Position numbers and translations under genes: made by a program. 64,000 nt of DNA from Cupriavidus basilensis OR16 (GTDB lineage Bacteria; Pseudomonadota; Gammaproteobacteria; Burkholderiales; Burkholderiaceae). The number at the start of each line of letters is the position of its first letter. Position 1 is the stretch's first letter. Location of the stretch: contig NZ_AHJE01000003.1 of NCBI RefSeq assembly GCF_000243095.1, forward strand, positions 1 to 64,000. Reading direction: 5' to 3'. This document shows, in pieces, positions 1 to 64,000 of this stretch. Under the pieces are notes generated by a model. The model was given only the letters and a program-made list of their open reading frames with translations. It was not told the DNA's origin and ran no database searches.

Positions 1-529
1 TGCCCGCGACGGCCGCGAAGGCCGTGTGGGAAGCCGCGCTCAACCGCGGGCGCTCGGCGTCGCCGCGCAGATGCTGGGCCTGACGCAACGCATGCTGGAC
101 ATCGCCATCGACTACAGCATCCAGCGCAAGCAGTTCGGCAAGGCCATCGGCGCCAACCAGGCGCTCAAGCACCTGCTGGCGGATGTCGCCATCCAGCACG
201 AATTCGCCAAGCCGGTGGTGTACCGCGCGGCCTGCACGCTGGCGCAAGGCCATGGCACCGCCGGGCTGCATGTGTCGCACGCGCTGCTGGCCGCCACGCG
301 CGCCGCGCTGCTCGCGGCACGCCACACCATGCAGGTGCACGGCGCCATGGGCTACACCTGGGAGCTGGACCTGCAGATCTTCATGAAGCGTGCCTGGGCC
401 TTGGCCGACAGCTGGGGCGACCGGGCCTTGCACAAGGCGCGCGTGGACGCGCACATCCTCGGGGCGGCCGTGCCGATCGGCGCTGGCGCCACCTTTGCCA
501 CCACAGCCAACCTGGCACCAACACTTTGA
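1..529 (+). pseudogene. Acyl-CoA dehydrogenase, C-terminal part, frameshifted (left-edge partial)
   Basis: This is the C-terminal helical domain of an acyl-CoA dehydrogenase; the gene starts outside the window. From about position 50 one frame reads as a typical ACAD C-terminus (QRKQFGKAIGANQALKHLLAD, then MQVHGAMGYTWE). Upstream of position 50 the family-like reading (AKAVWEAALNRG) lies in a different frame. One C missing in 'cgcgggcgctc' near 50 explains the break. The stop overlaps the TTG start of the thiolase, which implies translational coupling. With the two ACADs downstream it resembles the FadE sets used on steroid C/D-ring CoA esters; that substrate is inference. A sequencing error is as likely as a real pseudogene. 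Confidence 0.8.
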
Positions 530-1695
530 CGGGGCCGGCCAGCACACGGGTCACATATATCGTCGACGCGCTGCGCACCCCGACGGGACGCCGCAAGGGC
601 GGCCTCGCACACATGCACGGCGCTGACCTGGGCGGCTTCGTGCTGGCCCAGTTGGTGGGCCGCAATGCCATCCCGGCCGCGGAGTATGACGACGTGGTGT
701 TCGGCTGCGTCGACACCATCGGGCCGCTGGCCGGCAATATCGCCCGCAGCGCCTGGCTGGCCGCCGGGCTGCCGCTCACCGTGCCTGGCGTGACCGTAGA
801 CCGCCAGTGCGGCTCATCGCAGCAGGCCATTCATTTCGCCGCGCAGGCGGTGATGAGCGGCAACCAGGACGTGGTCGTCGCCGGCGGCGTGCAGACCATG
901 ACGCAGATCCCGATCTCGTCGGCCATGCTGGCGGGGCAGGCGCTTGGCTTCTCCGATCCGTTCTCCGGCAGCAAGGGCTGGCAGGCGCGCTTCGGCGACC
1001 GGCCGGTGTCGCAGTTCGACGCCGCGCAGCGCATCGCCGAGCACTGGCAGCTGTCCCGCGAGGCGATGGAAGCCTATGCGCTGCAAAGCCACCAGCGTGC
1101 CGCCATGGCCATCGAGAGCGGCCGCTTCCAGCGCGAGATCGTGCCCTGCGAAGGCGTAGTCCATGACGAAACGCCGCGGCCCGATACCACGCTCGCCAAG
1201 ATGGCATCGCTCGAACCACTGATGCCCGGCAGTGCACTGACCGCCGCGGTCTCCAGCCAGACCGCGGACGCGGCGTCGGCATTGCTGGTGGTCTCCGAAG
1301 ACGCGCTCAAACGCTACGGGCTCACGCCGCGCGCGCGCATCGCCCATATGAGCGTGCTGGGCGACGACCCGCTGTGGATGCTGACCGCGCCCATTCCCGC
1401 CACCAAGCGCGCGCTGGCGCGCAGCGGCTTGCGCTGGGAGGACATCGAAGTAGTGGAGATCAACGAGGCGTTTGCCTCGGTGGCGATGGCCTGGCTGGCC
1501 GAGACCGGCTACCCGGCCGAGCGCACCAACCCGAACGGCGGCGCCATCGCGCTGGGGCATCCGCTCGGTGCCACCGGCGCGCGGCTGATGACCACGCTGC
1601 TGCATGAACTGGAGCGCACGGGCGGCCGCTACGGCCTGCAGACCATGTGCGAAGGCGGTGGCCTGGCCAACGTCACCATCATCGAGCGCCTGTGA
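526..1695 (+). CDS. fadA6: Acetyl-CoA acyltransferase (thiolase), FadA6-like
   Basis: This is a full-length thiolase of 389 residues that cleaves a 3-ketoacyl-CoA with CoA. The nucleophilic cysteine is in VDRQCGSSQQ (Cys95). The NEAF loop is near residue 313, GHPLGATGAR near 345 and the second catalytic cysteine in CEGGG near 379. The overall pattern (CVDTIGPLAGNIAR, QIPISSAM, LQTMCEGGGLANVTIIERL) closely recalls mycobacterial FadA6 of the steroid C/D-ring pathway, and an IpdF-like gene nearby agrees. I chose the TTG at 526 because it overlaps the preceding stop (TTGA) and no ATG or GTG lies close by. The exact substrate is inferred. The gene looks intact. Confidence 0.85.
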   Translation: MTGPASTRVTYIVDALRTPTGRRKGGLAHMHGADLGGFVLAQLVGRNAIPAAEYDDVVFGCVDTIGPLAGNIARSAWLAAGLPLTVPGVTVDRQCGSSQQAIHFAAQAVMSGNQDVVVAGGVQTMTQIPISSAMLAGQALGFSDPFSGSKGWQARFGDRPVSQFDAAQRIAEHWQLSREAMEAYALQSHQRAAMAIESGRFQREIVPCEGVVHDETPRPDTTLAKMASLEPLMPGSALTAAVSSQTADAASALLVVSEDALKRYGLTPRARIAHMSVLGDDPLWMLTAPIPATKRALARSGLRWEDIEVVEINEAFASVAMAWLAETGYPAERTNPNGGAIALGHPLGATGARLMTTLLHELERTGGRYGLQTMCEGGGLANVTIIERL

Positions 1696-1745
1696 GCCGG
1701 GTTCCCGGGGCATTGGCGCAAGCAACGGATAAGGGGAGTAGCGAC

Positions 1746-2621
1746 ATGGGAATCTGCGACGGACGGACCGTCATCATCACCGGCGCCGGCGGCGGCCTGG
1801 GGCGTGCCTACGCGCTGGCCTTCGCTGCCGAAGGCGCCAGCGTGGTGGTCAACGATATTCGCCGCGAGGCGGCCGAGGCGGTATGCGCGGAGATTCGCGC
1901 GCAAGGCGGGCAGGCGCTCGCCAGCGATGACGACATCACGCAACTGGCCACGGCCCAGCGCATCGTCGATGCCGCGCTGGCGGCGTTCGGCGAGGTGCAC
2001 GTGCTGGTCAACAACGCCGGCATCTGCCGCGACCGCATGTTCGTCAGCTTGAGCGAAGCCGACTGGGACGATGTGATGCACGTGCACCTGCGCGGCCACT
2101 TCTGCCTGGCCAACCTGCTGGCCCGGCGCTGGCGCGACGCGGCCAAGGCCGGGCGGCAGGTTGACGCGCGCATCGTCAACACCAGCTCCGGCGCGGGGCT
2201 GCAAGGCTCGGTGGGCCAGTCCAACTACGCCGCCGCCAAGGCCGGCATTGCCGCGCTGACGCTGGTGCAGGCGGCGGAACTGGAGCGCTATGGCATCACC
2301 GCCAATGCGCTCGTGCCAGCGGCCCGCACTGGCATGACAGCAGGCGTGTTCGCCGAGATGATGAAAGCGCCGGCGGAAGGCTTCGACTACTACGATCCGG
2401 CCAATATCGCGCCGCTGGTGGTCTGGCTTGGCAGCGCGGCTTCGCGCCATGTCACCGGCCGCGTGTTCGAGGTGGCGGGCGGCATGGTGGCGCTGGCGCA
2501 CGGCTGGCGCACTGGCGTGCGTACCGACAAGGGCGCGCTCTGGCAAGTGGGCGAACTGGGTGGCGCGATCGACGCGCTGCTCGCCCGCGCCGAGCCCGCG
2601 CAACGCGTCTATGGCACCTGA
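1746..2621 (+). CDS. SDR-family NAD(P)-dependent dehydrogenase, beta-oxidation type
   Basis: This 291-residue short-chain dehydrogenase has the Rossmann motif TGAGGGLG (residues 13-20), NNAG at 89-92, catalytic Ser148 and the Tyr161-x3-Lys165 pair. It has a C-terminal extension of about 50 residues after the usual SDR fold, as seen in SDRs that accompany acyl-CoA operons. A strong ribosome binding site (AAGGGGAG) precedes ATG 1746. It lies between the FadA6-like thiolase and the acyl-CoA dehydrogenases, which suggests oxidation of a hydroxyacyl-CoA or a ring hydroxyl of a steroid-derived intermediate. The substrate is inferred from context only. Reading frame and length look normal. Confidence 0.8.
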   Translation: MGICDGRTVIITGAGGGLGRAYALAFAAEGASVVVNDIRREAAEAVCAEIRAQGGQALASDDDITQLATAQRIVDAALAAFGEVHVLVNNAGICRDRMFVSLSEADWDDVMHVHLRGHFCLANLLARRWRDAAKAGRQVDARIVNTSSGAGLQGSVGQSNYAAAKAGIAALTLVQAAELERYGITANALVPAARTGMTAGVFAEMMKAPAEGFDYYDPANIAPLVVWLGSAASRHVTGRVFEVAGGMVALAHGWRTGVRTDKGALWQVGELGGAIDALLARAEPAQRVYGT

Positions 2622-2635
2622 GGCGGGGACGGACG

Positions 2636-3659
2636 ATGCGCTTCACGCTCTCCCTGGAACAACAAATGATCCGCGACACCGCACGCGATTTCCTGGCCGT
2701 GCGCAGCGATTCGGCAGCGGTCCGGCGGGTGGTGGATGCGGCCGCGGACGCGGCGCAGGACGGCCATGACACTGCCCTGTGGCGGGAAATGGCCGGCGAG
2801 CTGGGCTGGTGCGGCATTGCCTTGCCGGAGGCGGCCGGCGGCGCCGGGCTGGGCGCCGTCGAGCTGGCGCTGTTGATGGAGCAGATGGGCCAGCGGCTGG
2901 CCTGCGTGCCGTACTGGTCGGCCATCTGCCTGGCGGCGCCGGCGCTGGCGGGCAGCCTCGCGCCCGCGCCAGCCGCGCCGTGGCTGGCGCGGCTGGCGCA
3001 GGGCGAGGCGCGTGCCGCGCTGGCCTTGCCTGCCTGGATGGCGCCCGGCGCGGATGGCTCGCTCGATGCCGATGCGCTGACGGTCACTGCCGCTGTGGCC
3101 GGGGATGGCTACGTGCTGGACGGGCAGGTGGCACAGGTGTTCGATGCCGCCGGCGCGGACTGGCTGCTGGTGCCCGCGCGCCTGTCCGGCGACGCGGCAG
3201 GGCAGCCGGCGCTGTTCCTGCTGCAAACCGCAGCGCTGGCAGGCCAGCCAGGCTTCGGGCTGCGCCGGCTGGCGGTGCTGGACCGTACCCGCCCGCTGGC
3301 CGACCTCGTCTTCGACGGGCTGCGCGTGGAGGCGAATGCCTGCCTGGCGCAAGGCGCCGGGGTGGCGGCAGGCGTGGGCGCCGCCATGTGGCACGCCAGC
3401 CTGATGCTCGCCGCCGAGCAGCTCGGCGGCGCCCAGCAATGCCTCGACCTCACCGTGGCCTATGCCGCCGAACGCGTCCAGTTCGCCGGCCGATCGCCGC
3501 CTTCCAGGCCGTCAAGCACCGCTGCGCGCAGATGATGGTGGCGGTGGAAGCCGCGCGCTCCGCGGTGCACGGTGCCGCGCGGGCCTGGCAGGGAGTGGCT
3601 GGCTGGGCGGTGCTGCCGCCGCGCTCGCCCGGATCGCCGACGGCCTGTTGGCCGCATGA
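2636..3659 (+). pseudogene. Acyl-CoA dehydrogenase with two frameshifts
   Basis: The first frame encodes an ACAD N-terminus (MRFTLSLEQQMIRDTARDFL) through ERVQF. The family continuation GRPIAAFQAVKHRCAQMMVAVEAARSA lies in the next frame, explained by one missing G near 3484 ('ttcgccggccgatc' in place of 'ttcggccggccgatc'). A second single-base loss near 3585-3620 moves to the frame ending ALARIADGLLAA and the stop at 3657-3659. Corrected, the protein would be about 340 residues, a normal size for the alpha/beta-type steroid ACAD subunits. Read literally it is truncated after about 300 residues. It lies 14 bp after the SDR and just before a second ACAD, a FadE-pair layout. Confidence 0.8.
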
Positions 3660-3685
3660 GCCAACTCAGCAGCGCAAGGATCAGC

Positions 3686-4908
3686 ATGGATTCGATGGAA
3701 AACCAAAATACCTCCGCCAGCGAAGCGCAACTGCGTGCGGAGGTGGCGGACTGGATGTCCGCCAACCTGCGCGGCGAATTCGACTGCCTGAAGCATCGCG
3801 GCGGCCCCGGCGACGAAGAGGCGCATCCGGGGCTGCGCAAGGCCTGGGAGCGCCGCTTGGCCGAAGGTGGCTGGACCTGCGTGGGCTGGCCGCAGGCGCA
3901 CGGCGGGCGCGGCTTGCCGGTGATGTCGCAGGTGATCTTCCAGGAGGAGTACGCGCGTGCCGGCGGCCCCGGCCGCATGGGCCATATCGGCGAAGGGCTG
4001 ATCGGCCCCACGCTGATCGCCTTCGGCAGCGAGGCGCAGCAGGCCCGCTTCCTGCCGGGCATCCGCAATGGCACGGCGTTCTGGTGCCAGGGCTACTCGG
4101 AGCCGGGCGCCGGCTCGGATCTCGCCAATGTGCGCACCCGCGCCGAGCGCGATCCCGTCAGCGGGGACTGGCGCGTGAGCGGGCAGAAGGTGTGGACTTC
4201 GCTGGCCCACGAGTCGGACTGGATCTTCGTGCTGGCGCGCTGCGATCCGGCGTCGCGCGGCAACAAGGGCCTGGTCTTCCTGCTGATGCCGCTGGCGCAG
4301 CCGGGCGTGGAAATCCGCCCGATCCGCCAGATGGGTGGCGGCGTGGAGTTCAACGAGGTGTTCTTCGATGGCGCGCGCGCCGCCGCCGGCGATGTGCTGG
4401 GCGCGCCGGGCGACGGCTGGCGCATCGCCATGGCGCTGCTGGGTTTCGAGCGCGGCATCTCCACGCTGGGCCAGCAGATGCAGTTCACCCACGAGCTTGG
4501 CTGGATCGCCGAGGCCGCGCGCGCGAACGGCGCCTGGCAGGACGCGCCGCTGCGCCAGCGCATGGCGCGTGCCTGGGCCGGCCTGCGGGTGATGCGCTAC
4601 AACGCGCTGCGCATGCTGGAAGGCGCCGAGGGCGTGCTGGCGATGCCAGCGCGGCACCGCAGCGCGAGACGCTGATCTACAAGTACTACTGGTCGAACTG
4701 GCACCGCGACCTGGGCCAGCTCGCGCTCGACGTGCTCGGCCCCAACGCCAACCGGATCGACGAAGCGGACGTGCGCCGCACGCGCCTGCAGCAGATGGCG
4801 CTGTTCTCGCGCGCTGACACCATTTACGCCGGTACCAACGAAATCCAGCTCAACATCATCGCCGAGCGCGGGCTGGGCATGCCCCGCGAGGCCAGAGGAC
4901 AGTCATGA
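3686..4908 (+). pseudogene. Acyl-CoA dehydrogenase with one frameshift
   Basis: This is the second ACAD of the pair. It probably starts at ATG 3686 (AAGGA five bases upstream); ATG 3656 overlaps the previous stop but lacks a comparable site. Residues through MLEGAEG are in the first frame. The family C-terminus (QRETLIYKYYWSNWHRDLG, then ADTIYAGTNEIQLNIIAERGLG) follows in the frame ending at 4908. One missing C near 4630 ('gagggcgtgctgg' for 'gagggccgtgctgg') joins them. Corrected length is about 407 residues. The C-terminal glutamate in GTNEIQ and the FAD-binding W(I/V)F-type strands support an active ACAD. The stop overlaps the start of the next gene (ATGA). Confidence 0.82.
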
Positions 4909-5732
4909 CTGAAATGGCAGACAAGCAACCGGCCAAGGCCGGCACCCAGGTCCCCCCGCCGGCCTATGTGGCCGGCCACCAACTGCTGGCTGGCAAGAGC
5001 GTGCTGATTACCGCCGCCGCCGGCGCGGGCATCGGCTTTGCCGCCGCCCGCCGCTGCGCGGAGGAGGGCTGCCGGGCGCTGATGATCTCCGATATCCACG
5101 AGAAGCGGCTCAGCGAGGCTGTGGCAACCCTGCGCGCCGAGACCGGCCTGCAGGCGATCCATGGCCAGCTTTGTGACGTCTCCGACCAGGCCCAGGTGCG
5201 GTCCCTGGTGGCGGCCGCCGAGGAGGCGCTGGGCGGCACCGATGTGCTGATCAACAACGCCGGGCTGGGCGGCTCGCGCCGCATAGTCGAGATGGACGAT
5301 GCCGAATGGTCGCGGGTGCTCGACATTACGCTTACCGGCACCTTCCGGATGACGCGGGCCATGCTGCCGCATATGCAGGCGCGCCGGCGCGGGGCCATCG
5401 TCAACAACGCCTCGGTGCTGGGCTGGCGGGCGCAGAAGGAGCAGGCCCACTACGCCGCCGCCAAGGCCGGCGTGATGGCGCTGACACGCTGCAGCGCGGT
5501 GGAGGCTGCGGAGTTTGGCGTGCGCATCAATGCGGTGGCGCCGAGTATCGCACTGCACGATTTCCTGCGGAAGTCGGCGCCGGCGGAGTTGCTGCAGGAG
5601 CTGGCCTCGCGCGAGGCGTTCGGGCGGGCGGCCGAGGTGTGGGAGGTGGCGAACGTGATGGTGTTCCTGGCCAGCGATTATGCGTCGTATATGACGGGCG
5701 AAGTGTTGCCTGTCAGCAGTCAGCGGGCGTAG
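4905..5732 (+). CDS. ipdF: IpdF-like short-chain dehydrogenase (steroid C/D-ring catabolism)
   Basis: This 275-residue SDR has cofactor motif TAAAGAGIG (residues 36-44), NNAG at 117-120, Ser170 and Tyr183-x3-Lys187. Segments such as NNASVLGWRAQ, HYAAAKAGVMALTRCSA, EFGVRINAVAPSIA and EAFGRAAEVWEVA match my memory of mycobacterial IpdF (Rv3559c), which oxidises the hydroxyl of 5-OH-HIP-type C/D-ring intermediates. The start at 4905 overlaps the ACAD stop, so it is translationally coupled. Together with the FadA6-like thiolase it is the best evidence that this operon handles the last two steroid rings. The gene looks intact. Confidence 0.78.
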   Translation: MTEMADKQPAKAGTQVPPPAYVAGHQLLAGKSVLITAAAGAGIGFAAARRCAEEGCRALMISDIHEKRLSEAVATLRAETGLQAIHGQLCDVSDQAQVRSLVAAAEEALGGTDVLINNAGLGGSRRIVEMDDAEWSRVLDITLTGTFRMTRAMLPHMQARRRGAIVNNASVLGWRAQKEQAHYAAAKAGVMALTRCSAVEAAEFGVRINAVAPSIALHDFLRKSAPAELLQELASREAFGRAAEVWEVANVMVFLASDYASYMTGEVLPVSSQRA

Positions 5733-5794
5733 CGGCTAGTGGCCCGCGCGGAGCAGGAATCCCAGAACAGGGCAGCAGCGAGGCAAGGAGAGGC

Positions 5795-6250
5795 ATGACA
5801 CGAGTATTCAATTCCGCCGAGGCGCTGATGAGCGCCGTGGGCGAGCAACTGGGCCACAGCGCCTGGACCGTCATCACGCAGGCGCGCATCGACGGCTTTG
5901 CCGAGGCCACGGGCGACCACCAATGGCTGCACGTGGATCCCGAGCGCGCAGCGCAAGGCCCCTTTGGCGCTTGCATTGCGCACGGTTATCTCACCCTGTC
6001 GCTGGTCAACCAGTTCCTGCCGGAGATCCTGACCGTGGAAAACCTGCGCTGGGGCGTCAACTATGGCTGCGACAAGGTGCGCTTCCCGGCGCCGGTGCGG
6101 GTTGGCTCACGCCTGCGTGGCGTGGGCGAGCTGGTGCGCGCCGAGGCGCTGCCGGGCGGCGTGCAGTCGGTGGTGCGCGTCAGCGTGGAAATCGAGGGCG
6201 AGGATAAGCCCGCTTGCGTGGCCGACACCATCAGCCGCTATTACTTTTGA
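5795..6250 (+). CDS. MaoC-family enoyl-CoA hydratase
   Basis: This 151-residue single-hotdog MaoC dehydratase has the signature around [13 protein letters not shown] (residues 40-52), where Asp41 and His46 are the likely catalytic pair. [16 protein letters not shown] follows and matches the family's central helix. It adds water to an enoyl-CoA, the step between the acyl-CoA dehydrogenases upstream and the thiolase downstream. A GGAGAGGC ribosome binding site precedes ATG 5795. The 62-bp gap from ipdF and 19-bp gap to the thiolase suggest one operon. The exact acyl chain is unknown. Confidence 0.85.
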
Positions 6251-6269
6251 TACATCCAAGGAAAGCAGC

Positions 6270-7472
6270 ATGAGAGAAGCAGTCATTGTCGCCGTGGCGC
6301 GTACGCCCATCGGCAAGGCATTCCGCGGCGCCTTCAACGATACCGAGGCGCCGGCGCTGGGCGGGCACGTGGTGCGCGCCGTGGTGGAGCGGGCGGGGAT
6401 CGACCCGGCCGAGGTCGACGATGTGCTGATCGGCGCCGCCGCGCAGCAGGGCACGCAGGGCTACAACCTGGGCCGGCTGTGCGCGGTGGCGGCGGGCCTG
6501 CCCGACAGCGTGCCGGGCATGACCATGGACCGCATGTGTTCGTCGGGGCTGATGACCATCGCCACGGCCGCGAAAAGCATCATCTGCGGCGAGGCCGACA
6601 TCGTGGTGGCCGGTGGTGCCGAGTCGATCTCGCTCACGCAGAACAAGCACAAGAACGCCTATCGCGCGCAATCCGAGGCGGTGCTGGCCCGGCAGCCGGA
6701 CGCCTATATGGCGATGATCGAGACCGCTGAAGTGGTGGCGCAACGCTATGGCATCGCCCGGGCGGCGCAGGACGAGTACGCGCTGCGCAGCCAGCAGCGC
6801 ACCGCCGAGGCGCAGCGCCAGGGCCTGTTCGATGACGAGATCGTGCCGCTGGAGACGCGCCGCGCCCTGTTCGACAAGGCGGGCGCGCTCACCGGGCACG
6901 AGACCGTTCGCCTCGCACAGGACGAATGCAACCGGCCCGATACCAGCGCCGACAGCCTGGCCGCGCTCAAGCCGGTATGGAGCGGCGGGCGCGCGGTGCC
7001 GCAAGGGCGCCACATCACCGCGGGCAATGCCTCGCAACTGTCGGACGGCGCCGCCGCCGTGCTGCTGATGAGCCGCGAGCAGGCCGAGCGCCGCGGCCTG
7101 CGCCCGCTGGGCCGCTATCGCGGCATGGCGGTAGCGGGTTGCGCAGCGGAGGAGATGGGCATCGGCCCGGTGTTCGCCGTGCCCAGGCTGCTGGCGCGTC
7201 ACGGCCTGACGGTCAAGGATGTTGGCCTGTGGGAGCTGAACGAAGCCTTCGCCTGCCAAGTGCTGTATTGCCGGGACATGCTCGGCATTCCGGACGCACG
7301 GTTGAACGTCAATGGCGGCGCCATCGCAATCGGCCATCCCTTTGGCATGTCGGGCGCGCGCATGACCGCGCACGCCTTGCTCGAAGCGCGCCGGCGCGGG
7401 GCCGCGCATGCGGTGGTGACGATGTGCGTGGGCGGCGGCATGGGCGCCGCCGCGCTGTTCGACGTGCTGTAG
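6270..7472 (+). CDS. Acetyl-CoA acetyltransferase / 3-ketoacyl-CoA thiolase
   Basis: This 400-residue thiolase has Cys90 in [15 protein letters not shown] near residue 325, [10 protein letters not shown] near 350 and a second cysteine in [10 protein letters not shown]. An AAGGAAA site precedes ATG 6270. It differs clearly from the FadA6-like thiolase at 526, so the operon has two thiolases that probably act on different intermediates (ring-derived and short acyl chains). It completes a beta-oxidation set with the ACADs, MaoC hydratase and SDRs. The gene looks intact. Confidence 0.87.
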
Positions 7473-7543
7473 CGGCCATTGCCGGTGACAGTGCGAACGG
7501 CCAGCAAAAGGCCGGCCATGCCCCCGGCACGGAGGAGACGACA

Positions 7544-8456
7544 ATGAAACAAGTGATTGGCATCGCCATGTCGCTGACGGTATTGGCTGCCGCGGCATGG
7601 TCCTTCTCGCCGCGGCCTTTGCCTGCCTTTGCCGCCACCGCCATGCGGGCGGATCGGCTGCAGCTCAATGGCATCGCGCGAGCCGGTGAGCGCCTGGTGG
7701 CGGCCGGCGAGCGCGGCACGATCTTGCTCAGCGACGACGAAGGCGCGCACTGGCGGCGCGCCAGCGTGACGCCGGAGCATGGCGCCGCGCTCACGCAGCT
7801 TGCCTTTGCCGGCGGCAAGGACGACCGGGTCGGCGTCGCGGTGGGGCATGGCGGCTGGATCCTGCGCACCACCGACGGCGGCGAGCACTGGCGGCAGGTG
7901 GCCTTCGATGCGGCGCAGTCGGACCCCTTGCTGGGCGTCTGGGGCCAGGCGGCGGGCCCGTGGTTCGCCATCGGCAGCTTCGGGCGCTTCCTGGTGTCGC
8001 GCGACCAGGGCGAGCACTGGCAGTCCGCCGCCACGCCGCAGATGCAGGACAAGCACCTGAATGGCATCGCTGGCGACCGCCAGGGCCGCATGATGCTGGT
8101 GGGCGAGAACGGCCTGGTGCTGCGCTCCGCCGATGGCGGCGCCACCTGGGACGCGGTCAAGGTGCCCTACGAGGGCTCGCTTTACGGCGTGCTGCCGTTG
8201 CGCGACGGCGCCTGGCTGGTCTATGGCATGCGCGGCAACGTGCTGCGCAGCGCCGACTTCGGCGCGAGCTGGGAGGCCGCCGAAGTGGGGCTCAAGACCT
8301 CGTTCTCGTGATGGCGGGCGCCATTTCAAACCGGTGGCGGGCGGCAGCGCGCAGACGCTCGCTGCGCTCATCCCGGGCGCCGGCGGGAATGCCCTGACGC
8401 TGGCCGGCAACGCGGGGATTACCCGCTTCACCCTGGCCCCGGATGCCGCGCCCTGA
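7544..8456 (+). pseudogene. YCF48/BNR-repeat exported protein, internal deletion with frameshift
   Basis: ATG 7544 follows a GGAGGAG site. A signal peptide ([21 protein letters not shown]) precedes repeated beta-propeller blades of the type [22 protein letters not shown] and [10 protein letters not shown]. Such YCF48-like proteins recur beside MMPL transporters and DUF1302/DUF1329 proteins in steroid and terpenoid clusters; their role is unproven. The frame ends prematurely at 8311 after LKTSFS. The next blade ([12 protein letters not shown] to the stop at 8456) is in another frame. About 20 residues that should join them appear missing, so this is a deletion near 8305-8312. Confidence 0.7.
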
Positions 8457-8513
8457 TCTTCCCCCCGCCGCAGCGCTTAGCACCTCACCGCATTGCATAG
8501 AAGCGAGAACACC

Positions 8514-10862
8514 ATGACCCGCCCCGAAATCCCCGGCCCCCGGGCCACCACCACCCGCCTGAGCCGCTTCGTCGCGCATTGTGCGGACCTGCTGATCCGG
8601 CGCCGCCGCCTGTTGCTGGTGCTATGCCTGGCGATGACCGTGGCGATGGCTTTGTCCGCCACGCGCCTGCGGCTCGATCCGGGCTTCAACAAGATGATCC
8701 CGCTGCAGCATCCCTATATGCAGGTGCTGGGCAAGTACGCCAGCAACTTCTCGGGCGCCAACACCGTTCTGGTCAGCCTGCGCTGGAAGGGCGACGGCGA
8801 TATCTACAACCAGGCCTTTATGGACAAGGTGCGCCGGGCCACCGACGAAGTCTTCTTCATCCCCGGCGTGGACCGCGCGCGCGTGTTCTCGCTGTTCACG
8901 CCGAACGTGCGCTACACCGAGGTGACCGAGGCGGGTTTCCGCGGCGACGTGGTGGTGCCGGGGCGGTTCTCCGGCTCGCCTGAGCAGCTCGACCAGGTGC
9001 GCCGCAATGTGGCGCGCTCCGGGCAGATCGGGCGCTTGGTCAGCAATGATCTCAAGTCTGCCCTGATCCGCGCCGAACTGCGCGAAGTGGACCCCGTCAC
9101 CGGCAAGGCGCTCGACTATGGCGAAGTGGCGCGCCAGCTGGAGAAGATCCGCGCTGGCTTTGCCGGTCCCGACGTCGAGGTCAATGTCATTGGCTTTGCC
9201 AAGCTGGTGGGCGACGTGGAGCAAGGTATCGCCGGCGTGATGGTGTTCTTCGCGCTGGCCTTCGCGGTGACGGCGCTGATGCTGTACGGCTACACGCGCT
9301 CGCTGCGCATCACCCTGCTGGCGCTGGCGGTGGCGCTGCTGACCAATGCCTGGAAGCAGGAGGTGGTGCTGGGCCACGACCCGGTCGAGAGCGCCCGCGC
9401 CGCCTTCTGCAAGCTCTTTATCCCGGGCACGGTGGCCTTGCTGACCAACGCGCTGGGCTTCATGGTGATCATGCGCATCGAGATCGAGATCGTGCGCGAA
9501 CTGGGCATTACCGCGTGCCTGGGCGTGTTGCTGATGATCGTGACCAACAAGGTGTTCCTGCCGCTGCTGCTGTCGTACACGCGCCTGGAGCCGGGCGTGG
9601 TGGTGGCTGCCCGCGCGCGTGCCGGGCGGCACGGCGCGTTCTGGGACCGGTTCGGCCGCTTTGCCCGCCCGGGGCCGGCGCTGGCGGTGTTCGGCGTGTC
9701 GCTGGCGCTGCTGGCGGTGGGCGCGCTGCAGTCGCGCGGGCTGAAAGTCGGCGACATCGGCAACGGTGCGCCCGAGTTGCGCGCCGACTCGCGCTACAAC
9801 CGCGACAGCGAGAAGATCGTCGGCCAGTACAACATCGGCGTGGACGCGCTCACGGTGGTGGTGGAGCCCAAGGGGTTCGACGACGCCTGCCTGCACTACC
9901 CGGTGATGAGCGCGGTGGAGCGCTTCGAGATGAACTTGCGCGGCGTGGCCGGGGTGCAATCGGTGGTGAGCGTGCCCTCGCTAGCCAAGGTGGTGATCGG
10001 GGCCTACAACGAAGGCAATCCGCGCTGGGAGGCACTGCCGCGCAATAGCGAGGGCCTGAGCCAGGGCGCCAAGGCCTTCGACCCGGACAACGGCATGAAC
10101 ACGTCGAACTGCCAGGCCATCCAGGTGCTGATCTACACCGCCAACCACGAAGGGGCCACCATCGCCCACATCGTGAAGGAAATCCAGCGCTTCATCGCCG
10201 CGGATCGCACGCCCAACGTGGCCTTCCGCCTTGGTGGCGGCAATATCGGCGTGATGGCGGCCACCAACGAGGCGGTGGAAGAGGCCGAGGTGACCATGCT
10301 GCTGGCGATCTTCGGCGCCATCACGCTGCTATGCCTGCTGACCTTCCGCTCCTGGCGCGCCGTGCTTTGCATCATCGTGCCGCTGACGCTGGTGTCCATC
10401 CTGTGCAATGCGCTGATGGCGCGGCTGGGGATCGGCCTGAAGGTCTCGACGCTGCCGGTGATCACGCTGGGCGTGGGCGTGGGCGTGGACTACGGCATCT
10501 ATCTCTATGAGCGCATGCAGCACCAACTGCGCGAGGAAGGCCAGGGCTTGCCGCAGGCTTTCGCCGAAGCCATGCGCCAGCGCGGCACCGCGGCCTTGTT
10601 CACGGCCATGACGATGTGCATCGGGGTAGGCACCTGGGCCTTCGCCGCGCTCAAGTTCCAGGCGGACATGGGCATCCTGCTGGCCTTCATGTTCATGGTC
10701 AACCTGTTCGGCGCGGTGTTCCTGCTGCCGGCGCTGGCCAGCTGGCTGGGCGTGGAGGAAGAGGAACGCGCGCGCGCCGGCAGGATGACCGCCGGCGCGC
10801 AGGCTCGCGCGGGCGACATCGCCGCGACCGGCGAGCGCGTGCTCAAGTCGGACGCGGCATGA
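8514..10862 (+). CDS. MMPL/RND-family transporter with a probable in-frame deletion
   Basis: This is a 782-residue inner-membrane protein of the MMPL (RND-like) family. TM1 is near residues 31-50, a large extracytoplasmic loop follows, and helices lie near 241-270, about 300-350, near 395 and 600-740. The start at ATG 8514 follows GAGAACACC. Family members carry a segment like GIDPMSILVPF...GVSHAVQ between the second and third helices of the first half. Here LALAVALL (residue about 275) runs directly into TNAWKQEV, so some 35-45 residues including membrane helices seem absent without a frame change. It is linked to DUF1302/DUF1329/YCF48 genes and probably moves a hydrophobic substrate; direction and cargo are unknown. 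Confidence 0.8.
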   Translation: MTRPEIPGPRATTTRLSRFVAHCADLLIRRRRLLLVLCLAMTVAMALSATRLRLDPGFNKMIPLQHPYMQVLGKYASNFSGANTVLVSLRWKGDGDIYNQAFMDKVRRATDEVFFIPGVDRARVFSLFTPNVRYTEVTEAGFRGDVVVPGRFSGSPEQLDQVRRNVARSGQIGRLVSNDLKSALIRAELREVDPVTGKALDYGEVARQLEKIRAGFAGPDVEVNVIGFAKLVGDVEQGIAGVMVFFALAFAVTALMLYGYTRSLRITLLALAVALLTNAWKQEVVLGHDPVESARAAFCKLFIPGTVALLTNALGFMVIMRIEIEIVRELGITACLGVLLMIVTNKVFLPLLLSYTRLEPGVVVAARARAGRHGAFWDRFGRFARPGPALAVFGVSLALLAVGALQSRGLKVGDIGNGAPELRADSRYNRDSEKIVGQYNIGVDALTVVVEPKGFDDACLHYPVMSAVERFEMNLRGVAGVQSVVSVPSLAKVVIGAYNEGNPRWEALPRNSEGLSQGAKAFDPDNGMNTSNCQAIQVLIYTANHEGATIAHIVKEIQRFIAADRTPNVAFRLGGGNIGVMAATNEAVEEAEVTMLLAIFGAITLLCLLTFRSWRAVLCIIVPLTLVSILCNALMARLGIGLKVSTLPVITLGVGVGVDYGIYLYERMQHQLREEGQGLPQAFAEAMRQRGTAALFTAMTMCIGVGTWAFAALKFQADMGILLAFMFMVNLFGAVFLLPALASWLGVEEEERARAGRMTAGAQARAGDIAATGERVLKSDAA

Positions 10863-10921
10863 GCGAGCGTGCTGCCCGCTGGCGCAGGCCTGAAGCGGCG
10901 CTTCGCGCGGCAGGCCGGTCC

Positions 10922-10942
10922 TAGTCCGAAGGGACGATGAAG
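10922..10942 (+). promoter_or_regulatory. Dyad promoter motif, copy A (kshA)
   Basis: The sequence TAGTCCGAAGGGACGATG contains a perfect GTCC-GAAG-GGAC inverted repeat. A -10-like TATCGT starts 38 bp after the motif start, and the kshA ATG lies 115 bp downstream. Five more copies in this window have the same geometry, so I read it as an activator site overlapping the -35 region. Confidence 0.7.
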
Positions 10943-11036
10943 TGCACGTGCCCGGTCCGTATCGTGGTGCATGGCCCAAGGTCCGGCGCCGGGGCGCCCG
11001 GGCGCGGCGGGCCACATAGAACTATCAGGAGAAGAC

Positions 11037-11980
11037 ATGTCCACACAAGGCTACAAGATTGAAAATATCAAGATCATCGACGGCTATTGCCCGCACATGG
11101 GCGCGGATCTCAGCACCGGCACCGTGCAGGGCGACATATCGCCTGCCCGTTCCATGGCTGGCAATGGGGCGGCGACGGTGGCTGCAAATCGATTCCCTAC
11201 TGCAAGCGCGTGCCGCCCAAGGCGCGCATCGGCAGCTGGACCACTTGCGAGCAGAACAAGCTGCTGTTCATCTGGCATGACCCGCAAGGCAACGCGCCGC
11301 CACCGGAAGTGGCCATCCCGCGCATCGAGGCGTGCTTTTCCGAAGCGTGGTCGGAGTGGGCGCTGGACAAGATGCTGATCCACACCAACTGCCGCGAGCT
11401 GGTCGACAATATCTCCGACATGGCGCACTTCGGCACCGTGCACGGTGCCCCGGTCGATTACTTCGCCAACCTGTTCGAGGGCCACAAGGGCACGCAGCTG
11501 ATAGTTGGCCGCAGCGCCAGGCTCTCCGGCGAAGACCAGCTGACCGCGCTCTCCACCTACTTCGGCCCCGCGTACCACATCACGGAAATGAGCGGGCGCA
11601 TGGGCGACCAGCCCATCCACTCCATCCTGCTCAACTGCCATGTGCCGGTGGATGCCAACAGCTTCGAGCTGCGCTACGGGGTGCTGGTCAAGCGCGTGCC
11701 GGGCCTGTCGGAAGAGCAGAACCGCGCCGTGGCGCAGGCGTACGTGGAGCAGGCGCGCGGCGCCTTCTACGAGGACGTGGCGATCTGGGACAGCAAGATC
11801 CGCATCGACAACCCGCTGCTGTGCGAGGGCGATGGGCCGATCTACCAGATGCGCGACTGGTACGGGCAGTTCTACACGGACAGTGAAAGCGTGCGGTCGG
11901 GCAGTGTGGCGCGGCGCGAGTTCGAGCTCAATATTGCCGGGATCGAACCGCCGGCGTTGCATCACGTGTTTGAGGGGTAG
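11037..11980 (+). pseudogene. kshA: KshA-like 3-ketosteroid 9-alpha-hydroxylase oxygenase, deleted and frameshifted
   Basis: This is a Rieske non-haem iron oxygenase of the KshA type. The Rieske ligands are split: CPHMG in the first frame and CPFHGW in the second. The catalytic domain has NCRELVDNISDMAHFGTVH (iron histidines), then YEDVAIWDSKIRIDNPLL with the likely aspartate, closely recalling KshA. Two lesions are visible. Near 11055 MSTQGYKIENI runs straight into KIIDGYCPH, so about 40 residues of the Rieske domain seem deleted in frame. Near 11134 one C is lost ('gacatatc' for 'gaccatatc'). KshA hydroxylates C9 of 3-ketosteroids, opening ring B with KstD. No KshB reductase gene is in the window. 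Confidence 0.8.
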
Positions 11981-11984
11981 GCGT

Positions 11985-12018
11985 GCAGGCTGCGGCGGGC
12001 TGGCCAGCCGCAGCCTGC
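11985..12018 (+). terminator. Hairpin downstream of kshA
   Basis: GCAGGCTGCGGC and GCCGCAGCCTGC form a perfect 12-bp stem with a 10-nt loop, beginning 5 bp after the kshA stop. No U-tract follows, so it may be a weak terminator or a 3'-end stabiliser. Confidence 0.5.
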
Positions 12019-12072
12019 CGCATCTGGCCGGCGCTGCTTTACGGCAAAGCGTCTCGCCGGTTCCGGGAGCCG

Positions 12073-12468
12073 TTACCAGATCGTCTTGACGTGCGGGTAG
12101 GCGCGGATCTTCTCGTCCTTCGTCACCAGCGGCACGGAGAACTTGCGCGCGGTGGCCACGATCATGCGGTCGGCCGGATCCTTGTGGAATACGCCCGGAA
12201 GTTCTACTGACTTGATGGCGATCTCGGTATCCACGGGTACTACGCGCACCGCTTCAAGCTGCCCCACGGTGGCGAACCAGCTCGTCGCATCCATCGAAAG
12301 CACAAGGCGCTCGCGCGCCACCAGCGCTGCGATTTCCCATGCGGAAATCGATGAGACCAGTATCTGGCCGCCGTCCAGTTCCTTCTCAATGCTCGCCTTG
12401 GCCTTCCTGCTCAGCAGCGGATCGCCGCTCACCCACCAGACGAGCGTGTGCGTGTCCAGGACGATCAC
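12073..12468 (-). CDS. vapC: VapC-type PIN-domain toxin
   Basis: This 131-residue PIN-domain ribonuclease has the acidic metal-binding residues in place: LDTH at the N-terminus (Asp5), WEIA (Glu near 45), KDPADR (Asp near 97) and TKDEKI (Asp near 117). The GTG start at 12466-12468 overlaps the antitoxin stop (GTGA), so translation is coupled. VapC enzymes cut RNA, often tRNA, when free of antitoxin. The toxin looks intact while its antitoxin frame is interrupted, which is unexpected and discussed under findings. Confidence 0.88.
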   Translation of the reverse strand: MIVLDTHTLVWWVSGDPLLSRKAKASIEKELDGGQILVSSISAWEIAALVARERLVLSMDATSWFATVGQLEAVRVVPVDTEIAIKSVELPGVFHKDPADRMIVATARKFSVPLVTKDEKIRAYPHVKTIW

Positions 12469-12716
12469 TGTGCCGCCTCCCAGTCATCCGCGTCCACCGG
12501 CTCGGTCGGTGCGTCGTAGCGCACCACGGAATCGCGCAGGATTTCCAGCGGGCTACGCGAGCTGCTCCGATACGGACGGACCTCGAGGACCGGCTTGCCG
12601 TGGTTGGTCACCACCAGAGGTTCGCCCGAGTCCTCAACCTGGCGGAAGTACTCCAGCGCGTGTGCCTCCTATCCCCTGTGTGCCTTGAAGTCCGATTTTG
12701 AGACTTGCCTCTCCAT
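12465..12716 (-). pseudogene. vapB: Phd/YefM-type antitoxin with in-frame stop
   Basis: This ORF is read on the minus strand. It starts MERQVSKSDFKAH, then has RG-stop-EAH, and continues ALEYFRQVEDSGEPLVVTNHGKPVLEV to the stop at 12465-12467. The family sequence runs FKA(H/R)ALEYFRQVE without interruption. The extra 18 bp (about 12667-12684) lie between two GGCACAC direct repeats and carry a TAG codon. The insert also creates AGGAGG eight bases before an in-frame CTG, so translation could restart there and lose the first 20 residues. Read literally, full-length antitoxin is not made. Confidence 0.75.
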
Positions 12717-12863
12717 ATCTGCTCCTGGTCATATGTCTATGGTCATATATTCTAAATGAAGATGGCCGGGAGGCTTGGCTATTCTTTGACGGCAGGTGAT
12801 GAAACAGGCATCTGCCCTGGTCACGGTAGGCGGCCAGGGCAAATATGGGGTTGCCGCGTCCCG

Positions 12864-13886
12864 TCAAGCCATCAACCCACGCTCCCGCGCCAGCGTCATG
12901 GCGGTGTCCTCGATCATGTCTTCCTGCCCACCCACCAGGCGCTGGCGCCCCAGCTCAACCAGGATCTCGCGCGCCGGAATGCCGTACTTGGCCTGGGCGC
13001 GCTTGGCGAACAAGAGGAACGACGAATACACGCCGGCGTAGCCCAGCGTGAGTGCATCGCGGTCGATGCGGATCGGCTGGTCCATGATGGGCACCACCAG
13101 GTCTTCGGCCACGTCGGCAATGCGGAACACATCCACGCCGGTCTCGATGCCCATGCGCTCGCAGACCGCCACGAAGACTTCCATCGGCGTGTTGCCGGCG
13201 CCGGCGCCCAGCCCGGCGGCTGCCGCGTCGATGCGGGTGGCGCCGCAGGCCACGGCCGCCAGCGAGTTGGCGATCCCCATGGCGAGGTTGTGGTGGCCGT
13301 GGAAACCCAGTTCGGTGTCCGGCTTGAGCGCCTGGCGCACGGCCGTCAGCTTGGCGGTGACGTCGTGCGGCAGCATATGCCCCGCGGAATCGGTGATGTA
13401 GAGGCAGTTGGCGCCATAGGACTCCATCAGCAGTGCCTGTTCCACCAGCTTCGCCACCGGCGCCATGTGCGCCATCATCAGGAAGCCCACGGTGTCCATG
13501 CCGAGCTTGCGTGCCATGCCGATATGCTGCTCGGAGACATCGGCCTCGGTGCAGTGGGTGGCTACGCGGATGGTGTGCACGCCCAGTTCATGCGCCATGC
13601 GCAGGTGGTCGATGGTGCCGATGCCGGGCAGCAGCAGGGCGGAGACCTTGGCCTGCTTGAGTTCGCCCAGCACGGCTTGCAGGTATTCCTCGTCGCTATG
13701 CGCGGGAAAGCCGTAGTTGACCGAGGCGCCGCCCAGGCCGTCGCCATGGGTCACTTCGATCAGCGGCACGCCGGCGTCGTCCAGGCCGCGGGCGATCGTC
13801 TTCATCTGGTCGAGCGAGATCTGGTGGCGCTTCGGGTGCATGCCGTCGCGCAGGGTCATGTCGTGCACGGTAATGCGTTGGCTCAT
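12864..13886 (-). CDS. tesG: 4-hydroxy-2-oxovalerate/oxohexanoate aldolase
   Basis: This 340-residue DmpG/BphI/HsaF-family class II aldolase has the N-terminal [12 protein letters not shown] with catalytic Arg-Asp, the metal-site [11 protein letters not shown] histidines and the C-terminal communication domain. It splits 4-hydroxy-2-oxoacids to pyruvate plus an aldehyde and channels the aldehyde to the acylating dehydrogenase encoded just upstream. The start at 13886 is favoured by AGGAGCCCGAC before it. Order on the minus strand is hydratase, dehydrogenase, aldolase, 10 bp apart here. The steroid assignment (TesG/HsaF rather than BphI) rests on neighbours. Intact. Confidence 0.88.
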
Positions 13887-13896
13887 GTCGGGCTCC

Positions 13897-14808
13897 TTAT
13901 GCGGTAGTGGCCACGGCGGGCAGCGCGCCGCGCAACATGGCGGCGCCAATGCGCTCGGCGGTGCGGGCGGCGGCGGCGGTCATGATGTCGAGATTGCCGG
14001 CGTACTTGGGCAGGTAGTCGCCCAGGCCCTCGACTTCCATGAAGATGGAGACGCGCTTGCCATCGAAGACAGGGCCGTTCTTGAGCGTGTAGCCGGGCAC
14101 GTACTGCCGCACCTCGGCAATCATGTCGTGGACCGACGCCGTGATGGCGTCCACGTCTGGTTCGTCCTCGGTCAGGCAGTGGATGGTGTCGCGCATGATG
14201 AGCGGGGGCTCGGCCGGGTTGATGACGATGATGGCCTTGCCCTGCCGCGCGCCGCCCACTTGTTCGATGGCGCCGGCGGTGGTGCGGGTGAACTCGTCGA
14301 TGTTCCGGCGCGTGCCAGGCCCGACCGAGCGCGAGGAAACGGTGGCGACGATCTCGCCATAGGCCACCGCCTGCACGCGCGACACGGCGTACACCATGGG
14401 AATGGTCGCCTGGCCGCCGCAGGTGACCATATTGACGTTCATGGCATTGCTGCCGAGATGTGCATCCAGGTTGACCGGCGGCACGCAGAAGGGGCCAATG
14501 GCCGCCGGCGTCAGGTCGATCACGCGCACGCCGCGCGCGGTGAGCTGGTCGGAGTGCTGGCGGTGCACGTAGGCCGAGGTCGCATCGAAGGCGATGCGGA
14601 TGTCGTCCGCGGCCAGGTGCGGCAGCAGGCCATCGAGGCCCTGGTCGGTCGTCTTCAGGCCCAGATCGCGGGCCCGGGCGAGGCCGTCGGAGGCCGGGTC
14701 GACGCCGACCATCCACACCGGTTCCAGAATGGTGCTGCGGCGCAGCTTGTAGAGCAGATCGGTGCCGATATTGCCGGGACCGATCAGGGCACACTTGATT
14801 TTTGCCAT
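13897..14808 (-). CDS. tesF: Acetaldehyde/propionaldehyde dehydrogenase (acylating)
   Basis: This 303-residue DmpF/BphJ/HsaG-family enzyme oxidises the aldehyde released by the aldolase to acyl-CoA using NAD and CoA. The NAD fold starts at GPGNIGTDL (residues 9-17). The catalytic cysteine is in [13 protein letters not shown] (about Cys127). A ribosome binding site (GGAAGCCCC) precedes ATG 14808. It is spaced 37 bp after the hydratase and 10 bp before the aldolase, as in classical meta-cleavage operons. Intact. Confidence 0.9.
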
Positions 14809-14845
14809 GGGGCTTCCTTGCTTGGAGCGGGCAGGGTGGGAGAGG

Positions 14846-15628
14846 TCAGGTAAAGCGGGTGCTGCAACTGCCGATGCCGTCGATGCGCAGGTGCAGGCGG
14901 TCTCCGGCAACGACCGGAATCAGGGCCGCGAGCGAGCCGGACAGGATGGCCTCGCCGGCGAGCAGGCTGATGCCGAGCTCGCCCAGCGTATTGGCCAGCC
15001 AGGCCACCGCTTCGGCGGGATGGCCGAGGGCGGCGCTGCCTAGCCCGGTGGCGACTACGGCGCCGTTCTTTTCCAGCGTCATGGCACAGGCGGCAAGGTC
15101 GAGGCCGTCTAGGCGCACGCGCTCCTCGCCCAGCACGTAGGCGCCACAGGAGGCGTTGTCGGCCACGGTGTCCTCGATGCGGATGCGCCAGTCGAGGATG
15201 CGCGAATCGACGATCTCGAAGCAGGCGCAAACCGCTTCGGTGGCGGCCAGTACGTCGGCGCGGGTCACGCCGGGGCCGCGCAGGTCGCGCTGGAGGAAGA
15301 AGGCGATCTCGCCTTCGGCGCGCGGCTGGATCAGCGTGGCGGCGGGGATGGCGTGGCCGTCGGGATAATGCATGCTGGCCAGCAGCATGCCGAAATCGGG
15401 CTGGTGCACGTCCAGCATCTGCTGCACCGGCAGGCTGGTGACGCCAATCTTCTTGCCGGTGATGCGGTCGCCCTGCGCCAGCCGGTGCGCGACGAATTGC
15501 TGCTGGATGCGGTAGGCGTCGCGCACCGTGATCGGGTGGCCGCGTCCGCTCAGGGGTGCGACCGGCACGCGCGCGCTCAGCGCCTGGTGGAGTTCCTCGC
15601 CTAGCGAGGCGATCAGGTCAGGTTTCAT
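14846..15628 (-). CDS. tesE: 2-hydroxypenta/hexa-2,4-dienoate hydratase
   Basis: This 260-residue MhpD/BphH/HsaE-type hydratase has the typical [26 protein letters not shown]-terminus, metal ligands in EGEIAFFL and the region [13 protein letters not shown]. It converts the dienoate from the meta-cleavage hydrolase into the aldolase substrate. ATG 15628 is chosen because the family begins here, although the upstream DUF1329 frame runs into it without a stop because of a lesion near 15757. First of three contiguous meta-pathway genes on the minus strand. Confidence 0.87.
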
Positions 15629-15713
15629 GGCTGGAAGGGACTTGAGGCCCGCGGCGGACCGATGCCGTCGGCATGGGTCCGCGCGAGCCTGCGGTGGGGC
15701 CGAGGGGCCGGTA

Positions 15714-17032
15714 TCAGGTGCCCGAGCCGCGCGCGGCGTCCGGCGAGAAGTAGGACCAAAGTAGGCGCCCGACACCAGGTCGTGATAGAAGGCCGTGGTC
15801 GTGTAGAAGCGCTGGGCATCATAGGCGTACACGGAGCCGGCCAGGTTGACGCGCCACAGCTGTCCGCGAGCGTCATAGTTCTCGGCGATCACGGCGTTCC
15901 AGCTGTCCTCGTCGATGTACAGCACCCGCTTGGCGTACTGGTGGCGGAAGCCCTCCTTGAGCGAGGCCTCCAGCACCCACACGCGATGCAGCTCGTAGCG
16001 CATGAGCTCCGGGTTGGCGTGGCCCTTGCCGAGGATGTCCTGGTACTTCACCGCGGCGCTCATCAGCTTGTAGTTGTTGTAGGGCACATAGATTTCCTTC
16101 TTGCCCACCACCTTCCAGTTGTAGCGCTCGCCGGAGCCATTGAAGAGCCGGTCGTCGTCGACGGTACGGAAGCCGCCCGGGCCGGAGGGCTGGTCAAAGC
16201 CGTACTCCGGCGTTTGCCGCACGCGCCGCGTGCCGGGGTTGTATTGCCAGGTGCGGCGGGTGTTGGCGCCTTCCTGGTCCCACAGCTCATAGCCCACCAG
16301 CAGCGTGCCGCGATCGCGCAGCGGCAGGTCGGTAGCCTGGCGGAAGAAGGTCTTGCTGTTGAGTTCGCTCTTCGCGTCGAAGGTGGCCGCGTTGCGGGGC
16401 GAGAAGATGTTGTAGCGCACGCGGCCCCAGGCGATATTGCCGTCCGGGTACACCACCGCCTGGCCGTAGGTGGCCGATTCCGTGCCGATGGCGGCGGCGA
16501 AGCGCAGGTCCCACATCAGCTCCAGGCCATTCTTGGGGATCGGGTAGGGCGCTTGCGGCGGCGCGCTCTTCAGGCCGTTGCCGTCCGCCGTCATGCTGAC
16601 CTCGGGTGCGAGCAGGCGGATGTTCTTGTAAGCCGCGTCCTCGTAGCGGAAATCCCGGTGGCTTGGGTAGACCGGCATCTTGAAGGTGTCGGGGTACTTC
16701 TTGAACAGAGCCTTCGTGCCTTCGGTCAGGTGGTCGGCGTATTGCGCCAGGTTCTGCGCGGTGATGACGGCGAGCGGTTTCTCCGCGGCATAGGGGTCCG
16801 GATAGCGCTCGCCCCGCTTCCACTGCACACCCGCTGGCACGCCGAGCCACTTCCCGCTCCAGGCTGGGATCTGGCCGTCCTTGCTGCCGGGCCGCTCGGC
16901 ACCCATGGGCGTGAGCTTGTCATCGAGCTGCTTGAGCTCGTCCGGTGTGACCTTGGCGTGGGCGCCGACGGCCAGCATCATGCTGGCCGCCAGCAGCGTG
17001 CCGCGGATCGTTCTCTTCGTGTGCTGTTGCAT
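15714..17032 (-). pseudogene. DUF1329 outer-membrane-associated protein, 3' deletion with frameshift
   Basis: It starts at ATG 17032 after CCCAGGAGC. A signal peptide (TIRGTLLAASMMLAVGAHA) is followed by the DUF1329 body (LTPMGAERPGSKDGQIPAWSGKW, YHDLVSGAYF). DUF1329 proteins have a LolA/LolB-like fold by family knowledge and accompany DUF1302 and MMPL genes in degradation clusters, where they are thought to help hydrophobic substrates cross the envelope. After GAYF the frame becomes implausible (PTSRRTPRAARAP). The native ending YFSPDAARGSGT-stop lies in another frame and stops at 15714-15716. About 20 residues look deleted near 15757. As sequenced, the frame runs into the hydratase gene. 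Confidence 0.78.
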
Positions 17033-17069
17033 GGGTGTGCTCCTGGGAATGAAGCCGGCCCTCGCGGGC

Positions 17070-18551
17070 ACTGAGTTCGAGGTTGTTGAGGTACTTGAAG
17101 GTCACGCCCACGCTGGCGCGGCGGTCACCGAAACCGGTTAGGGAGCCGAAGGCGCCGGCGACGGCCGACCTGCCGCTGAGGGCCTGGGAATAGGTGAGGG
17201 GCACCGTCATGTCCCAGCCGTCGAAGACATTGTTGTAGGTCAGCGACCAGCCCAGCTGCAGCGCCGCCGAGTTGGTGGTGTTGGTCAGCGTGCTGAAGCC
17301 GTTGACCGGGGTCACGTCGACCACGTGCTGGTAGGCGATTTCGCCGAGCAAGCTCTGCGAGTTGGCCAGGAAGCTCGGTCCGATGGCGTAGATTGCCGAG
17401 ACCTGCCCCTGCAGCACCTTGCCGCGGGTGGCGGTGGGCGACCCGGCCACGTTCACCAGGACCGGCACACCGTCCTTGTAGCTGACTTCGCCGGCGATAT
17501 TGGCGCCGAGCATCTGGGTGGAGAAGCTCGCGCCGGTCAGGTTGATGTCGCCGAAGAACTTCTGCTGGTATTGCAGTGTCGGGAACAGCGAGGTCACCAC
17601 GCTCGGGTTCTTGTCGTGGTAGTGCAGCTGGTACAGGCCGAGTTCGGTGTCGCCGAATACGCGAAAGCGCGTGCCCAGGCCCCACTGGCCGGAGTTGGAC
17701 GGGTTGATATCCGGCCCGCGCGGGATCTGGAAGCCGCCCGGGCCGATGATGTACTGCGCACCGGGGCCGACGATATCGCTGGTGCTGAAGTAGCTGCCGG
17801 GCGCGCTCAGCTGGTTGGACTTGTAGGTGAACTGGTAGTAGCCGAGCAGGCTGATGTCGGGATTGACCTGCCATTGCAGCGCTAGCTGGGGTACCGGCAG
17901 CAGGATGTCCTTGACCTCGGCGCCCGGCACGAAGGACTTGGTGGCGTCCGCGGGGCCTTGGGCGCCGGCGATATTGGGAAAGAACAGGCTCTCGCCCCAT
18001 GCCACCACCTGGTTGCCGACCTTGACGTTCAGGCGCGTGCTGTCGATGCCGAAGGTGCCGTAGGCGTAGGCGTCCAGCAGTTGCGCGCGCTGGCCGTGGT
18101 AGTAGCGCGCCGAATCGGTGAACTCGTTGAAGGCGCCGCTGTGGTTGACGGTGGAGGGCGCATCGTTGGCGTTCGACGTGCGGTAGGCGCGGTCGTAGAA
18201 GGCGCTGCCGCGCACGAACACGCCAAACTCTCCGCGCTGGAGATTGGCTTCGCCAAGCAGGGTGGCACGGTTGGCGATCATGTCGCCGCGCTTGAAGTTA
18301 CGGTCGCCATCGTCGCCATTGACGTTGGACGGCGACAGCAGCGCGCCGCTCTGCGCGCCGGTGCGGACCGCGGCGCCGTAGGTGGCGGTAAAGGAGTAGT
18401 TCAGCGTCGTATCGTTGCCGAGATCGATGGTGTTGCCGGCCCAGGCGGACGGCGTGATCGCCGCGGCGATGGCCGAAACGATGGCGGCTGGCCGTAGCCT
18501 GCGTGCGCGATGCGATGAAGCCTGCGGTGAACCCGTCTGTGATGCTTGCAT
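17070..18551 (-). pseudogene. DUF1302 outer-membrane protein, C-terminus lost
   Basis: This porin-like DUF1302 protein has a signal peptide ending ITPSAWA, then many amphipathic beta strands (YSFTATYGAAVR, WGESLFFPNIAGAQG, LGYYQFTYKSNQL). The last native piece is FKYLNNLELS at about 17070-17100. Members normally end with further strands and an aromatic final residue. Here the frame enters the DUF1329 leader in a wrong frame and stops at 16920. So about 30 terminal residues and the intergenic region seem deleted, which should block barrel assembly. It heads the leftward operon and has motif copy E about 100 bp upstream. A role in uptake of sterol-like compounds is inferred. Confidence 0.78.
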
Positions 18552-18649
18552 GTGTCTCCCCTATGGTGTTGGTGATGCGCGGTGATGCATTGACCTGGCA
18601 CGTCTTGTTGCTTTTCTTTGATGGGAAGCGTAATGACCGGGGCAGGGCG

Positions 18650-18670
18650 CGGAATCGTCAGAACGGACTA
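18650..18670 (-). promoter_or_regulatory. Dyad promoter motif, copy E (DUF1302 operon)
   Basis: Read on the minus strand the sequence is TAGTCCGTTCTGACGATTCC. A -10-like CATTAC starts 35 bp after the motif start, and the DUF1302 ATG is about 100 bp downstream. It is back to back with copy B, making a divergent control region at 18552-18818. Confidence 0.65.
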
Positions 18671-18718
18671 GACGGTTTCCCCTAGGCGATGGCGAACGGC
18701 CGCACTCGCGCATGCCGC

Positions 18719-18739
18719 TAGTCCGAACGGAGGATGAAG
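18719..18739 (+). promoter_or_regulatory. Dyad promoter motif, copy B (SDR gene)
   Basis: TAGTCCGAACGGAGGATGAAG has the TCC-GAAC-GGA core. A -10-like GATAGC starts 36 bp after the motif start. The SDR start codon is 100 bp downstream. Confidence 0.65.
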
Positions 18740-18818
18740 CGCGGCGGCGTGCGCGATAGCGTCGGGCATCGCCCCGCGCAGCGAGTTCGCGGCGCGGGCA
18801 TCACTGGGGAGGAATGCG

Positions 18819-19685
18819 ATGCGCAGTGCAAAGGAATCCATCGTTGCGGTAGTCACGGGCGGCTCGCGTGGCGCGGGCAAGGGCATCGCGCTGGCGCTGG
18901 CGCAAGCCGGCGCGACGGTGTACGTCACCGGGCGCACCGAGCGCAACGGCGAGGCGCCGTTGCCCGGCACCATCCACGAGACCGCGCGCGAGATCGATGC
19001 GCGCGGTGGCAAGGGCATCGCGGTGGCCTGCGACCATCGCGACGATGCACAGGTGCGCAAGCTGTTCGAGCAGGTGAGCGACGAATCCGGGCGGCTTGAC
19101 ATCCTGGTGAATAACGCCACCTTCCTGCATGACGAACTGATCGAGCCAGGCGGCTTCTGGGAGAAGCCGCTGGCCCTGGTGGATATCCTCGACGTGGGCC
19201 TGCGCTCGGCCTATGTGGCGAGCTGGCATGCGGCGCCCTTGATGGTGGCTGGCGGGCGCGGATTGATGGCGTTCACGTCGTCCTTCGGCGCGAGCTGCTA
19301 TATGCACGGCCCGGCCTACGGCGCGCAGAAGGCCGGCGTGGACAAGTTCGCCAAAGACATGGCGGTCGACCTGCGCCCGCATGGCGTGGCCGCGGTATCG
19401 GTCTGGATGGGCCCGCTGCGCACCGAGCGCACCATGCGGGTCTGGGAGCGCGAGCCCGGCAAATACGCCGCCTTTGCGCCGAGCGCGGAGAGCCCGGAGT
19501 TCACCGGCAAGGTCATACTCGCCTTGCATGGCGACGCCGCCGTCATGGAGAAATCCGGCCAGGTGCTGATCAGCGCCGAGATTGCGCAGGCGTACGGCAT
19601 TCGCGATATCGACGGCAAGGAGCCGGTTTCCTACCGCGCGGTGCTGGGCGGGCCGGTGCAGGCGCATCCGGCCAAGGTCGAGTAG
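18819..19685 (+). CDS. SDR-family oxidoreductase
   Basis: This 288-residue SDR has TGGSRGAGKGIA (residues 13-24) as the cofactor loop and NNAT near 100. The usual YxxxK appears as YGAQKAG near Tyr167, with SSFGA supplying the serine region. A GGGAGGAATGCG region precedes ATG 18819. The C-terminal 30 residues extend past the core. It has its own motif-B promoter divergent from the DUF1302 operon, so it probably acts on the same type of substrate, for example a steroid hydroxyl. The substrate is not determined by sequence. Confidence 0.75.
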   Translation: MRSAKESIVAVVTGGSRGAGKGIALALAQAGATVYVTGRTERNGEAPLPGTIHETAREIDARGGKGIAVACDHRDDAQVRKLFEQVSDESGRLDILVNNATFLHDELIEPGGFWEKPLALVDILDVGLRSAYVASWHAAPLMVAGGRGLMAFTSSFGASCYMHGPAYGAQKAGVDKFAKDMAVDLRPHGVAAVSVWMGPLRTERTMRVWEREPGKYAAFAPSAESPEFTGKVILALHGDAAVMEKSGQVLISAEIAQAYGIRDIDGKEPVSYRAVLGGPVQAHPAKVE

Positions 19686-19701
19686 GCGCGCGCCGGGCGG
19701 G

Positions 19702-20478
19702 TCAGCCGGCCTGGTGGGCTGCCGCGCCGAGGAAGGCCGGGCGCTCGCCGCCACCGTCGATGACCAGGTTGGCGCCCGATACGTAGGTGGCATGCGGCGA
19801 GGCCAGGAACAGGCAGGCGTCGGCGATGTCGCGTGGCGTGGCTAGGCGTCCGAGCGGCACCGTATCGGCCACCTGCTGGAGCGCGGCCGGATCGCCGTAG
19901 TGCTGCTGCTGTGCGGCCTCGGTCAGCACCAGGCCCGGACTCACGGCCGTGACTCGCACGCGCGGGGCCCATTCCACCGCTAGCGAGCGAACCGCGTTCA
20001 GGATGCCCGCCTTGGCCGCGCCGTAGGCGGCGGTGCCGGGTGAGGGCCGCAACGCGCTGACGCTGCCGATGAAGATCTGCGTGCCGCCGCCGGCCTGGGC
20101 CTGCATGCGCGCGTTGGCACGCTGCGCCAATTGCAGCGGCGCCACCAGGTTCAGGCGGATGATCGATTCCATCAGGCGCGGCGAGGCGTCGGCGGCGAGC
20201 GCGAACGGTGCGCCGCCGGCATTGTGGATCACGATATCGAGCGCGCCGGTGCTATCGACGATCCGGGTCAGCAGGGCTTCCACCTGCTCGGCGTCGCGAA
20301 TGTCGGCTGTGATGAACTCCGCGTGTCGGGGCTGCACCCTGTCGATCTCCGGCGGTGTGCGCCCGCAGGTGAACACGCGGGCACCTGCCGCCAGGAAGCC
20401 CTCGGCAATGCCGCGGCCAATGCCGCGCGCGCCACCTGTCACCAACACCGTCTTGCCGCTGAAGTTGAATCCCGTCAT
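19702..20478 (-). CDS. SDR-family oxidoreductase
   Basis: This 258-residue classical SDR has TGGARGIGRGIAEG as the Rossmann motif, HNAGG near 90, GSVSA serine region and YGAAKAG catalytic tyrosine/lysine. It ends with the SDR-typical YVSGANLVIDGGGERP. It is convergent with the SDR at 18819, 16 bp apart, and divergent from the DUF1254 gene at 20659. No copy of the dyad motif faces it. A steroid or hydroxyacyl-CoA substrate is inferred from location only. Intact. Confidence 0.77.
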   Translation of the reverse strand: MTGFNFSGKTVLVTGGARGIGRGIAEGFLAAGARVFTCGRTPPEIDRVQPRHAEFITADIRDAEQVEALLTRIVDSTGALDIVIHNAGGAPFALAADASPRLMESIIRLNLVAPLQLAQRANARMQAQAGGGTQIFIGSVSALRPSPGTAAYGAAKAGILNAVRSLAVEWAPRVRVTAVSPGLVLTEAAQQQHYGDPAALQQVADTVPLGRLATPRDIADACLFLASPHATYVSGANLVIDGGGERPAFLGAAAHQAG

Positions 20479-20547
20479 CTCTGTCTTCCCTTGGTCTCGT
20501 TGCCTTGCTGGTCAGTGCGATCTTAGGGAAATCCACCGGACGCTTCG

Positions 20548-20568
20548 TAGTCTGAAAAGACGATGCAG
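20548..20568 (+). promoter_or_regulatory. Dyad promoter motif, copy C (DUF1254 gene)
   Basis: TAGTCTGAAAAGACGATG has a perfect GTCT-GAAA-AGAC inverted repeat. The -10-like CATGAT starts 39 bp after the motif start. The start codon of the DUF1254 gene is 111 bp downstream. Confidence 0.7.
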
Positions 20569-20658
20569 GGCTTGCGGCCAGGCACGCATGATCGGGCTCG
20601 CTCGTCGCACACATCACCGTGCCACGCCTTTGATCACAACAACACCGAGGCACCAGCC

Positions 20659-22074
20659 ATGTCCGATACGTCGCCGATACTGATAAAAAAAGGCAAACGC
20701 GCTTTTGCCCGCGCTGCCGGCGGCATTGGTGCCGCCTTGTTGCTGGCCTGTGGCATAGGCGGCCAGGCCATGGCCCGGGAGGAGGTCGATACTGCGCTCA
20801 TCCAGCAGGCCTATAACTACGCCTTTCCGCTCTACAAGCTTTCCCAGTATCGCTGGACTGCCTTGGAGACGAGCAACAGCCGCACCAGCACAACGCTGAA
20901 CCGGCTGGCGCATTCCAGGGCGATTGCCACACCACAAGACAGGTGGGCCGCAGCGCCCATTGTGGATGCGCTCTATTCGACCGCATGGATCGACCTGGCG
21001 CGCGGGCCGGTCCTGCTGGACACACCCGACACCCAGGGCCGTTACTACGTACTCACGCTCATTGACTTCTACTCCAACACCTTTTTCTACGCGGGCTATA
21101 GCAGTACGGGCACGCAGGCGCAGAAGTATCTTCTGGCCGGTCCTGCCTGGCAGGGCGAAGTCCCGGCCGGCGCCACCCTGGTGCGTGCGCCTGGCAACGA
21201 CGTCTATGTGAACCTGCGCGTGCTGGTGGACGGCCCGGCGGACCAGAGCGCTGCGAATGCGGTTCAGGACGGCTTCAAGATCACACCGGCCGCAACGGCA
21301 GGCGCAGCTGCCGCGGCGCCGCGCGTCCGGCCCGTTGCGGACGACCCGAAGAATTTCGTGGATGTGGTCAATCAGATGCTGGAGCTCGACCCGCCGCCAG
21401 CGCACGATGCCCGCCTGATCGAGCGCTACCGCGCGATCGGCATCTGCGGCAAGGACTGCAGCTGGGAGCGGTTGCCGGCACCGGTGCAGGCAGCCTGGCG
21501 CGCGGACCACGCGAAGCTTGAGGGGCAGTTTCTTGCGGCCTATATGGCAGCGGGCGCTGCACACGGCTGGATTGAATACAACCCGGCCGGCTCGAAACTC
21601 GGTACCACGCAGATGCGCGACTACGATCTGCGCGCCAGCGCACTGGCGCTCGGCATGGGCATGCTGGGCCTGGCCCGCACCGAGGCGGACTACTGGATCA
21701 CCCTCAGCGACAGCCGGGGCCAAGCGCTCTCGGGCGGCCGGCGCTACCGGCTGAGCCTGCCCCCCGGCGGGCTGCCGGCGCGCGCATTCTGGTCGGTGGC
21801 GTTGTACACGGTGGAGAAGGAGGGCCAGTTCCTGTCGGGCAATGCGCATGACCGTTATCACGTCAGCAGCCGCACGCCTGGACTGGTGGCCAACGCCGAC
21901 GGCACGATCGATATCTGGCTGCAGCCGACGCCGCCCACCGGGCCGCGGCAGGCGAACTGGCTGCCCACCCCGGCAGACGGAGGGCCGTTCGAGCTGTTTG
22001 CCCGCGCCTATGTTCCTGGCGACACGGTGCTGAACGGAGACTTCAAGATGCCTCCGGTGCAGGCGCTGCCGTGA
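20659..22074 (+). CDS. DUF1254/DUF1214-domain exported protein
   Basis: It starts at ATG 20659 (MSDTSP). A positively charged segment and hydrophobic stretch (GGIGAALLLACGIGGQAMA) form a signal peptide, possibly with Cys30 as a lipobox-like residue. The DUF1254 part (YNYAFPLYKLSQYR, DALYSTAWIDLARGPVLL) and the C-terminal DUF1214 part (ARAFWSVALYTVEKEG...NWLPTPADGGPFELFARAY) are in the usual order; 471 residues is normal. Biochemical function of the family is unknown. Motif copy C upstream places it in the same regulon as kshA and the hydrolase. A distant paralogue is at 42983. Confidence 0.8.
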   Translation: MSDTSPILIKKGKRAFARAAGGIGAALLLACGIGGQAMAREEVDTALIQQAYNYAFPLYKLSQYRWTALETSNSRTSTTLNRLAHSRAIATPQDRWAAAPIVDALYSTAWIDLARGPVLLDTPDTQGRYYVLTLIDFYSNTFFYAGYSSTGTQAQKYLLAGPAWQGEVPAGATLVRAPGNDVYVNLRVLVDGPADQSAANAVQDGFKITPAATAGAAAAAPRVRPVADDPKNFVDVVNQMLELDPPPAHDARLIERYRAIGICGKDCSWERLPAPVQAAWRADHAKLEGQFLAAYMAAGAAHGWIEYNPAGSKLGTTQMRDYDLRASALALGMGMLGLARTEADYWITLSDSRGQALSGGRRYRLSLPPGGLPARAFWSVALYTVEKEGQFLSGNAHDRYHVSSRTPGLVANADGTIDIWLQPTPPTGPRQANWLPTPADGGPFELFARAYVPGDTVLNGDFKMPPVQALP

Positions 22075-22127
22075 GCCTGCCAAGCCTCGCGCGCGCCCAC
22101 GCCGGACGCGCGCTGCGCAGCGCTTCG

Positions 22128-22148
22128 TAGTCCGAAAAGACGATGCCC
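22128..22148 (+). promoter_or_regulatory. Dyad promoter motif, copy D (hydrolase gene)
   Basis: TAGTCCGAAAAGACGATG, with GTC-CGAAAA-GAC. The -10-like CATGAT starts 38 bp after the motif start. The hydrolase start is 81 bp downstream. The eight bases before the motif (CGCTTCG) are shared with copy C. Confidence 0.7.
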
Positions 22149-22208
22149 GCCGCGCTGCGCATGCGCATGATTGGCCGGGTTCGTCATGACAACAGGGGAG
22201 ACACCGAC

Positions 22209-23057
22209 ATGTCCAGTACGTCGCCTGCAGTATTACCAGCCGGCCAGACCATCACCACGCCAGACGGCTTGCGCCTGCACTACATCGATGCAGGCACCGG
22301 CGAACCCGTGGTGTTCATCCACGGCAGCGGCCCAGGCGCCAGCGGCCACAGCAACTTCAAGCACAACGCGCCGGCTTTTGCCGCGGCGGGCTTTCGCACC
22401 GTGGTGGTCGACCTGCCGGGCTACGGGCAGTCGTCGAAGCCGGCCGATGTGGAATACACGCTGGACTTCTTCGTGGCCGCGCTGCGCGCGCAATTGCTGG
22501 CGCTGGAACTGCCGCGCTGCGTGCTGGTGGGCAACTCGCTGGGCGGCGCCATCGCGCTGAAATATGCGCTGGACTACCCGGAGCATGTCAGCCGCCTGGT
22601 GATGATGGCGCCAGGTGGCGTCGAAGACCGCGAGACCTATTTCCGCATGGAAGGCATCGAGAAGATGGTGTCGCTCTTCACCGGCGGGCATATGAATCCC
22701 GGCACCATGCGCGAGCTGCTGAAGTTGCTGGTGCATGACGCCACGCTGGTCACCGATGCGCTGGTGGATGAGCGCATGGCCGTGTGCAAGGAGCAGCCGC
22801 GCGAGGTGCTGGCCACCATGAAAGTGCCCAACCTGACCGAACGCCTGGGCGAGATCGCGTGCCCGGTGCTGGGTTTCTGGGGCACGGAAGACCGCTTCAA
22901 CCCCGCCGGTGGCGCCCTCAAGTTCCTGCAGGGGTGCCGCGATGCGCGCTTCGTGCTGATCAATCGCTGCGGCCACTGGGTGATGGTCGAGCACAGCGAT
23001 TACTTCAACCGCGAGTGCCTGGGCTTTCTCGCGGATACGGCCGAGGCCGCGGTGTAG
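22209..23057 (+). CDS. tesD: Alpha/beta hydrolase, meta-cleavage product hydrolase type
   Basis: This 282-residue alpha/beta hydrolase resembles BphD/HsaD/TesD. HGSGPGAS (residues 39-46) forms the oxyanion region, the nucleophile is Ser110 in GNSLGG, the acid is likely Asp in WGTEDRFNP, and the base is His in RCGHWVMVEH. ATG 22209 follows GGGGAG; an earlier in-frame ATG at 22143 lies inside the promoter motif and is not used in my reading. These enzymes hydrolyse the C-C bond of ring-fission products, giving the dienoate that the hydratase at 14846 takes. No extradiol dioxygenase gene is in the window. Intact. Confidence 0.83.
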   Translation: MSSTSPAVLPAGQTITTPDGLRLHYIDAGTGEPVVFIHGSGPGASGHSNFKHNAPAFAAAGFRTVVVDLPGYGQSSKPADVEYTLDFFVAALRAQLLALELPRCVLVGNSLGGAIALKYALDYPEHVSRLVMMAPGGVEDRETYFRMEGIEKMVSLFTGGHMNPGTMRELLKLLVHDATLVTDALVDERMAVCKEQPREVLATMKVPNLTERLGEIACPVLGFWGTEDRFNPAGGALKFLQGCRDARFVLINRCGHWVMVEHSDYFNRECLGFLADTAEAAV

Positions 23058-23114
23058 CATGGCTGTCCGGCCTGCGTGCCGGCAGCGCAAAGATCAATAA
23101 ACCTGGGAGACAAC

Positions 23115-23864
23115 ATGGAATACCCGTTCAACCTGTTCGATCTGCGTGGCAAGGTGGCCGCCATCACGGGCGCCGCGCGCGGCATCGGCGCCGAGACCGC
23201 GCGTGTGCTGGCTGCGGCCGGCGCCAAGGTCGCGGTGCTCGATTTGCTGGAAGCGGACGGCCAGGCCGCCGTGCAGCGCATCGAGGCCGAAGGCGGCCAG
23301 GCCGCCTTTTGGAAGCTGGACGTGTCCAGCGAGCCCGAGGTGGGCAAGGTGTTCGGCGAGATCGCCGCGCGCTTCGGCCGCCTCGATGTCCTGGTCAACA
23401 ACGCCGGCATCGACGGCGTCAACGCGCCGACCCACGAACTCGCGCTGGCGCAATGGCAACGGGTGATGGACGTCAACGTCACCGGCACCTTCCTCTGCAC
23501 CAAGCATGCGATTCCGCATCTTGAGCGCGCGGGTGGCGGCTCGATCGTCAATGTGTCGTCGATGTACGGCATCGTCGGCGGCCCGGACGTGCCGCCGTAC
23601 CACGCCTCCAAGGCGGCGGTGCGGATGATGGCCAAGACCGATGCCATGCATCCGGGCTATATCCGCACGCCGATGCTGGAGGAAGTGGCGCATGCCTCGG
23701 GGCAGGGCGAGGGCCTGTTCGCCTATCTCGGCTCGCAAGCGCCGATGGGCCGCCTTGGCGAGCCGCGCGATATCGCCGCGGGCATCCTCTACCTGGTGTC
23801 CGACGCGGCCCGCTACGTGACCGGCGCGGAACTGGTGATCGATGGCGGCTATACGGCGCGTTGA
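23115..23864 (+). CDS. SDR-family hydroxysteroid/alicyclic alcohol dehydrogenase, short internal deletion
   Basis: This 249-residue SDR (FDLRGKVAAITGAARGIGAETA, NNAGIDG, IVNVSSMYG, YHASKAAV) is close in style to 3-beta/17-beta-hydroxysteroid and cyclopentanol dehydrogenases. Family members read ...MAKTDAL(x)YA(x)xGIRVNSVHPGYIRTPM. Here MAKTDA joins directly to MHPGYIRTPM at about 23641-23648, so some 12 residues of the alpha-F helix and beta-strand are missing in frame. This would damage the fold near the substrate loop. It is 57 bp after the hydrolase and 27 bp before the ketosteroid isomerase, probably in one operon. Confidence 0.78.
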   Translation: MEYPFNLFDLRGKVAAITGAARGIGAETARVLAAAGAKVAVLDLLEADGQAAVQRIEAEGGQAAFWKLDVSSEPEVGKVFGEIAARFGRLDVLVNNAGIDGVNAPTHELALAQWQRVMDVNVTGTFLCTKHAIPHLERAGGGSIVNVSSMYGIVGGPDVPPYHASKAAVRMMAKTDAMHPGYIRTPMLEEVAHASGQGEGLFAYLGSQAPMGRLGEPRDIAAGILYLVSDAARYVTGAELVIDGGYTAR

Positions 23865-23891
23865 GCGACCTTATCTTCAACGAGGAAGGGA

Positions 23892-24299
23892 ATGACCATC
23901 GACACGACCATGACCATGACCGCGAACAAGAGCGCCGCCATGAAGGCCACCTTGCTCGATTACGTGGCCGCTTTCAATGCGGCGGACGCTGAGCGCGTGG
24001 TGGCGCTGTTTGCCGACGACGCGACCGTCGAGGACCCCGTCGGCAGCCCGGTGATAGCCGGGCGGGAGCGCATCCTCGCCTTCTATCGGCACGCGACGTC
24101 GCTCGGCGCGCGCCTGGAGGTGGCGGCGCCGCCGCGGGGGTCGCACGGCAATGCCGCAGCCTTGAGCTTCGCGGTGTATGCGCGGATGCAGGGGCATTCG
24201 GTACGCATCGACGTGACCGATGTGATGACCTTCGGTGCCGACGGGCGCATTACCGGGATGCGCGCGTTCTGGGGGCCGGATGACGTCCATCCACAGTAA
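23892..24299 (+). CDS. ksi: Steroid delta-isomerase (ketosteroid isomerase)
   Basis: This 135-residue SnoaL/NTF2-like protein shares the Comamonas KSI pattern: YVAAFNA, then VALFADDATVEDPVGS and MRAFWG. Catalytic Tyr24, Asp48 and Asp110 correspond to Tyr14, Asp38 and Asp99 of the classical enzyme. KSI moves the steroid double bond from C5 to C4, making 4-ene-3-ketosteroids that KstD and KshA use. ATG 23892 follows GAGGAAGGG. This is the most diagnostic gene for a steroid substrate in the region. Intact. Confidence 0.85.
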   Translation: MTIDTTMTMTANKSAAMKATLLDYVAAFNAADAERVVALFADDATVEDPVGSPVIAGRERILAFYRHATSLGARLEVAAPPRGSHGNAAALSFAVYARMQGHSVRIDVTDVMTFGADGRITGMRAFWGPDDVHPQ

Positions 24300-24317
24300 G
24301 GCGCGTGCCGTACAGCC

Positions 24318-24881
24318 ATGGTGAGGCGTTGTCCGCATGATGCGGCCGTCACGCGCGAGCGCATCCTGGCAAGCGCTGAGTTGCTGTTCGAGCGCCAGGG
24401 CGTGCAATCCGTCACGCTGGAGCAGGTGGCCAGCGCGATAGCCATGACACGCGGCGCGATCTACGGACACTTCCGTAGCCGCGCCGACCTGCTGGCCGCC
24501 GTGATGGCGCGGGCGGAGGCGCATATGGCCGGCCGGCTCGCGGCCTTGGCCGGTTCCGGGCGCAGCCTGGCCCGTCCGAACCTGGAGCGCGCCCTGGCGA
24601 CGATGTTGCAGGACGAGGCCGTGCTGCGCTATGCGGGCATCGTCCTCGGCTTGCTGCATCACGCTTGCACGCCTGAATGCGAGCTTTGTCATCTGACGGT
24701 CCGCATCCGTGCCCGCGGCATGGCGTTGTGCGATGGCCTTGGCAGGCTGCTGGGCGAGCAGGACAAGGGCGCGCTGCTGGCGGCGCATCTATGGGGCCTG
24801 CTGAGCGTCCGTTCACTGCGGCTGGCGCCGGTGGACCTCGCCGGGTGCGTCGGGCCGCTGCTGCAACTCTACGGGGAATAG
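24318..24881 (+). CDS. TetR-family transcriptional regulator
   Basis: This 187-residue regulator has an N-terminal helix-turn-helix (TRERILASAELLFERQGVQSVTLEQVASAIAMTRGAIYGHF, described over residues 12-52) typical of the AcrR/TtgR branch. The C-terminal half has several cysteines (HHACTPECELCH), unusual for the family. It is 18 bp after the ketosteroid isomerase, so probably co-transcribed and a local repressor responding to a hydrophobic effector. Its operator is not evident. Intact. Confidence 0.82.
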   Translation: MVRRCPHDAAVTRERILASAELLFERQGVQSVTLEQVASAIAMTRGAIYGHFRSRADLLAAVMARAEAHMAGRLAALAGSGRSLARPNLERALATMLQDEAVLRYAGIVLGLLHHACTPECELCHLTVRIRARGMALCDGLGRLLGEQDKGALLAAHLWGLLSVRSLRLAPVDLAGCVGPLLQLYGE

Positions 24882-24950
24882 CTGGCGGCGCCCGTGGCGC
24901 TTTGCCGGCATCTCGTTGCGAGTTCCACACGCCTTCGGCGTCTTCCCTGA

Positions 24951-24998
24951 TCCGTCCCCTTGTCCGTCCCCTTATCCATCCCCTCATCCGTCGCCAAT
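24951..24998. repeat. 12-bp tandem repeat, about four units
   Basis: Units TCCGTCCCCTTG, TCCGTCCCCTTA, TCCATCCCCTCA and TCCGTCGCCAAT follow each other in the gap after the TetR gene. The 24882-25199 gap otherwise holds motif copy F and no ORF I can support. Confidence 0.75.
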
Positions 24999-25043
24999 CG
25001 AGTCTTGTCGTACGCAGCGCGCACGGGCGTAGGGGATCGACCC

Positions 25044-25064
25044 TAGTCTGCATGGACGAGGAGG
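25044..25064 (+). promoter_or_regulatory. Dyad promoter motif, copy F (small exported protein)
   Basis: TAGTCTGCATGGACGAGG has the GTCT-GCAT-GGAC dyad. A -10-like GCTTAC/CTTACC starts about 36 bp after the motif start. The next gene begins at GTG 25200. This copy deviates more from the consensus than A, C and D. Confidence 0.55.
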
Positions 25065-25199
25065 TTTTTTCCCCTGGTGCTTACCTTCTAGTCAAGGAAC
25101 CGTGCCCGCGCTAGTGCATCGCCACAGCGTCATAGCACCATAGCGCCACAAGAGCACGGCAGGGGAAGAAAAAGGGATACGAGCAAAGAGGAGGCAGTC

Positions 25200-25454
25200 G
25201 TGAAGGCTCGATATCGCATCACATGCTTGTTGGGAGCCGGCGCCGTGCTGGCGCTGGGTTTCGCCGCCGGCCTGATTTCGGGCCTGCCTCCCACCAGGGA
25301 GGACAGCGCGAGCGAGCGCGTAGCGGCGGGCGCGAGCGCCGCGCCGGAAATCCGGGTGGCGCTGGACGCCGCGCTAAGCGATTGCAACGATGCCTGCCGG
25401 CAGAGCCGGGGCGTCGCGGCTGTGGCGGCGCTGGGTTATCGCCCGCCTCCGTAG
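25200..25454 (+). CDS. Small membrane-anchored or exported protein of unknown function
   Basis: This 84-residue ORF starts at GTG 25200 behind a strong AAAGAGGAGG site. Residues 8-28 (TCLLGAGAVLALGFAAGLISG) are a hydrophobic signal or anchor segment. The remainder is Ala/Ser-rich and contains two cysteines (DCNDACRQSRG). I do not recognise the family. Motif copy F 156 bp upstream suggests it belongs to the steroid-type regulon. Codon use is like its neighbours. Convergent with nasA, 46 bp apart. Confidence 0.6.
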   Translation: MKARYRITCLLGAGAVLALGFAAGLISGLPPTREDSASERVAAGASAAPEIRVALDAALSDCNDACRQSRGVAAVAALGYRPPP

Positions 25455-25500
25455 TACGCAGGTCGCCCTGCAGGCTTGCCCCGGAGCACTGCCTGCTGCC

Positions 25501-28313
25501 TCAAGCCACTTCCGCCACCCGTATCTCCGCCAGCAGCTTCTTCAGTTCCGGCACGCAAGACCCGCAATTGCCGCCCGCCTTCACGCAGGCGGTGACTTCA
25601 GCCGGCGTCTTCAAGTCGTGCTTGCGCACCGCGTCGCAGATGGTGTTGCGCCCCACGCCGAAGCAAGAGCACACAGTGGGGCCGGCGTCGGCGCCTTTTT
25701 CCATCGGCTGGCCCAGCAGCAGGCCAATGCGATCGGCGTCTTCCAGGCGCTCCTTGGCGAACAGCGTGGACAGCCACGCGCGCGAGGGCAGTTCGGGGCG
25801 CGTGCACACATAAATGCAGGCCTGGAGGCGGTCGTCGACCACGTGGCCGGCATGGTAGACGCCGGCAGTGCGGTCTTCGTACTCGATCCAGTCCGCATTG
25901 GGGTCATCGATGCCGAGCAACTGGCGGGCCCACGCGGCGCGCTCGGCGATGGTCTCGCGGCCGGCGAACTCGTAGCGCTGGAACTGGCGGCCCTGGATGC
26001 GCGTCCAGTAGGTCAGCGCGTCCGCCTGGAGGTCCTCTCGGCTCAACACGAAGCCATGCCACGACACGCGGAACTCTTCCACGCGCACCGGCGTGTGCTT
26101 GAACTCGGGCTCGCCAGAGACCGGGTCCACCACCGGGTTGACCAGCGCGCCCACGCGCGCATCGGAGCTGAACTGGCTGTTCCAGTGGATCGGCACGAAT
26201 ACGCTGCCGCGCGCAATGCCGCCGCTGTGCTGCACCCGCGCCACCATGGCGCCCCAGCGCGTGGTCACGCGAGCCAGCTTGCCTTCGCTGACGCCGCACA
26301 GCAGGGCGTCCTGCGGGTGCATGTCGACAAAGGGCTCGGCGATGTGATCGGCCAGCTTTGGCGATTTGCCGGTGCGGGTCATGGTGTGCCACTGGTCGCG
26401 TACGCGGCCCGTGTTGAGCACCAGCGGGAACTCGTCGTCGGTGGCGTGGAACGGCGCGCGCGGCGCGGTGGCGATAAAGCGGGCGCGGCCATCGGGATGG
26501 GCGAAACGGCCGTCGGCGAACAGCCGGGCAGTGCCGCCGGATGCGTTGGCGAGGCTCCCGGAGGGCGCGGCCATCACCGGCCATTGCACCGGTGAGAGCG
26601 CGTCGAATTGCTGCTGGCTCATGCCAGCCAGCCCGGCGAGGTCGAACAGGCGTGGCGCGTGGGCCTGATTGCCGATGCCCGCGTTCCGGTACGCGCTCAG
26701 CCGCGCGTGCTCATCGAAGATCTCGTGCGGTCCGGCAAAGCGGAATCCGTCAAAGCCCATGCGCGTGGCCACGTCGCACAGGATGCGCCAGTCGGCGCGG
26801 GCCTCGCCGGGCGCCGGCAGGAAGGCGCGCTGGCGCGAGATGCGGCGCTCGGAACTGGTGACGGTGCCGTCCTTCTCGCCCCAGCCCAGCGCCGGCAGCA
26901 GGACGTGCGCGGCGTCGTTGGTATCCGTGCGCAGCATGATGTCGGAGCTGACCACCAGTTGGCACCTGGCCAGCGCGCGGCGAGCCTGGTCGGCATCGGG
27001 CAGGCTGACGACCGGGTTGGTGGCGATCACCCACACGGCCTTGACGCGGCCTTGCTCGATGGCCTCGAACAGCTCCACCGCCTTCAGGCCTGGCTGGTCC
27101 GCGATGGCGGGCGAGCCCCAGAACGATTGCACGATCTCGCGGTGCAGCGGGTCGGCCAGTTCCATATGCGCGGCCAGCATATTGGCTAGGCCACCGACTT
27201 CCCGGCCGCCCATGGCGTTGGGCTGCCCCGTGAGCGAGAAGGGGCCCATGCCCGGCTTGCCCAGCCGGCCAGTGGCCAGGTGGCAGTTGATGATGCTGTT
27301 GACCTTGTCGGTGCCTGCCGACGATTGGTTCACGCCCTGGGAGAAGGCGGTCACCACCTTCGGCGTGGCGGCGAACAGCGCATAGAAGCCACGCAGGGCT
27401 TCGGGGTCCAGCTTGCAGGCCTTGGCCACCTTGGCGACATCGGTGCAGTCCGGGCCCGCCGCGGCCAGCGCGGCACCGCCGCGGCCAGCGCGGCATCCAG
27501 GCCGCTGGTATGGGCATCGATGAACGACTGGTCCAGCGCGCCGTGCTGCGCCAGGTAGTGCAGCAAGCCATTGAACAGCCACACATCGGTGCCCGGCTTG
27601 ACCGGCAGGTGCAGGTCGGCCAGCTCGCACGTCGCGGTGCGGCGCGGGTCGATCACCACCAGCTTCATGTCGGGCCGGGCTTCCTTGGCTTTCAACAGCC
27701 GCTGGAACAGGATCGGGTGGCACCACGCGGTGTTGGAGCCGACCAGCACCACCAGGTCGGCCAGTTCCAGGTCTTCGTAGTTGCCCGGCACCAGGTCCTC
27801 GCCAAAGGCGCGCTTGTGCCCTGCCACCGCCGACGACATGCACAGCCGCGAGTTGGTGTCGATATTGGCGCTGCCGATAAAGCCCTTCATCAGCTTGTTG
27901 GCGACGTAGTAGTCCTCGGTCAGCAACTGGCCGGAGACGTAGAGCGCCACGGCATCGGGGCCGTGCTCGGCGATGATGTCCTTGAAGCCCTGGGCGACCT
28001 TGTCAAGCGCGTGATCCCAGGACACTTGCTGCAAGGCGCCGTCGGCACCGCGGACTTGCGGGTGCAGCAGGCGGCCTTCCAGGCCAACGGTTTCCGCCAG
28101 CGCCGAGCCCTTCACGCACAGGCGGCCCTGGTTGGAGCCGTGGCTGGCATCACCGGCCACCTCCACGCTGCCGTTGGCATGGCGGGTGGCGCGCACACCG
28201 CAGCCCACGCCGCAATACGGGCAGGTGGTATCGGTGACGGTGGCCGAGGCGTCGGCGGACAGCAGGGTGGGCGAACCGGTGGAGAGGATGACGGGGATAT
28301 CGGACAGGTTCAC
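25501..28313 (-). pseudogene. nasA: Assimilatory nitrate reductase catalytic subunit, disrupted by a 20-bp duplication
   Basis: This is a molybdopterin enzyme reducing nitrate to nitrite. It starts at GTG 28313. The [4Fe-4S] cysteines are Cys31, Cys34, Cys38 and Cys66 (CPYCGVGCGV...GRLCVKG). The Mo-cofactor domains follow, and the protein ends with a BFD-like [2Fe-2S] domain (CSCFGVGRNTICDAV...CGSCVPELKKLL), as in NasA proteins fed by a flavoprotein. The frame breaks at about 27480, where GCGGCCAGCGCGGCACCGCC is present twice in tandem. Removing one 20-bp copy restores SGLDAALAAAGPDCTDVAKV exactly. Corrected length is about 930 residues. Last gene of the nitrate operon. Confidence 0.87.
27461..27500. 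repeat. 20-bp tandem duplication inside nasA
   Basis: The unit GCGGCCAGCGCGGCACCGCC at 27461-27480 is followed by GCGGCCAGCGCGGCATCCAG, identical for the first 15 bases; the repeat also includes the preceding bases CCGCC. The period is 20 bp, so the reading frame shifts by two. Confidence 0.85.
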
Positions 28314-28354
28314 GTTAGCGCTCGTTGCTGGCGGTCAATCGGGGACTGGATCGT

Positions 28355-28386
28355 TCAAGCGTTAGATCGGTCAAGCGTTAGATCGG
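28355..28386. repeat. 16-bp tandem repeat between the flavoprotein gene and nasA
   Basis: TCAAGCGTTAGATCGG occurs twice in direct tandem and a third partial unit (TCAGG) follows. It fills the short spacer ahead of the nasA GTG. A role in coupling or spacing is unknown. Confidence 0.8.
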
Positions 28387-29616
28387 TCAGGCTGCCATGG
28401 CCTCGCACTGCGCCTTGCCGAACAGCAGCCGCTGGCGCATGGCGCCCACCGGGGCGCCGCTCTGGATCAGGTCGAAGTACCAGGGGCCGTCCTGCACGTC
28501 GCCGTACAGCACCGCCCCGACCAGCCGCCCGCCTTGCAGCACCAGCCGCTTGTACATGCCGCGGCGCGGATCGCGCATGACGAGATCCTCGCTGCCTTCG
28601 CCGCCAACGAAGTCGCCGGCGGAGTAAAGATCCACGCCAGTCACCTTGAGCTTGGTGGCGGTGGCCTGCTGCACATAGCGGCGATGCCCGGCGCCGGCCA
28701 GGTGCGCGGCGGCCACGCGCGCCTGTTCCCAGATCGGCGCGACCAGCCCGAAGGTGGCTTGCCGGTGCTGCACGCATTCGCCCACGGCGTACACGCGCGG
28801 ATCATAGGTCTGCAAGGTGTCGTCCACCACGATGGCGCGCTCGCAGCGCAGCCCGGCCTGCTGGGCCAGTTCGATATTGGGGCGCACGCCGGCGGTCATC
28901 ACCACCAGGTCGGCGGGAATCTGGGTGCCGTCTTTGAAGCATACGCCGGTGACGCGGTCTTCCCCAAGGATGCCGCTGGTATTGGCATTGAGCAGGAAGC
29001 GCAGGCCCTTGCGCTCCAGTGCCTCTTTGAGCAACGCGGCGGCGGGTCTGTCGAGCTGGCGCTCCATCAGGCTGTCGGCCACGTGCACTACGCTGACCTC
29101 CATGCCCTGGCGCATCAGGCCGTTGGCGGCTTCCAGGCCGAGCAGGCCGCCGCCGATCACCACGGCGTGGCGATGGTTGCGGGCAGCCGCCAGCATGGTC
29201 TCCACGTCCTGGATGTCGCGAAAGGCGATCACGCCATCGAGCTGGTGGCCCGGCACGGGGATGATGAAAGGCTTGGAACCGGTCGCCAGCAGCAGGCGGT
29301 CGTAGCCCACTTCACGCCCGGATTGCGAGCGCACCAGCCGGCGGCGGCGGTCGATCGCCACCACCGGATCGCCCGCCAGCAGTTCGATGCCGTTCTGCTG
29401 GTACCAGTCGCGGGTGTTGAGCATGATCTCCGCGACCGTCTTCTCGCCCGCCAGCACCGGCGAGAGCAGGATGCGGTTGTAGTTGCCGTGCGGCTCGGCG
29501 CCGAACACGGTGATGTCATAGAGGTCGGGCGCGAGCTTGAGCAACTCCTCGACCGTACGCATGCCGGCCATGCCGTTGCCGACCACCACCAGGCGGGGTT
29601 TGGGAGGCGTGGTCAT
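28387..29616 (-). CDS. nasB: FAD-dependent NAD(P)H oxidoreductase, nitrate reductase electron-transfer component
   Basis: This 409-residue flavoprotein resembles the N-terminal half of NirB. It has an FAD site VVVGNGMAGMRTVE near the N-terminus, ATGSKPF, the NADH site VVIGGGLLGLEAANGL near 155, and TAGVRPN and VYAVGECVQH for the second FAD contact. It probably passes electrons from NADH to the [2Fe-2S] domain of NasA. Its start overlaps the nirD stop (ATGA), so translation is coupled. Naming as NasB follows the Klebsiella/Bacillus scheme and is approximate. Intact. Confidence 0.8.
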   Translation of the reverse strand: MTTPPKPRLVVVGNGMAGMRTVEELLKLAPDLYDITVFGAEPHGNYNRILLSPVLAGEKTVAEIMLNTRDWYQQNGIELLAGDPVVAIDRRRRLVRSQSGREVGYDRLLLATGSKPFIIPVPGHQLDGVIAFRDIQDVETMLAAARNHRHAVVIGGGLLGLEAANGLMRQGMEVSVVHVADSLMERQLDRPAAALLKEALERKGLRFLLNANTSGILGEDRVTGVCFKDGTQIPADLVVMTAGVRPNIELAQQAGLRCERAIVVDDTLQTYDPRVYAVGECVQHRQATFGLVAPIWEQARVAAAHLAGAGHRRYVQQATATKLKVTGVDLYSAGDFVGGEGSEDLVMRDPRRGMYKRLVLQGGRLVGAVLYGDVQDGPWYFDLIQSGAPVGAMRQRLLFGKAQCEAMAA

Positions 29617-29984
29617 GCGGCCACCCAGACCTTGCCGTCATAGACGCGGGCCGGATACGCGGTGATGGCGTGCTCGGGCGCTTCCAGGCATTCGCCGGTC
29701 TGCAGGTCGAAGTGATGCTTGTAGATCGGTGACGCCACCACGATGCGCTCGCCCAGGCTGCCGACCAGGCCGCGCGACAGCACGGCGGCGTTGGAATTGG
29801 GATCGTAGTTGGAGATGGCGAACACCTGGTCGCCGTTGCCGCCCTGATCGTCGCTGTGGCCGGGGCCGACCCGGAACACGGCGATCTGTGCCTTGTCCAC
29901 CAGTGCGCACACGCCGGTATTGGGCACGATGTCGCGCAGGCTGCAAACGGCGGTCCAGGCGGCGGTATGGTGGGTGTGGCTCAT
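29613..29984 (-). CDS. nirD: Nitrite reductase (NADH) small subunit
   Basis: This 123-residue Rieske-like NirD has the conserved segments TGVCALVDKAQIAVFRV, AISNYDPNSNAAVLSRGLVG and SPIYKHHFDLQTGECLE. Like other NirD proteins it has the Rieske fold without the iron ligands, which is normal. AAAGGAAG precedes ATG 29984. It follows nirB by 45 bp and overlaps the flavoprotein gene. It partners NirB in reducing nitrite to ammonium. Intact. Confidence 0.92.
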   Translation of the reverse strand: MSHTHHTAAWTAVCSLRDIVPNTGVCALVDKAQIAVFRVGPGHSDDQGGNGDQVFAISNYDPNSNAAVLSRGLVGSLGERIVVASPIYKHHFDLQTGECLEAPEHAITAYPARVYDGKVWVAA

Positions 29985-30029
29985 GATGTCTTCCTTTTGC
30001 GTTGGCGCGGGATGTTGGGTCGGGACGGT

Positions 30030-32508
30030 TCAGGCTGCCTTGACGATCACGGGGATCTGCTCAAGCCGGGATTGACGCAAGTTCCGTTCCTCCGGCGTGG
30101 CGGGGCGGATCTGGCCGCGCTCTTCCATAAAGACCAGGTTGTCGTCGCGCATGTCGCTGTTGACGAAATGGCGGAAGCGCTTGCGGGTTTCCGGGTTGGT
30201 CACGGCGGCCTTCCATTCGTCTTCGTAGGTATCCACCACATGCTGCATCTGCGCTTCCAGTTCGGCGCCGATGCCCAGGCTGTCTTCCAGCACCACGGCC
30301 TTGAGGTAGTCCAGGCCGCCTTCGAGGTTGTCGCGCCACACACTGGTGCGTTGCAGGCGGTCGGCGGTACGCACGTAGAACATCAGGAAGCGGTCCACAT
30401 AGCGCAGCAGGGTTTCGCGGTCCAGGTCGCTGGCCAGCAGCTCGGCGTGGCGGGGCTTCATGCCGCCGTTGCCGCACACGTACAGGTTCCAGCCGCGTTC
30501 GGTGGCGATGATGCCCACGTCCTTGCCTTGGGCTTCGGCGCACTCGCGGGTGCAGCCGGAAACACCAAACTTGATCTTGTGTGGCGCGCGCAGGCCCTTG
30601 TAACGGTTTTCGATCTCGATGGCCAGGCCGACCGAGTCGTCCACGCCATACCGGCACCAGGTGGAGCCCACGCAGGATTTCACGGTGCGCAGGGACTTGC
30701 CAGCTCTTCCCAGATCATCGGCAGCTCTTCCACGCGCGCGCCGAACATGTCGACCCGGGCGCTACCTGGCCGACCGCGATCAGGCCGTCGGGCGTGACTT
30801 CGCCGCCCGGCATGCGCGGCACTACGGAGTAGGTGCCGTCCTTCTGGATATTGCCCAGGAAGTAATCGTTCGAATCCTGCAGGCTGGCGTGCTCTTCCTT
30901 GAGTACGAACTCATTCCAGCAGGAGGCGAGGATGCTCGCCACGGTCGGCTTGCAGACGTCGCAGCCCAGGCCCTTGCCATGCGCCGCCAGCAGTTCGCCA
31001 AAGGTCTTGAAGCCGCCCACGCGCACCAGGTGGTAAAGCTCCTGGCGCGAGTAGGCGAAGTGTTCGCACAGGTGGTTGTTGACCGCCAGGCCTTGCTTCT
31101 TCATCTCGGCCTTCATTACCTGCGTGACCAGCGGTACGCAGCCGCCGCAGGTGCTGCCGGCCTTGGTGCAACTCTTCAGCCCGCCGATGGTGGTGGCGCC
31201 AGCGCCGACGGCAGCGCAGATATCGCCCTTGGAAACGTTGTTGCACGAGCAGATCTGCGCGGAATCCGGCAGCGCGTCAGCGCCCAGCCCAGGCTTGGCC
31301 TGGCCATCGGAGGACGGCAGGATCAGGAATTCGGGCGACTCGGGCAATTCGATCTTGTTGAGCATCAGTTGCAGCAGGGTGCCGTATTCCTCGGCATCGC
31401 CCACCAGCACGCCGCCCAGCAGGTACTTGCCGCATTCAGACACCACCAGCTTCTTGTAGACCTGCTTGCGCTCGTCGGTGAACTGGTAGGAACGGCTGCC
31501 GGGCGCGTTGCCGTGCGGGTCGCCCAGGCTGGCCACGTCCACGCCCATCAGCTTGAGCTTGGTGCTCATGTCGGCGCCGGTGAACTCGGCCTGCTGGCCC
31601 AGCAGGTGCCTGGCGGCCACGCGGGCCATTTCATAGCCGGGTGCGACCAGGCCGTAGATCTTGCCGTCCCACAGCGCGCATTCGCCGATGGCGTACACGT
31701 CGGGGTCTGAGCTCAGGCACTGGTTGTCCACCGTGATGCCGCCGCGCTCGCCAATGGCCAGGCCGCTGGCGCGGGCCAGTTCGTCGCGCGGGCGGATGCC
31801 GGCGGAGAACACGATCATGTCGGTGTCGAGGTGGCTGCCATCGGCAAAGTTCATGCGATGGGTGCCATCTTCGCCGTCGACGATTTCCACGGTGTTCTTG
31901 CGGGTGTGCGCGGTGACGCCGAGTTCTTCGATCTTCCGACGCAGCATGGCGCCGCCGCCGTCGTCCACCTGTACCGCCATCAGGCGCGGGGCGAATTCCA
32001 CCACATGGGTTTGCAGGCCCATGTCACGCAGCGCCTTGGCGCATTCCAGGCCCAGCAGGCCGCCACCGATGACCACGCCGGTCTTCGAGCGCGTGCCGCA
32101 CTCCTGCATGGCTTCCAGGTCTTCGATGGTGCGGTAGACGAAGCAATCCTTGCGATCCTTGCCTGGCAGCGGCGGCACGAAGGGGTAGGAGCCGGTGGCC
32201 ATGATCAGCTTGTCGTAGGACAGCGTCTCGCCGGTGGACACCGTCACGGTCCTGGCGGCGCGGTCAATGCCGGTGGCGCGGGCGTTCAGGCGCAGCAGCA
32301 TGTTGCTGCGCTCGAAGAAGCCGGCTTCCACCAGCGAGAGATCCTCGGCGGACTTGCCGGCGAAGAATTCGGAGAGATGCACGCGATCATAGGCCGGGCG
32401 CGCTTCCTCGCACAGCACGGTGACTTCGATATCTTGCGAGCCTGCCTCGGCCAGGCATTCCAGGAATTTGTGGCCGACCATGCCGTGGCCGATGATGATC
32501 AGTTTCAT
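30030..32508 (-). pseudogene. nirB: Nitrite reductase (NADH) large subunit, two internal deletions
   Basis: This is an FAD, [2Fe-2S], [4Fe-4S] and sirohaem enzyme reducing nitrite to ammonium. The N-terminal part (MKLIIIGHGMVGHKFLE, VVIGGGLLGLECA, CSCNNVSKGDI...CGGCVP) is intact to VGQVA at about 30762. A short middle piece, RVDMFGARVEELPMIWEEL, is in a second frame. The C-terminal sirohaem part (GKSLRTVKSCVGSTWCRYG, VSGCTRECAEAQGKDVG) is in a third, ending 30030. Compared with NirB, about 15 residues (KKY..TKITGGQ region) are missing at 30757 and about 12 at 30700. Without them the protein ends before the sirohaem half. Start ATG 32508 follows AAGGAAA. Confidence 0.85.
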
Positions 32509-32575
32509 GATGATTTCCTTGTTCTGTGGGGCCGCTGGTGCGTGTGCTTGCGTGGCGTCTTTGCGTCGGGCGGGC

Positions 32576-33898
32576 TCAGGAGCCGGAGCCGGCCAGTGCG
32601 TTGTCGAACAGCGCCTGCTCGCTGGCCTTGTGCTCGGCCGAGAAACGCACGGCGATGGCGCACAGGGCTGAGACGATGGCCACCGCGCCCAGCACGGTCA
32701 GCGTTTGCTGCAGGTTGCCCAGGCCCTTCATCAGGAAGCCCGCGGCCACGGCGCCCACATTGCCGCCGGCACCGATGATCCCGGCCACGCCGCCCAGCGC
32801 CTTGCGGTCGATAAAGGGCACCAGCGCGTAGGTGGCGCCGCAGGCCATGTGGGTGAACAAGCCGAAGGTCAGCATGGCGACGATGGCCGCCGTTACGCTG
32901 TGTGCCTGGGCAAACCACAGCAGGCCGAAGCCTTCGCCCAGGATCAGCACGAACAACAGGGTGGAGCGCGCGTCCAGGCCACGGCGCATTGCCGACTTGT
33001 CCGACAGCCAGCCGCCCAGCGCACGGGCGAACAGGGCAAGCAGGCCGAAGCTCGCGGCGGCCAGGCCGGCGCTGCCGAGCGACAGGCCGAAGTGGTCCAC
33101 ATAGTAGGTAGCAGCCACGTTGTGGATGAAGATCTCAACGCCGAAGCAGGCGCCGTAGGTGACGAACAGCATCCACACGCGGTAGTTGGCGGCGGCGGCG
33201 ACAAAGCTGGCCCAGCCGCCCTTCTTGCCGCTGTCGATGGCGATGCCGCGAGCACGCAGGTCCTTGAAATCGCCTTGCGGGCAGTCCTGGGTGTAGCGCC
33301 AGTAGAGCACCGCCATGATCAGCATCAGCACGCCGGGTACCAGCAGTGCCAGGCGCCAGCCCATGGTGTGGCTCACGCCCAGCATCAGCACGCCGCCCAG
33401 CAGCAGCGGCATCAGTGCCTGCGCCGCGCCACCGCCGGCATTGCCCCAGCCAGCCGCCGCCGCGTTGGCGGTACCCACCACGTTGGGGGCGAACATCACC
33501 GAGGTGTGGTACTGCGTGATCACGAAGCTCGCCCCGACCGCGCCGATCAGCAGGCGGAAGAACAGGAAGGCCTCGTAGCTCTGCGCCATCGCCACGCCCA
33601 GCACGGGGATCGCGCCCAGCGCAAGCAGGCCGGTGTAAGCGCGGCGGGGACCGAAACGGTCGCACAGCGGGCCGATGGCCAGCCGCACGAGAATGGTCAC
33701 GGCCACCGCCGCGATATTGATATTGGCGACCTGGTCGAGGGTCAGGCCAAATTCGCCCTTGAGCACCGGCATTAACGGCGCACAGGCAAACCACGCGAAG
33801 AAGCACACGAAGAAGGCCATCCACGTCAGGTGGAAGGCGCGCATCTGCGGGGTGCGCAGGCTTAGCAGTTCGATGCGGGTGGCTTTGCCGGTCATCAT
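32576..33898 (-). CDS. narK: Nitrate/nitrite transporter, MFS (NNP family)
   Basis: This is a roughly 440-residue, 12-helix MFS protein of the nitrate/nitrite porter family. Start is ATG 33898 or the adjacent ATG 33895; GGAG at 33901-33904 fits the second better. The Gly-rich nitrate signature segments are visible as GWGNAGGGAAQALMPLL and GIIGAGGNVGAVAAGFL, and the MFS loop as RLAIGPLCDRFGPRRAY. It is first in the operon with nirB, nirD, the flavoprotein and nasA, so its job is nitrate uptake for assimilation. Transcription probably starts from the sigma-54 promoter at 34043-34057 and passes the leader hairpins. Confidence 0.9.
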   Translation of the reverse strand: MMTGKATRIELLSLRTPQMRAFHLTWMAFFVCFFAWFACAPLMPVLKGEFGLTLDQVANINIAAVAVTILVRLAIGPLCDRFGPRRAYTGLLALGAIPVLGVAMAQSYEAFLFFRLLIGAVGASFVITQYHTSVMFAPNVVGTANAAAAGWGNAGGGAAQALMPLLLGGVLMLGVSHTMGWRLALLVPGVLMLIMAVLYWRYTQDCPQGDFKDLRARGIAIDSGKKGGWASFVAAAANYRVWMLFVTYGACFGVEIFIHNVAATYYVDHFGLSLGSAGLAAASFGLLALFARALGGWLSDKSAMRRGLDARSTLLFVLILGEGFGLLWFAQAHSVTAAIVAMLTFGLFTHMACGATYALVPFIDRKALGGVAGIIGAGGNVGAVAAGFLMKGLGNLQQTLTVLGAVAIVSALCAIAVRFSAEHKASEQALFDNALAGSGS

Positions 33899-33916
33899 GG
33901 CTCCATAAAAACAAAT

Positions 33917-33959
33917 GGCGTCCCGCAATCCGGTCATGAAGACCAGATCAGGGGACGCC
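33917..33959 (-). terminator. Leader terminator-like hairpin upstream of narK
   Basis: GGCGTCCC and GGGACGCC pair as an 8-bp stem, enclosing a second stem (CTGGTC/GACCGG). On the minus strand it is followed by ATTTGTTTTTAT, then the narK ribosome binding site. It looks like an attenuator placed in the 5' leader. Confidence 0.65.
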
Positions 33960-33967
33960 GTTGTCCT

Positions 33968-33995
33968 GGTGGCAGCGGTGAAGACCGCTGCTACC
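33968..33995 (-). promoter_or_regulatory. Second leader hairpin of the nitrate operon
   Basis: GGTGGCAGCGG and CCGCTGCTACC form an 11-bp stem with one mismatch or wobble and a 6-nt loop. It lies just before the terminator-like hairpin in the transcript. Such paired hairpins occur in nas leaders controlled by antitermination; the protein responsible is not in the window. Confidence 0.55.
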
Positions 33996-34042
33996 CTGTG
34001 TGGGGTGAGCGGGCCGCCGTTGGTCCGCTCGCGTCTTATTAC

Positions 34043-34057
34043 GCAAGCGGTGTGCCA
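34043..34057 (-). promoter_or_regulatory. Sigma-54 promoter of the nitrate operon
   Basis: On the minus strand the sequence is TGGCACACCGCTTGC, an excellent match to the -24/-12 consensus TGGCAC-N5-TTGC. Transcription would start near 34031, giving a leader of about 130 nt. Confidence 0.75.
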
Positions 34058-34141
34058 GGGCTGTTTGTGATGGATGGAGGGGGTTTTGCGCTGCGGGGGA
34101 GCGTCAGGCGGGGACCGGATGCGCCGAGGTGGGGCGGGGCG

Positions 34142-34156
34142 GCACGGTCATGGTGC
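34142..34156 (-). promoter_or_regulatory. NtrC-like enhancer dyad
   Basis: GCAC-N7-GTGC matches the core of NtrC sites and lies about 90 bp upstream of the sigma-54 promoter, a normal enhancer distance. The rest of 33996-34354 shows no supportable ORF. Confidence 0.5.
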
Positions 34157-34354
34157 AGTGCAATGGGCGGGGCGGTGCGTGGGAATGGTGCAGGCGACAA
34201 CTGGCTTGAGGCCGTCCAGGCTCATTTCAGTGCTGGAGCGGGACGGTGCGGCCCCTGCGCGGCGCGCCAAGGCTGAACGATGTCCTGGTCGGCTGGCGAT
34301 GCTTCACGGCATGTGCTGCTTTAGCCGCATTCGGTGCCTTGCCAGGCGCCGCTG

Positions 34355-34774
34355 TCATTTCGAGGCCGAATGGCACACCGCCTCCACGCGATTGCCCGCC
34401 GGATCGAAGAGGAATGCTGCGTAGTATTCGCGATGGTAGTGAGGCCGGAGGCCCGGATCGCCATCCGAACGTCCCCCGGCAGCGAGGCCCGCCGCGAACA
34501 ATGCGTCCACCTGTTTGCGGGACGCCGCCTTGAAGCACCAGTGCCGCTTGTTTGCTTCGATCACGCCAGGGTCCAGATAGACCGCCAGACACGTCGATAC
34601 CGTATCGCCGGACGTGCAGCGCTCGCCGTAGCCAAGCGCATCGGGGCGGTCATAGACCTTCGTTGCCCCCAGTGCCTGCATGACCGAGTCATAGAACGGA
34701 CGTGCCGCGTCAAGGTCGGGCACGCCTATCGAAACATGATCGAGAAAGCGGCTATTGGAAGCGTCGCCAGTCAT
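34355..34774 (-). CDS. VOC (glyoxalase/bleomycin resistance) family protein
   Basis: This protein of about 139 residues has the beta-alpha-beta-beta-beta VOC pattern: FLDHVSIGVPDLDAARPFYDSVMQALG at the N-terminus and YYAAFLFDPAGNRVEAVCH at the C-terminus, with a His and Glu in the usual metal positions. ATG 34774 is chosen over an upstream GTG because the conserved part begins shortly after; neither has a clear ribosome binding site. Substrate is unknown. It stands alone between the nitrate promoter and the acyl-CoA dehydrogenase gene. Confidence 0.75.
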   Translation of the reverse strand: MTGDASNSRFLDHVSIGVPDLDAARPFYDSVMQALGATKVYDRPDALGYGERCTSGDTVSTCLAVYLDPGVIEANKRHWCFKAASRKQVDALFAAGLAAGGRSDGDPGLRPHYHREYYAAFLFDPAGNRVEAVCHSASK

Positions 34775-34870
34775 CCAGCGCACGAGCTAGACCGGGGCGC
34801 CATCGAGGAGGGCGTGATGAACGAGCGCTAAGACATGGCCGGCTCACCGCCAACGTCGCCAACCACCGAG

Positions 34871-36082
34871 TTACCCCTGCCGCATCACCTCCCGCGCCAC
34901 AATCAACTTCTGCACCTCCGTCGCACCCTCATAAATGCGAAGAGCCCGTATCTCCCGATACAGGCTCTCCATGATCCCGCCAACCTGCACGCCGCGCGCA
35001 CCGAACAGCTGCAGTGCACCGTCCACCACTGCCTGTGCATTCTCGGTGGCTGTCATCTTGGCCATGGCCGCTTCGCGCGTGGTGGAGAGCTTCTGCACAT
35101 CGCGTCGCCATGCAGCGCGGTAGGTCAGCAGGGCGGCCGAATCGATCATTGCAGCCATCTCGCCAAGCTTGGCTTGCGTGAGCTGCATCTCCCCTAAAGC
35201 CGCACCAAAGATCTGCCGCGAACCGGCATGTGCCACCGCCTCGTCGAACGCCCGCCGCGCGAACCCCAGCGCAGCACCCGCCACCGAGACCCGAAAAATA
35301 TCAAGCGTGCGCATGGCGAGCTTGAATCCCTCACCAGGCATACCAAGCAATCGCTCAGCAGGAATCCGCATCTCATCGAAGCGCAGCGTTGCCAACGGGT
35401 GCGGCGCCATCACATCGATGCGCTCGGCAATGGAGAAGCCAGGATCGTCGGGATAGACGACGAACGCGGAAATGCCGCGCGTGCCGGGCGCTTCGCCGGT
35501 GCGGGCGAACAGCACGTAGAGATCAGCAATGCCGCCGTTGGAGATCCACGTCTTCTCGCCGGTGACCACATAGTGCGCGCCGTCGCGACGCGCGCTGCAT
35601 GACATTGCGCCGACGTCGGAGCCGGCGTCTTTTTCGGAGAGGGCGAAGGCGGGGATCAGTTCGCCGCGCAGCACCTTGGGCAGGACCTCGGCCTTGAGCG
35701 CTTCGGAGCCGGCGAGGCTGATCGGGCCGCTGCCCAGGCCTTGCATGGCGAATGAGAAGTCGGCGAGGCCGTCGCGGTAGGCCAGTGCTTCGCGGGCTAG
35801 CGCCAGGCGGCGGGATTCGATTTCCGGGGCGAGGCCGCCGTAGGCTGCCGGTACGCATGCGCGCAGCAGGCCGGCCTTGCCTAGTTGTGCGACCAGCCGG
35901 CGGCAGCTCGCGTCAACTTGGTGATGATCGACATCGTCGAGGGCGCCGCTGTCGGCAAACTCGTCGACGCTTTGCACAAAGGCACGATGGCCGGGATCGA
36001 AGAAGGGCCACGCGAGGTAGTCGCGCTGGTGCATCGGCGGGAAGGATCGACGGCTTGCGTCGCGCTGCGTATCTTGGCTCAT
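34871..36082 (-). CDS. Acyl-CoA dehydrogenase
   Basis: This 403-residue, full-length ACAD has [16 protein letters not shown] middle motif ([16 protein letters not shown]), the FAD segment [14 protein letters not shown], and the C-terminal [16 protein letters not shown], where the glutamate of EGATE is the likely catalytic base. The start [12 protein letters not shown] at 36082 gives a long N-terminal lead before [12 protein letters not shown]; a later start is possible. It is divergent from an ACAD-like ORF across a 176-bp control region with two palindromic operators. Substrate unknown. Intact. Confidence 0.87.
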
Positions 36083-36120
36083 ATCGCGTCCCTGCGTGAA
36101 TAATGCAATTCAGCGTAGTG

Positions 36121-36136
36121 CATACCGTTGAGTATG
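36121..36136. promoter_or_regulatory. CATAC-N6-GTATG operator, copy 1
   Basis: CATACCGTTGAGTATG is a perfect 5-bp inverted repeat with a 6-bp spacer, 39 bp upstream of the leftward ACAD start. It is probably bound by the TetR-type protein encoded at 37375. Confidence 0.6.
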
Positions 36137-36213
36137 TAAACCCGTGAGGATCTTCTAAGATGATGCTATCTGATAGGGATTTCCCGGTTGCCTTATGAAA
36201 ATTAACCATCTAG

Positions 36214-36229
36214 CATACTCATCAGTATG
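36214..36229. promoter_or_regulatory. CATAC-N6-GTATG operator, copy 2
   Basis: CATACTCATCAGTATG has the same half-sites and spacing as copy 1 and lies 30 bp upstream of the rightward ACAD-like start. The two copies, 93 bp apart, flank the divergent promoters. Confidence 0.6.
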
Positions 36230-36258
36230 TTCGCTGAAGCCGTCCTGGAAACCCATCG

Positions 36259-37374
36259 ATGACGCTGATCTGGAACCCTTCGCTGGACCCCGCCGCCGCT
36301 CGCTGGCGAAGCCAGGCGGGCGCGCTGCAATCGGATGCCACTGCGGCAGTCACGCCAGCGAGCTTGCGCGAATCCGGCTTGCTGAAGATGTTCCGGCCAC
36401 GGCCACAAGCGGGCTTTGCCGCATCCACCAGCGCCGTGATTTCCGCTGTGGAGGCCTTGGCAGCGTGCAGCCCACAGCTATCCACGCTATTGGGCGCGAC
36501 GCTGGCCGGTGCGGGCGCCATCCTGCGGCTCGGCACGAACCAGCAGAAGAAAATGTGGCTGGGCCAGCTTGGCGACGATGACACCTTGCCGCCCTTGCTG
36601 GTTGACCAAGATCATGACGCCGCCGCAGACGAATCGGGCTTCAACGCCACGCAGGATGCGCAAACCTGGGCTCTGCGCGGAACAGGGCGCTGCGCCGGTT
36701 CAGCCGAGATGACTGGCGCGCTTGTCGTGTTTGCTGCCGGCTCACGGGCTTCCGGTGCGAATCCGTTCTCCGCGTTCATCGTCCCGCCCGATACATCCGG
36801 CATCGCCTTGGAGCAGAACGATGCCTACGACGCTTCCGGCGGAACACTAACGCTGGATGTCCGCCTACCGCCCTCGCTGCTGCTCGGCCCCCCAGGCAGT
36901 GCGCAAGCCGCGATGGAATCCGCCGCCGCCGCCCACCGCATTGCCGCCGCCGCACAGGCTATGGGCCTCTGCCTGGCGGCTTACGACGAAGCGTACCGGG
37001 TGGTCCGCGCGGAGGGCCACGGCACGGCACCTTCGCGCGCGGCGCTGGAACTGGCCGCCTGCGCCACCGCCATCTCCGCCACACGCATGATGCTGTACGA
37101 AGCCGCGCGCGCCGCCGACAAGGGCGAGAGCATCGCGCTGCCAAGTGCCATGGCAATGCTGTCCGCCAACGAATGCGCGGACCGCGTCATGGCCGCCAGC
37201 TTGCAGATCGCGGGCGGCCATCCCGCCGCCGATGCCGCGCGCATGCAGGCGCTGCTGCGTGCGCGGCGCATACAGCAGGCAGCCGCCGGCGCCAACATCT
37301 TGCGGGCGCAGACGGCACTCCTGGCCGGCGCTATCGCCCCGTCATCGCACACCAGAAAAGGAGGCACGCGCGCC
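36259..37374 (+). CDS. Divergent acyl-CoA dehydrogenase-like protein, no stop of its own
   Basis: About 372 residues (MTLIWNPSLDPAAARW...) show a weak ACAD pattern: an N-terminal helical part, a beta domain (FSAFIVPPDTSGIALEQNDA, GTLTLDVRLPPSLLLGPPG) and a C-terminal helical part with QIAGGHPAADAARMQALLRARRIQQAAAGANILR in place of the usual QxxGGxG...ExxY(R/E)D. I see no obvious catalytic glutamate, so it may be an inactive partner of the ACAD at 34871. The frame continues without a stop into the TetR domain at 37375. The last codons before it (ACC AGA) would be ACC TGA with one base change. Confidence 0.6.
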
Positions 37375-38094
37375 ATGCGCAAGAATCCATCCACGCCCAC
37401 GCCCACGCCCACGCCCGCATCCGCGGCACGCACCAGCGAAACGCCCGGCCGCGTCACCGAGATCCTCGATGCCGCAGCAAATGCCTTCACCCAGCAAAGC
37501 TACGACGCCACCACGCTGGACTACATCGGCGACGTGATCGGCGTCACCAAGGGCAGCATCTACTACCACTACCGCAGCAAGGCGGACCTGTTCGTGGCGG
37601 TGTACCGCCGCGCCATGGAAATGAACATCGAGACGATCACGCCGATCGCGCAGCAAGAGGGCGCTCGCGCTATCGATCGCCTCTACCGTATGGCCTATGC
37701 GCATTCGCTGCAGGTGATGAAGCACCTTTCCTACCAGCGCCTGGCCGTGCAGGGGCTGGAGGCGCAGCTGATGGACCGCGTGACGGATGAACAGCGCGTG
37801 CAGCTCAAGGAGGTGATCGGCCTGCGCGATCACTACGAGAAGCTGTTCGTCAAAGTCATCACGCAGGCCATCGAGGCCGGCGACCTCCCGCAGCAAAGCC
37901 CGCGCCTGGCCGTGAAGCCACTGTTCGGCGCGATCAACGGCACCACCATGTGGTACCAGCCGCGCGCGGGCGAGACCGCGGCGGACCGCGACCGGATCGC
38001 CGCGCAGCTGGCGGGTTTTGTGGTGTCGGGACTGATGCAGACCTATCAGCCTGTGGCTGAGCCTGCGCCGCAGGCCGTGCGCGAAGCAAGCTGA
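37375..38094 (+). CDS. TetR-family regulator, read in frame with the preceding ORF
   Basis: About 239 residues start at ATG 37375, which has its own AAAAGGAGG 11 bases upstream. That points to independent initiation even though the frame is open from 36259. The helix-turn-helix region (RVTEILDAAANAFTQQSYDATTLDYIGDVIGVTKGSIYYHY, described over residues 26-66) is clear TetR. The C-terminal ligand domain ends in a proline-rich tail. Upstream is a low-complexity Thr-Pro run (TPTPTPTPA). It probably represses the divergent promoters via the CATAC-N6-GTATG sites. Confidence 0.8.
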   Translation: MRKNPSTPTPTPTPASAARTSETPGRVTEILDAAANAFTQQSYDATTLDYIGDVIGVTKGSIYYHYRSKADLFVAVYRRAMEMNIETITPIAQQEGARAIDRLYRMAYAHSLQVMKHLSYQRLAVQGLEAQLMDRVTDEQRVQLKEVIGLRDHYEKLFVKVITQAIEAGDLPQQSPRLAVKPLFGAINGTTMWYQPRAGETAADRDRIAAQLAGFVVSGLMQTYQPVAEPAPQAVREAS

Positions 38095-38134
38095 AGCCCT
38101 AGGCCACCCGCACCGCGCCAGCAAAAACATAACG

Positions 38135-39250
38135 ATGGAGACACGCATGCAGACCAGCCAAAGGCCCACCCAATCCACCCCCACCGCCGACGCCACCGCC
38201 GACGCCACCAAATGGTCCGCCGTAGCCGAGTGGTACCACGCTTATTTCACCGGCCTGGTCATGACCATGGTCACGCGCCGCAGCGCGCGCGAGGCGTCGG
38301 AGCTGGTGTTCCACATTTTCCGCCGCCAGCACCTGGAGCGCTTTCTCCCCGGACTGGACAAGCTCGGCCTGCAAGGCCTGCCGCCCGCCATTGCCGCCGC
38401 GCGCTACCACTACCTCTCCAACGCCATCGGCGGGGTCAAGGTCGAGTACATGGAGGCGTCGCCGCGCAAGGCATGGGTACGCTACGCGCCGCCGCGCTGG
38501 GCGTGGCAAGGGACCGCCGTCTGTGCCATTCCCGGTGAGGTCTCGCGCGCGGTGCTGCGCGGTTGGCATGCGCACAACGGCGTGTCGCTCGGCACGCAGC
38601 GCCTGGGCTTTGTCTGCACCAAGCAGACCATGGATGGGCAGCCCGGACTGGAAGGCTACTACTACGAGTACGACCACGACATCTCGCCCGACGAGCGCCT
38701 GCGCTTCGCGCGCGGCGAAGCGGCGCCGGATTTTGATCCCACGCGGGCGCCGGTGCTGCCTACCGCAAGCTGGCCGGAGGAACGGCTGCAGAAAGCACGC
38801 CGCAACTACGCGATGGAATACGTGCGCACCGCGCTGCCCGAGCTGGTCAGCTTGTACGGCCCGTTCGACGCCGCGTACCTGGGCGGCATCACCGGCCAGT
38901 TGATCGGCATGCAGTTCTACAGCGAGACCGCCACCGCCATGGGCCTGCCAGACCACGGCGACGCGACGGACTTCGCCCGCTTCATGGTGACGCTGGCCCG
39001 CGCCCAGGGCGACGAGGCCGAACTGGTTACCGGCGGCCCACATCCCTGCGTGCGCCAGGCAAGCTGGAAGCTGATGTCCGGCATTGCCGACCTGCACGGC
39101 AGTGCCTTCGATGCGTGGAACTGCCTGCTCGATGGCGCGCTCAGCGCGCACAACCGGCATCTGGCGCTAAAGGTGACGCGCCGCCTGGACCAAGGCGATG
39201 AGGCCTTCGAATGGCAGATCGTGCCGCGCGGCAGGCCCGGCAAATTCTGA
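38135..39250 (+). CDS. Conserved-looking protein of unknown function
   Basis: This 371-residue soluble protein (or about 367 from the second Met) is not one I recognise. After an Ala/Thr-rich N-terminus it has WYHAYFTGLVMTMVTRRSAREASELVFHIFRRQHLERFLPGL, a Trp/Tyr-rich middle (WVRYAPPRWAWQGT, LEGYYYEYDHD) and a charged C-terminus. A remote relation to L-2-amino-thiazoline-4-carboxylate hydrolase-type proteins is possible but not established. It lies 40 bp after the TetR gene and 272 bp before a Bug-type protein, likely part of the same catabolic unit. No signal peptide or membrane helices. Confidence 0.55.
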   Translation: METRMQTSQRPTQSTPTADATADATKWSAVAEWYHAYFTGLVMTMVTRRSAREASELVFHIFRRQHLERFLPGLDKLGLQGLPPAIAAARYHYLSNAIGGVKVEYMEASPRKAWVRYAPPRWAWQGTAVCAIPGEVSRAVLRGWHAHNGVSLGTQRLGFVCTKQTMDGQPGLEGYYYEYDHDISPDERLRFARGEAAPDFDPTRAPVLPTASWPEERLQKARRNYAMEYVRTALPELVSLYGPFDAAYLGGITGQLIGMQFYSETATAMGLPDHGDATDFARFMVTLARAQGDEAELVTGGPHPCVRQASWKLMSGIADLHGSAFDAWNCLLDGALSAHNRHLALKVTRRLDQGDEAFEWQIVPRGRPGKF

Positions 39251-39522
39251 CGCATCCGCTCACACGAGCCAGCGCGCCGCACCCAAGCGCTTCTCCGCAG
39301 AGCCCTGGGGAATGCGCGAGCGTGACCGAAGCCGGTTCAATGCCAGCGCGCGGCAGGGCCCGGCGCATCGCCCGCCTTGAAGTCATCGGCGCCATCAGCG
39401 CCATCAGCGGGCAGAGAAGCGAGGCAAAGGCACCCGCCGAAGACGTCTCATCCTGAAACAGAAGGCAGAAGGCAGCAAGCCGCAACGACGCGGCCACATC
39501 CCAATCGCCACCGGAGACCGCC

Positions 39523-40497
39523 GTGAAACTCAAGCACATTGCCTTGCTGGCCACCCTCGCCATCGCCAACCTCACGGGCGCCCGCGCGCAAGCCGCGGAC
39601 GACTTCCCCACCAAGCCAATCCGCGTCATCTCCCCGCACCAAGCCGGCTCCACCACCGAGCTCTTCGGCCGCCTGCTGGTCCCGGAAATGAGCGAGCTGC
39701 TCGGCCAGTCCGTCTTCATCGAATCCAAGGCAGGCGCCGCCGGCACCATCGGCGCACGCGAGGTCGCGCTCAGCAAGCCAGACGGCTACACCGTACTCAT
39801 CAACGCCTCCATCCAGGTGATGTATCCCGGCATCTTCAAGAGCCTGCCGTTCGACCCACTCAAAGACTTCACGCCGGTAGGCGTCTTCGGCTTTGCACCC
39901 ATGGTGGTCGTGGTAGGCGCGCAATCCAAGCTCACCAGCTTCCCGAACATGCTCGACACCGCCCGCGCCAACCCCGGCAAACTCACCTTTGCCTCCGGCG
40001 GCCTCGGCTCGCTGCCGCACCTGGTTGGTGAGCTGGTCAACCTGCGTAGCCACGCCAACATCGCCCATGTGGCCTACAACGGGACTGGGCAGGCATTGAC
40101 CGATGTGATGGGTGGACATGTCGACATCCTCTATGCGTCGGTGGCCAGTGCTGTGCCCTTGATCAAGAGTGGGAAGTTGCGAGCGTTGGCGGTGACTTCC
40201 GCTGCGCGGATTGATTCGTTGCCTAACGTGCCAACGATCGCGGAGTCGGGACTGGCGGATTTTGACGTGACGTCCTGGTATGCGATGTGGGCGCCCAAAG
40301 GGACGCCGACCGAGGTGGTGGCGCGGTTGAACAAGGCAATGCGGGAAGCGTCGGGGATGCCAGCGGTGCGGGAGCGGTTGCAGGTGAACGGGGTGATTGG
40401 CAGCAAGCTCAGTGCTGCCGAGTTTGCTCGCTTCTCAGCTGCGGAGAGTGTGAAATGGCTGGACGTGATGAAGCGGGCAAACGTGCAGCCGAATTGA
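39523..40497 (+). CDS. Bug-family (TctC-like) periplasmic solute-binding protein
   Basis: This 324-residue exported binding protein has a signal peptide (LKHIALLATLAIANLTGARAQA) and the family pattern FPTKPIRVISPHQAGSTTE, GAAGTIGAREVALSKPDGYT, VAYNGTGQALTDVMGGHVD and PNVPTIAESG. Bug proteins bind small carboxylates or aromatic acids and are greatly expanded in Burkholderiales; here no tripartite transporter genes lie next to it. It probably senses or delivers the substrate of the neighbouring acyl-CoA dehydrogenases. The preceding 272 bp show no other gene. Intact. Confidence 0.88.
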   Translation: MKLKHIALLATLAIANLTGARAQAADDFPTKPIRVISPHQAGSTTELFGRLLVPEMSELLGQSVFIESKAGAAGTIGAREVALSKPDGYTVLINASIQVMYPGIFKSLPFDPLKDFTPVGVFGFAPMVVVVGAQSKLTSFPNMLDTARANPGKLTFASGGLGSLPHLVGELVNLRSHANIAHVAYNGTGQALTDVMGGHVDILYASVASAVPLIKSGKLRALAVTSAARIDSLPNVPTIAESGLADFDVTSWYAMWAPKGTPTEVVARLNKAMREASGMPAVRERLQVNGVIGSKLSAAEFARFSAAESVKWLDVMKRANVQPN

Positions 40498-40603
40498 GGG
40501 CTGGTGTCGAGCATCTCCACACCTGAACGGCTGACATTCTGCATGAATCGGCCGCTCGGGCATGTAACGCGGCCCGCAGCAGCCGCAGCCAAGTCGCGCG
40601 TGA

Positions 40604-41375
40604 CTATGTTGTGTGGGTTGTGTGATCTTCGAATGCGCAGACGATGCCGTCAATCATTGCTACGATGCGCGCGGTATGCCGAAGGTCTTGATGCGTGACG
40701 AGCCAGATTTCGTAGACCGCCCCACGTGCGGGTGCCGGCCATATCTCGGTGTATCGGTTCGCCAGCAAGAGTCGGTGATCGATGGCCGGTCCCGTTTCCC
40801 TGATAGACGACAAGATCGTGGCCCGCGAATGCGGAGCCAGCAGCAGGGCTGCCGTGCTGTTCGAGATAAGCGTTTGATGCAAAGAGCGCCATGGGCCAGC
40901 GAGCCAGGCGCCGCGCGACAAGATCGGGATTATCCGGCCTGACTGACCGGACCGCGATATCCGCTTCACGCTTTGCCAGATTCAGCATGCGCGTCGACGT
41001 GTCTAGCAGGACGCGCACTTCGGGATGCGCAGCGTGCAGGCGTTCGATGGCCGGAAGCAGGAATTCGAGCGCGATCGAGTCGGTGCTGGTGACTCTTACG
41101 TCCCCCGCAAGCCGTGTATCCGTGCCTTGAGTTCGTCGGACGAGTTCATGTGCGGAGTGCTCCATTTTCTCCGCCGATCTCAGCGCGGCCTCGCCTGCGG
41201 CGGTCAAGGCGTAACCCTCGGAGGTACGCAGGAAGAGCGTTGCACGTAGGGCGTGTTCTAGTGCCGCGATCCGTCTGCCGACCGTCGCCTGATCGAGATT
41301 GAGCGTCCTGGCCGCTCCACGGAGCGTTTTTTCGCGCTCCACCGCGAGAAATACTCGCGCGTCATCCCAGTTCAT
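40604..41375 (-). pseudogene. LysR-family regulator with internal deletion and frameshift
   Basis: ATG 41375 gives the standard start MNWDDARVFLAVEREKTLRGAARTLNLDQATVGRRIAALE, an intact LysR helix-turn-helix. The effector domain is normal to GEPIHR (about 40747). The family ending (EIWPAPARGAVYEIWLVTHQDLRHTARI) is in another frame and stops at 40604. Some 35-40 residues around the NSSL...GIGELP region are missing. As sequenced the protein ends in an unrelated tail at 40650. DNA binding may persist but effector response should be lost. Divergent from the quinone oxidoreductase gene. Confidence 0.78.
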
Positions 41376-41389
41376 CGTGCCGCCCCCAT

Positions 41390-41405
41390 GATGCAAATTT
41401 GCATC
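41390..41405. promoter_or_regulatory. 16-bp perfect palindrome in the LysR/oxidoreductase control region
   Basis: GATGCAAATTTGCATC is a perfect palindrome 15 bp upstream of the LysR start. It is a plausible autoregulatory binding site. Confidence 0.55.
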
Positions 41406-41408
41406 TGT

Positions 41409-41425
41409 CAGCATGAATAATGCTG
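41409..41425. promoter_or_regulatory. Inverted repeat CAGCAT-N5-ATGCTG
   Basis: A second dyad adjoins the first and includes the T-N11-A geometry expected of LysR-type activation sites. It is about 100 bp upstream of the oxidoreductase start. Confidence 0.5.
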
Positions 41426-41526
41426 CATATATTCATCGGCGTCGAGGCCTAAACTGAACACAAGAGTTCCTCGTTCAATGATCCGCCCGGATCTATCGAG
41501 CCTCATCTATAGAAGGAGTGGTATCC

Positions 41527-42558
41527 ATGTCTGCTTCAACTTATCGTGTGCCGTCGTCCATGACGGCCATCGAGATCAAACAGCCCGGCGGTCCTGAGGT
41601 CCTGGTGCCGACTACGCGCGCGGTGCCGATCCCGGCTGCCGATCAGGTTCTGATCCGCGTCCACGCGGCTGCCGTGAACGGTCCAGACGTTTTCCAGCGC
41701 AAAGGGCTGTATGATCCGCCCCCCGGCGCTTCGGACATTCCGGGGCTGGAAGTAGCCGGTCAAGTGGTTGCCGTTGGCTCCGACGTGCCCCAATTCCGGA
41801 TCGGCGAACTGGTGTGTGCATTGATTCCCGGCGGTGGCTACGCAGAATATGCAGTCGCGCACGCCTGCAACACGATGCGTATCCCCAAAGGCCTGACGTT
41901 GGTGGAAGCGGGGGCCATGCCCGAAACGTTTATGACGGTATGGCTGAACCTGTTCCAGCGCGGCAAGCTGGTTGCCGGCGAATCGGTGTTGATCCATGGC
42001 GGCGCGTCAGGTATCGGTACCACGGCCACCATGCTGGCGAAGGCATTCGGCGCTGCGAAAATCATCACGACAGTTGGCTCGCAGGCGCATCGGGAGGCCA
42101 GCCTGGCGCTAGGCGCGGACCTCGCGATAGATTACCGCGAGGAAGATTTCGTCGCCGCAACGAAGCGGTTTACCGATGGAAGAGGCGTCGATGTGATCCT
42201 CGACATCATTGCCGGTGACTACGTGGCCAGAAACTATGACGCCGCAGCCATGGACGGACGGATCCTCCAGGTGGGCGTGATCAAAGGACCGGCGAAGGAT
42301 CTCAACATCTTGCCGATGTTGACGAAACGTCTGACGCATATGGGCTCGACATTGCGATCGCGCACATCCGCGGACAAGGCGACCATCCTCAATGAACTGG
42401 AACGGCTGGTCTGGCCGCACATCGAGAGCGGCAAGATCAAGCCGGTTGTCTACCAGACCTTTGCGCTTGCCGACGCTCGCGGCGCTCACGAACTGATCGA
42501 TTCCGGCACACACTTTGGAAAGATTGTCCTGACGACAGGTGCCGATCTCATTGGCTGA
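41527..42558 (+). CDS. Zinc-independent quinone oxidoreductase-like MDR protein
   Basis: This 343-residue medium-chain dehydrogenase/reductase of the NADPH:quinone oxidoreductase (PIG3/QOR) type has VNGPDVFQRKGLYDPPPGASDIPGLEVAG near the N-terminus and LIHGGASGIGTTATMLAKAFGA as the nucleotide-binding turn. Zinc-ligand cysteines are absent, as is normal for the branch. ATG 41527 follows GAAGGAGTGGTATCC. Divergent from the LysR gene that probably controls it. Likely reduces quinones or enones. Intact. Confidence 0.87.
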   Translation: MSASTYRVPSSMTAIEIKQPGGPEVLVPTTRAVPIPAADQVLIRVHAAAVNGPDVFQRKGLYDPPPGASDIPGLEVAGQVVAVGSDVPQFRIGELVCALIPGGGYAEYAVAHACNTMRIPKGLTLVEAGAMPETFMTVWLNLFQRGKLVAGESVLIHGGASGIGTTATMLAKAFGAAKIITTVGSQAHREASLALGADLAIDYREEDFVAATKRFTDGRGVDVILDIIAGDYVARNYDAAAMDGRILQVGVIKGPAKDLNILPMLTKRLTHMGSTLRSRTSADKATILNELERLVWPHIESGKIKPVVYQTFALADARGAHELIDSGTHFGKIVLTTGADLIG

Positions 42559-42982
42559 ACGGTTCCATCAAGCTGTTGCATCGACCGGTTGAATCTGCAG
42601 TCGGGAACCGCCGTTCTCGGCGATGCCGAACGGACGCTTCCCGGCACTGGCGGACGGCGGTGACGGATTTTCCGCCGGCCGCCTATGGCTGGTTTGAGAG
42701 GGGAGCCAGTATGGCGAGCACCTCGCTGGCATTCCGCTCTCCTGAAAGAAAATCTAATTCGCTCCGCGAAAACGCTAACTACGGGCTACTTCGTCATCGG
42801 GTACGCTCATGGATGATTGCCAGTTCGCTGTCGCCGACAGCGGCGCGGGCCCACTTGGTCGCCATACCCATTGGGCATCCACCAAAGATAGGGCCTTCTT
42901 CCGTGAAGTCTTGCGGCACGAAGACGCCGGCCAGGAAGCGCTCTGGGACGACAAGCTTTCTAGATATCATGCAAGGATTATC

Positions 42983-44431
42983 ATGTTGAGGCGTATTCTG
43001 CTGGTTGCTATTCTGGCACCTGCCACCTTCATGGCGGGGTGCAAATCGATGGCAAATGACACGCCGACTGCAAACGCAGCTGCCGGCACGATGCAAGGCG
43101 AAAGTTCGGTCAGCCAGCCGGAGACGCGCTCAATCGCGAAAGATGCCTACATCTACGGATTCCCCATCGTAGAGGCATACAAGACCCTATATGCCCAGGC
43201 CGTTGACAAGGGTGGCCCGAATTACAAGGCACCCTTCAACCAGATCGGCAACACCGCCAACGTCTTCACGCCGAAGGACACGGCGATCATCACGCCGAAT
43301 TCCGACACGCCTTATTCGTTCGTGTGGATGGATCTGCGTGCCGAGCCAGTTGTGTTGACCCTGCCGCCAATCGAGGCGCAGCGCTACTATTCCGTGCAAC
43401 TGATTGATCTATACACGCACAACTTCGCCTACCTCGGAACGCGGGCAACGGGCAACAAGGGCGGCAACTACATCATCGCCGGTCCGGGATGGACGGGCGC
43501 AACCCCAGCCAATATCAATGGCGTGATCCGCACCGAGTCGAACATCGCCTATGCGCTCTATCGGACCCAGCTCTATGACAAAAAGGATCTCGCCAACGTG
43601 AGGCGTATCCAGCGCGGGTACAAAGTCAAAACGCTGAGTGCATTTCTTGGAACCAAGGCGCCTGCGCCAGCGGCGCCAATCTCCTGGCCTCAGCCGATGC
43701 CGGGCATGACCGATACGCCGGCAATCTTCCGCTATCTGAGTTTCATGCTCCAGTTTGCCCCGACGGATCCGAGCGAGAAAGACCTCATGGCGCGCTTCGC
43801 CAAGATCGGTGTGGGCCCAGGCCTGCCATTCGATGCACGCCAGGAGCCACCTGTCGTGCAGAAGGCGCTGGCCGATGGCATCGCAGACGGGAAGGCGGAG
43901 TTTGCGCAATTCAAGAAGACGAAAGTCGATACTCGTGAGGTAAGTAGCGGCGACTTCTTCGGTACGCGCGCCTACCTGAAAAACAACTATCTGTACCGCT
44001 ATGCCGGCGCAGCGCTTGGCATCTTCGGCAATTCGGCCGACGAGGCAAATTATCCGGCGTACTTCGTGGATGCGGACGGCCAGCCGCTTGATGCGTCGAC
44101 CAAGCGCTACGTGATGCATTTCGATAAGAATGGGCTGCCTCCGGCGAACGCGTTTTGGTCGCTGACGATGTATGACGGCAAATCGAAGCTTCTGGTCGAC
44201 AATCCTCTCAATCGATATCTGCTCAACTCCCGCATGCTCGGCCGGCTCAAGCGAGACGCCGACGGCGGCCTTACCTTCTACGTCCAGCACGACTCCCCTG
44301 GCAAGGCCAAGGAAAGCAACTGGCTACCGGCGCCGGCCGGACCGTTCTACGCAATCATGCGGATCTATATGCCGAAGCCCGAGGTAGCGTCAGGCCAATG
44401 GCAGCGTCCACCGCTAAAGCGGGTCGATTGA
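42983..44431 (+). CDS. DUF1254/DUF1214-domain lipoprotein
   Basis: ATG 42983 follows AAGGA. The signal LRRILLVAILAPATFMAGC ends with a lipobox (FMAGC), so it is probably a lipoprotein. The body has the DUF1254 part (DAYIYGFPIVEAYKTLYAQAVD, DTAIITPNSDTPYSF) and DUF1214 part (ANAFWSLTMYDGKSKLLVDNPLNRYLLNSR...NWLPAPAGPFYAIMRIYMPK), 482 residues. Function is unknown. It is a distant paralogue of the protein at 20659 but has no dyad motif upstream. The preceding gap 42559-42982 contains no gene I can support. Intact. Confidence 0.85.
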   Translation: MLRRILLVAILAPATFMAGCKSMANDTPTANAAAGTMQGESSVSQPETRSIAKDAYIYGFPIVEAYKTLYAQAVDKGGPNYKAPFNQIGNTANVFTPKDTAIITPNSDTPYSFVWMDLRAEPVVLTLPPIEAQRYYSVQLIDLYTHNFAYLGTRATGNKGGNYIIAGPGWTGATPANINGVIRTESNIAYALYRTQLYDKKDLANVRRIQRGYKVKTLSAFLGTKAPAPAAPISWPQPMPGMTDTPAIFRYLSFMLQFAPTDPSEKDLMARFAKIGVGPGLPFDARQEPPVVQKALADGIADGKAEFAQFKKTKVDTREVSSGDFFGTRAYLKNNYLYRYAGAALGIFGNSADEANYPAYFVDADGQPLDASTKRYVMHFDKNGLPPANAFWSLTMYDGKSKLLVDNPLNRYLLNSRMLGRLKRDADGGLTFYVQHDSPGKAKESNWLPAPAGPFYAIMRIYMPKPEVASGQWQRPPLKRVD

Positions 44432-44677
44432 TGACGCGTGGCCAGGTTCGATAGTGGCGCTGCCACTATGCTCTCGGGTGCCTGGACCTTCCCCGAGCCC
44501 CGGCCGGTCAATTGACGACCGGATAGGCGTCTTGTCTTATCGTGGCTAGAATGACGGCTTGCAGCGGGCATGGCGGCCGCGTCCAACACCTCACTCCTGA
44601 CGAGAAATGGCGCGGAAAACGCCTGCCATGCAAAAGAAGGACACCCCGCATCAAACAATGACAAACCGGACCGGTAC

Positions 44678-45166
44678 ATGGAAGCCGAAGACCCAAAAGT
44701 TCTGATCAACGTCTATGCAGGGGACGACGATGGCGAGCCGATATTCGAGGAGCTGCCCGCCCGCAGATTGGACGAAGATACCTACGAGCTACTCTCGTCA
44801 CCCGGCCTCGCCCTGAACCTGGCAAGAGGGGACATCGTCTCCATCAAGAACAAAAACGCGCATGCCGAGGTCCTGTCGAGGGGCGGGAATTTCTGCGTTC
44901 AGATCTATGAGGATGAAGACATTCCGCAGGCAATCCTGTCACGCCTGGAAAAGGAAGTAGCGGCTGGGCTGGGCGGAACGCTGGATGGTATCCACGGCGG
45001 GAATCTGTCATTGACCATCCCATCCCGAAATGGGATGGATCGGATAGGCGACTTCTTTGACCGGTTTCGCGAACAGACCGGGATTCAGTGGTACTACGCG
45101 AACATCTATAAGAATCTGGACGATCCCGATGACGAAACCCTGCTGGCGTGGTGGCCGAAGGACTGA
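44678..45166 (+). CDS. DUF4265-like hypothetical protein
   Basis: This 162-residue acidic cytoplasmic protein (from MEAEDPKVLINVYAGDDDG) has a pattern like DUF4265: FEELPARRLDEDTYELLSSPGLALNLARGDIVSIKNKN, then a C-terminal half with GGTLDGIHGGNLSLTIP. An earlier in-frame ATG at 44570 would add 36 unlikely residues, so I prefer 44678. No function is known. It stands between the DUF1254 lipoprotein and a convergent HxlR gene. Confidence 0.65.
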   Translation: MEAEDPKVLINVYAGDDDGEPIFEELPARRLDEDTYELLSSPGLALNLARGDIVSIKNKNAHAEVLSRGGNFCVQIYEDEDIPQAILSRLEKEVAAGLGGTLDGIHGGNLSLTIPSRNGMDRIGDFFDRFREQTGIQWYYANIYKNLDDPDDETLLAWWPKD

Positions 45167-45185
45167 TTGTTGATCGCGCCTGGGC

Positions 45186-45689
45186 TCACGCCTGCGCGGC
45201 CGTCGCTTCCCGGGATTCGGCTTCAGCCGCGGCTTCCAACAGCCGGCTCACGCTGGACATCTCGATATCGTTGGGCTGCACCAACTGATCCTCATCATCC
45301 ACCAGCGCCGCACGCACGCGACGTCCCGCCGAGCGGGTGAGCAATTCCACGGGCCCCTTGCCGCTCGCGGCCATGTGGTGATCACCCCACTGCATCAGTC
45401 CGATGATCACCGGCAGCAACTCCACCGCAGCGCGCGTTGGCCGGTATTCAAATCGTTCGCGCTCGCCCGGTTCCCGATAGCTCACCTTGCGCAGAATGCC
45501 AGCCTCGGTCAGCGTCTTGAGCCTGGCCGACAGCACGGCGGGGGAGCATTGCAGGCGCGCAAGGAATTCGTCGAAGCGCCTGATGCCGTGAAAAACGTCG
45601 CGCAAGATCAGGATCGTCCACTTCTCGCCAATCAGCGAGAGGGTCGCGGCAATCGAGCAGTTGCGGAGTTCTTGGGTGGTCAGATCCAT
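45186..45689 (-). CDS. HxlR-family winged-helix regulator
   Basis: This protein of about 167 residues from MDLTTQELRNCSIAATLSLIGEKWTILILRDVFHGIRRFDEFL, which is the canonical HxlR start; an upstream ATG at 45722 would add 11 residues. The winged helix continues to LQCSPAVLSARLKTLTEAGILRK. HxlR proteins respond to reactive electrophiles or redox signals. It is divergent from a GNAT gene; the shared intergenic region carries AAGTCAG/CTGACTT-type dyads. Intact. Confidence 0.82.
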   Translation of the reverse strand: MDLTTQELRNCSIAATLSLIGEKWTILILRDVFHGIRRFDEFLARLQCSPAVLSARLKTLTEAGILRKVSYREPGERERFEYRPTRAAVELLPVIIGLMQWGDHHMAASGKGPVELLTRSAGRRVRAALVDDEDQLVQPNDIEMSSVSRLLEAAAEAESREATAAQA

Positions 45690-45745
45690 GCGTTCAGCAT
45701 AGCAGGCTAACTTCATTTGCAAAAGTCAGGGTATTGCCTATACTG

Positions 45746-45768
45746 CTGACTATTAAATATGAAGTCAG
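45746..45768. promoter_or_regulatory. HxlR operator candidate
   Basis: CTGACT and AGTCAG form an inverted repeat with an 11-bp AT-rich spacer just before the GNAT start. A related CTAACTT...AAAGTCAG dyad lies at 45706-45729 toward the HxlR gene. Confidence 0.5.
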
Positions 45769-45777
45769 GAGCCGGAC

Positions 45778-46413
45778 ATGCAGCCCTCGAATTCCCCCAG
45801 CCTTGCCGGCCAATCCCGCCTGGCCGGCAGCGGCTGGCATGCTGCCTGCCCGGAATGTGCTGAAACCTGGAAATTGAGCGGCGGCGAGCGCGTGGTCGTG
45901 CGCGCCGTTCGTGCAGCCGATGCCGAGAAAGAGCGGGCTTTCGTCCAGGCCCTATCGCGCGAGAGCCGCTACTACCGCTTCCTGACCGGCGGGCGCGTGT
46001 CCGACGAAGTGATCGACCTGTTTATCGAGAGCAACGCCGGCCTGGCGCTGGTGGTCACGGCGGAAGTGGACGGGCTGCCGGTGATCGTGGCCAACGGCAA
46101 CTATGTGGTGACGCCTGGCGAGGACGGCGAGGTTGGCGAGTTCGCCGTCGCGGTGGCCGACGACTGGCAGGGCAAGGGCATCGGCCGGCGGCTGATCCAG
46201 CGGCTGCGCGACGCGGCCGTGGGCGCCGGCCTGCATCGGCTGCGCGGCGACGTGCTGAGCGAGAACCGCCGCATGCTGGCACTGATGCGGGAGTTCGGTT
46301 TCTCCACCCGGCGCAACCCGGAGGATAGCCTGCTGTATGAGGTCAGCCTCGTGCTGGGCGAGCTGGCCGGCTACAGCGCGCAGCAAGCCGTGGCGCGGCT
46401 GTTGCCGGCCTAG
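45778..46413 (+). CDS. GNAT-family N-acetyltransferase
   Basis: This 211-residue protein has an N-terminal extension with CPEC followed by a GNAT domain. The acetyl-CoA loop is WQGKGIGRRLIQRL near residue 135, and NRRMLALMREFGF forms the family's last helix. TCAGGAG precedes ATG 45778. Probably controlled by the divergent HxlR regulator. Its substrate is unknown. The last 4 bases overlap the convergent rhtA-like gene. Intact. Confidence 0.83.
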   Translation: MQPSNSPSLAGQSRLAGSGWHAACPECAETWKLSGGERVVVRAVRAADAEKERAFVQALSRESRYYRFLTGGRVSDEVIDLFIESNAGLALVVTAEVDGLPVIVANGNYVVTPGEDGEVGEFAVAVADDWQGKGIGRRLIQRLRDAAVGAGLHRLRGDVLSENRRMLALMREFGFSTRRNPEDSLLYEVSLVLGELAGYSAQQAVARLLPA

Positions 46414-47294
46414 GCCTCGGTGGTTGCGCGCTTGCGCGATCCGGCTGTCATCGTGCACCCCACCGACGCCGTGATGATGCTGCCAATCGCCAGCCATTGC
46501 TGCGTGTTCAGCGTTTCGTGCAAGAACGCGAGCCCTGCCAGCGCGCCCATGGCGGGTTCCATGCTGAGCAGGATGCCGAAGGTGCGGCGCGGCAGCCGCT
46601 TGAGCGCCACCATCTCGAGCGAATAGGGAATGGCGCTGGAGAGCAGGCCGACGGCCAGCCCGGCTACGAGCAGTGACGGGCTGAACATGGAGGTGCCGGC
46701 ATGGGCCAGCCCGAAGGGCAACACCACCAGCGAGGCCATGGTCAGCCCCAGCGAGGTGGCCTGCCCGCCGTGGGCGTTGCCGGCCATCTGCCCGAAGATG
46801 ATGTATAGCGCCCAGCCCACGCCCGCCGCCAGCGCGTAGCCGATGCCCACGGGATCGAGCGTGGCCACGTTCTCCCCAAGCGGCAACAGCAGCAGCAAGC
46901 CTGCCACCGCAAACGCAATCCACAGAAAGTCGATGGCCCGCCGTGACGACGATACGGCGACGGCCAGCGGCCCCGTGAACTCGATGGCGATCGCCAGCCC
47001 GAGCGGGACGGTGCGCAGCGACATATAGAACAGCAGGTTGGTGGCGCCCAGCGCCGCGCCGTACAGCGCGATCACGCGGGCATTGGCCAGGCTTAGCGGC
47101 ATGCGCCAGGGCCGCCACACGCACAGCAGGATCAACGCTGAGAAGCTCACCCGCAGTGCCGTGGTCCCCTGGGCGCCCACTTCGGCAAACAGGCTCTTGG
47201 CAAACGAGGTGCCGATGCAGAGCGAGGCCATCGATCCGATCAATGCCAGCACGGCGACCAGGGTGGCACTCTGTTTCAGGCGATTCAGCGGCAA
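46410..47294 (-). CDS. rhtA: EamA-family exporter, RhtA (threonine/homoserine) type
   Basis: This 294-residue, ten-helix DMT/EamA transporter has segments IGTSFAKSLFAEVGAQGTTALR, LGLAIAIEFTGPLAVA and PRRTFGILLSMEPAMGALAGLAFLHE that match RhtA-type amino-acid exporters. It exports threonine, homoserine or related amino acids. The second EamA repeat ends with a polar tail SRKRATTEA. Convergent with the GNAT gene. Intact. Confidence 0.85.
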   Translation of the reverse strand: MPLNRLKQSATLVAVLALIGSMASLCIGTSFAKSLFAEVGAQGTTALRVSFSALILLCVWRPWRMPLSLANARVIALYGAALGATNLLFYMSLRTVPLGLAIAIEFTGPLAVAVSSSRRAIDFLWIAFAVAGLLLLLPLGENVATLDPVGIGYALAAGVGWALYIIFGQMAGNAHGGQATSLGLTMASLVVLPFGLAHAGTSMFSPSLLVAGLAVGLLSSAIPYSLEMVALKRLPRRTFGILLSMEPAMGALAGLAFLHETLNTQQWLAIGSIITASVGCTMTAGSRKRATTEA

Positions 47295-47351
47295 TTGCGA
47301 CTCTCATGCGATTCTGCGAGCCCGAATCTTGAACGATCCCGGCCCGGCTGG

Positions 47352-47532
47352 CTAGGCCGCGATGTGTTGCAAGCGCACAGCGTAGCGCTCGCCCGCGGCA
47401 ACCAGCGCGTCGTCGTCCAGCTTGCGCGCCTCAAACAGCAGGAAGGGTTCGGACCCCGGCATGTCCGCCGCGACGACGATGTGGCCGTGCGGCATGTGGC
47501 GAGCCTGGTCGAAGGCCTGCTGGCGGCGTAGC
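47352..47532 (-). pseudogene. C-terminal remnant of an unidentified gene downstream of the TonB receptor
   Basis: A frame open from 47540 to the TAG at 47352-47354 reads RRQQAFDQARHMPHGHIVVAADMPGSEPFLLFEARKLDDDALVAAGERYAVRLQHIAA (given here as a range, key pieces GHIVVAAD and LLFEARKL). It is protein-like, but has no start codon with a ribosome binding site and abuts the receptor stop. I think it is the 3' end of a gene whose 5' part has been deleted. The family is not recognised; genes in this position often serve iron-siderophore handling. Confidence 0.45.
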
Positions 47533-49632
47533 TTAGTAGTTCAGCGCCAGGTTCAGCATGACCGTGCGGGGATTGCCCACCGGCACGATGTTGTTGCTCA
47601 GGCCGCCGGCATAGTACGCCTTGTCGAACACGTTCTTGATGTTGAGCGCGGCCTTCCAGTGCGATGCCACGTAGCCTACGGCCAGGTCCGCCACCGCGTA
47701 GCCGGGCACGGTGTAGTTGAAGGTGTAGCCGCGCTTGGCGCTTTCCGCGCGCATGCCGGCGCCGGCGTACCAGCCCGCCAGCGGCCCGCGGAAATGCTTG
47801 GTGCCCCACAGCGAGACGCTGTGCCGGGGCACGTTGTTGAGCGGCTTGCCCACGTTGGCGGCAACCGTGTCTTCGGTGACCTCGCTGGCGATATAGGCAT
47901 AGGCGCCGGCCAGGCTCCAGCCGCCGCCAAGATCCGCAGTCAACTCTGCCTCCAGCCCGCGCGTACGCTGTTCTCCCGTGGCAATGCTGAAACCGGTATT
48001 GACCGGGTCCGAGCTCAGTACGCTGCGCCGCGTCAGGTCGAAGGCGGACAGCGTCAGCAGGCCGCTCTTGCCGGGCAGGTCGAACTTGATGCCAATCTCG
48101 GCCTGGCGCCCCGTCTCGGGCTTGAAGGTGCCGCCGTTGACGTCGGTCCCGCTGTTGGGCAGGAACGAGGTCGCATAACTGACATAGGGGCGTGCCCAAC
48201 TGGTCAGGTCGAACATCAGGCCGGCGCTGCCGGTGACGGCCCGGGCGGCGTCTTCGGTGCGCGCGGCAGCCAGGCGGTCGGTGGTGCTGGTGCGGGCCGT
48301 GTCATGGCGCAGGCCGGCGCTCAGCAGCCAGCGCTCGGCAATCCGCACCTGGTCGCGGGCGTAGAAGCCCAGCGTGCTGACGTTGTTTTCCTGGCTCAGG
48401 CTGTAGGCGCTGGGGCAGTTGACGGCCGCGCCATAGACCGGGTTGTAGACGTTCAGCGCCGCGACCCGGCAGGTGCGCTGCAGGCGGCTCTCGGTGCTGC
48501 GGTTGTAGTCCACGCCGAGCGTGATCTCATGCTGCTGGCCGGCGATCTCGAAGCGCCGCTGCAGGTTGGTATCCACGCCGATGGTGGTGCCGGAGAAGTC
48601 CTGCTGCGTGCCGCTGCGGTTGAGCCGCTGGCCGTTGACGGCCATGGTGCCGCCCGCGATCAGCGTGCCCGCCAGCGACAGCGTCTGCCAGCGGAAATTC
48701 TGGTTCAGCGTCCAGCCCGAGTCGAAGCGGTGGGTCAGCGCATAGCCGAGCCGGTTCTGCTCGCCGTCGTACGGTGCCAGGCCCGGCTCGCCGGTAAAAC
48801 GGCTGTTGGGCAGCGTGCCATTGCGGTTGGGGGTTAGCGTGCCGTTCACGGGCAGGCCTTGCTGGCGCACGTATTGCCGCTCGTTGTGGCTCGCCAGCAG
48901 GGTCAGGTCGGTGCGCGCGCCCAAGTCTAGCGACAGCGACGGCGCGATATAGCGGTTGCGATAATAGACGTAGTCGGTCGCGTCGTCGCTGTTCATTGCC
49001 AGGGCGTTCACGCGCAGCGCGGCCTTGCCGTTTTCCGACAAGGGCGTGCCCACGTCCGCCGTGACCTGGCGCAGGCCGTAGTTGCCCACCGTGAGTCCCA
49101 GTTCGCCGAACAACTCGGGCTTGGGGCGCTTGCTGACGATATTGACCATGCCGCCCGGCTGGACCTTGCCGAACAGCACCGAGGCCGGGCCCTTCAGCAC
49201 TTCCACGCGCTCGGCGCCGAACAGCTCCTGCGCCACGCGGTTGTTGCTCTGGACCAGCAGGCCATCGACGAACACGGATTCCGAGGCACGCTGGCCGCGG
49301 ATGATGAAGTCGTCCCAGCCGCGCCGGCCGTAGACATTGGTGACCACGCCGGCGGAATTGCCCAGCGCGTCGCCCAGGGTTTGCGCCTGCTGGCTGTCCA
49401 TCAGGTCGCGCGTAATGACGGTGATCGATTGCGCGCTGTCTGCCGCCGAGGTGCCGGACTTGGTCACGCTTGCCGCCCTGCGCGTGGCAAAACCGGTATC
49501 GGTGCGCGGATCTTCGGCGGCACTGACGGTGACGGACGGCAAGGTGGTCACGGCCTCCGTGGCGGTCTGCGCCATGGCGGGGGAGAGCAGGCAACCCAGG
49601 GTGACAGAGGCAATCAGTTGGCGAGAGAGCAT
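47533..49632 (-). CDS. TonB-dependent siderophore receptor
   Basis: This 699-residue outer-membrane receptor has a signal peptide (MLSRQLIASVTLGCLLSPAMA) and a plug domain (SITVITRDLMDSQQAQTLGDALGNSAGV, RGWDDFIIRGQRASESVFVDGL, ERVEVLKGPASVLFGKVQPGGMVN). A 22-strand-type barrel ends at NLALNY with the aromatic terminal residue. It is of the ferrichrome/catecholate FhuA-FiuA kind; ligand unknown. A Fur box lies about 40 bp upstream, so iron starvation should induce it. Intact. Confidence 0.92.
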   Translation of the reverse strand: MLSRQLIASVTLGCLLSPAMAQTATEAVTTLPSVTVSAAEDPRTDTGFATRRAASVTKSGTSAADSAQSITVITRDLMDSQQAQTLGDALGNSAGVVTNVYGRRGWDDFIIRGQRASESVFVDGLLVQSNNRVAQELFGAERVEVLKGPASVLFGKVQPGGMVNIVSKRPKPELFGELGLTVGNYGLRQVTADVGTPLSENGKAALRVNALAMNSDDATDYVYYRNRYIAPSLSLDLGARTDLTLLASHNERQYVRQQGLPVNGTLTPNRNGTLPNSRFTGEPGLAPYDGEQNRLGYALTHRFDSGWTLNQNFRWQTLSLAGTLIAGGTMAVNGQRLNRSGTQQDFSGTTIGVDTNLQRRFEIAGQQHEITLGVDYNRSTESRLQRTCRVAALNVYNPVYGAAVNCPSAYSLSQENNVSTLGFYARDQVRIAERWLLSAGLRHDTARTSTTDRLAAARTEDAARAVTGSAGLMFDLTSWARPYVSYATSFLPNSGTDVNGGTFKPETGRQAEIGIKFDLPGKSGLLTLSAFDLTRRSVLSSDPVNTGFSIATGEQRTRGLEAELTADLGGGWSLAGAYAYIASEVTEDTVAANVGKPLNNVPRHSVSLWGTKHFRGPLAGWYAGAGMRAESAKRGYTFNYTVPGYAVADLAVGYVASHWKAALNIKNVFDKAYYAGGLSNNIVPVGNPRTVMLNLALNY

Positions 49633-49666
49633 CGTGCTGCGGGAGTGGCGAAAGCGGCGAATTGTA

Positions 49667-49685
49667 AATGATAATGATTATCGTT
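49667..49685 (-). promoter_or_regulatory. Fur box
   Basis: AATGATAATGATTATCGTT closely matches the Fur consensus GATAATGATAATCATTATC and lies about 35 bp upstream of the receptor start. Confidence 0.85.
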
Positions 49686-49917
49686 TGTGAGGTTCCGCAA
49701 TCTTTCTGGACACGCTGTCTGGTGGCATGCGGACGGCCTGGGGGCATACCGAATGTGCAGAGCCGGGTTTCCTGGTGAAGCCCGGCGGTCTATGGTGACT
49801 AGGAGGCTGGAGAGGACGCGCGAAGCCGGTGCCGGCACCGCCAGGGATTGCGTGCGCATCTCTCTCGATTTCTCTCTATCTGTTTCTATCCGTTACCCGA
49901 CGACACAGGAGAACACC

Positions 49918-50634
49918 ATGGATTCGTCAGCATCCCCGCGCCGCATCGTGATCACCGGCGCAGCCGGCGCGCTAGGCCGGGCCGTCACCCAGGCGTTCGC
50001 GGACGAGGGGGCCCGGCTAGCCCTGATCGACCGGGGCGTGGACGCCCTGCGGGCGCACGCACCGGTGCCCGAGGCGGCCGACTGGCATTTGCTGCTGGCG
50101 GCCGACGTGACCTCGCCGGACAGCATGGCGGTGGCGGCGCGCACCATCCTCGACGCGTTCGGCGGTGTCGACGTACTGGTACACGTGGCTGGCGGCTTCG
50201 AGATGGGCGAGCCCGTCCATGCGCTCAGCCGGGAGTCTTGGATGCGGATGATGGATCTCAACGCCTGGTCGCTGGTGGCCGTCACGCAGCACCTGGTGCC
50301 CGCCATGCTCGCCCAGGGCGCCGGCAAGGTGGTGGCGGTCACGGCGCGCGGCGCGGCCAGCGGGGCCGCCGCGATGGGCGCCTATTGCGCGTCCAAGAGC
50401 GCGCTGCAGCGCCTGGTGGAAAGCCTGTCGCACGAGGTGCGCAGAGGCGGCGTCAACGTCAACAGCATCGCGCCGAGCACACTCGACACCCATGCCAACC
50501 GCGCGGCCATGCCGGCCGCCGACCCGAGCGACTGGGTCTCGACCGCGGCGGCGGCACGCGCCATTGCCTTCCTCGCCTCGGACGCCGCGCAGGCGATCCA
50601 TGGACAGCATATGGTGCTGGACGGGTTGAGTTGA
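49918..50634 (+). CDS. SDR-family oxidoreductase
   Basis: This 238-residue SDR has ITGAAGALGRAVTQAF as the cofactor loop and HVAGG in place of NNAG. The catalytic tyrosine appears in YCASKSA with the expected lysine, and the C-terminus GQHMVLDGL is typical. ATG 49918 follows CAGGAGAACACC. Divergent from the TonB receptor and convergent with hipA. Substrate unknown. Intact. Confidence 0.83.
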   Translation: MDSSASPRRIVITGAAGALGRAVTQAFADEGARLALIDRGVDALRAHAPVPEAADWHLLLAADVTSPDSMAVAARTILDAFGGVDVLVHVAGGFEMGEPVHALSRESWMRMMDLNAWSLVAVTQHLVPAMLAQGAGKVVAVTARGAASGAAAMGAYCASKSALQRLVESLSHEVRRGGVNVNSIAPSTLDTHANRAAMPAADPSDWVSTAAAARAIAFLASDAAQAIHGQHMVLDGLS

Positions 50635-50679
50635 GCTGCGTCCCGAGCACCGCCGGCCGAGCGTGCCCGGACGCAGCGG

Positions 50680-51987
50680 CTAACCGCGTCCCCGTCGTGC
50701 CAGCGGCAACGTCGCCAGCCGCTCCAGCACCACTGCGCGCATGCCCGCCGGCGCCGGTAGTTGTTCCAGCAAGGCTGGCCATCGCTCGTGGGCCATGGCC
50801 ACCGCATCTTTGACGGCGGCGGTGGCAATGCGCTCGGCGATTTTCGCCTCGCGCGCGAACTCGCGGTAGGTCTGCAGGGTTTGCACGCGCTGCTGGCGGT
50901 CGATGGCGACGTTCTGGCCGAAGCCGGCAAAGCCCGGCAGGGCGGCCACGCTGACGATGTCGTAGGCAGGCGACAGCTCTGGCGCGATACCGTTGCGGTA
51001 CAGGAAGGAGAAGTTCTTCAGGTGGGCGTCGCTGTTGCCCAGCAGGGTGTTGACGGCCTGCCGGATAAAGAACTGCCGCACATCCTCGATCCCGCGCACG
51101 CTCAACCGCTCCAGTAATTGCACCAGCACGGCGTAGGCTTCGCGGCCGGCGTACTTGCGATTGGGCATGCGGGTCAGCAACTGGCAACCGTCCTCGGCAT
51201 GCACGCGTCCGCCCGGCTCGCGGTCGAAGCGGTCCACGGCGAGGAAATGCAGGTCCGCGCCAAGGGCGTCGGCCATGCCTTCCACCTCGATGGCGGCAAG
51301 CGGCGCCGGCCGGCACGGCGCGACCGCCACGCCGGCGGCCTGTGCCAGTTGCATCGACACGTATTCGTTGAAGACCTGGCTGTCGTCGTTGCGCGCGGGC
51401 AGCTTGGCGATCAGGTCCGACAGGTGCCCGTGGGTGGGCATGGTGTAGCGCTTGCCGGTATGCGCGGTGGACAGCGCAATCTTGTTCTGCACGCCCGAGA
51501 CCGAGGCCGCGCCTTCGGTGGCGCCCTCGATCACGGCAATTTCCAGGTTGTCCGCGCCACCCGTCACGCCAACCGTGCGTACGTGCGCGGGCAGGGCGTC
51601 GATGGGCGCGGGGCGCACCACCACCGCGCCGGGCAGGTCCTCGCCGGCGGCGGCCAGAATGCCGAAATCGTCGCGGTCCTCGGGATGATGGCGTGTGGCT
51701 TCCAGCCGCTTGCGCAATTCGCTTTCGGGCAGCAGTCCGGCGAAGTAGGGCGGTAGCGCGCCGTTGGTGTTGTAGAGCGCGGGGTGGAACGGGTTGGACA
51801 GTACTGCGGCGGTCAGCGTGTCATTGCCGGGAAAGGTCAGCGAGAGGCTGAGCGTGGGCCGCAACGGGTCGCCACGAAAGGCTTCCGCGGGTACAAAGCG
51901 GCAGGTGCGCTCGACTTCGCACAGGTAGCCACACAGTACGCCGTGCAGGTGTACTTCCAGGTAACGGGGGCGCAGCCCGGCGTTCAT
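50680..51987 (-). CDS. hipA: HipA-type toxin kinase
   Basis: This 435-residue HipA-family serine/threonine kinase has the N-terminal domain (LTFPGNDTLTAAVLSNPFHPALYNTNG), the P-loop-like SVSGVQNKIALS, the catalytic GNSDAHLKNFSFLY (Asp and Asn) and the DxG-like AYDIVS. HipA phosphorylates glutamyl-tRNA synthetase in E. coli and induces dormancy; target here is not shown. ATG 51987 overlaps the hipB stop. Intact. Confidence 0.88.
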   Translation of the reverse strand: MNAGLRPRYLEVHLHGVLCGYLCEVERTCRFVPAEAFRGDPLRPTLSLSLTFPGNDTLTAAVLSNPFHPALYNTNGALPPYFAGLLPESELRKRLEATRHHPEDRDDFGILAAAGEDLPGAVVVRPAPIDALPAHVRTVGVTGGADNLEIAVIEGATEGAASVSGVQNKIALSTAHTGKRYTMPTHGHLSDLIAKLPARNDDSQVFNEYVSMQLAQAAGVAVAPCRPAPLAAIEVEGMADALGADLHFLAVDRFDREPGGRVHAEDGCQLLTRMPNRKYAGREAYAVLVQLLERLSVRGIEDVRQFFIRQAVNTLLGNSDAHLKNFSFLYRNGIAPELSPAYDIVSVAALPGFAGFGQNVAIDRQQRVQTLQTYREFAREAKIAERIATAAVKDAVAMAHERWPALLEQLPAPAGMRAVVLERLATLPLARRGRG

Positions 51988-52277
51988 GGTTCCTGCTCCA
52001 GGAACATCTCGACCGATGTCCTGGCTTCGCGGTCGGGGCCGCTGTCCTTGCCTTCGATCAGGCGCCGCACGGCGAGCAGGTGCTCGCGGGGCACCAGCAC
52101 CCATTCCGCATCCAGCGCCGCGCTCACGGCTTCGAGTGTGGAGGCGCGCACATCGTGCCGGCCGCTCAGTGCCGTGGTGAGATTCGACGGCGCCATGCCA
52201 ATCAGCCGCGCCACGTCCCCAAGCGAGGACTTCCGTGCGGCGCGGCGGGCCTGAAGCTGGTCGTAGAAGGATGACAT
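51984..52277 (-). CDS. hipB: HipB-type antitoxin, helix-turn-helix
   Basis: This 97-residue XRE-type DNA-binding protein (SLGDVARLIGMAPSNLTTALSGRHDVRASTLEAVSAAL) is the cognate antitoxin and repressor. Its stop overlaps the hipA start (ATGA). The upstream DNA is unusually AT-rich and carries two palindromes that look like its operators. Intact. Confidence 0.85.
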   Translation of the reverse strand: MSSFYDQLQARRAARKSSLGDVARLIGMAPSNLTTALSGRHDVRASTLEAVSAALDAEWVLVPREHLLAVRRLIEGKDSGPDREARTSVEMFLEQEP

Positions 52278-52284
52278 GGCATAG

Positions 52285-52306
52285 TTTCATATCAAAAGAT
52301 ATGAAA
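52285..52306. promoter_or_regulatory. hipBA operator palindrome 1
   Basis: TTTCATATC and GATATGAAA form a perfect 9-bp inverted repeat with an AAAA spacer just upstream of hipB. Confidence 0.7.
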
Positions 52307-52338
52307 TATCATAGCACATGACATCTGCTTGGTATGTC

Positions 52339-52370
52339 ATTACATAATTATCTTATATTTATTATGTAAT
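52339..52370. promoter_or_regulatory. hipBA control region palindrome 2
   Basis: ATTACATAAT and ATTATGTAAT form a perfect 10-bp inverted repeat with a 12-bp AT-only spacer. The 52278-52397 stretch is sharply AT-rich compared with everything around it, consistent with a transferred module. Confidence 0.65.
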
Positions 52371-52397
52371 ATCATATCAAATCGATGGCGAACGATT

Positions 52398-53694
52398 TCA
52401 CGCCGCCTTGTGATGGGCCGGCACCAGCGCGGCGGGCGCGGTGATCCGGAAGCGGCCGATCTCGTCCGGCGCGCACTGGGCGATCAGTCCCGTCTCCCAG
52501 GCCAGGTAGGCGCGGGCGGCGTCCTTGTTGCCTTCGTGGCGGTCATGCACGAAGAAAAGATAATCGATGCGCGTCTCTGGCGGCAGCGGCGTGGGTTCTG
52601 CTGCTTCGGGCAGGCCTGCTGCTTGCCAGGTACGGTAGCCCTCGGCCAGGCGATATACATGCCGGTAGCCTTCGGCCAGCAGGTCAAGGCCGGCCAGGTT
52701 GGCAATAGGTGGCTCGCTGGCGATCAGGATGACCGGATGGCCGTGCGTGGCGCCGAGGCGGTCTAGCGTGGCCGGCAGGCGCGGGCGGATCGACCAGGTT
52801 GCGCCTTCGGCATGGCCGCGTGCGTATTCGGCACTGTCGCGCAGGTCAAAGCGCAGCGCATCGGGCGCTTCGGCATACAGCGCGCGCAGCAGGTTCGCGT
52901 CGAGTACCGGCAGGGCGTGGGCGGGCAGCGTGCGCGGCGGCGTGGGTACCTTGATGGCGGCATTGACGCCATGGGCCAGCACGGCGCTCTCGTAGCCGAG
53001 TTGGTGCAGCCAGCTCGCCACCACGGGCGCCCGTACGCCGTCGTCATCGAACACGATCACGCGGCTGCCGCGTACGCCGATGTACTGGTCGGTGGCCTGC
53101 ACCAGCTGGCCGCCGGGCGCATGCCGTGCGCCGTCGATCGATCCCTGGGCGAATTCCTCCGCGGTGCGGATATCGAGCAGGTAAGTGGTGCGGCGGTCGT
53201 CGTCTGTGCGCACCGGGGATGGTCATCTTCTGGTGTTCTTCGAAGGTGCGGCCGTCCACCAGCACCAGCGGCTCGCCGGCGGCGCGGCGCGCCACCAGTT
53301 CCGCGGCGCCCAGGCGCGGCGTTTCCTGCAGGTGTTCCACCAGTTCGCCAAACGTCTTGGACGGCACGTTGACGCCCTTGAACAAGGTGAAGCCGGCCAC
53401 GGCCCAGGCCGGAGCGCCGCCAGCCAGCAGCGTGACGTCCTGGTAGCCCAGTTCCGCCAGCCGCTGCGCCGCGCGCTCGGCCACGCCGTCGCCATCGTCG
53501 AGCAGCACGATGCGCTCGCCCAGGCGCGGCGCCAGGCGCGCCACGTCCAGCTCCAGCCGGCTGTAGGGCAGCGGCACGGCGAAGAAAGGATGGCCCTCGC
53601 CATACTGGCCGTGCTCGCGCACGTCGAACAGCGCCAGCGGCTGGCCGTCGTTAAGCCAGCCGCGCAAGGCGACGGCGTCGATGGATCGGGTCAT
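52398..53694 (-). pseudogene. Multi-domain rhodanese, internal deletion with frameshift
   Basis: The N-terminal part (53694 to about 53215) has one rhodanese-like domain and the start of a second (LVLVDGRTFEEHQKMTIPGA). The C-terminal part (TTYLLDIRTAEEFAQGSIDGA to the stop at 52398) is in another frame and has two further domains. Compared with the paralogue at 54587, about 90-100 residues are missing at 53205-53215. They include the loop that carries the only catalytic cysteine (VNCAGRTRS in the paralogue). Intact, it would transfer sulfane sulfur. It follows the cupin gene on the same strand by 47 bp. Confidence 0.8.
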
Positions 53695-53741
53695 GGATTG
53701 CTCTGCGTGAAGAAGGGGGGCCGTTGTTGGGCGCTGCAGCC

Positions 53742-54356
53742 TCAGGCGGCGATCTTTTCGCTGCGGCTCAACTGGGTGGCGTTGTAATTGACGACGCGCC
53801 CGGTTTCCGGCTCGATGCCGATGCGGCCCGTCAGGGTTTCGAGCGGACGGCCGTACAGGTGGAAATGCAGCGTCGGCGCATCGCCCACCACGTGAATGCT
53901 GTGGATGTCATGCGGCAGGAAGCCGATCGGCGTGCCCGGGCGCACCACCAGTTCACGCTCCAGTGCGATGCTGGCTTGCCCGGGGTTGCTGCCGTCGTCG
54001 GTGCGGCGGTAGACGCGGTTGAGCTCATCGCCCTGCACGGCCACGATCACGGCCCAGGTATCGTGGTTGTGCGGGATGGTTTTCTTGCCCGGCACGATCG
54101 AGTTGAGATAGAGCGCCGGCAACTGGCCCTCTGCGCTCAGACGGTAGCGGGTGGAGGTGGTGGTGCCATCGCTGGGCGGCGGGAAGTCGGCAAAGCCGAA
54201 CAGGTCCTTCTGGTCGGCCAGTTTCTGCAGGGCGGCGCTCACCTGCCCGAGCGTGGCGCGATCCACTTCATGCGGTATTGTCAGTGCGCTGACTTCGGCG
54301 AGCGTGGCGGCAATGGCTGCGTTGCGCTGGTTCTGGCGGCTTGTCTGGGTCGTCAT
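53742..54356 (-). CDS. Cupin thiol dioxygenase (cysteine dioxygenase type)
   Basis: This 204-residue cupin resembles bacterial cysteine or 3-mercaptopropionate dioxygenases. The iron site is HNHD in KTIPHNHDTWAVIVAVQG and the later histidines in LPHDIHSIHVV and LHFHLYG. It oxidises a thiol to the sulfinate with O2. Start ATG 54356 follows GGGACTCCCCC; a weak site. It pairs with the rhodanese gene downstream, a split version of the fused protein at 54587. Intact. Confidence 0.8.
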   Translation of the reverse strand: MTTQTSRQNQRNAAIAATLAEVSALTIPHEVDRATLGQVSAALQKLADQKDLFGFADFPPPSDGTTTSTRYRLSAEGQLPALYLNSIVPGKKTIPHNHDTWAVIVAVQGDELNRVYRRTDDGSNPGQASIALERELVVRPGTPIGFLPHDIHSIHVVGDAPTLHFHLYGRPLETLTGRIGIEPETGRVVNYNATQLSRSEKIAA

Positions 54357-54586
54357 GGGGGAGTCCCTTTATCAATGATCAATGCGATGCTGTGGCAGGT
54401 GGCGGCATTGCACATTGCACCACTCTACGGAGCGCGCGCTCATGCAAGAACTAACAATATCGCCAATGCATATTCGGTTTTGATCGGTGTGGGGCACGAC
54501 ATAACGATCTGCGATCTGATTCGTTAGCGCCCGGCGTGACTTCCTTTAGGCTCCAGCTTGCCCTGAATTCTCAAGAGCTTCTCGCC

Positions 54587-56488
54587 ATGACCATTACCGA
54601 CCTGTCCCAGACCCTGGCGGACGACACCGCCGCCGACCACGTGAGCGGCGCCCGCGCCGCCGCCGTCGCTGCATTCATCGCGCGCGCGCGCGCCATCGCC
54701 GGCGACCGCGCCGCCGACAAGACGCCGCTGGCCGCGATCGCCGATGAACTGGTGGCGCTGGCTGGCCAGGCGCATCTGTTCCCGCCGGCGCATTTCCCCG
54801 TGGATGCGGCCCGTCCCGCCGCGATCTACCGGCTGGCGGAAGACCCGGACGGCCGCTTTGCTCTGTTTGCCTCCGCCGGCCTGCCGGGCAAGGCGCAGCC
54901 GCCGCACGACCACACCACCTGGGCGGTGATTGCCGGGGTGCGTGGCGTGGAGCGCAACGTGATCTTTCATCGCGGCCAGGGCAGCAAGCCCGGGCGCGAC
55001 ACGCTGGAGCCGCTGCGCCAGCTCGACGTGCAGGCGGGCAATGCCATCACCCTGTCGCCTGCCGATGTGCACACCATCGAGCTGATCGGCGGCGCGCCGG
55101 GCCTGCACCTGCATTTCTACGGCCTCACGCTGGTGGAAGGCGGCACGCGCGCCTGGCAGGCCGCCGGCTATGAAATCTTCAGCGGCACCAACGTGCCCGG
55201 CAAAGCCTTCGGCGAGGTGATCGAGCACGAGCTGCGGACACCGTGGATCACCGCCGAAGCGCTCAAGCTGCACCAGGAGCGTGGCGACAACGTGGTGGTG
55301 GTGGACAGCCGTCCCTTCACGGAATTCCAGAACATGAGCATCCCCGGTGCGCTCGATTGCCCAGGCGCGGAGCTGGTCTACCGCATCGGCGAAATCGCGC
55401 CCGATCCCGAGACCCTGGTGGTGGTCAACTGCGCCGGCCGCACGCGCAGCATCGTGGGCGCGCAGACGCTGATCAACGCTGGCATTCCCAATCGCGTGGT
55501 ATCGCTCAAGGACGGCACCATGGCGTGGCTGCTGGCTGGCTACAAGCTTGACCACGGCCAGACCCGCTTCGCGCCGCAACCGGAGCCCGCCCAGGCAGCC
55601 GCGCGCGAGCGCGCCGCACGCGTGGCGCGGCGCGCTGGCGTACGGCATATCGATGCAGCCGAACTGGCCGCCCTCGAGCAGCAGGCCGGCGAACGCACGC
55701 TCTACCGCTTCGACGTCCGCTCGCCCGAGGAATACGCGGCAGGACACCTTCCCGGCTGGCGCAGCGCCCCCGGCGGCCAACTGGTGCAAGCCACCGATGC
55801 CTACGCCGGCACCCGCCGCGCCCGCATCGTGCTGGCCGACTGGGACGGCGTACGCGCGCAGATCACGGCAGCGTGGCTGGTGCAATTCAGCGGCCACGAG
55901 GTCTACCTGTTCCGCCCCGCACCGCTCGCCCCGCGCGAATCCGGTCCGGAGCCAGTGCGCGTGCTGCGCGCCTCCGAGGTGGAGGCGCCATGGATCGAAG
56001 CCACATCGCTCACCGCGCAGCAAGCGCAGGGCGGGGTGACAGTGGTGGACGTAGACAGCAGCCTGGCATTCCGCCGCGCCCACATCCCGGGCGCATGGTT
56101 CGCAACGCCGGAGAAGGTCGCGCTGGTGCTGGCCCATGCCGGCGCTGACGGCGCCATCGTGGTGACGTCGTCCGATGGCGTGCTGGCGCAAGCGGTGGCC
56201 GCGGAACTGCGCCGCACCAGCAAGCGCGACGTACGCGCGCTGTTAGGCGGCAACGCACGCTGGCAAGCACTCGGCCTGCCAACGGAATCCGCCAAGGCCG
56301 GCAGCGCCGCCGCGGCGCAAGTGCTTACCGGCGACGAGGATGCCTGGTACAGCGCCTACGCTCACGAGGACGAAAACCGCCGGAAGTCCGAGATGCACGC
56401 CTATCTGAACTGGGAAATCGGCCTGGTCGACCAGCTGGAACGTGATGGTGATTTGCCGGTGCGGCTGGTGGACTACAGGCAGCAGTAG
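54587..56488 (+). CDS. Cupin thiol dioxygenase-rhodanese fusion protein
   Basis: About 633 residues. Residues 1-180 are a thiol dioxygenase cupin (PPHDHTTWAV with His107 and His109, ADVHTIELI, LHLHFYGLTL). From about 185 a tail of a rhodanese domain (AWQAAGYEIFSGTNVPGKAFGE) continues into three rhodanese domains. Only the first complete one has a catalytic cysteine (VVNCAGRTRS, near 283); the others have Asp or Ser (LADWDGVRA, TSSDGVL). Each part is paralogous to the leftward cupin and rhodanese genes across a 230-bp divergent gap. The join LTL-VEGGTRAW may be natural or another deletion, because the first rhodanese domain of the split protein is absent. Confidence 0.83.
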   Translation: MTITDLSQTLADDTAADHVSGARAAAVAAFIARARAIAGDRAADKTPLAAIADELVALAGQAHLFPPAHFPVDAARPAAIYRLAEDPDGRFALFASAGLPGKAQPPHDHTTWAVIAGVRGVERNVIFHRGQGSKPGRDTLEPLRQLDVQAGNAITLSPADVHTIELIGGAPGLHLHFYGLTLVEGGTRAWQAAGYEIFSGTNVPGKAFGEVIEHELRTPWITAEALKLHQERGDNVVVVDSRPFTEFQNMSIPGALDCPGAELVYRIGEIAPDPETLVVVNCAGRTRSIVGAQTLINAGIPNRVVSLKDGTMAWLLAGYKLDHGQTRFAPQPEPAQAAARERAARVARRAGVRHIDAAELAALEQQAGERTLYRFDVRSPEEYAAGHLPGWRSAPGGQLVQATDAYAGTRRARIVLADWDGVRAQITAAWLVQFSGHEVYLFRPAPLAPRESGPEPVRVLRASEVEAPWIEATSLTAQQAQGGVTVVDVDSSLAFRRAHIPGAWFATPEKVALVLAHAGADGAIVVTSSDGVLAQAVAAELRRTSKRDVRALLGGNARWQALGLPTESAKAGSAAAAQVLTGDEDAWYSAYAHEDENRRKSEMHAYLNWEIGLVDQLERDGDLPVRLVDYRQQ

Positions 56489-56809
56489 ATGCAAAGGCAT
56501 CGCTTCGCCGAGCCCCCGCTCTCTCTCCCGTCCCCTTTCCCACAAGTGGGAGCGGGGAGCCAACCAGCGGCAAGATCAACCGATTGGTGTGGCCGTGTGA
56601 AGCGCCCGAAGGGCGGGCCACACCTCAACGCGATGCGAAGCGAGCCGTAGAGGTTTACCTAGGCCGTATGGGGCGCCTCGGGAAGTAGGTCGCCGCCCCG
56701 CAGGGGCGGTGAAACTGCAGTTGCCCTTGACGTTAAGCAGCTGAAGTTGAAGCTGAAGTTGAAGCTGATTTTGCAGTTGCAGTTGCAGCTAAAACCCACC
56801 CAAAAACCA
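56489..56809. repeat. Non-coding spacer with hairpins and short tandem repeats
   Basis: No ORF is supportable here. GGTGTGGCC at 56586-56594 pairs with GGCCACACC at 56616-56624, enclosing CGCCC-GAA-GGGCG. CCGCCCC-GCA-GGGGCGG at about 56693-56709 is another tight hairpin. CTGAAGTTGAAG occurs twice in tandem at 56741-56764, then TTGCAG three times at 56771-56788. The hairpins may be bidirectional terminators between convergent genes. Confidence 0.65.
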
Positions 56810-57808
56810 TCACCGCAACGATAACCCCGAAGCCACAATCACCGAAGCATACCTCGGCAAATCCCGAGCCAATGCAGCATCCAGCTCCTGCGCCGACGAC
56901 CCCACCACCACATAGCCGGCATCTTCCAGCAGGCTGCGCGTAGCCGGCACATTCAGCACGGCCGAGACATCGCGGCTGATGCGATCCACCACACCCGTGG
57001 GCGTAGCCGCAGGCGCAATCAGCCCCTGCCAGCTTTCCACCGCAAAGCCAGCGGCGCCAGCTTCCGCCATGGTCGGCACCTGCGGCAGCGCCTTCGAGCG
57101 ATAGGGCGTGGTAACCGCCAGCGCAGTCAGCCGGCCGGAACGCACGTAGTCGGTCACCGCCGCCAGCGTGATCAGCGTGGCATCGATGTGCCCGCCAAGC
57201 AGATCCACCGTGGCGGGCGCGCCACCCGCGTAGGGAATGTAGTTGACCTTGATACCGACCTGGCGCGATAGCATTTCATGCGCCACGTGCGCGATGCCGC
57301 CGTTGCCCGGCAAGCCAAGCGTGAGCTCGCCAGGCTTCTTGCGTGCAAGCGCGATGTAGTCCTGCAGGTTGCGCACGCCAAGATCGGGCCTTGCGACCAG
57401 GATCTGCGGATTCACCACAGCCTTGCTGACGCCGCGAAACGCGTGGCTCGTATCGTACGGCAGCGTCTTGAACAGCGAGGCGTTCAGCGTCACGCCTTCG
57501 CCGCCGAGCAGCAAGGTGTAGCCATCCGGCCTGGCCCGCGCCACCTGCGCGGCACCCAGTGTGCCGCTGGCGCCCACCACGTTTTCCACCACCACGGGCT
57601 GGCCCCATTTCTCGCTGAGCTTGAGCGCCAGCGTGCGCGCGAGCTTGTCGGCGCTGCCGCCGGGTGCCACCGGCACCACGATGCGCACGGGACGCGCAGG
57701 GAAGGTTTCCGTGGCCTGCGTGGCATGGCTGCGGAAAGGTACGCTGGCGATGCCAGCCGCGGCGGCGGGCAGGCAGAGGAGGGTGCGGAGCAGGGTGCGA
57801 CGTTGCAT
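56810..57808 (-). CDS. Bug-family (TctC-like) periplasmic solute-binding protein
   Basis: This 332-residue exported binding protein has a twin-Arg-like signal (MQRRTLLRTLLCLPAAAAGIASVPF) and the family segments FPARPVRIVVPVAPGGSADKLAR, GASGTLGAAQVARARPDGYT, VNYIPYAGGAPATVDLLGGHID and LPQVPTMAEAG. Start ATG 57808 is chosen from the signal peptide; the frame stays open much further upstream without a better start. It is divergent from the amino-acid ABC transporter. A sulfur-containing organic acid is a possible ligand by context only. Intact. Confidence 0.87.
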   Translation of the reverse strand: MQRRTLLRTLLCLPAAAAGIASVPFRSHATQATETFPARPVRIVVPVAPGGSADKLARTLALKLSEKWGQPVVVENVVGASGTLGAAQVARARPDGYTLLLGGEGVTLNASLFKTLPYDTSHAFRGVSKAVVNPQILVARPDLGVRNLQDYIALARKKPGELTLGLPGNGGIAHVAHEMLSRQVGIKVNYIPYAGGAPATVDLLGGHIDATLITLAAVTDYVRSGRLTALAVTTPYRSKALPQVPTMAEAGAAGFAVESWQGLIAPAATPTGVVDRISRDVSAVLNVPATRSLLEDAGYVVVGSSAQELDAALARDLPRYASVIVASGLSLR

Positions 57809-58034
57809 GACGGTGTGGCCGGAGGCGAATCGAGCGCAAAGCTTAGAAAGCGTGGCCCAAGCCGCCAACGAATCTTTCCGCGCATGGATATGCGGCTGCG
57901 CCGTGCTGGCGCGGGCAACGGCAAGCGCATAACGATTGGCTCTTTTATTCGTTCCGTGCCCGCCGGCGCTTGCGTACAGTTTGCCGGCTGCCTCGCACAA
58001 ACCACGATTTAGCCAACAAGAACTCACACACACC

Positions 58035-58883
58035 ATGACCCGCACGCTTTCGCCGCGCCCCTCGCGCCCCCTCGCCTTCGCTGCCGCCGTGCTCGCCGGT
58101 ACCTTCTTTGCCGGCGCCGCGCAGGCCGACGCCACGCTCGACAAGATCCGCCAGCGCGGCAAGATCGTGGTCGGCATCATGCTGTCCGGCAGCGCCTTCG
58201 GCTCGATCGATCCCGCCACGCAGAAACCCGTCGGCTTCAACGCGGATCTGGCGCAGGACCTGGCCAGGCAACTCAATGTGGAACTGGAAACGGTGCAGGT
58301 ACAGCCGTCCAACCGCGTACAGTTCCTGCAACAGGGCAAGGTCGACGTGCTGATCGCGGCGATGGAGTACAACGCCGAGCGCGGCGAGCAACTGGGCCAC
58401 GTGCCCACGCCCTACTACCGCGTGGGCGGCGCCGTGATCGTGCCCAAGCAGAGCGAGATCCGCCGCTGGGAAGACCTGAAGGGCAAGACGGTGTGCATCT
58501 CGCAGGGCAGCAGCTATACGCGGCCGGTGCAGGTGGAATACGGCGCCATCCCGAAGGGCTTCAAGGGCTCGGCGGAATCGCTGCTGGCCCTGCGCGGCGA
58601 CAACTGCGCCGGCGCCGTGCACGACAACACGCTGCTGCAGCCGCTGGTGCGCGGCAACCCGGAATGGCAGAACTACCGCATCGTGCTGCCGGAGCTGAAT
58701 CCCGCGCCGACCGTGATCTGGACCCGCAAGGGCGAGCAGGACACCATCCAGGCGGTTGACCGCATCGTGCAGAACTGGCACCGCAGCGGCTGGCTGGTCG
58801 CCACCGAGAAGAAGGCCGGCATCCTGCCGCCGTCGCCGGCGCTCACCGAGCTGCACGACAAGCTCAAGGGTGGCCGTTCCTGA
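58035..58883 (+). CDS. Amino-acid ABC transporter, periplasmic binding protein
   Basis: This 282-residue family-3 binding protein has a signal peptide ending AGAAQA and segments TLDKIRQRGKIVVGIMLSG, GFNADLAQDLARQLNVELETV, DVLIAAMEYNAERGEQ and LKGKTVCISQGSSY typical of polar amino-acid or cystine receptors. Its stop (TGA) overlaps the ATG of the first permease. Next to a thiol dioxygenase and a cystathionine lyase-like enzyme, cystine or a related thiol compound is the likely ligand. Intact. Confidence 0.85.
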   Translation: MTRTLSPRPSRPLAFAAAVLAGTFFAGAAQADATLDKIRQRGKIVVGIMLSGSAFGSIDPATQKPVGFNADLAQDLARQLNVELETVQVQPSNRVQFLQQGKVDVLIAAMEYNAERGEQLGHVPTPYYRVGGAVIVPKQSEIRRWEDLKGKTVCISQGSSYTRPVQVEYGAIPKGFKGSAESLLALRGDNCAGAVHDNTLLQPLVRGNPEWQNYRIVLPELNPAPTVIWTRKGEQDTIQAVDRIVQNWHRSGWLVATEKKAGILPPSPALTELHDKLKGGRS

Positions 58884-59629
58884 TGGATGCGGCGATTGCC
58901 TGGTGGATCGATGCGGCGCGCCGCGTCGGCCTGAACTATGCGTTCCTGGCCGATGCCTATGACCGTGCCTCGTTCGTGCATGGCGCCTGGGTGAGCATGG
59001 AGCTGGTGCTGTGCACGCTCGCCGGCAGCCTGCTTGCCGGGGTGGGCATGGTAGCACTGCTGACCTCGCGCAGCCCGCTGCTGGCCGGCGCCACGCGCGC
59101 GTTTGTGGAAGTCACGCGCAATACGCCCACGCTGGTGCAGCTGTACTGCGCCTTCCTGGTCCTCAACATGCTGATCACCCACGCCTTGCAGGACGCGCAG
59201 CGGAGCAATCCGCTCACGCCATTCCTGTGGGTGGTGGTGGTGCTGTCGCTGCACAAGGGCGTGTTCCATGCGGAGGCCCTGCGCGCGGGCATCGAGGCCG
59301 TGCCGAAGGTCACGCTGGAGGCGGCGGCGTCGCTGGGCTTTGATCGCCGCACGTTGCTCTGGCGGGTGCAATTGCCGCTGGCGGTGCGCTTCGCGCTGCC
59401 TGCCCTGGTCAACAATTCCGTGGAGCTGGTCAAGGCCACGGCGGTGGCGTCCGCGATTGCGGTGGGCGATATCACCTACGCCTCGATCATGATCTGGACC
59501 CAGCGCGACAACGTGCTGGAACTGATGGTGCTGTTGCTGTTGTTCTTCGGCGCGCTGACCTGGGTGGTCAGCCAGGCGGGCAACTGGCTCGAACTTCGAC
59601 TGAGGATGCCCGGCTATGGCGAGCGCTGA
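58883..59629 (+). CDS. Amino-acid ABC transporter permease 1
   Basis: This 248-residue HisM/GlnP-type permease has helices starting at AWVSMELVLCTLAGSLLAGVGMVALL and the inner-membrane coupling loop EALRAGIEAVPKVTLEAAASLGFDRRTLLWRVQLPLAVR (EAA loop), which docks to the ATPase. Start ATG 58883 overlaps the binding protein stop. It overlaps the second permease by 14 bp. Intact. Confidence 0.88.
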   Translation: MDAAIAWWIDAARRVGLNYAFLADAYDRASFVHGAWVSMELVLCTLAGSLLAGVGMVALLTSRSPLLAGATRAFVEVTRNTPTLVQLYCAFLVLNMLITHALQDAQRSNPLTPFLWVVVVLSLHKGVFHAEALRAGIEAVPKVTLEAAASLGFDRRTLLWRVQLPLAVRFALPALVNNSVELVKATAVASAIAVGDITYASIMIWTQRDNVLELMVLLLLFFGALTWVVSQAGNWLELRLRMPGYGER

Positions 59630-60357
59630 TTCGACTTTCCTGGCGGCGCCGGCAAGGTCGCGCGCCAGCCGCCATGCGGGGCTGCTGTGGCTCCTGCCGC
59701 CGGTGGCAGTGGCGCTCTGCGCGAGCCGTCATCCGGAGCTGGCGCGCGCGCTGGCCAGCGCCTGGCAATGGTCGCCGGCGCTGGTGCGCGGCTTCCTGGT
59801 CAATATCGGCGTGAGTCTGCTGGCGATCGTGCTGGGCACGGTCGCTGTATGTGCAGGTGTTCCGCAATGCGCCGTGGCTGGTGCTGATCTATTTCTCCAC
59901 CTATGTGTTTCCGTTCGAGGTGAGTATCGGCAGCCATATCGTGCCGTTCCCCGACTGGTTCAAGGTGGTGGTGGGGCTGGCGCTGCCGGCCAGCGCCAAT
60001 GTGGCCGAAGTGCTGCGCGGCGCGGTGCAGTCGATCCCGCTCACGCAGTGGGAGGCCGCCAGCTCGATGGCGTTCTCGCGCTGGCAGACCTTGCGGCTGA
60101 TCATCGCTGCGCAGTGCGTGCGCCGCATGCTGCCGCCGTGGATGAACCTGTATGCCACGCTTACCATGGGCACCGCGCTGGCCTCGCTGGTGGGCGTGCA
60201 CGACTTGCTCGATACCGCGCAGATCGCCAGCAATACCGTCAACCAGACGGCCTTTACCGTGCTGATCTATTTCATTGTGCTGGCGATGTTCTTTGCCTGG
60301 TGCTATCCGATTTCGCGCTTCACCCGTTTCCTGGAACAAAAACATGCTGTTGCCTGA
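59616..60357 (+). pseudogene. Amino-acid ABC transporter permease 2, internal deletion with frameshift
   Basis: The first frame (MASADSTFLAAPARSRASRH to LLAIVLGTV) covers the N-terminus and the first helix. The rest (YVQVFRNAPWLVLIYFSTYVFPFE, EVLRGAVQSIPLTQWEAASSMAFSRWQTLRLI, to the stop at 60357) is in another frame. About 20-25 residues joining GTV to YVQVF are missing near 59840-59850. The EAA loop is intact in the second part. Without the join the transporter would lack one half of its membrane pore. Confidence 0.82.
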
Positions 60358-61201
60358 ACATAGCGGCGGACCCGTGTTGTCCACGGTCCCCGTGGCTGCC
60401 GCGCCGCTGGTTGCGCTCGAGGACGTGCACCTTGCCTTTGGCGGCAACCCGGTGCTCAAGGGCATCGACCTGGAAGTGCGGCGCGGGCAGGCGGTATCGA
60501 TCATCGGCCCGTCCGGCTCCGGCAAGTCCACCATCCTGCGTTGCCTTACCGGCCTGCTGGAGCCGCAGCAGGGCACGGTGACGGTCGGCGGCGTTGCAGT
60601 GCGCGCGCTGCGCAGCGAGGCCGAGCGCATTGCGCTGCGCAAGCGCGTGGGCTTTGTCTTCCAGCAGTACAACCTGTTTCCGCACCTGACCGTGTTGCAG
60701 AACCTCACCATCGCGCCGTTGCGCGTGCTGGGGCGCAGCCGCGCGCAGGCTGAGGCCACCGCCATCGCGCTGCTGCGCAAGGTGCGCCTGGCCGACAAGG
60801 CGGGCGCGTATCCGGGCGAGCTGTCCGGCGGCCAGCAGCAGCGCGTGGCGATTGCCCGCGCGCTGGCCATGGAGCCCGAGTTGATCCTGTTCGACGAAGT
60901 GACCTCGGCGCTGGACCCGGAAACGGTGGGCGAGGTGCTGACCGTGATCGGCGACCTGGTCGACGAGGGGCTGACCTGCCTGCTGGTGACGCACGAGATG
61001 CGCTTTGCCGAAGAGATCAGCGACGAGGTCTACTTCACCGAGGGTGGCCGGATTGTCGAGCATGGCCCGGCCCGCCGTATCTTCAGCGCGCCGCGCAGCG
61101 AGCGCACGCGCGCCTTCCTCAACCGCTCGCTGGGCGCGGCCCCGCGCGCGCAGGCCGACCCCTTCGTGTTCTCGTTCGACAAGCTGCGCTTTGCCGTCTG
61201 A
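60344..61201 (+). CDS. Amino-acid ABC transporter ATPase
   Basis: This 285-residue ABC ATPase of the GlnQ/HisP type has Walker A GPSGSGKST (near residue 56), the Q-loop QQYNLFPHLT, signature LSGGQQQR, Walker B LILFDEVTSALD and switch His in LVTHEM. ATG 60344 overlaps the permease end by 14 bp. A C-terminal tail of about 25 residues follows the ABC core. It energises the uptake system with the two permeases. Intact. Confidence 0.92.
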   Translation: MLLPEHSGGPVLSTVPVAAAPLVALEDVHLAFGGNPVLKGIDLEVRRGQAVSIIGPSGSGKSTILRCLTGLLEPQQGTVTVGGVAVRALRSEAERIALRKRVGFVFQQYNLFPHLTVLQNLTIAPLRVLGRSRAQAEATAIALLRKVRLADKAGAYPGELSGGQQQRVAIARALAMEPELILFDEVTSALDPETVGEVLTVIGDLVDEGLTCLLVTHEMRFAEEISDEVYFTEGGRIVEHGPARRIFSAPRSERTRAFLNRSLGAAPRAQADPFVFSFDKLRFAV

Positions 61202-61242
61202 GCGCGGCCCAAGCCACTATCCCTTATCCCTATCCCGGAACC

Positions 61243-62451
61243 ATGAGCCATCATCGCGATACCCAACTGATCCACGCCGGCACGCCGCCCTTTGTCCAGG
61301 GCCACGGCCCGGTCAACGTGCCGGTGGTGCGCGCCAGCACCGTGCGCTTCGAGAACTCGGACGCCTATGACGATATCCGTGAGCGTCACGCACGCGGCGA
61401 GCGTGTCAGCGCCTATGGCCGGCAGGGCATGGATACGCACCGCGCGCTGGAAGACGCGATTGCCGGGCTCGAGGGCGGCAACCGCACTTTCCTGGCGCCC
61501 TCGGGGCTGGCAGCGATCTCGCTGACGTTCCTCGCGCTGCTCTCGCCGGGCGACCATGCGCTGGTGGTGGACAGCGTCTACGCGCCGGTGCGCAGGCTGG
61601 AACAGACGCTGTTGCGCCGCCTGGGCATCGAGGTCAGCTATTTCTCGCCCAGCCGTGACGATGTGCAAGCGCTGATCCGCCCGAACACGCGGCTGCTTTA
61701 TCTGGAGTCGCCCAGCTCCCTGCTGTACGAGGTGCTGGACCTGCCGCGCCTGTCAACGATCGCGCACCGCCATGGCGTGGTGGTGGCAACCGACAATACC
61801 TGGGCTTCCGGCCACGTGCTGCAGCCGCTGGCGCTCGGCGTGGACGTATCGATCCTGGCATCGACCAAGTACATCAGCGGCCATTCCGACCTGATGCAGG
61901 GCGCGGTGGTGGTCAAGGACGAAGGGCTGGCGCGGCGCCTTGCCGACGCCTACGATGGCTTCGGCCTGGCCATTGGCGCGGACGATGCCTACCTCGCGCT
62001 GCGCGGCATCCGCACCCTGGCCGTGCGGCTGGCCCAGCATCAGCGCACCGCCTTGGCGGTGGCGCAGTTCCTGGAAGCGCATGAGGCGGTAGGGCGGGTG
62101 TTCTATCCGGCCTTGCCCTCGGACCCGGGCCACGCGCTGTGGCTGCGGGATTTCTCGGGCGCCAACGGGCTGGTCTCGTTCGCGCTGCCCACTGCCGATG
62201 TGGCCGCGGCGCGCAAGCTGGTGGATTCGCTGAGGCTGTTCGGGCTGGGGGCTTCCTGGGGCGGCTACGAAAGCCTGGTGCAGGTGGCAGCGCCGGAGCG
62301 CCTGGCGCAGCATTCCTACTGGCGTGGCACTGAGCCGGTGATCCGCCTGCATATTGGCCTGGAAGCGCCGGAAGACCTGATCGCCGACCTGGCGCAGGGA
62401 CTGGCAACGACGGTGCAGGCATCTGTGCCGCAACGGCGCGCGGCGGCCTGA
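61243..62451 (+). CDS. metC: Cystathionine beta-lyase / PLP-dependent Cys-Met metabolism enzyme
   Basis: This 402-residue enzyme of the Cys/Met gamma-family has AYGRQGMDTHRALEDAIAGLEGGNRTFLAPSGLAA near the N-terminus, the PLP aspartate region VVATDNTWASGHVLQPL and the Schiff-base lysine in ASTKYISGHSD (about Lys208). It most resembles cystathionine beta-lyase (MetC), which releases homocysteine, pyruvate and ammonia; cysteine desulfhydrase activity is also possible. It follows the ATPase by 41 bp, so uptake and cleavage of cystine or cystathionine may be linked. Intact. Confidence 0.85.
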   Translation: MSHHRDTQLIHAGTPPFVQGHGPVNVPVVRASTVRFENSDAYDDIRERHARGERVSAYGRQGMDTHRALEDAIAGLEGGNRTFLAPSGLAAISLTFLALLSPGDHALVVDSVYAPVRRLEQTLLRRLGIEVSYFSPSRDDVQALIRPNTRLLYLESPSSLLYEVLDLPRLSTIAHRHGVVVATDNTWASGHVLQPLALGVDVSILASTKYISGHSDLMQGAVVVKDEGLARRLADAYDGFGLAIGADDAYLALRGIRTLAVRLAQHQRTALAVAQFLEAHEAVGRVFYPALPSDPGHALWLRDFSGANGLVSFALPTADVAAARKLVDSLRLFGLGASWGGYESLVQVAAPERLAQHSYWRGTEPVIRLHIGLEAPEDLIADLAQGLATTVQASVPQRRAAA

Positions 62452-62489
62452 GGCGGTGCGAATGGCAGCCGTGCGCGCAAGGCGAGGCT

Positions 62490-62530
62490 GCTAAAAAAGG
62501 AAGCGGGACGGGAATCTGCCCGCTTCGCAA
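62490..62530 (-). terminator. Rho-independent terminator of the purine permease gene
   Basis: GAAGCGGG (62500-62507) pairs with CCCGCTTC (62519-62526) around an 11-nt loop. On the minus strand it is followed directly by CTTTTTTAG. The opposite side has A-runs, so it works mainly leftward. Confidence 0.8.
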
Positions 62531-62655
62531 AAAAGCCAGTGTCATCGTTGCGCTGGCTTTCAGTACCCGCTTGCGTGGCAACGCCGCGTGGCCCCTCGGG
62601 CCGCGCGGTGCCGCCTCTCGAACCTGGCCGCGGGCAGTGCCGCGGCCGTCAAGCC

Positions 62656-64000
62656 TCAGATTGCCCAGCCGCCACCGTAGAACACGGCCAGCGCCAGTGC
62701 GATGGCCACGGTGCCCACGTTCAGCTTGCGGTACTCACCAGCCACGATGCGGCCGATCACCAGGGTGCTGAAGCCCAGCATGATGCCGGTGACGATATTG
62801 CAGGTCAGCACGATAAACACCGCGCAGACCAGGCCGGCCATGGCGTCCACCATATCGTCCATATGCAGCTTGCTGACGCTGCTGAGCATCAACAGGCCCA
62901 CATACATCAGGGCAGGTGCCGTCGCGTACGAAGGCACCAGCCCGGCCAGCGGCGAGAAGAAGATCACTGCCAGGAAGAGCAGGCCTACTACCACCGCGGC
63001 CAGGCCGGTCTTTGCGCCGGCGGCCACGCCAACGCTCGATTCGATATACGCCGCAGCGGGCGCGCCACCGAAGAAGGCCGAGAAGATCGAGCTGAGCGAG
63101 TCCGTGGTCAGGGCACGGCCGCCGTTGGGGATCTGGCCCTTCGCGTCGAGCTGGCCGGCTTGGCCGGCGACGGCGCGGATGGTGCCGGTGGCATCGAACA
63201 CGGCGGTCATCACCAGTGCCAGCACGCTAGGCAGCACCGTCAGCGACAGCGCGCCCTTGATGTCCATCGAACCGATCAGCGAGGCATGGCCCGGCGCGCT
63301 GAGCGCGGGCAGTGCGAACACGCCCGAGAACTTGACGGCGGGGTCGAAGGCCAGCCCCAGCGCGGAGATGGCGACGATCACCAGCAAGATACCGCCCGGC
63401 ACCCGGCGCCGTTCCAGCCCGAAGATGGCGGCCAAGCCAAGGAGAGACACAACAAACCGGAAGGCGGTGATCTTGCCCAGTGCAACGGGCAGCCCGGCAC
63501 CCGCGTTCTTGACCACGAGGCCCACGTCGCTGGAGGCAATCAGCAGCAGGAACAGCCCGATGCCGATCCCCGTGCCATGCGCCACGCCGGCCGGCAGGTT
63601 GCGCAGGATCCAGGAGCGCACGCCGGTCACGGAAATGGCAGTGAAGACCACGCCCATCAGGAAGATCGCGCCAAGCGCAACGGCGGGGGAGAGCCCTTGC
63701 CCGAGCACTAGCCCGAAGGCCGTGAAAGCGGTCAGCGAGATCGCGCAACCGATCGCGATGGGCAGCCTTGCCCACACGCCCATCAGCAGCGAGCCGAAGG
63801 CCGCGGTCAGGCAGGTCGCGACAAACACGGCGCTGCTATCGAAGCCAGCCTTGCCGAGCATGCCTGGCACGACGAACACGGAGTAGACCATGGCCATGAA
63901 GGTGGTGGCGCCGGCCAATGTCTCGCGGCGTCCGGTGCTGCCGCGCTCGCTGATCTGGAAGTATCTGTCGAGAAAACCCTTGACTTCGATGGACTCGATA
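62656..64000 (-). CDS. NCS2-family purine permease, AzgA type (right-edge partial)
   Basis: At least 448 residues of a multi-helix permease. The frame continues to the window edge ([30 protein letters not shown]), so the start lies outside. The AzgA-type signature is present as [42 protein letters not shown] and [14 protein letters not shown]. It transports hypoxanthine, guanine or adenine with protons. It ends [12 protein letters not shown] at 62656 and has its own terminator about 130 bp downstream. Intact as far as seen. Confidence 0.88.

Follow-up and report, generated by a model that had tools for sequence, protein, structure and literature searches.

Short, near-identical motifs recur upstream of steroid-type genes in the window, by which we mean the whole 64,000-nucleotide stretch of Cupriavidus basilensis OR16 DNA analyzed here. 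Do these copies mark a single set of promoters, and if so, which protein reads them? TeiR/TesR, a LuxR-type protein required for the induction of steroid genes in Comamonas testosteroni, was recognized in 2004 as the activator of steroid degradation in Comamonas. The six sites described below are very probably operators of a steroid-degradation regulon, predicted from sequence to be bound by a LuxR activator of the TeiR/TesR type. With an operator whose position in the promoter is fixed, regulon members could be predicted across the genome, direct binding to DNA could be tested, and steroid biosensors would gain a handle.

Six copies of a near-palindrome and the genes behind them

The shared motif announced by the sequence-only reading was found at all six of its positions. 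The common element is a 16-base near-palindrome, a dyad of the form 6-N4-6. Four copies on the forward strand (10922, 20548, 22128, and 25044) match TAGTCYGNNNRGACGA exactly; the other two, at 18655-18670 on the reverse strand and 18719 on the forward strand, differ from this consensus by one base. The gap between the 16-mer and a hexamer of the form NANNNT is 22 bp in five sites and 23 bp in the sixth. Measured from the motif start, the hexamer had been placed at 35 to 39 bp; the actual spacing is tighter, at 38 bp in five sites and 39 bp in one. Predicted operators and predicted -10 hexamers are as follows.

10922..10937, forward: operator site 1 (predicted), TAGTCCGAAGGGACGA, exact match, upstream of kshA
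10960..10965, forward: predicted -10 hexamer TATCGT, 22 bp past site 1
18655..18670, reverse: operator site 2 (predicted), TAGTCCGTTCTGACGA, one mismatch, upstream of the DUF1302 operon
18627..18632, reverse: predicted -10 hexamer TACGCT, 22 bp past site 2
18719..18734, forward: operator site 3 (predicted), TAGTCCGAACGGAGGA, one mismatch, upstream of an SDR gene
18757..18762, forward: predicted -10 hexamer TAGCGT, 22 bp past site 3
20548..20563, forward: operator site 4 (predicted), TAGTCTGAAAAGACGA, exact match, between DUF1254 (forward) and SDR (reverse)
20587..20592, forward: predicted -10 hexamer CATGAT, 23 bp past site 4
20520..20525, reverse: predicted -10 hexamer TAAGAT, 22 bp from site 4 on its reverse side
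22128..22143, forward: operator site 5 (predicted), TAGTCCGAAAAGACGA, exact match, upstream of an HsaD-like hydrolase gene
22166..22171, forward: predicted -10 hexamer CATGAT, 22 bp past site 5
25044..25059, forward: operator site 6 (predicted), TAGTCTGCATGGACGA, exact match, upstream of a small exported ORF
25082..25087, forward: predicted -10 hexamer TACCTT, 22 bp past site 6

Start codons had been said to follow the motif start by about 80 to 156 bp, and plausible starts do lie 81 to 156 bp downstream. Distances below run from the motif start to the start codon.

11037..11980, forward: kshA-type gene (KshA_C PF19298 and Rieske) in two frames, 11037-11378 and 11087-11980; ATG 11037, 115 bp
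12864..18551, reverse: predicted operon encoding DUF1302, DUF1329, 2-oxopent-4-enoate hydratase, acetaldehyde dehydrogenase, and 4-hydroxy-2-oxovalerate aldolase; DUF1302 ATG 18551, 119 bp
18819..19685, forward: SDR gene (PF00106); ATG 18819, 100 bp
19702..20478, reverse: SDR gene (PF13561), divergent to DUF1254
20659..22074, forward: DUF1254/DUF1214 protein (PF06863, PF06742); ATG 20659, 111 bp
22209..23057, forward: HsaD-like alpha/beta hydrolase (top NCBIfam model HsaD, 196 bits, under the cut-off of 400); ATG 22209, 81 bp
23076..23864, forward: SDR gene (PF13561), 3' of the hydrolase gene
24318..24881, forward: TetR-type gene (PF00440), 5' of site 6
25200..25454, forward: small ORF of 84 amino acids with a signal-like N terminus; GTG 25200, 156 bp

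Gene order and strand suggest that the genes of the DUF1302 operon are cotranscribed. No Rfam family matched within 10000-26000. The hexamer TAAGAT beyond site 4, overlooked in the earlier reading, faces the divergent SDR gene at 19702-20478. With hexamers on both sides, site 4 is predicted to serve DUF1254 as well as this SDR gene, which would add a seventh promoter.

The distinguishing features of the motif are its clustering, its promoter spacing, and its conservation. Site 2 is conserved at L078:1636 and L079:9889, and site 3 has a counterpart in both of these loci; the 16-mer of site 5 recurs identically at L079:7994, and site 6 corresponds to TAGTCTGCACGGACGA at L079:5062, in a relative. 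Allowing up to three mismatches, the window holds 45 matches against 27.8 expected, and none of 100 shuffles reached this count, which is inflated because near-palindromic sites match both strands. A weight-matrix scan, the check proposed with the motif, ranked the six sites first on the 243-kb contig, with 21.3 to 27.1 bits against 13.5 for the next best, scores that are partly circular given that the matrix was trained on these same sites. The top chance scores in 10 simulated contigs were 13.7 to 21.5 bits.

Across the whole genome, the motif at one mismatch is not over-represented (27 matches versus 105 for the reversed pattern). Beyond the window sites, the genome contains 2 exact and 19 one-mismatch matches; judged by eye, NANNNT stands at +22 in 3 of the 21, of which two lie on contig C389 and the third within a large ORF. 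The claim that the motif occurs nowhere else in the 64 kb holds at up to one mismatch and fails at two, where a match at 5284 also has NANNNT at +22. This match sits within an SDR gene and was rejected as an additional site. We likewise set aside TAGTCCGCGTAGACGA, an exact match recurring in a Burkholderia-like genus (g11) and on contig C400 of this genome, which looks like coding background; its copy here lies within an ORF.

Promoter spacing in related bacteria

Distinct sites were counted in 80 DUF1302 loci of related bacteria. NANNNT lies at exactly +22 in 29 of the 32 exact sites, comparative evidence that supports the class II-like geometry claimed earlier, and in 63 of the 84 sites with at most one mismatch. 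The runner-up offset, +25, accounts for 12 exact sites and 19 with at most one mismatch. A hexamer is found on both sides of the dyad in 20 of 89 distinct sites.

The lux box, an example of a class II activator site, is centered at -42.5. The 22-bp gap would place the center of the dyad near -42.5, the position of a class II activator; provided that the hexamer is the -10 element, the sites have a dyad at a fixed distance, centered near -41.5 or -42.5. They would share with lux box-type sites a dyad lying over the -35 position at a constant distance from -10. They differ from these in sequence, and the starts here are predicted from the hexamers. The promoters of the sites lack a consensus -35: no consensus sigma-70 promoter was detected in 10700-25400 (mean of 1.8 in shuffles).

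A constant distance to a -10-like hexamer would also be expected if the motif itself served an alternative sigma factor as its -35 element. Common -35/-10 gaps span 16 to 18 bp, a range that 22 bp exceeds, and the element is a 16-bp dyad that can have hexamers on either side. The gap and the two-sided sites led us to reject this explanation, whose probability we regard as very low.

Distribution of the motif and of candidate regulators

Two regulators were compared with the distribution of the motif: the TeiR-type LuxR protein and the TetR-type protein encoded at 24318. Exact motifs and the LuxR regulator (E ≤ 1e-40) were counted in the same 299 genomes of the family. All 22 genomes with at least three exact motifs also carry the regulator, that is, 22 of 53 regulator-bearing genomes versus 0 of 246 regulator-free ones (Fisher, 4e-19; this and the P value below are overstated because related genomes are not independent). 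Without TAGTCCGCGTAGACGA, the counts are 21 of 53 and 0 of 246. Within the own genus, at least two motifs occur in 15 of 15 genomes with the regulator and in 0 of 25 without it. A second family has at least one motif in 7 of 10 genomes with the regulator versus 16 of 289 without (6e-7); none of its genomes has three or more exact copies, and the association there rests on thresholds of at least one and at least two. An order-level sample yielded no further genome with at least three copies and therefore serves as background, with any match in 48 of 399. Given the co-occurrence in 22 of 22 genomes, the palindrome is probably where a TeiR-like protein would land to switch on steroid breakdown.

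Matches combining motif and hexamer (at most two mismatches) are also frequent around the regulator genes, with 35 in 20 of 30 loci; none of 15 permuted consensus controls gave any. One genus counts against the association. Fewer than two exact motifs occur in 26 of the 53 regulator-bearing family genomes, 23 of them in g11, a genus in which most genomes have the regulator but lack the exact motif. Nine regulator loci of g11 gave 4 matches at up to three mismatches, within the range of the permuted controls (0 to 5), and 12 loci of the second family gave 7 (controls, 0 to 9).

The sequence-only reading had left the activator as LuxR- or TetR-like, encoded outside the region or at 24318. In favor of the TetR-type protein as a local activator or repressor, its gene lies shortly before site 6, and each of the 15 own-genus genomes with the LuxR regulator and at least two motifs also has a homologue of it. 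It is confined to those 15, and among genomes of other genera with at least three motifs, a TetR homologue (E ≤ 1e-25) is found in 0 of 8 and the LuxR regulator in 8 of 8. We therefore rejected it as the reader of the motif, a role that seems very unlikely; the part of the claim supported by the comparison is an activator of the LuxR type, with its gene outside the region.

Genes that move together cannot be told apart by their co-occurrence, so an unrelated regulator accompanying steroid clusters might read the motif, with the LuxR gene a mere neighbor; the frequent lack of exact motifs in g11 would fit this scenario. We consider it improbable, since the LuxR-motif association is seen in several genera and two families, and a 6-N4-6 dyad at -42.5 fits, from general knowledge, a LuxR-type helix-turn-helix (HTH). 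In relatives, moreover, weaker copies of the motif lie upstream of the regulator gene itself, from which autoregulation is predicted. Spacing, co-occurrence, and gene content lend comparative support to the proposal that the six sites define a regulon, with the TeiR/TesR-type protein as its predicted activator.

The TeiR-like regulator and a proposed model of activation

No TeiR/TesR-type regulator is encoded on the contig of the window. The only strong homologue in this genome lies on C389 (27638-28731, reverse strand), where its coding sequence changes frame in this assembly, placing the HTH in a separate frame, a break that may be an assembly error or may mark a pseudogene; homologues in relatives are unbroken. 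The gene adjoins HsaA-, HsaC-, and KstD-like genes, FadD3 is also on C389, and motif sites precede the HsaC- and HsaA-like genes. Motif sites in relatives lie upstream of HsaA-, HsaC-, HsaD-like and flavin-reductase genes.

TeiR of Comamonas testosteroni (Q6URL0) is 40% identical over 375 amino acids to the query regulator (L092) and up to 51% identical to another family member, the closest tested, a full-length homology accompanied by location among steroid genes. Identity to the N-terminal piece from this genome is 32% over 270 amino acids, against 20 to 23% for three other LuxR proteins of the genome. A C-terminal LuxR (GerE) HTH is indicated by local GerE profile matches in relatives and by HTH matches in the PDB, and PF00196 is found on most regulator homologues among the matches listed. 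StyR/TodT-type proteins are LuxR/FixJ-type regulators with 16-bp operators. One weak HTH match of the PDB search was to StyR (1yio), and operators of this type are likewise 16-bp 6-N4-6 dyads; they differ in their half-sites, and the regulator model here has no visible receiver domain.

Passages of PMC6678751 and PMC6895838 report TeiR/TesR of C. testosteroni as a positive regulator. Two reviews (PMC6678751, PMC8399759) describe TeiR as a steroid sensor of the kinase type with a polar location, whereas the predicted model of one relative's regulator consists of two alpha/beta domains and an HTH, with no evident kinase domain. The 2021 review has TeiR act by a kinase-dependent mechanism, calls regulation in bile acid-degrading Proteobacteria largely unknown, and points to TeiR-like genes in Pseudomonas stutzeri Chol1 (PMC8399759). 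A passage of PMC6895838 cites a report that tesR-like genes are confined to C. testosteroni strains; the TeiR homologues accompanying steroid genes in Cupriavidus, Paraburkholderia, and others are further evidence against this claim. No published DNA operator of TeiR was found in the literature searched, whose reach did not include the primary TeiR papers.

We propose that a TeiR/TesR-type LuxR regulator would bind the 16-mer as a dimer, centered at about -42.5, and would recruit RNA polymerase to promoters without a consensus -35, the hexamers presumably acting as -10 elements. Activation would be triggered by a steroid or a steroid metabolite. A more speculative extension, which we put forward only tentatively, is a polarized operator code common to the TeiR family across Betaproteobacteria, in which the second base of each arm would set direction: TAGTC...GACGA would fire away from the TAGTC arm, and at the symmetric TCGTC...GACGA a single dimer would serve a divergent pair of promoters. 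In this scheme, TeiR would be a one-component, DNA-binding steroid sensor and not a kinase. Relatives have several paralogues of the regulator, any of which may read a given site, and an 83% homologue lies on an annotated plasmid, where the surrounding 41 kb contains one site at up to two mismatches.

Dyad copies in the window

The 16-bp near-palindromic dyad occurs six times before steroid-type genes between 10922 and 25059, at the positions proposed by the sequence-only reading. Four of the six sites are exact copies of TAGTCYGNNNRGACGA, and those at 18655 (-) and 18719 (+) carry a single mismatch each. The distance from motif start to start codon, expected to be about 80 to 156 bp, measured 81 to 156 bp. 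The anticipated -10-like hexamer was also present: NANNNT lies 22 bp past the last base of the 16-mer in five sites and 23 bp past it in one. In site order, the hexamers are:

first site, TATCGT
second site, TACGCT
third site, TAGCGT
fourth site (20548), CATGAT, at 23 bp
fifth site, CATGAT
sixth site, TACCTT

A further match with the right spacing, at 5284, is inside an SDR gene. We ran a weight matrix on the whole 243-kb contig, having trained it on these same six sites, so that training and test sets overlap. The six sites scored 21.3 to 27.1 bits and the next-best site on the contig 13.5; the single top chance site in each of 10 simulated contigs reached 13.7 to 21.5 bits. One-mismatch matches numbered 27 genome-wide versus 105 for the reversed pattern; raw abundance is therefore no argument for the motif, and the case for it rests on clustering, spacing and conservation.

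Genes of the proposed regulon and promoter geometry

The window genes placed in the putative regulon are:

kshA
DUF1302-DUF1329-hydratase-aldehyde dehydrogenase-aldolase
three SDRs
DUF1254
HsaD-like hydrolase

The kshA-type gene (11037-11980) is split into two frames (11037-11378 and 11087-11980); as with the strain's own regulator gene, this is either a mistake in the assembly or the mark of a pseudogene. A 741-aa open frame at 14846-17071 (-) combines DUF1329 with a 2-oxopent-4-enoate hydratase domain, which may reflect a fusion or a lost stop. The molybdopterin oxidoreductase at 25501-28313 (-) has two overlapping frames (27351-28313 and 25501-27843), a possible frame break.

Further sites are found on C389, another contig of the same genome:

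7310 (-), before an HsaC-like dioxygenase
24875 (-), before an HsaA-like monooxygenase
26215 (-), before a luciferase-like monooxygenase
26215 (+), before a SurE-like protein, hexamer at 21
28997 (-), before the regulator; weaker, three mismatches, hexamer at 21

On the same contig (L163:6572-9040), a flavin reductase gene is flanked on both sides by KstD-like FAD-binding pieces.

Six selected steroid loci of 20 to 140 kb, two of them from genomes with no exact copies (G702 and G905), held 14, 11, 5, 2, 9 and 3 motif-hexamer pairs at up to two mismatches (44 in total; 0 to 2 in each of ten permuted controls per locus). Downstream ORFs were extracted for 32 of these 44 sites, and the 10 that were scanned comprised two HsaA-like, two HsaC-like and one HsaD-like protein, a hydroxyphenylacetate-type flavin reductase, a PaaE-like reductase and three without a match at 1e-60. 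We use "-like" because all Hsa and KstD model scores fell below curated cut-offs. Together, the genes of the window, C389 and the relatives represent the 9,10-seco steroid pathway, in keeping with the proposal that the motif defines a regulon.

Among the best 80 of 90 DUF1302 loci scanned in named genomes, motif-hexamer pairs were found in Cupriavidus, Paraburkholderia, Burkholderia sp. Ax-1719, Neisseriaceae/Crenobacter, Pseudoduganella and Pseudomonas akapageensis, and were missing from most Solimonas, Nevskia and Pseudomonas loci. Many of these copies adjoin orthologues of window genes. In these 80 loci, NANNNT stands at +22 in 63 of 84 distinct copies with at most one mismatch and in 29 of 32 exact copies, the runner-up offset (+25) accounting for 19 of 84 and 12 of 32, respectively. 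The putative operator is conserved and promoter-locked. At two Solimonas loci (L144:15391 and L146:15538), TAGTCGGTTCGGACGA is paired with TAACAT at a distance of 21 bp and may represent an operator variant.

Placing the hexamer at -12 to -7 would put the dyad at -50 to -35, centred on -42.5. A consensus scan of 10700-25400 returned no -35/-10 promoters (shuffles, mean 1.8). The natural reading, already put forward from the sequence, is that the dyad would be a class-II activator site.

We also compared the two arms in 89 distinct T-x-GTCY-N4-RGAC-x-A sites. Of the 63 sites with A in one arm and C in the other, 40 have the hexamer on the C-arm side alone and 2 on the opposite side alone; 12 have it on both sides and 9 lack it. 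The one-sided sites are strongly polar (40 versus 2, P = 4e-10, overstated because the loci are related). Symmetric C-C sites (n = 17) had hexamers on both sides in 8, on one in 7 and on neither in 2, and both-sided hexamers were commoner among them (Fisher P = 0.03, likewise overstated by relatedness). The remaining 9 sites were of other types. At 20548, the reverse side bears TAAGAT facing the divergent SDR, and we predict that a single operator may serve two promoters.

A candidate LuxR-type regulator

With a profile built from LuxR domains of the source genome, 13 of the 80 DUF1302 loci yielded 14 LuxR-type genes (open frames of about 390 to 520 codons), not counting two proteins above 900 aa (L151 and L156) that were set aside. 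A tblastn search brought in L107 and one more copy in L096. The sequence-only reading predicted a LuxR- or TetR-like activator, encoded outside the window or at 24318. tblastn found no homologue on the window's contig, and the genome's one strong homologue is at C389:27638-28731 (-), with 64% identity to the regulator of locus L092 over 336 aa, broken into two frames in the present assembly; three other proteins of the strain reach 24 to 26%. Over 375 aligned residues, TeiR of C. testosteroni (Q6URL0) shares 40% identity with the L092 regulator; it shares 51% with one Paraburkholderia member and 32% over 270 aa with the strain's own N-terminal piece, versus 20 to 23% with three other LuxR proteins of this genome.

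In an AlphaFold2 model of the regulator from L092 (mean pLDDT 80.5, pTM 0.65), a long helix connects two N-terminal alpha/beta domains, an HTH comes next, and no kinase domain is evident. For this model, Foldseek ranks bacteriophytochromes first, ahead of DhaR(N) and VqmA; since TM-scores are low throughout, GAF-like and PAS-like are tentative labels.

The accessible portions of PMC6678751, PMC13101464, PMC6394551, PMC12239570, PMC6895838, PMC10637631 and PMC8399759 describe no TeiR operator; an earlier primary paper may have described one. A progesterone cluster includes a LuxR-type gene (PMC12239570) and P. stutzeri Chol1 has TeiR-like genes (PMC8399759); TeiR-like regulators beyond Comamonas are thus not new as such.

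Co-occurrence of motif and regulator

Motif and regulator were both searched in the same 299 genomes of the family, 53 of which have the regulator. All 22 genomes with at least three exact motifs encode it (Fisher P = 4e-19, to be read loosely given kinship among genomes), as do 27 of the 31 with at least two, the exceptions being G034, G071, G236 and G256. Within Cupriavidus, at least two motifs are present in 15/15 genomes with the regulator versus 0/25 without, and the contrast recurs inside several genera. Across an order-wide background of 399 genomes, 48 had any match and only the source genome had at least three.

Around 30 regulator loci, we found 35 motif-hexamer matches at up to two mismatches, spread over 20 loci, versus none in each of 15 permuted controls; the 10 loci without one belong to genera g11 (9) and g10 (1). 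Some matches, with one or two mismatches, lie 200 to 300 bp upstream of the regulator gene, from which we predict that it may be autoregulated. Fewer than two exact motifs occur in 26 of the 53 regulator-bearing genomes, 23 of them in g11, where the motif around regulators was not above controls. This Burkholderia-like genus keeps TeiR-like regulators with the exact motif mostly absent, and its operator may differ.

In a second family (299 genomes centred on G389; regulator query L102, E <= 1e-40), 10 genomes have the regulator. At least one exact motif is present in 7/10 genomes with it versus 16/289 without (P = 6e-7), and at least two in 3/10 versus 1/289 (P = 1e-4); none of the 299 has three or more. 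Within 1.5 kb of these regulators, 7 matches at up to three mismatches were not above controls (0 to 9).

The TeiR-family LuxR protein is a well-supported candidate regulator and would, judging from co-occurrence and promoter geometry, act by binding the motif. A homologue of the TetR gene at 24318-24881 is present in exactly the 15 of 40 Cupriavidus genomes that have the LuxR regulator, as a cluster-mate.
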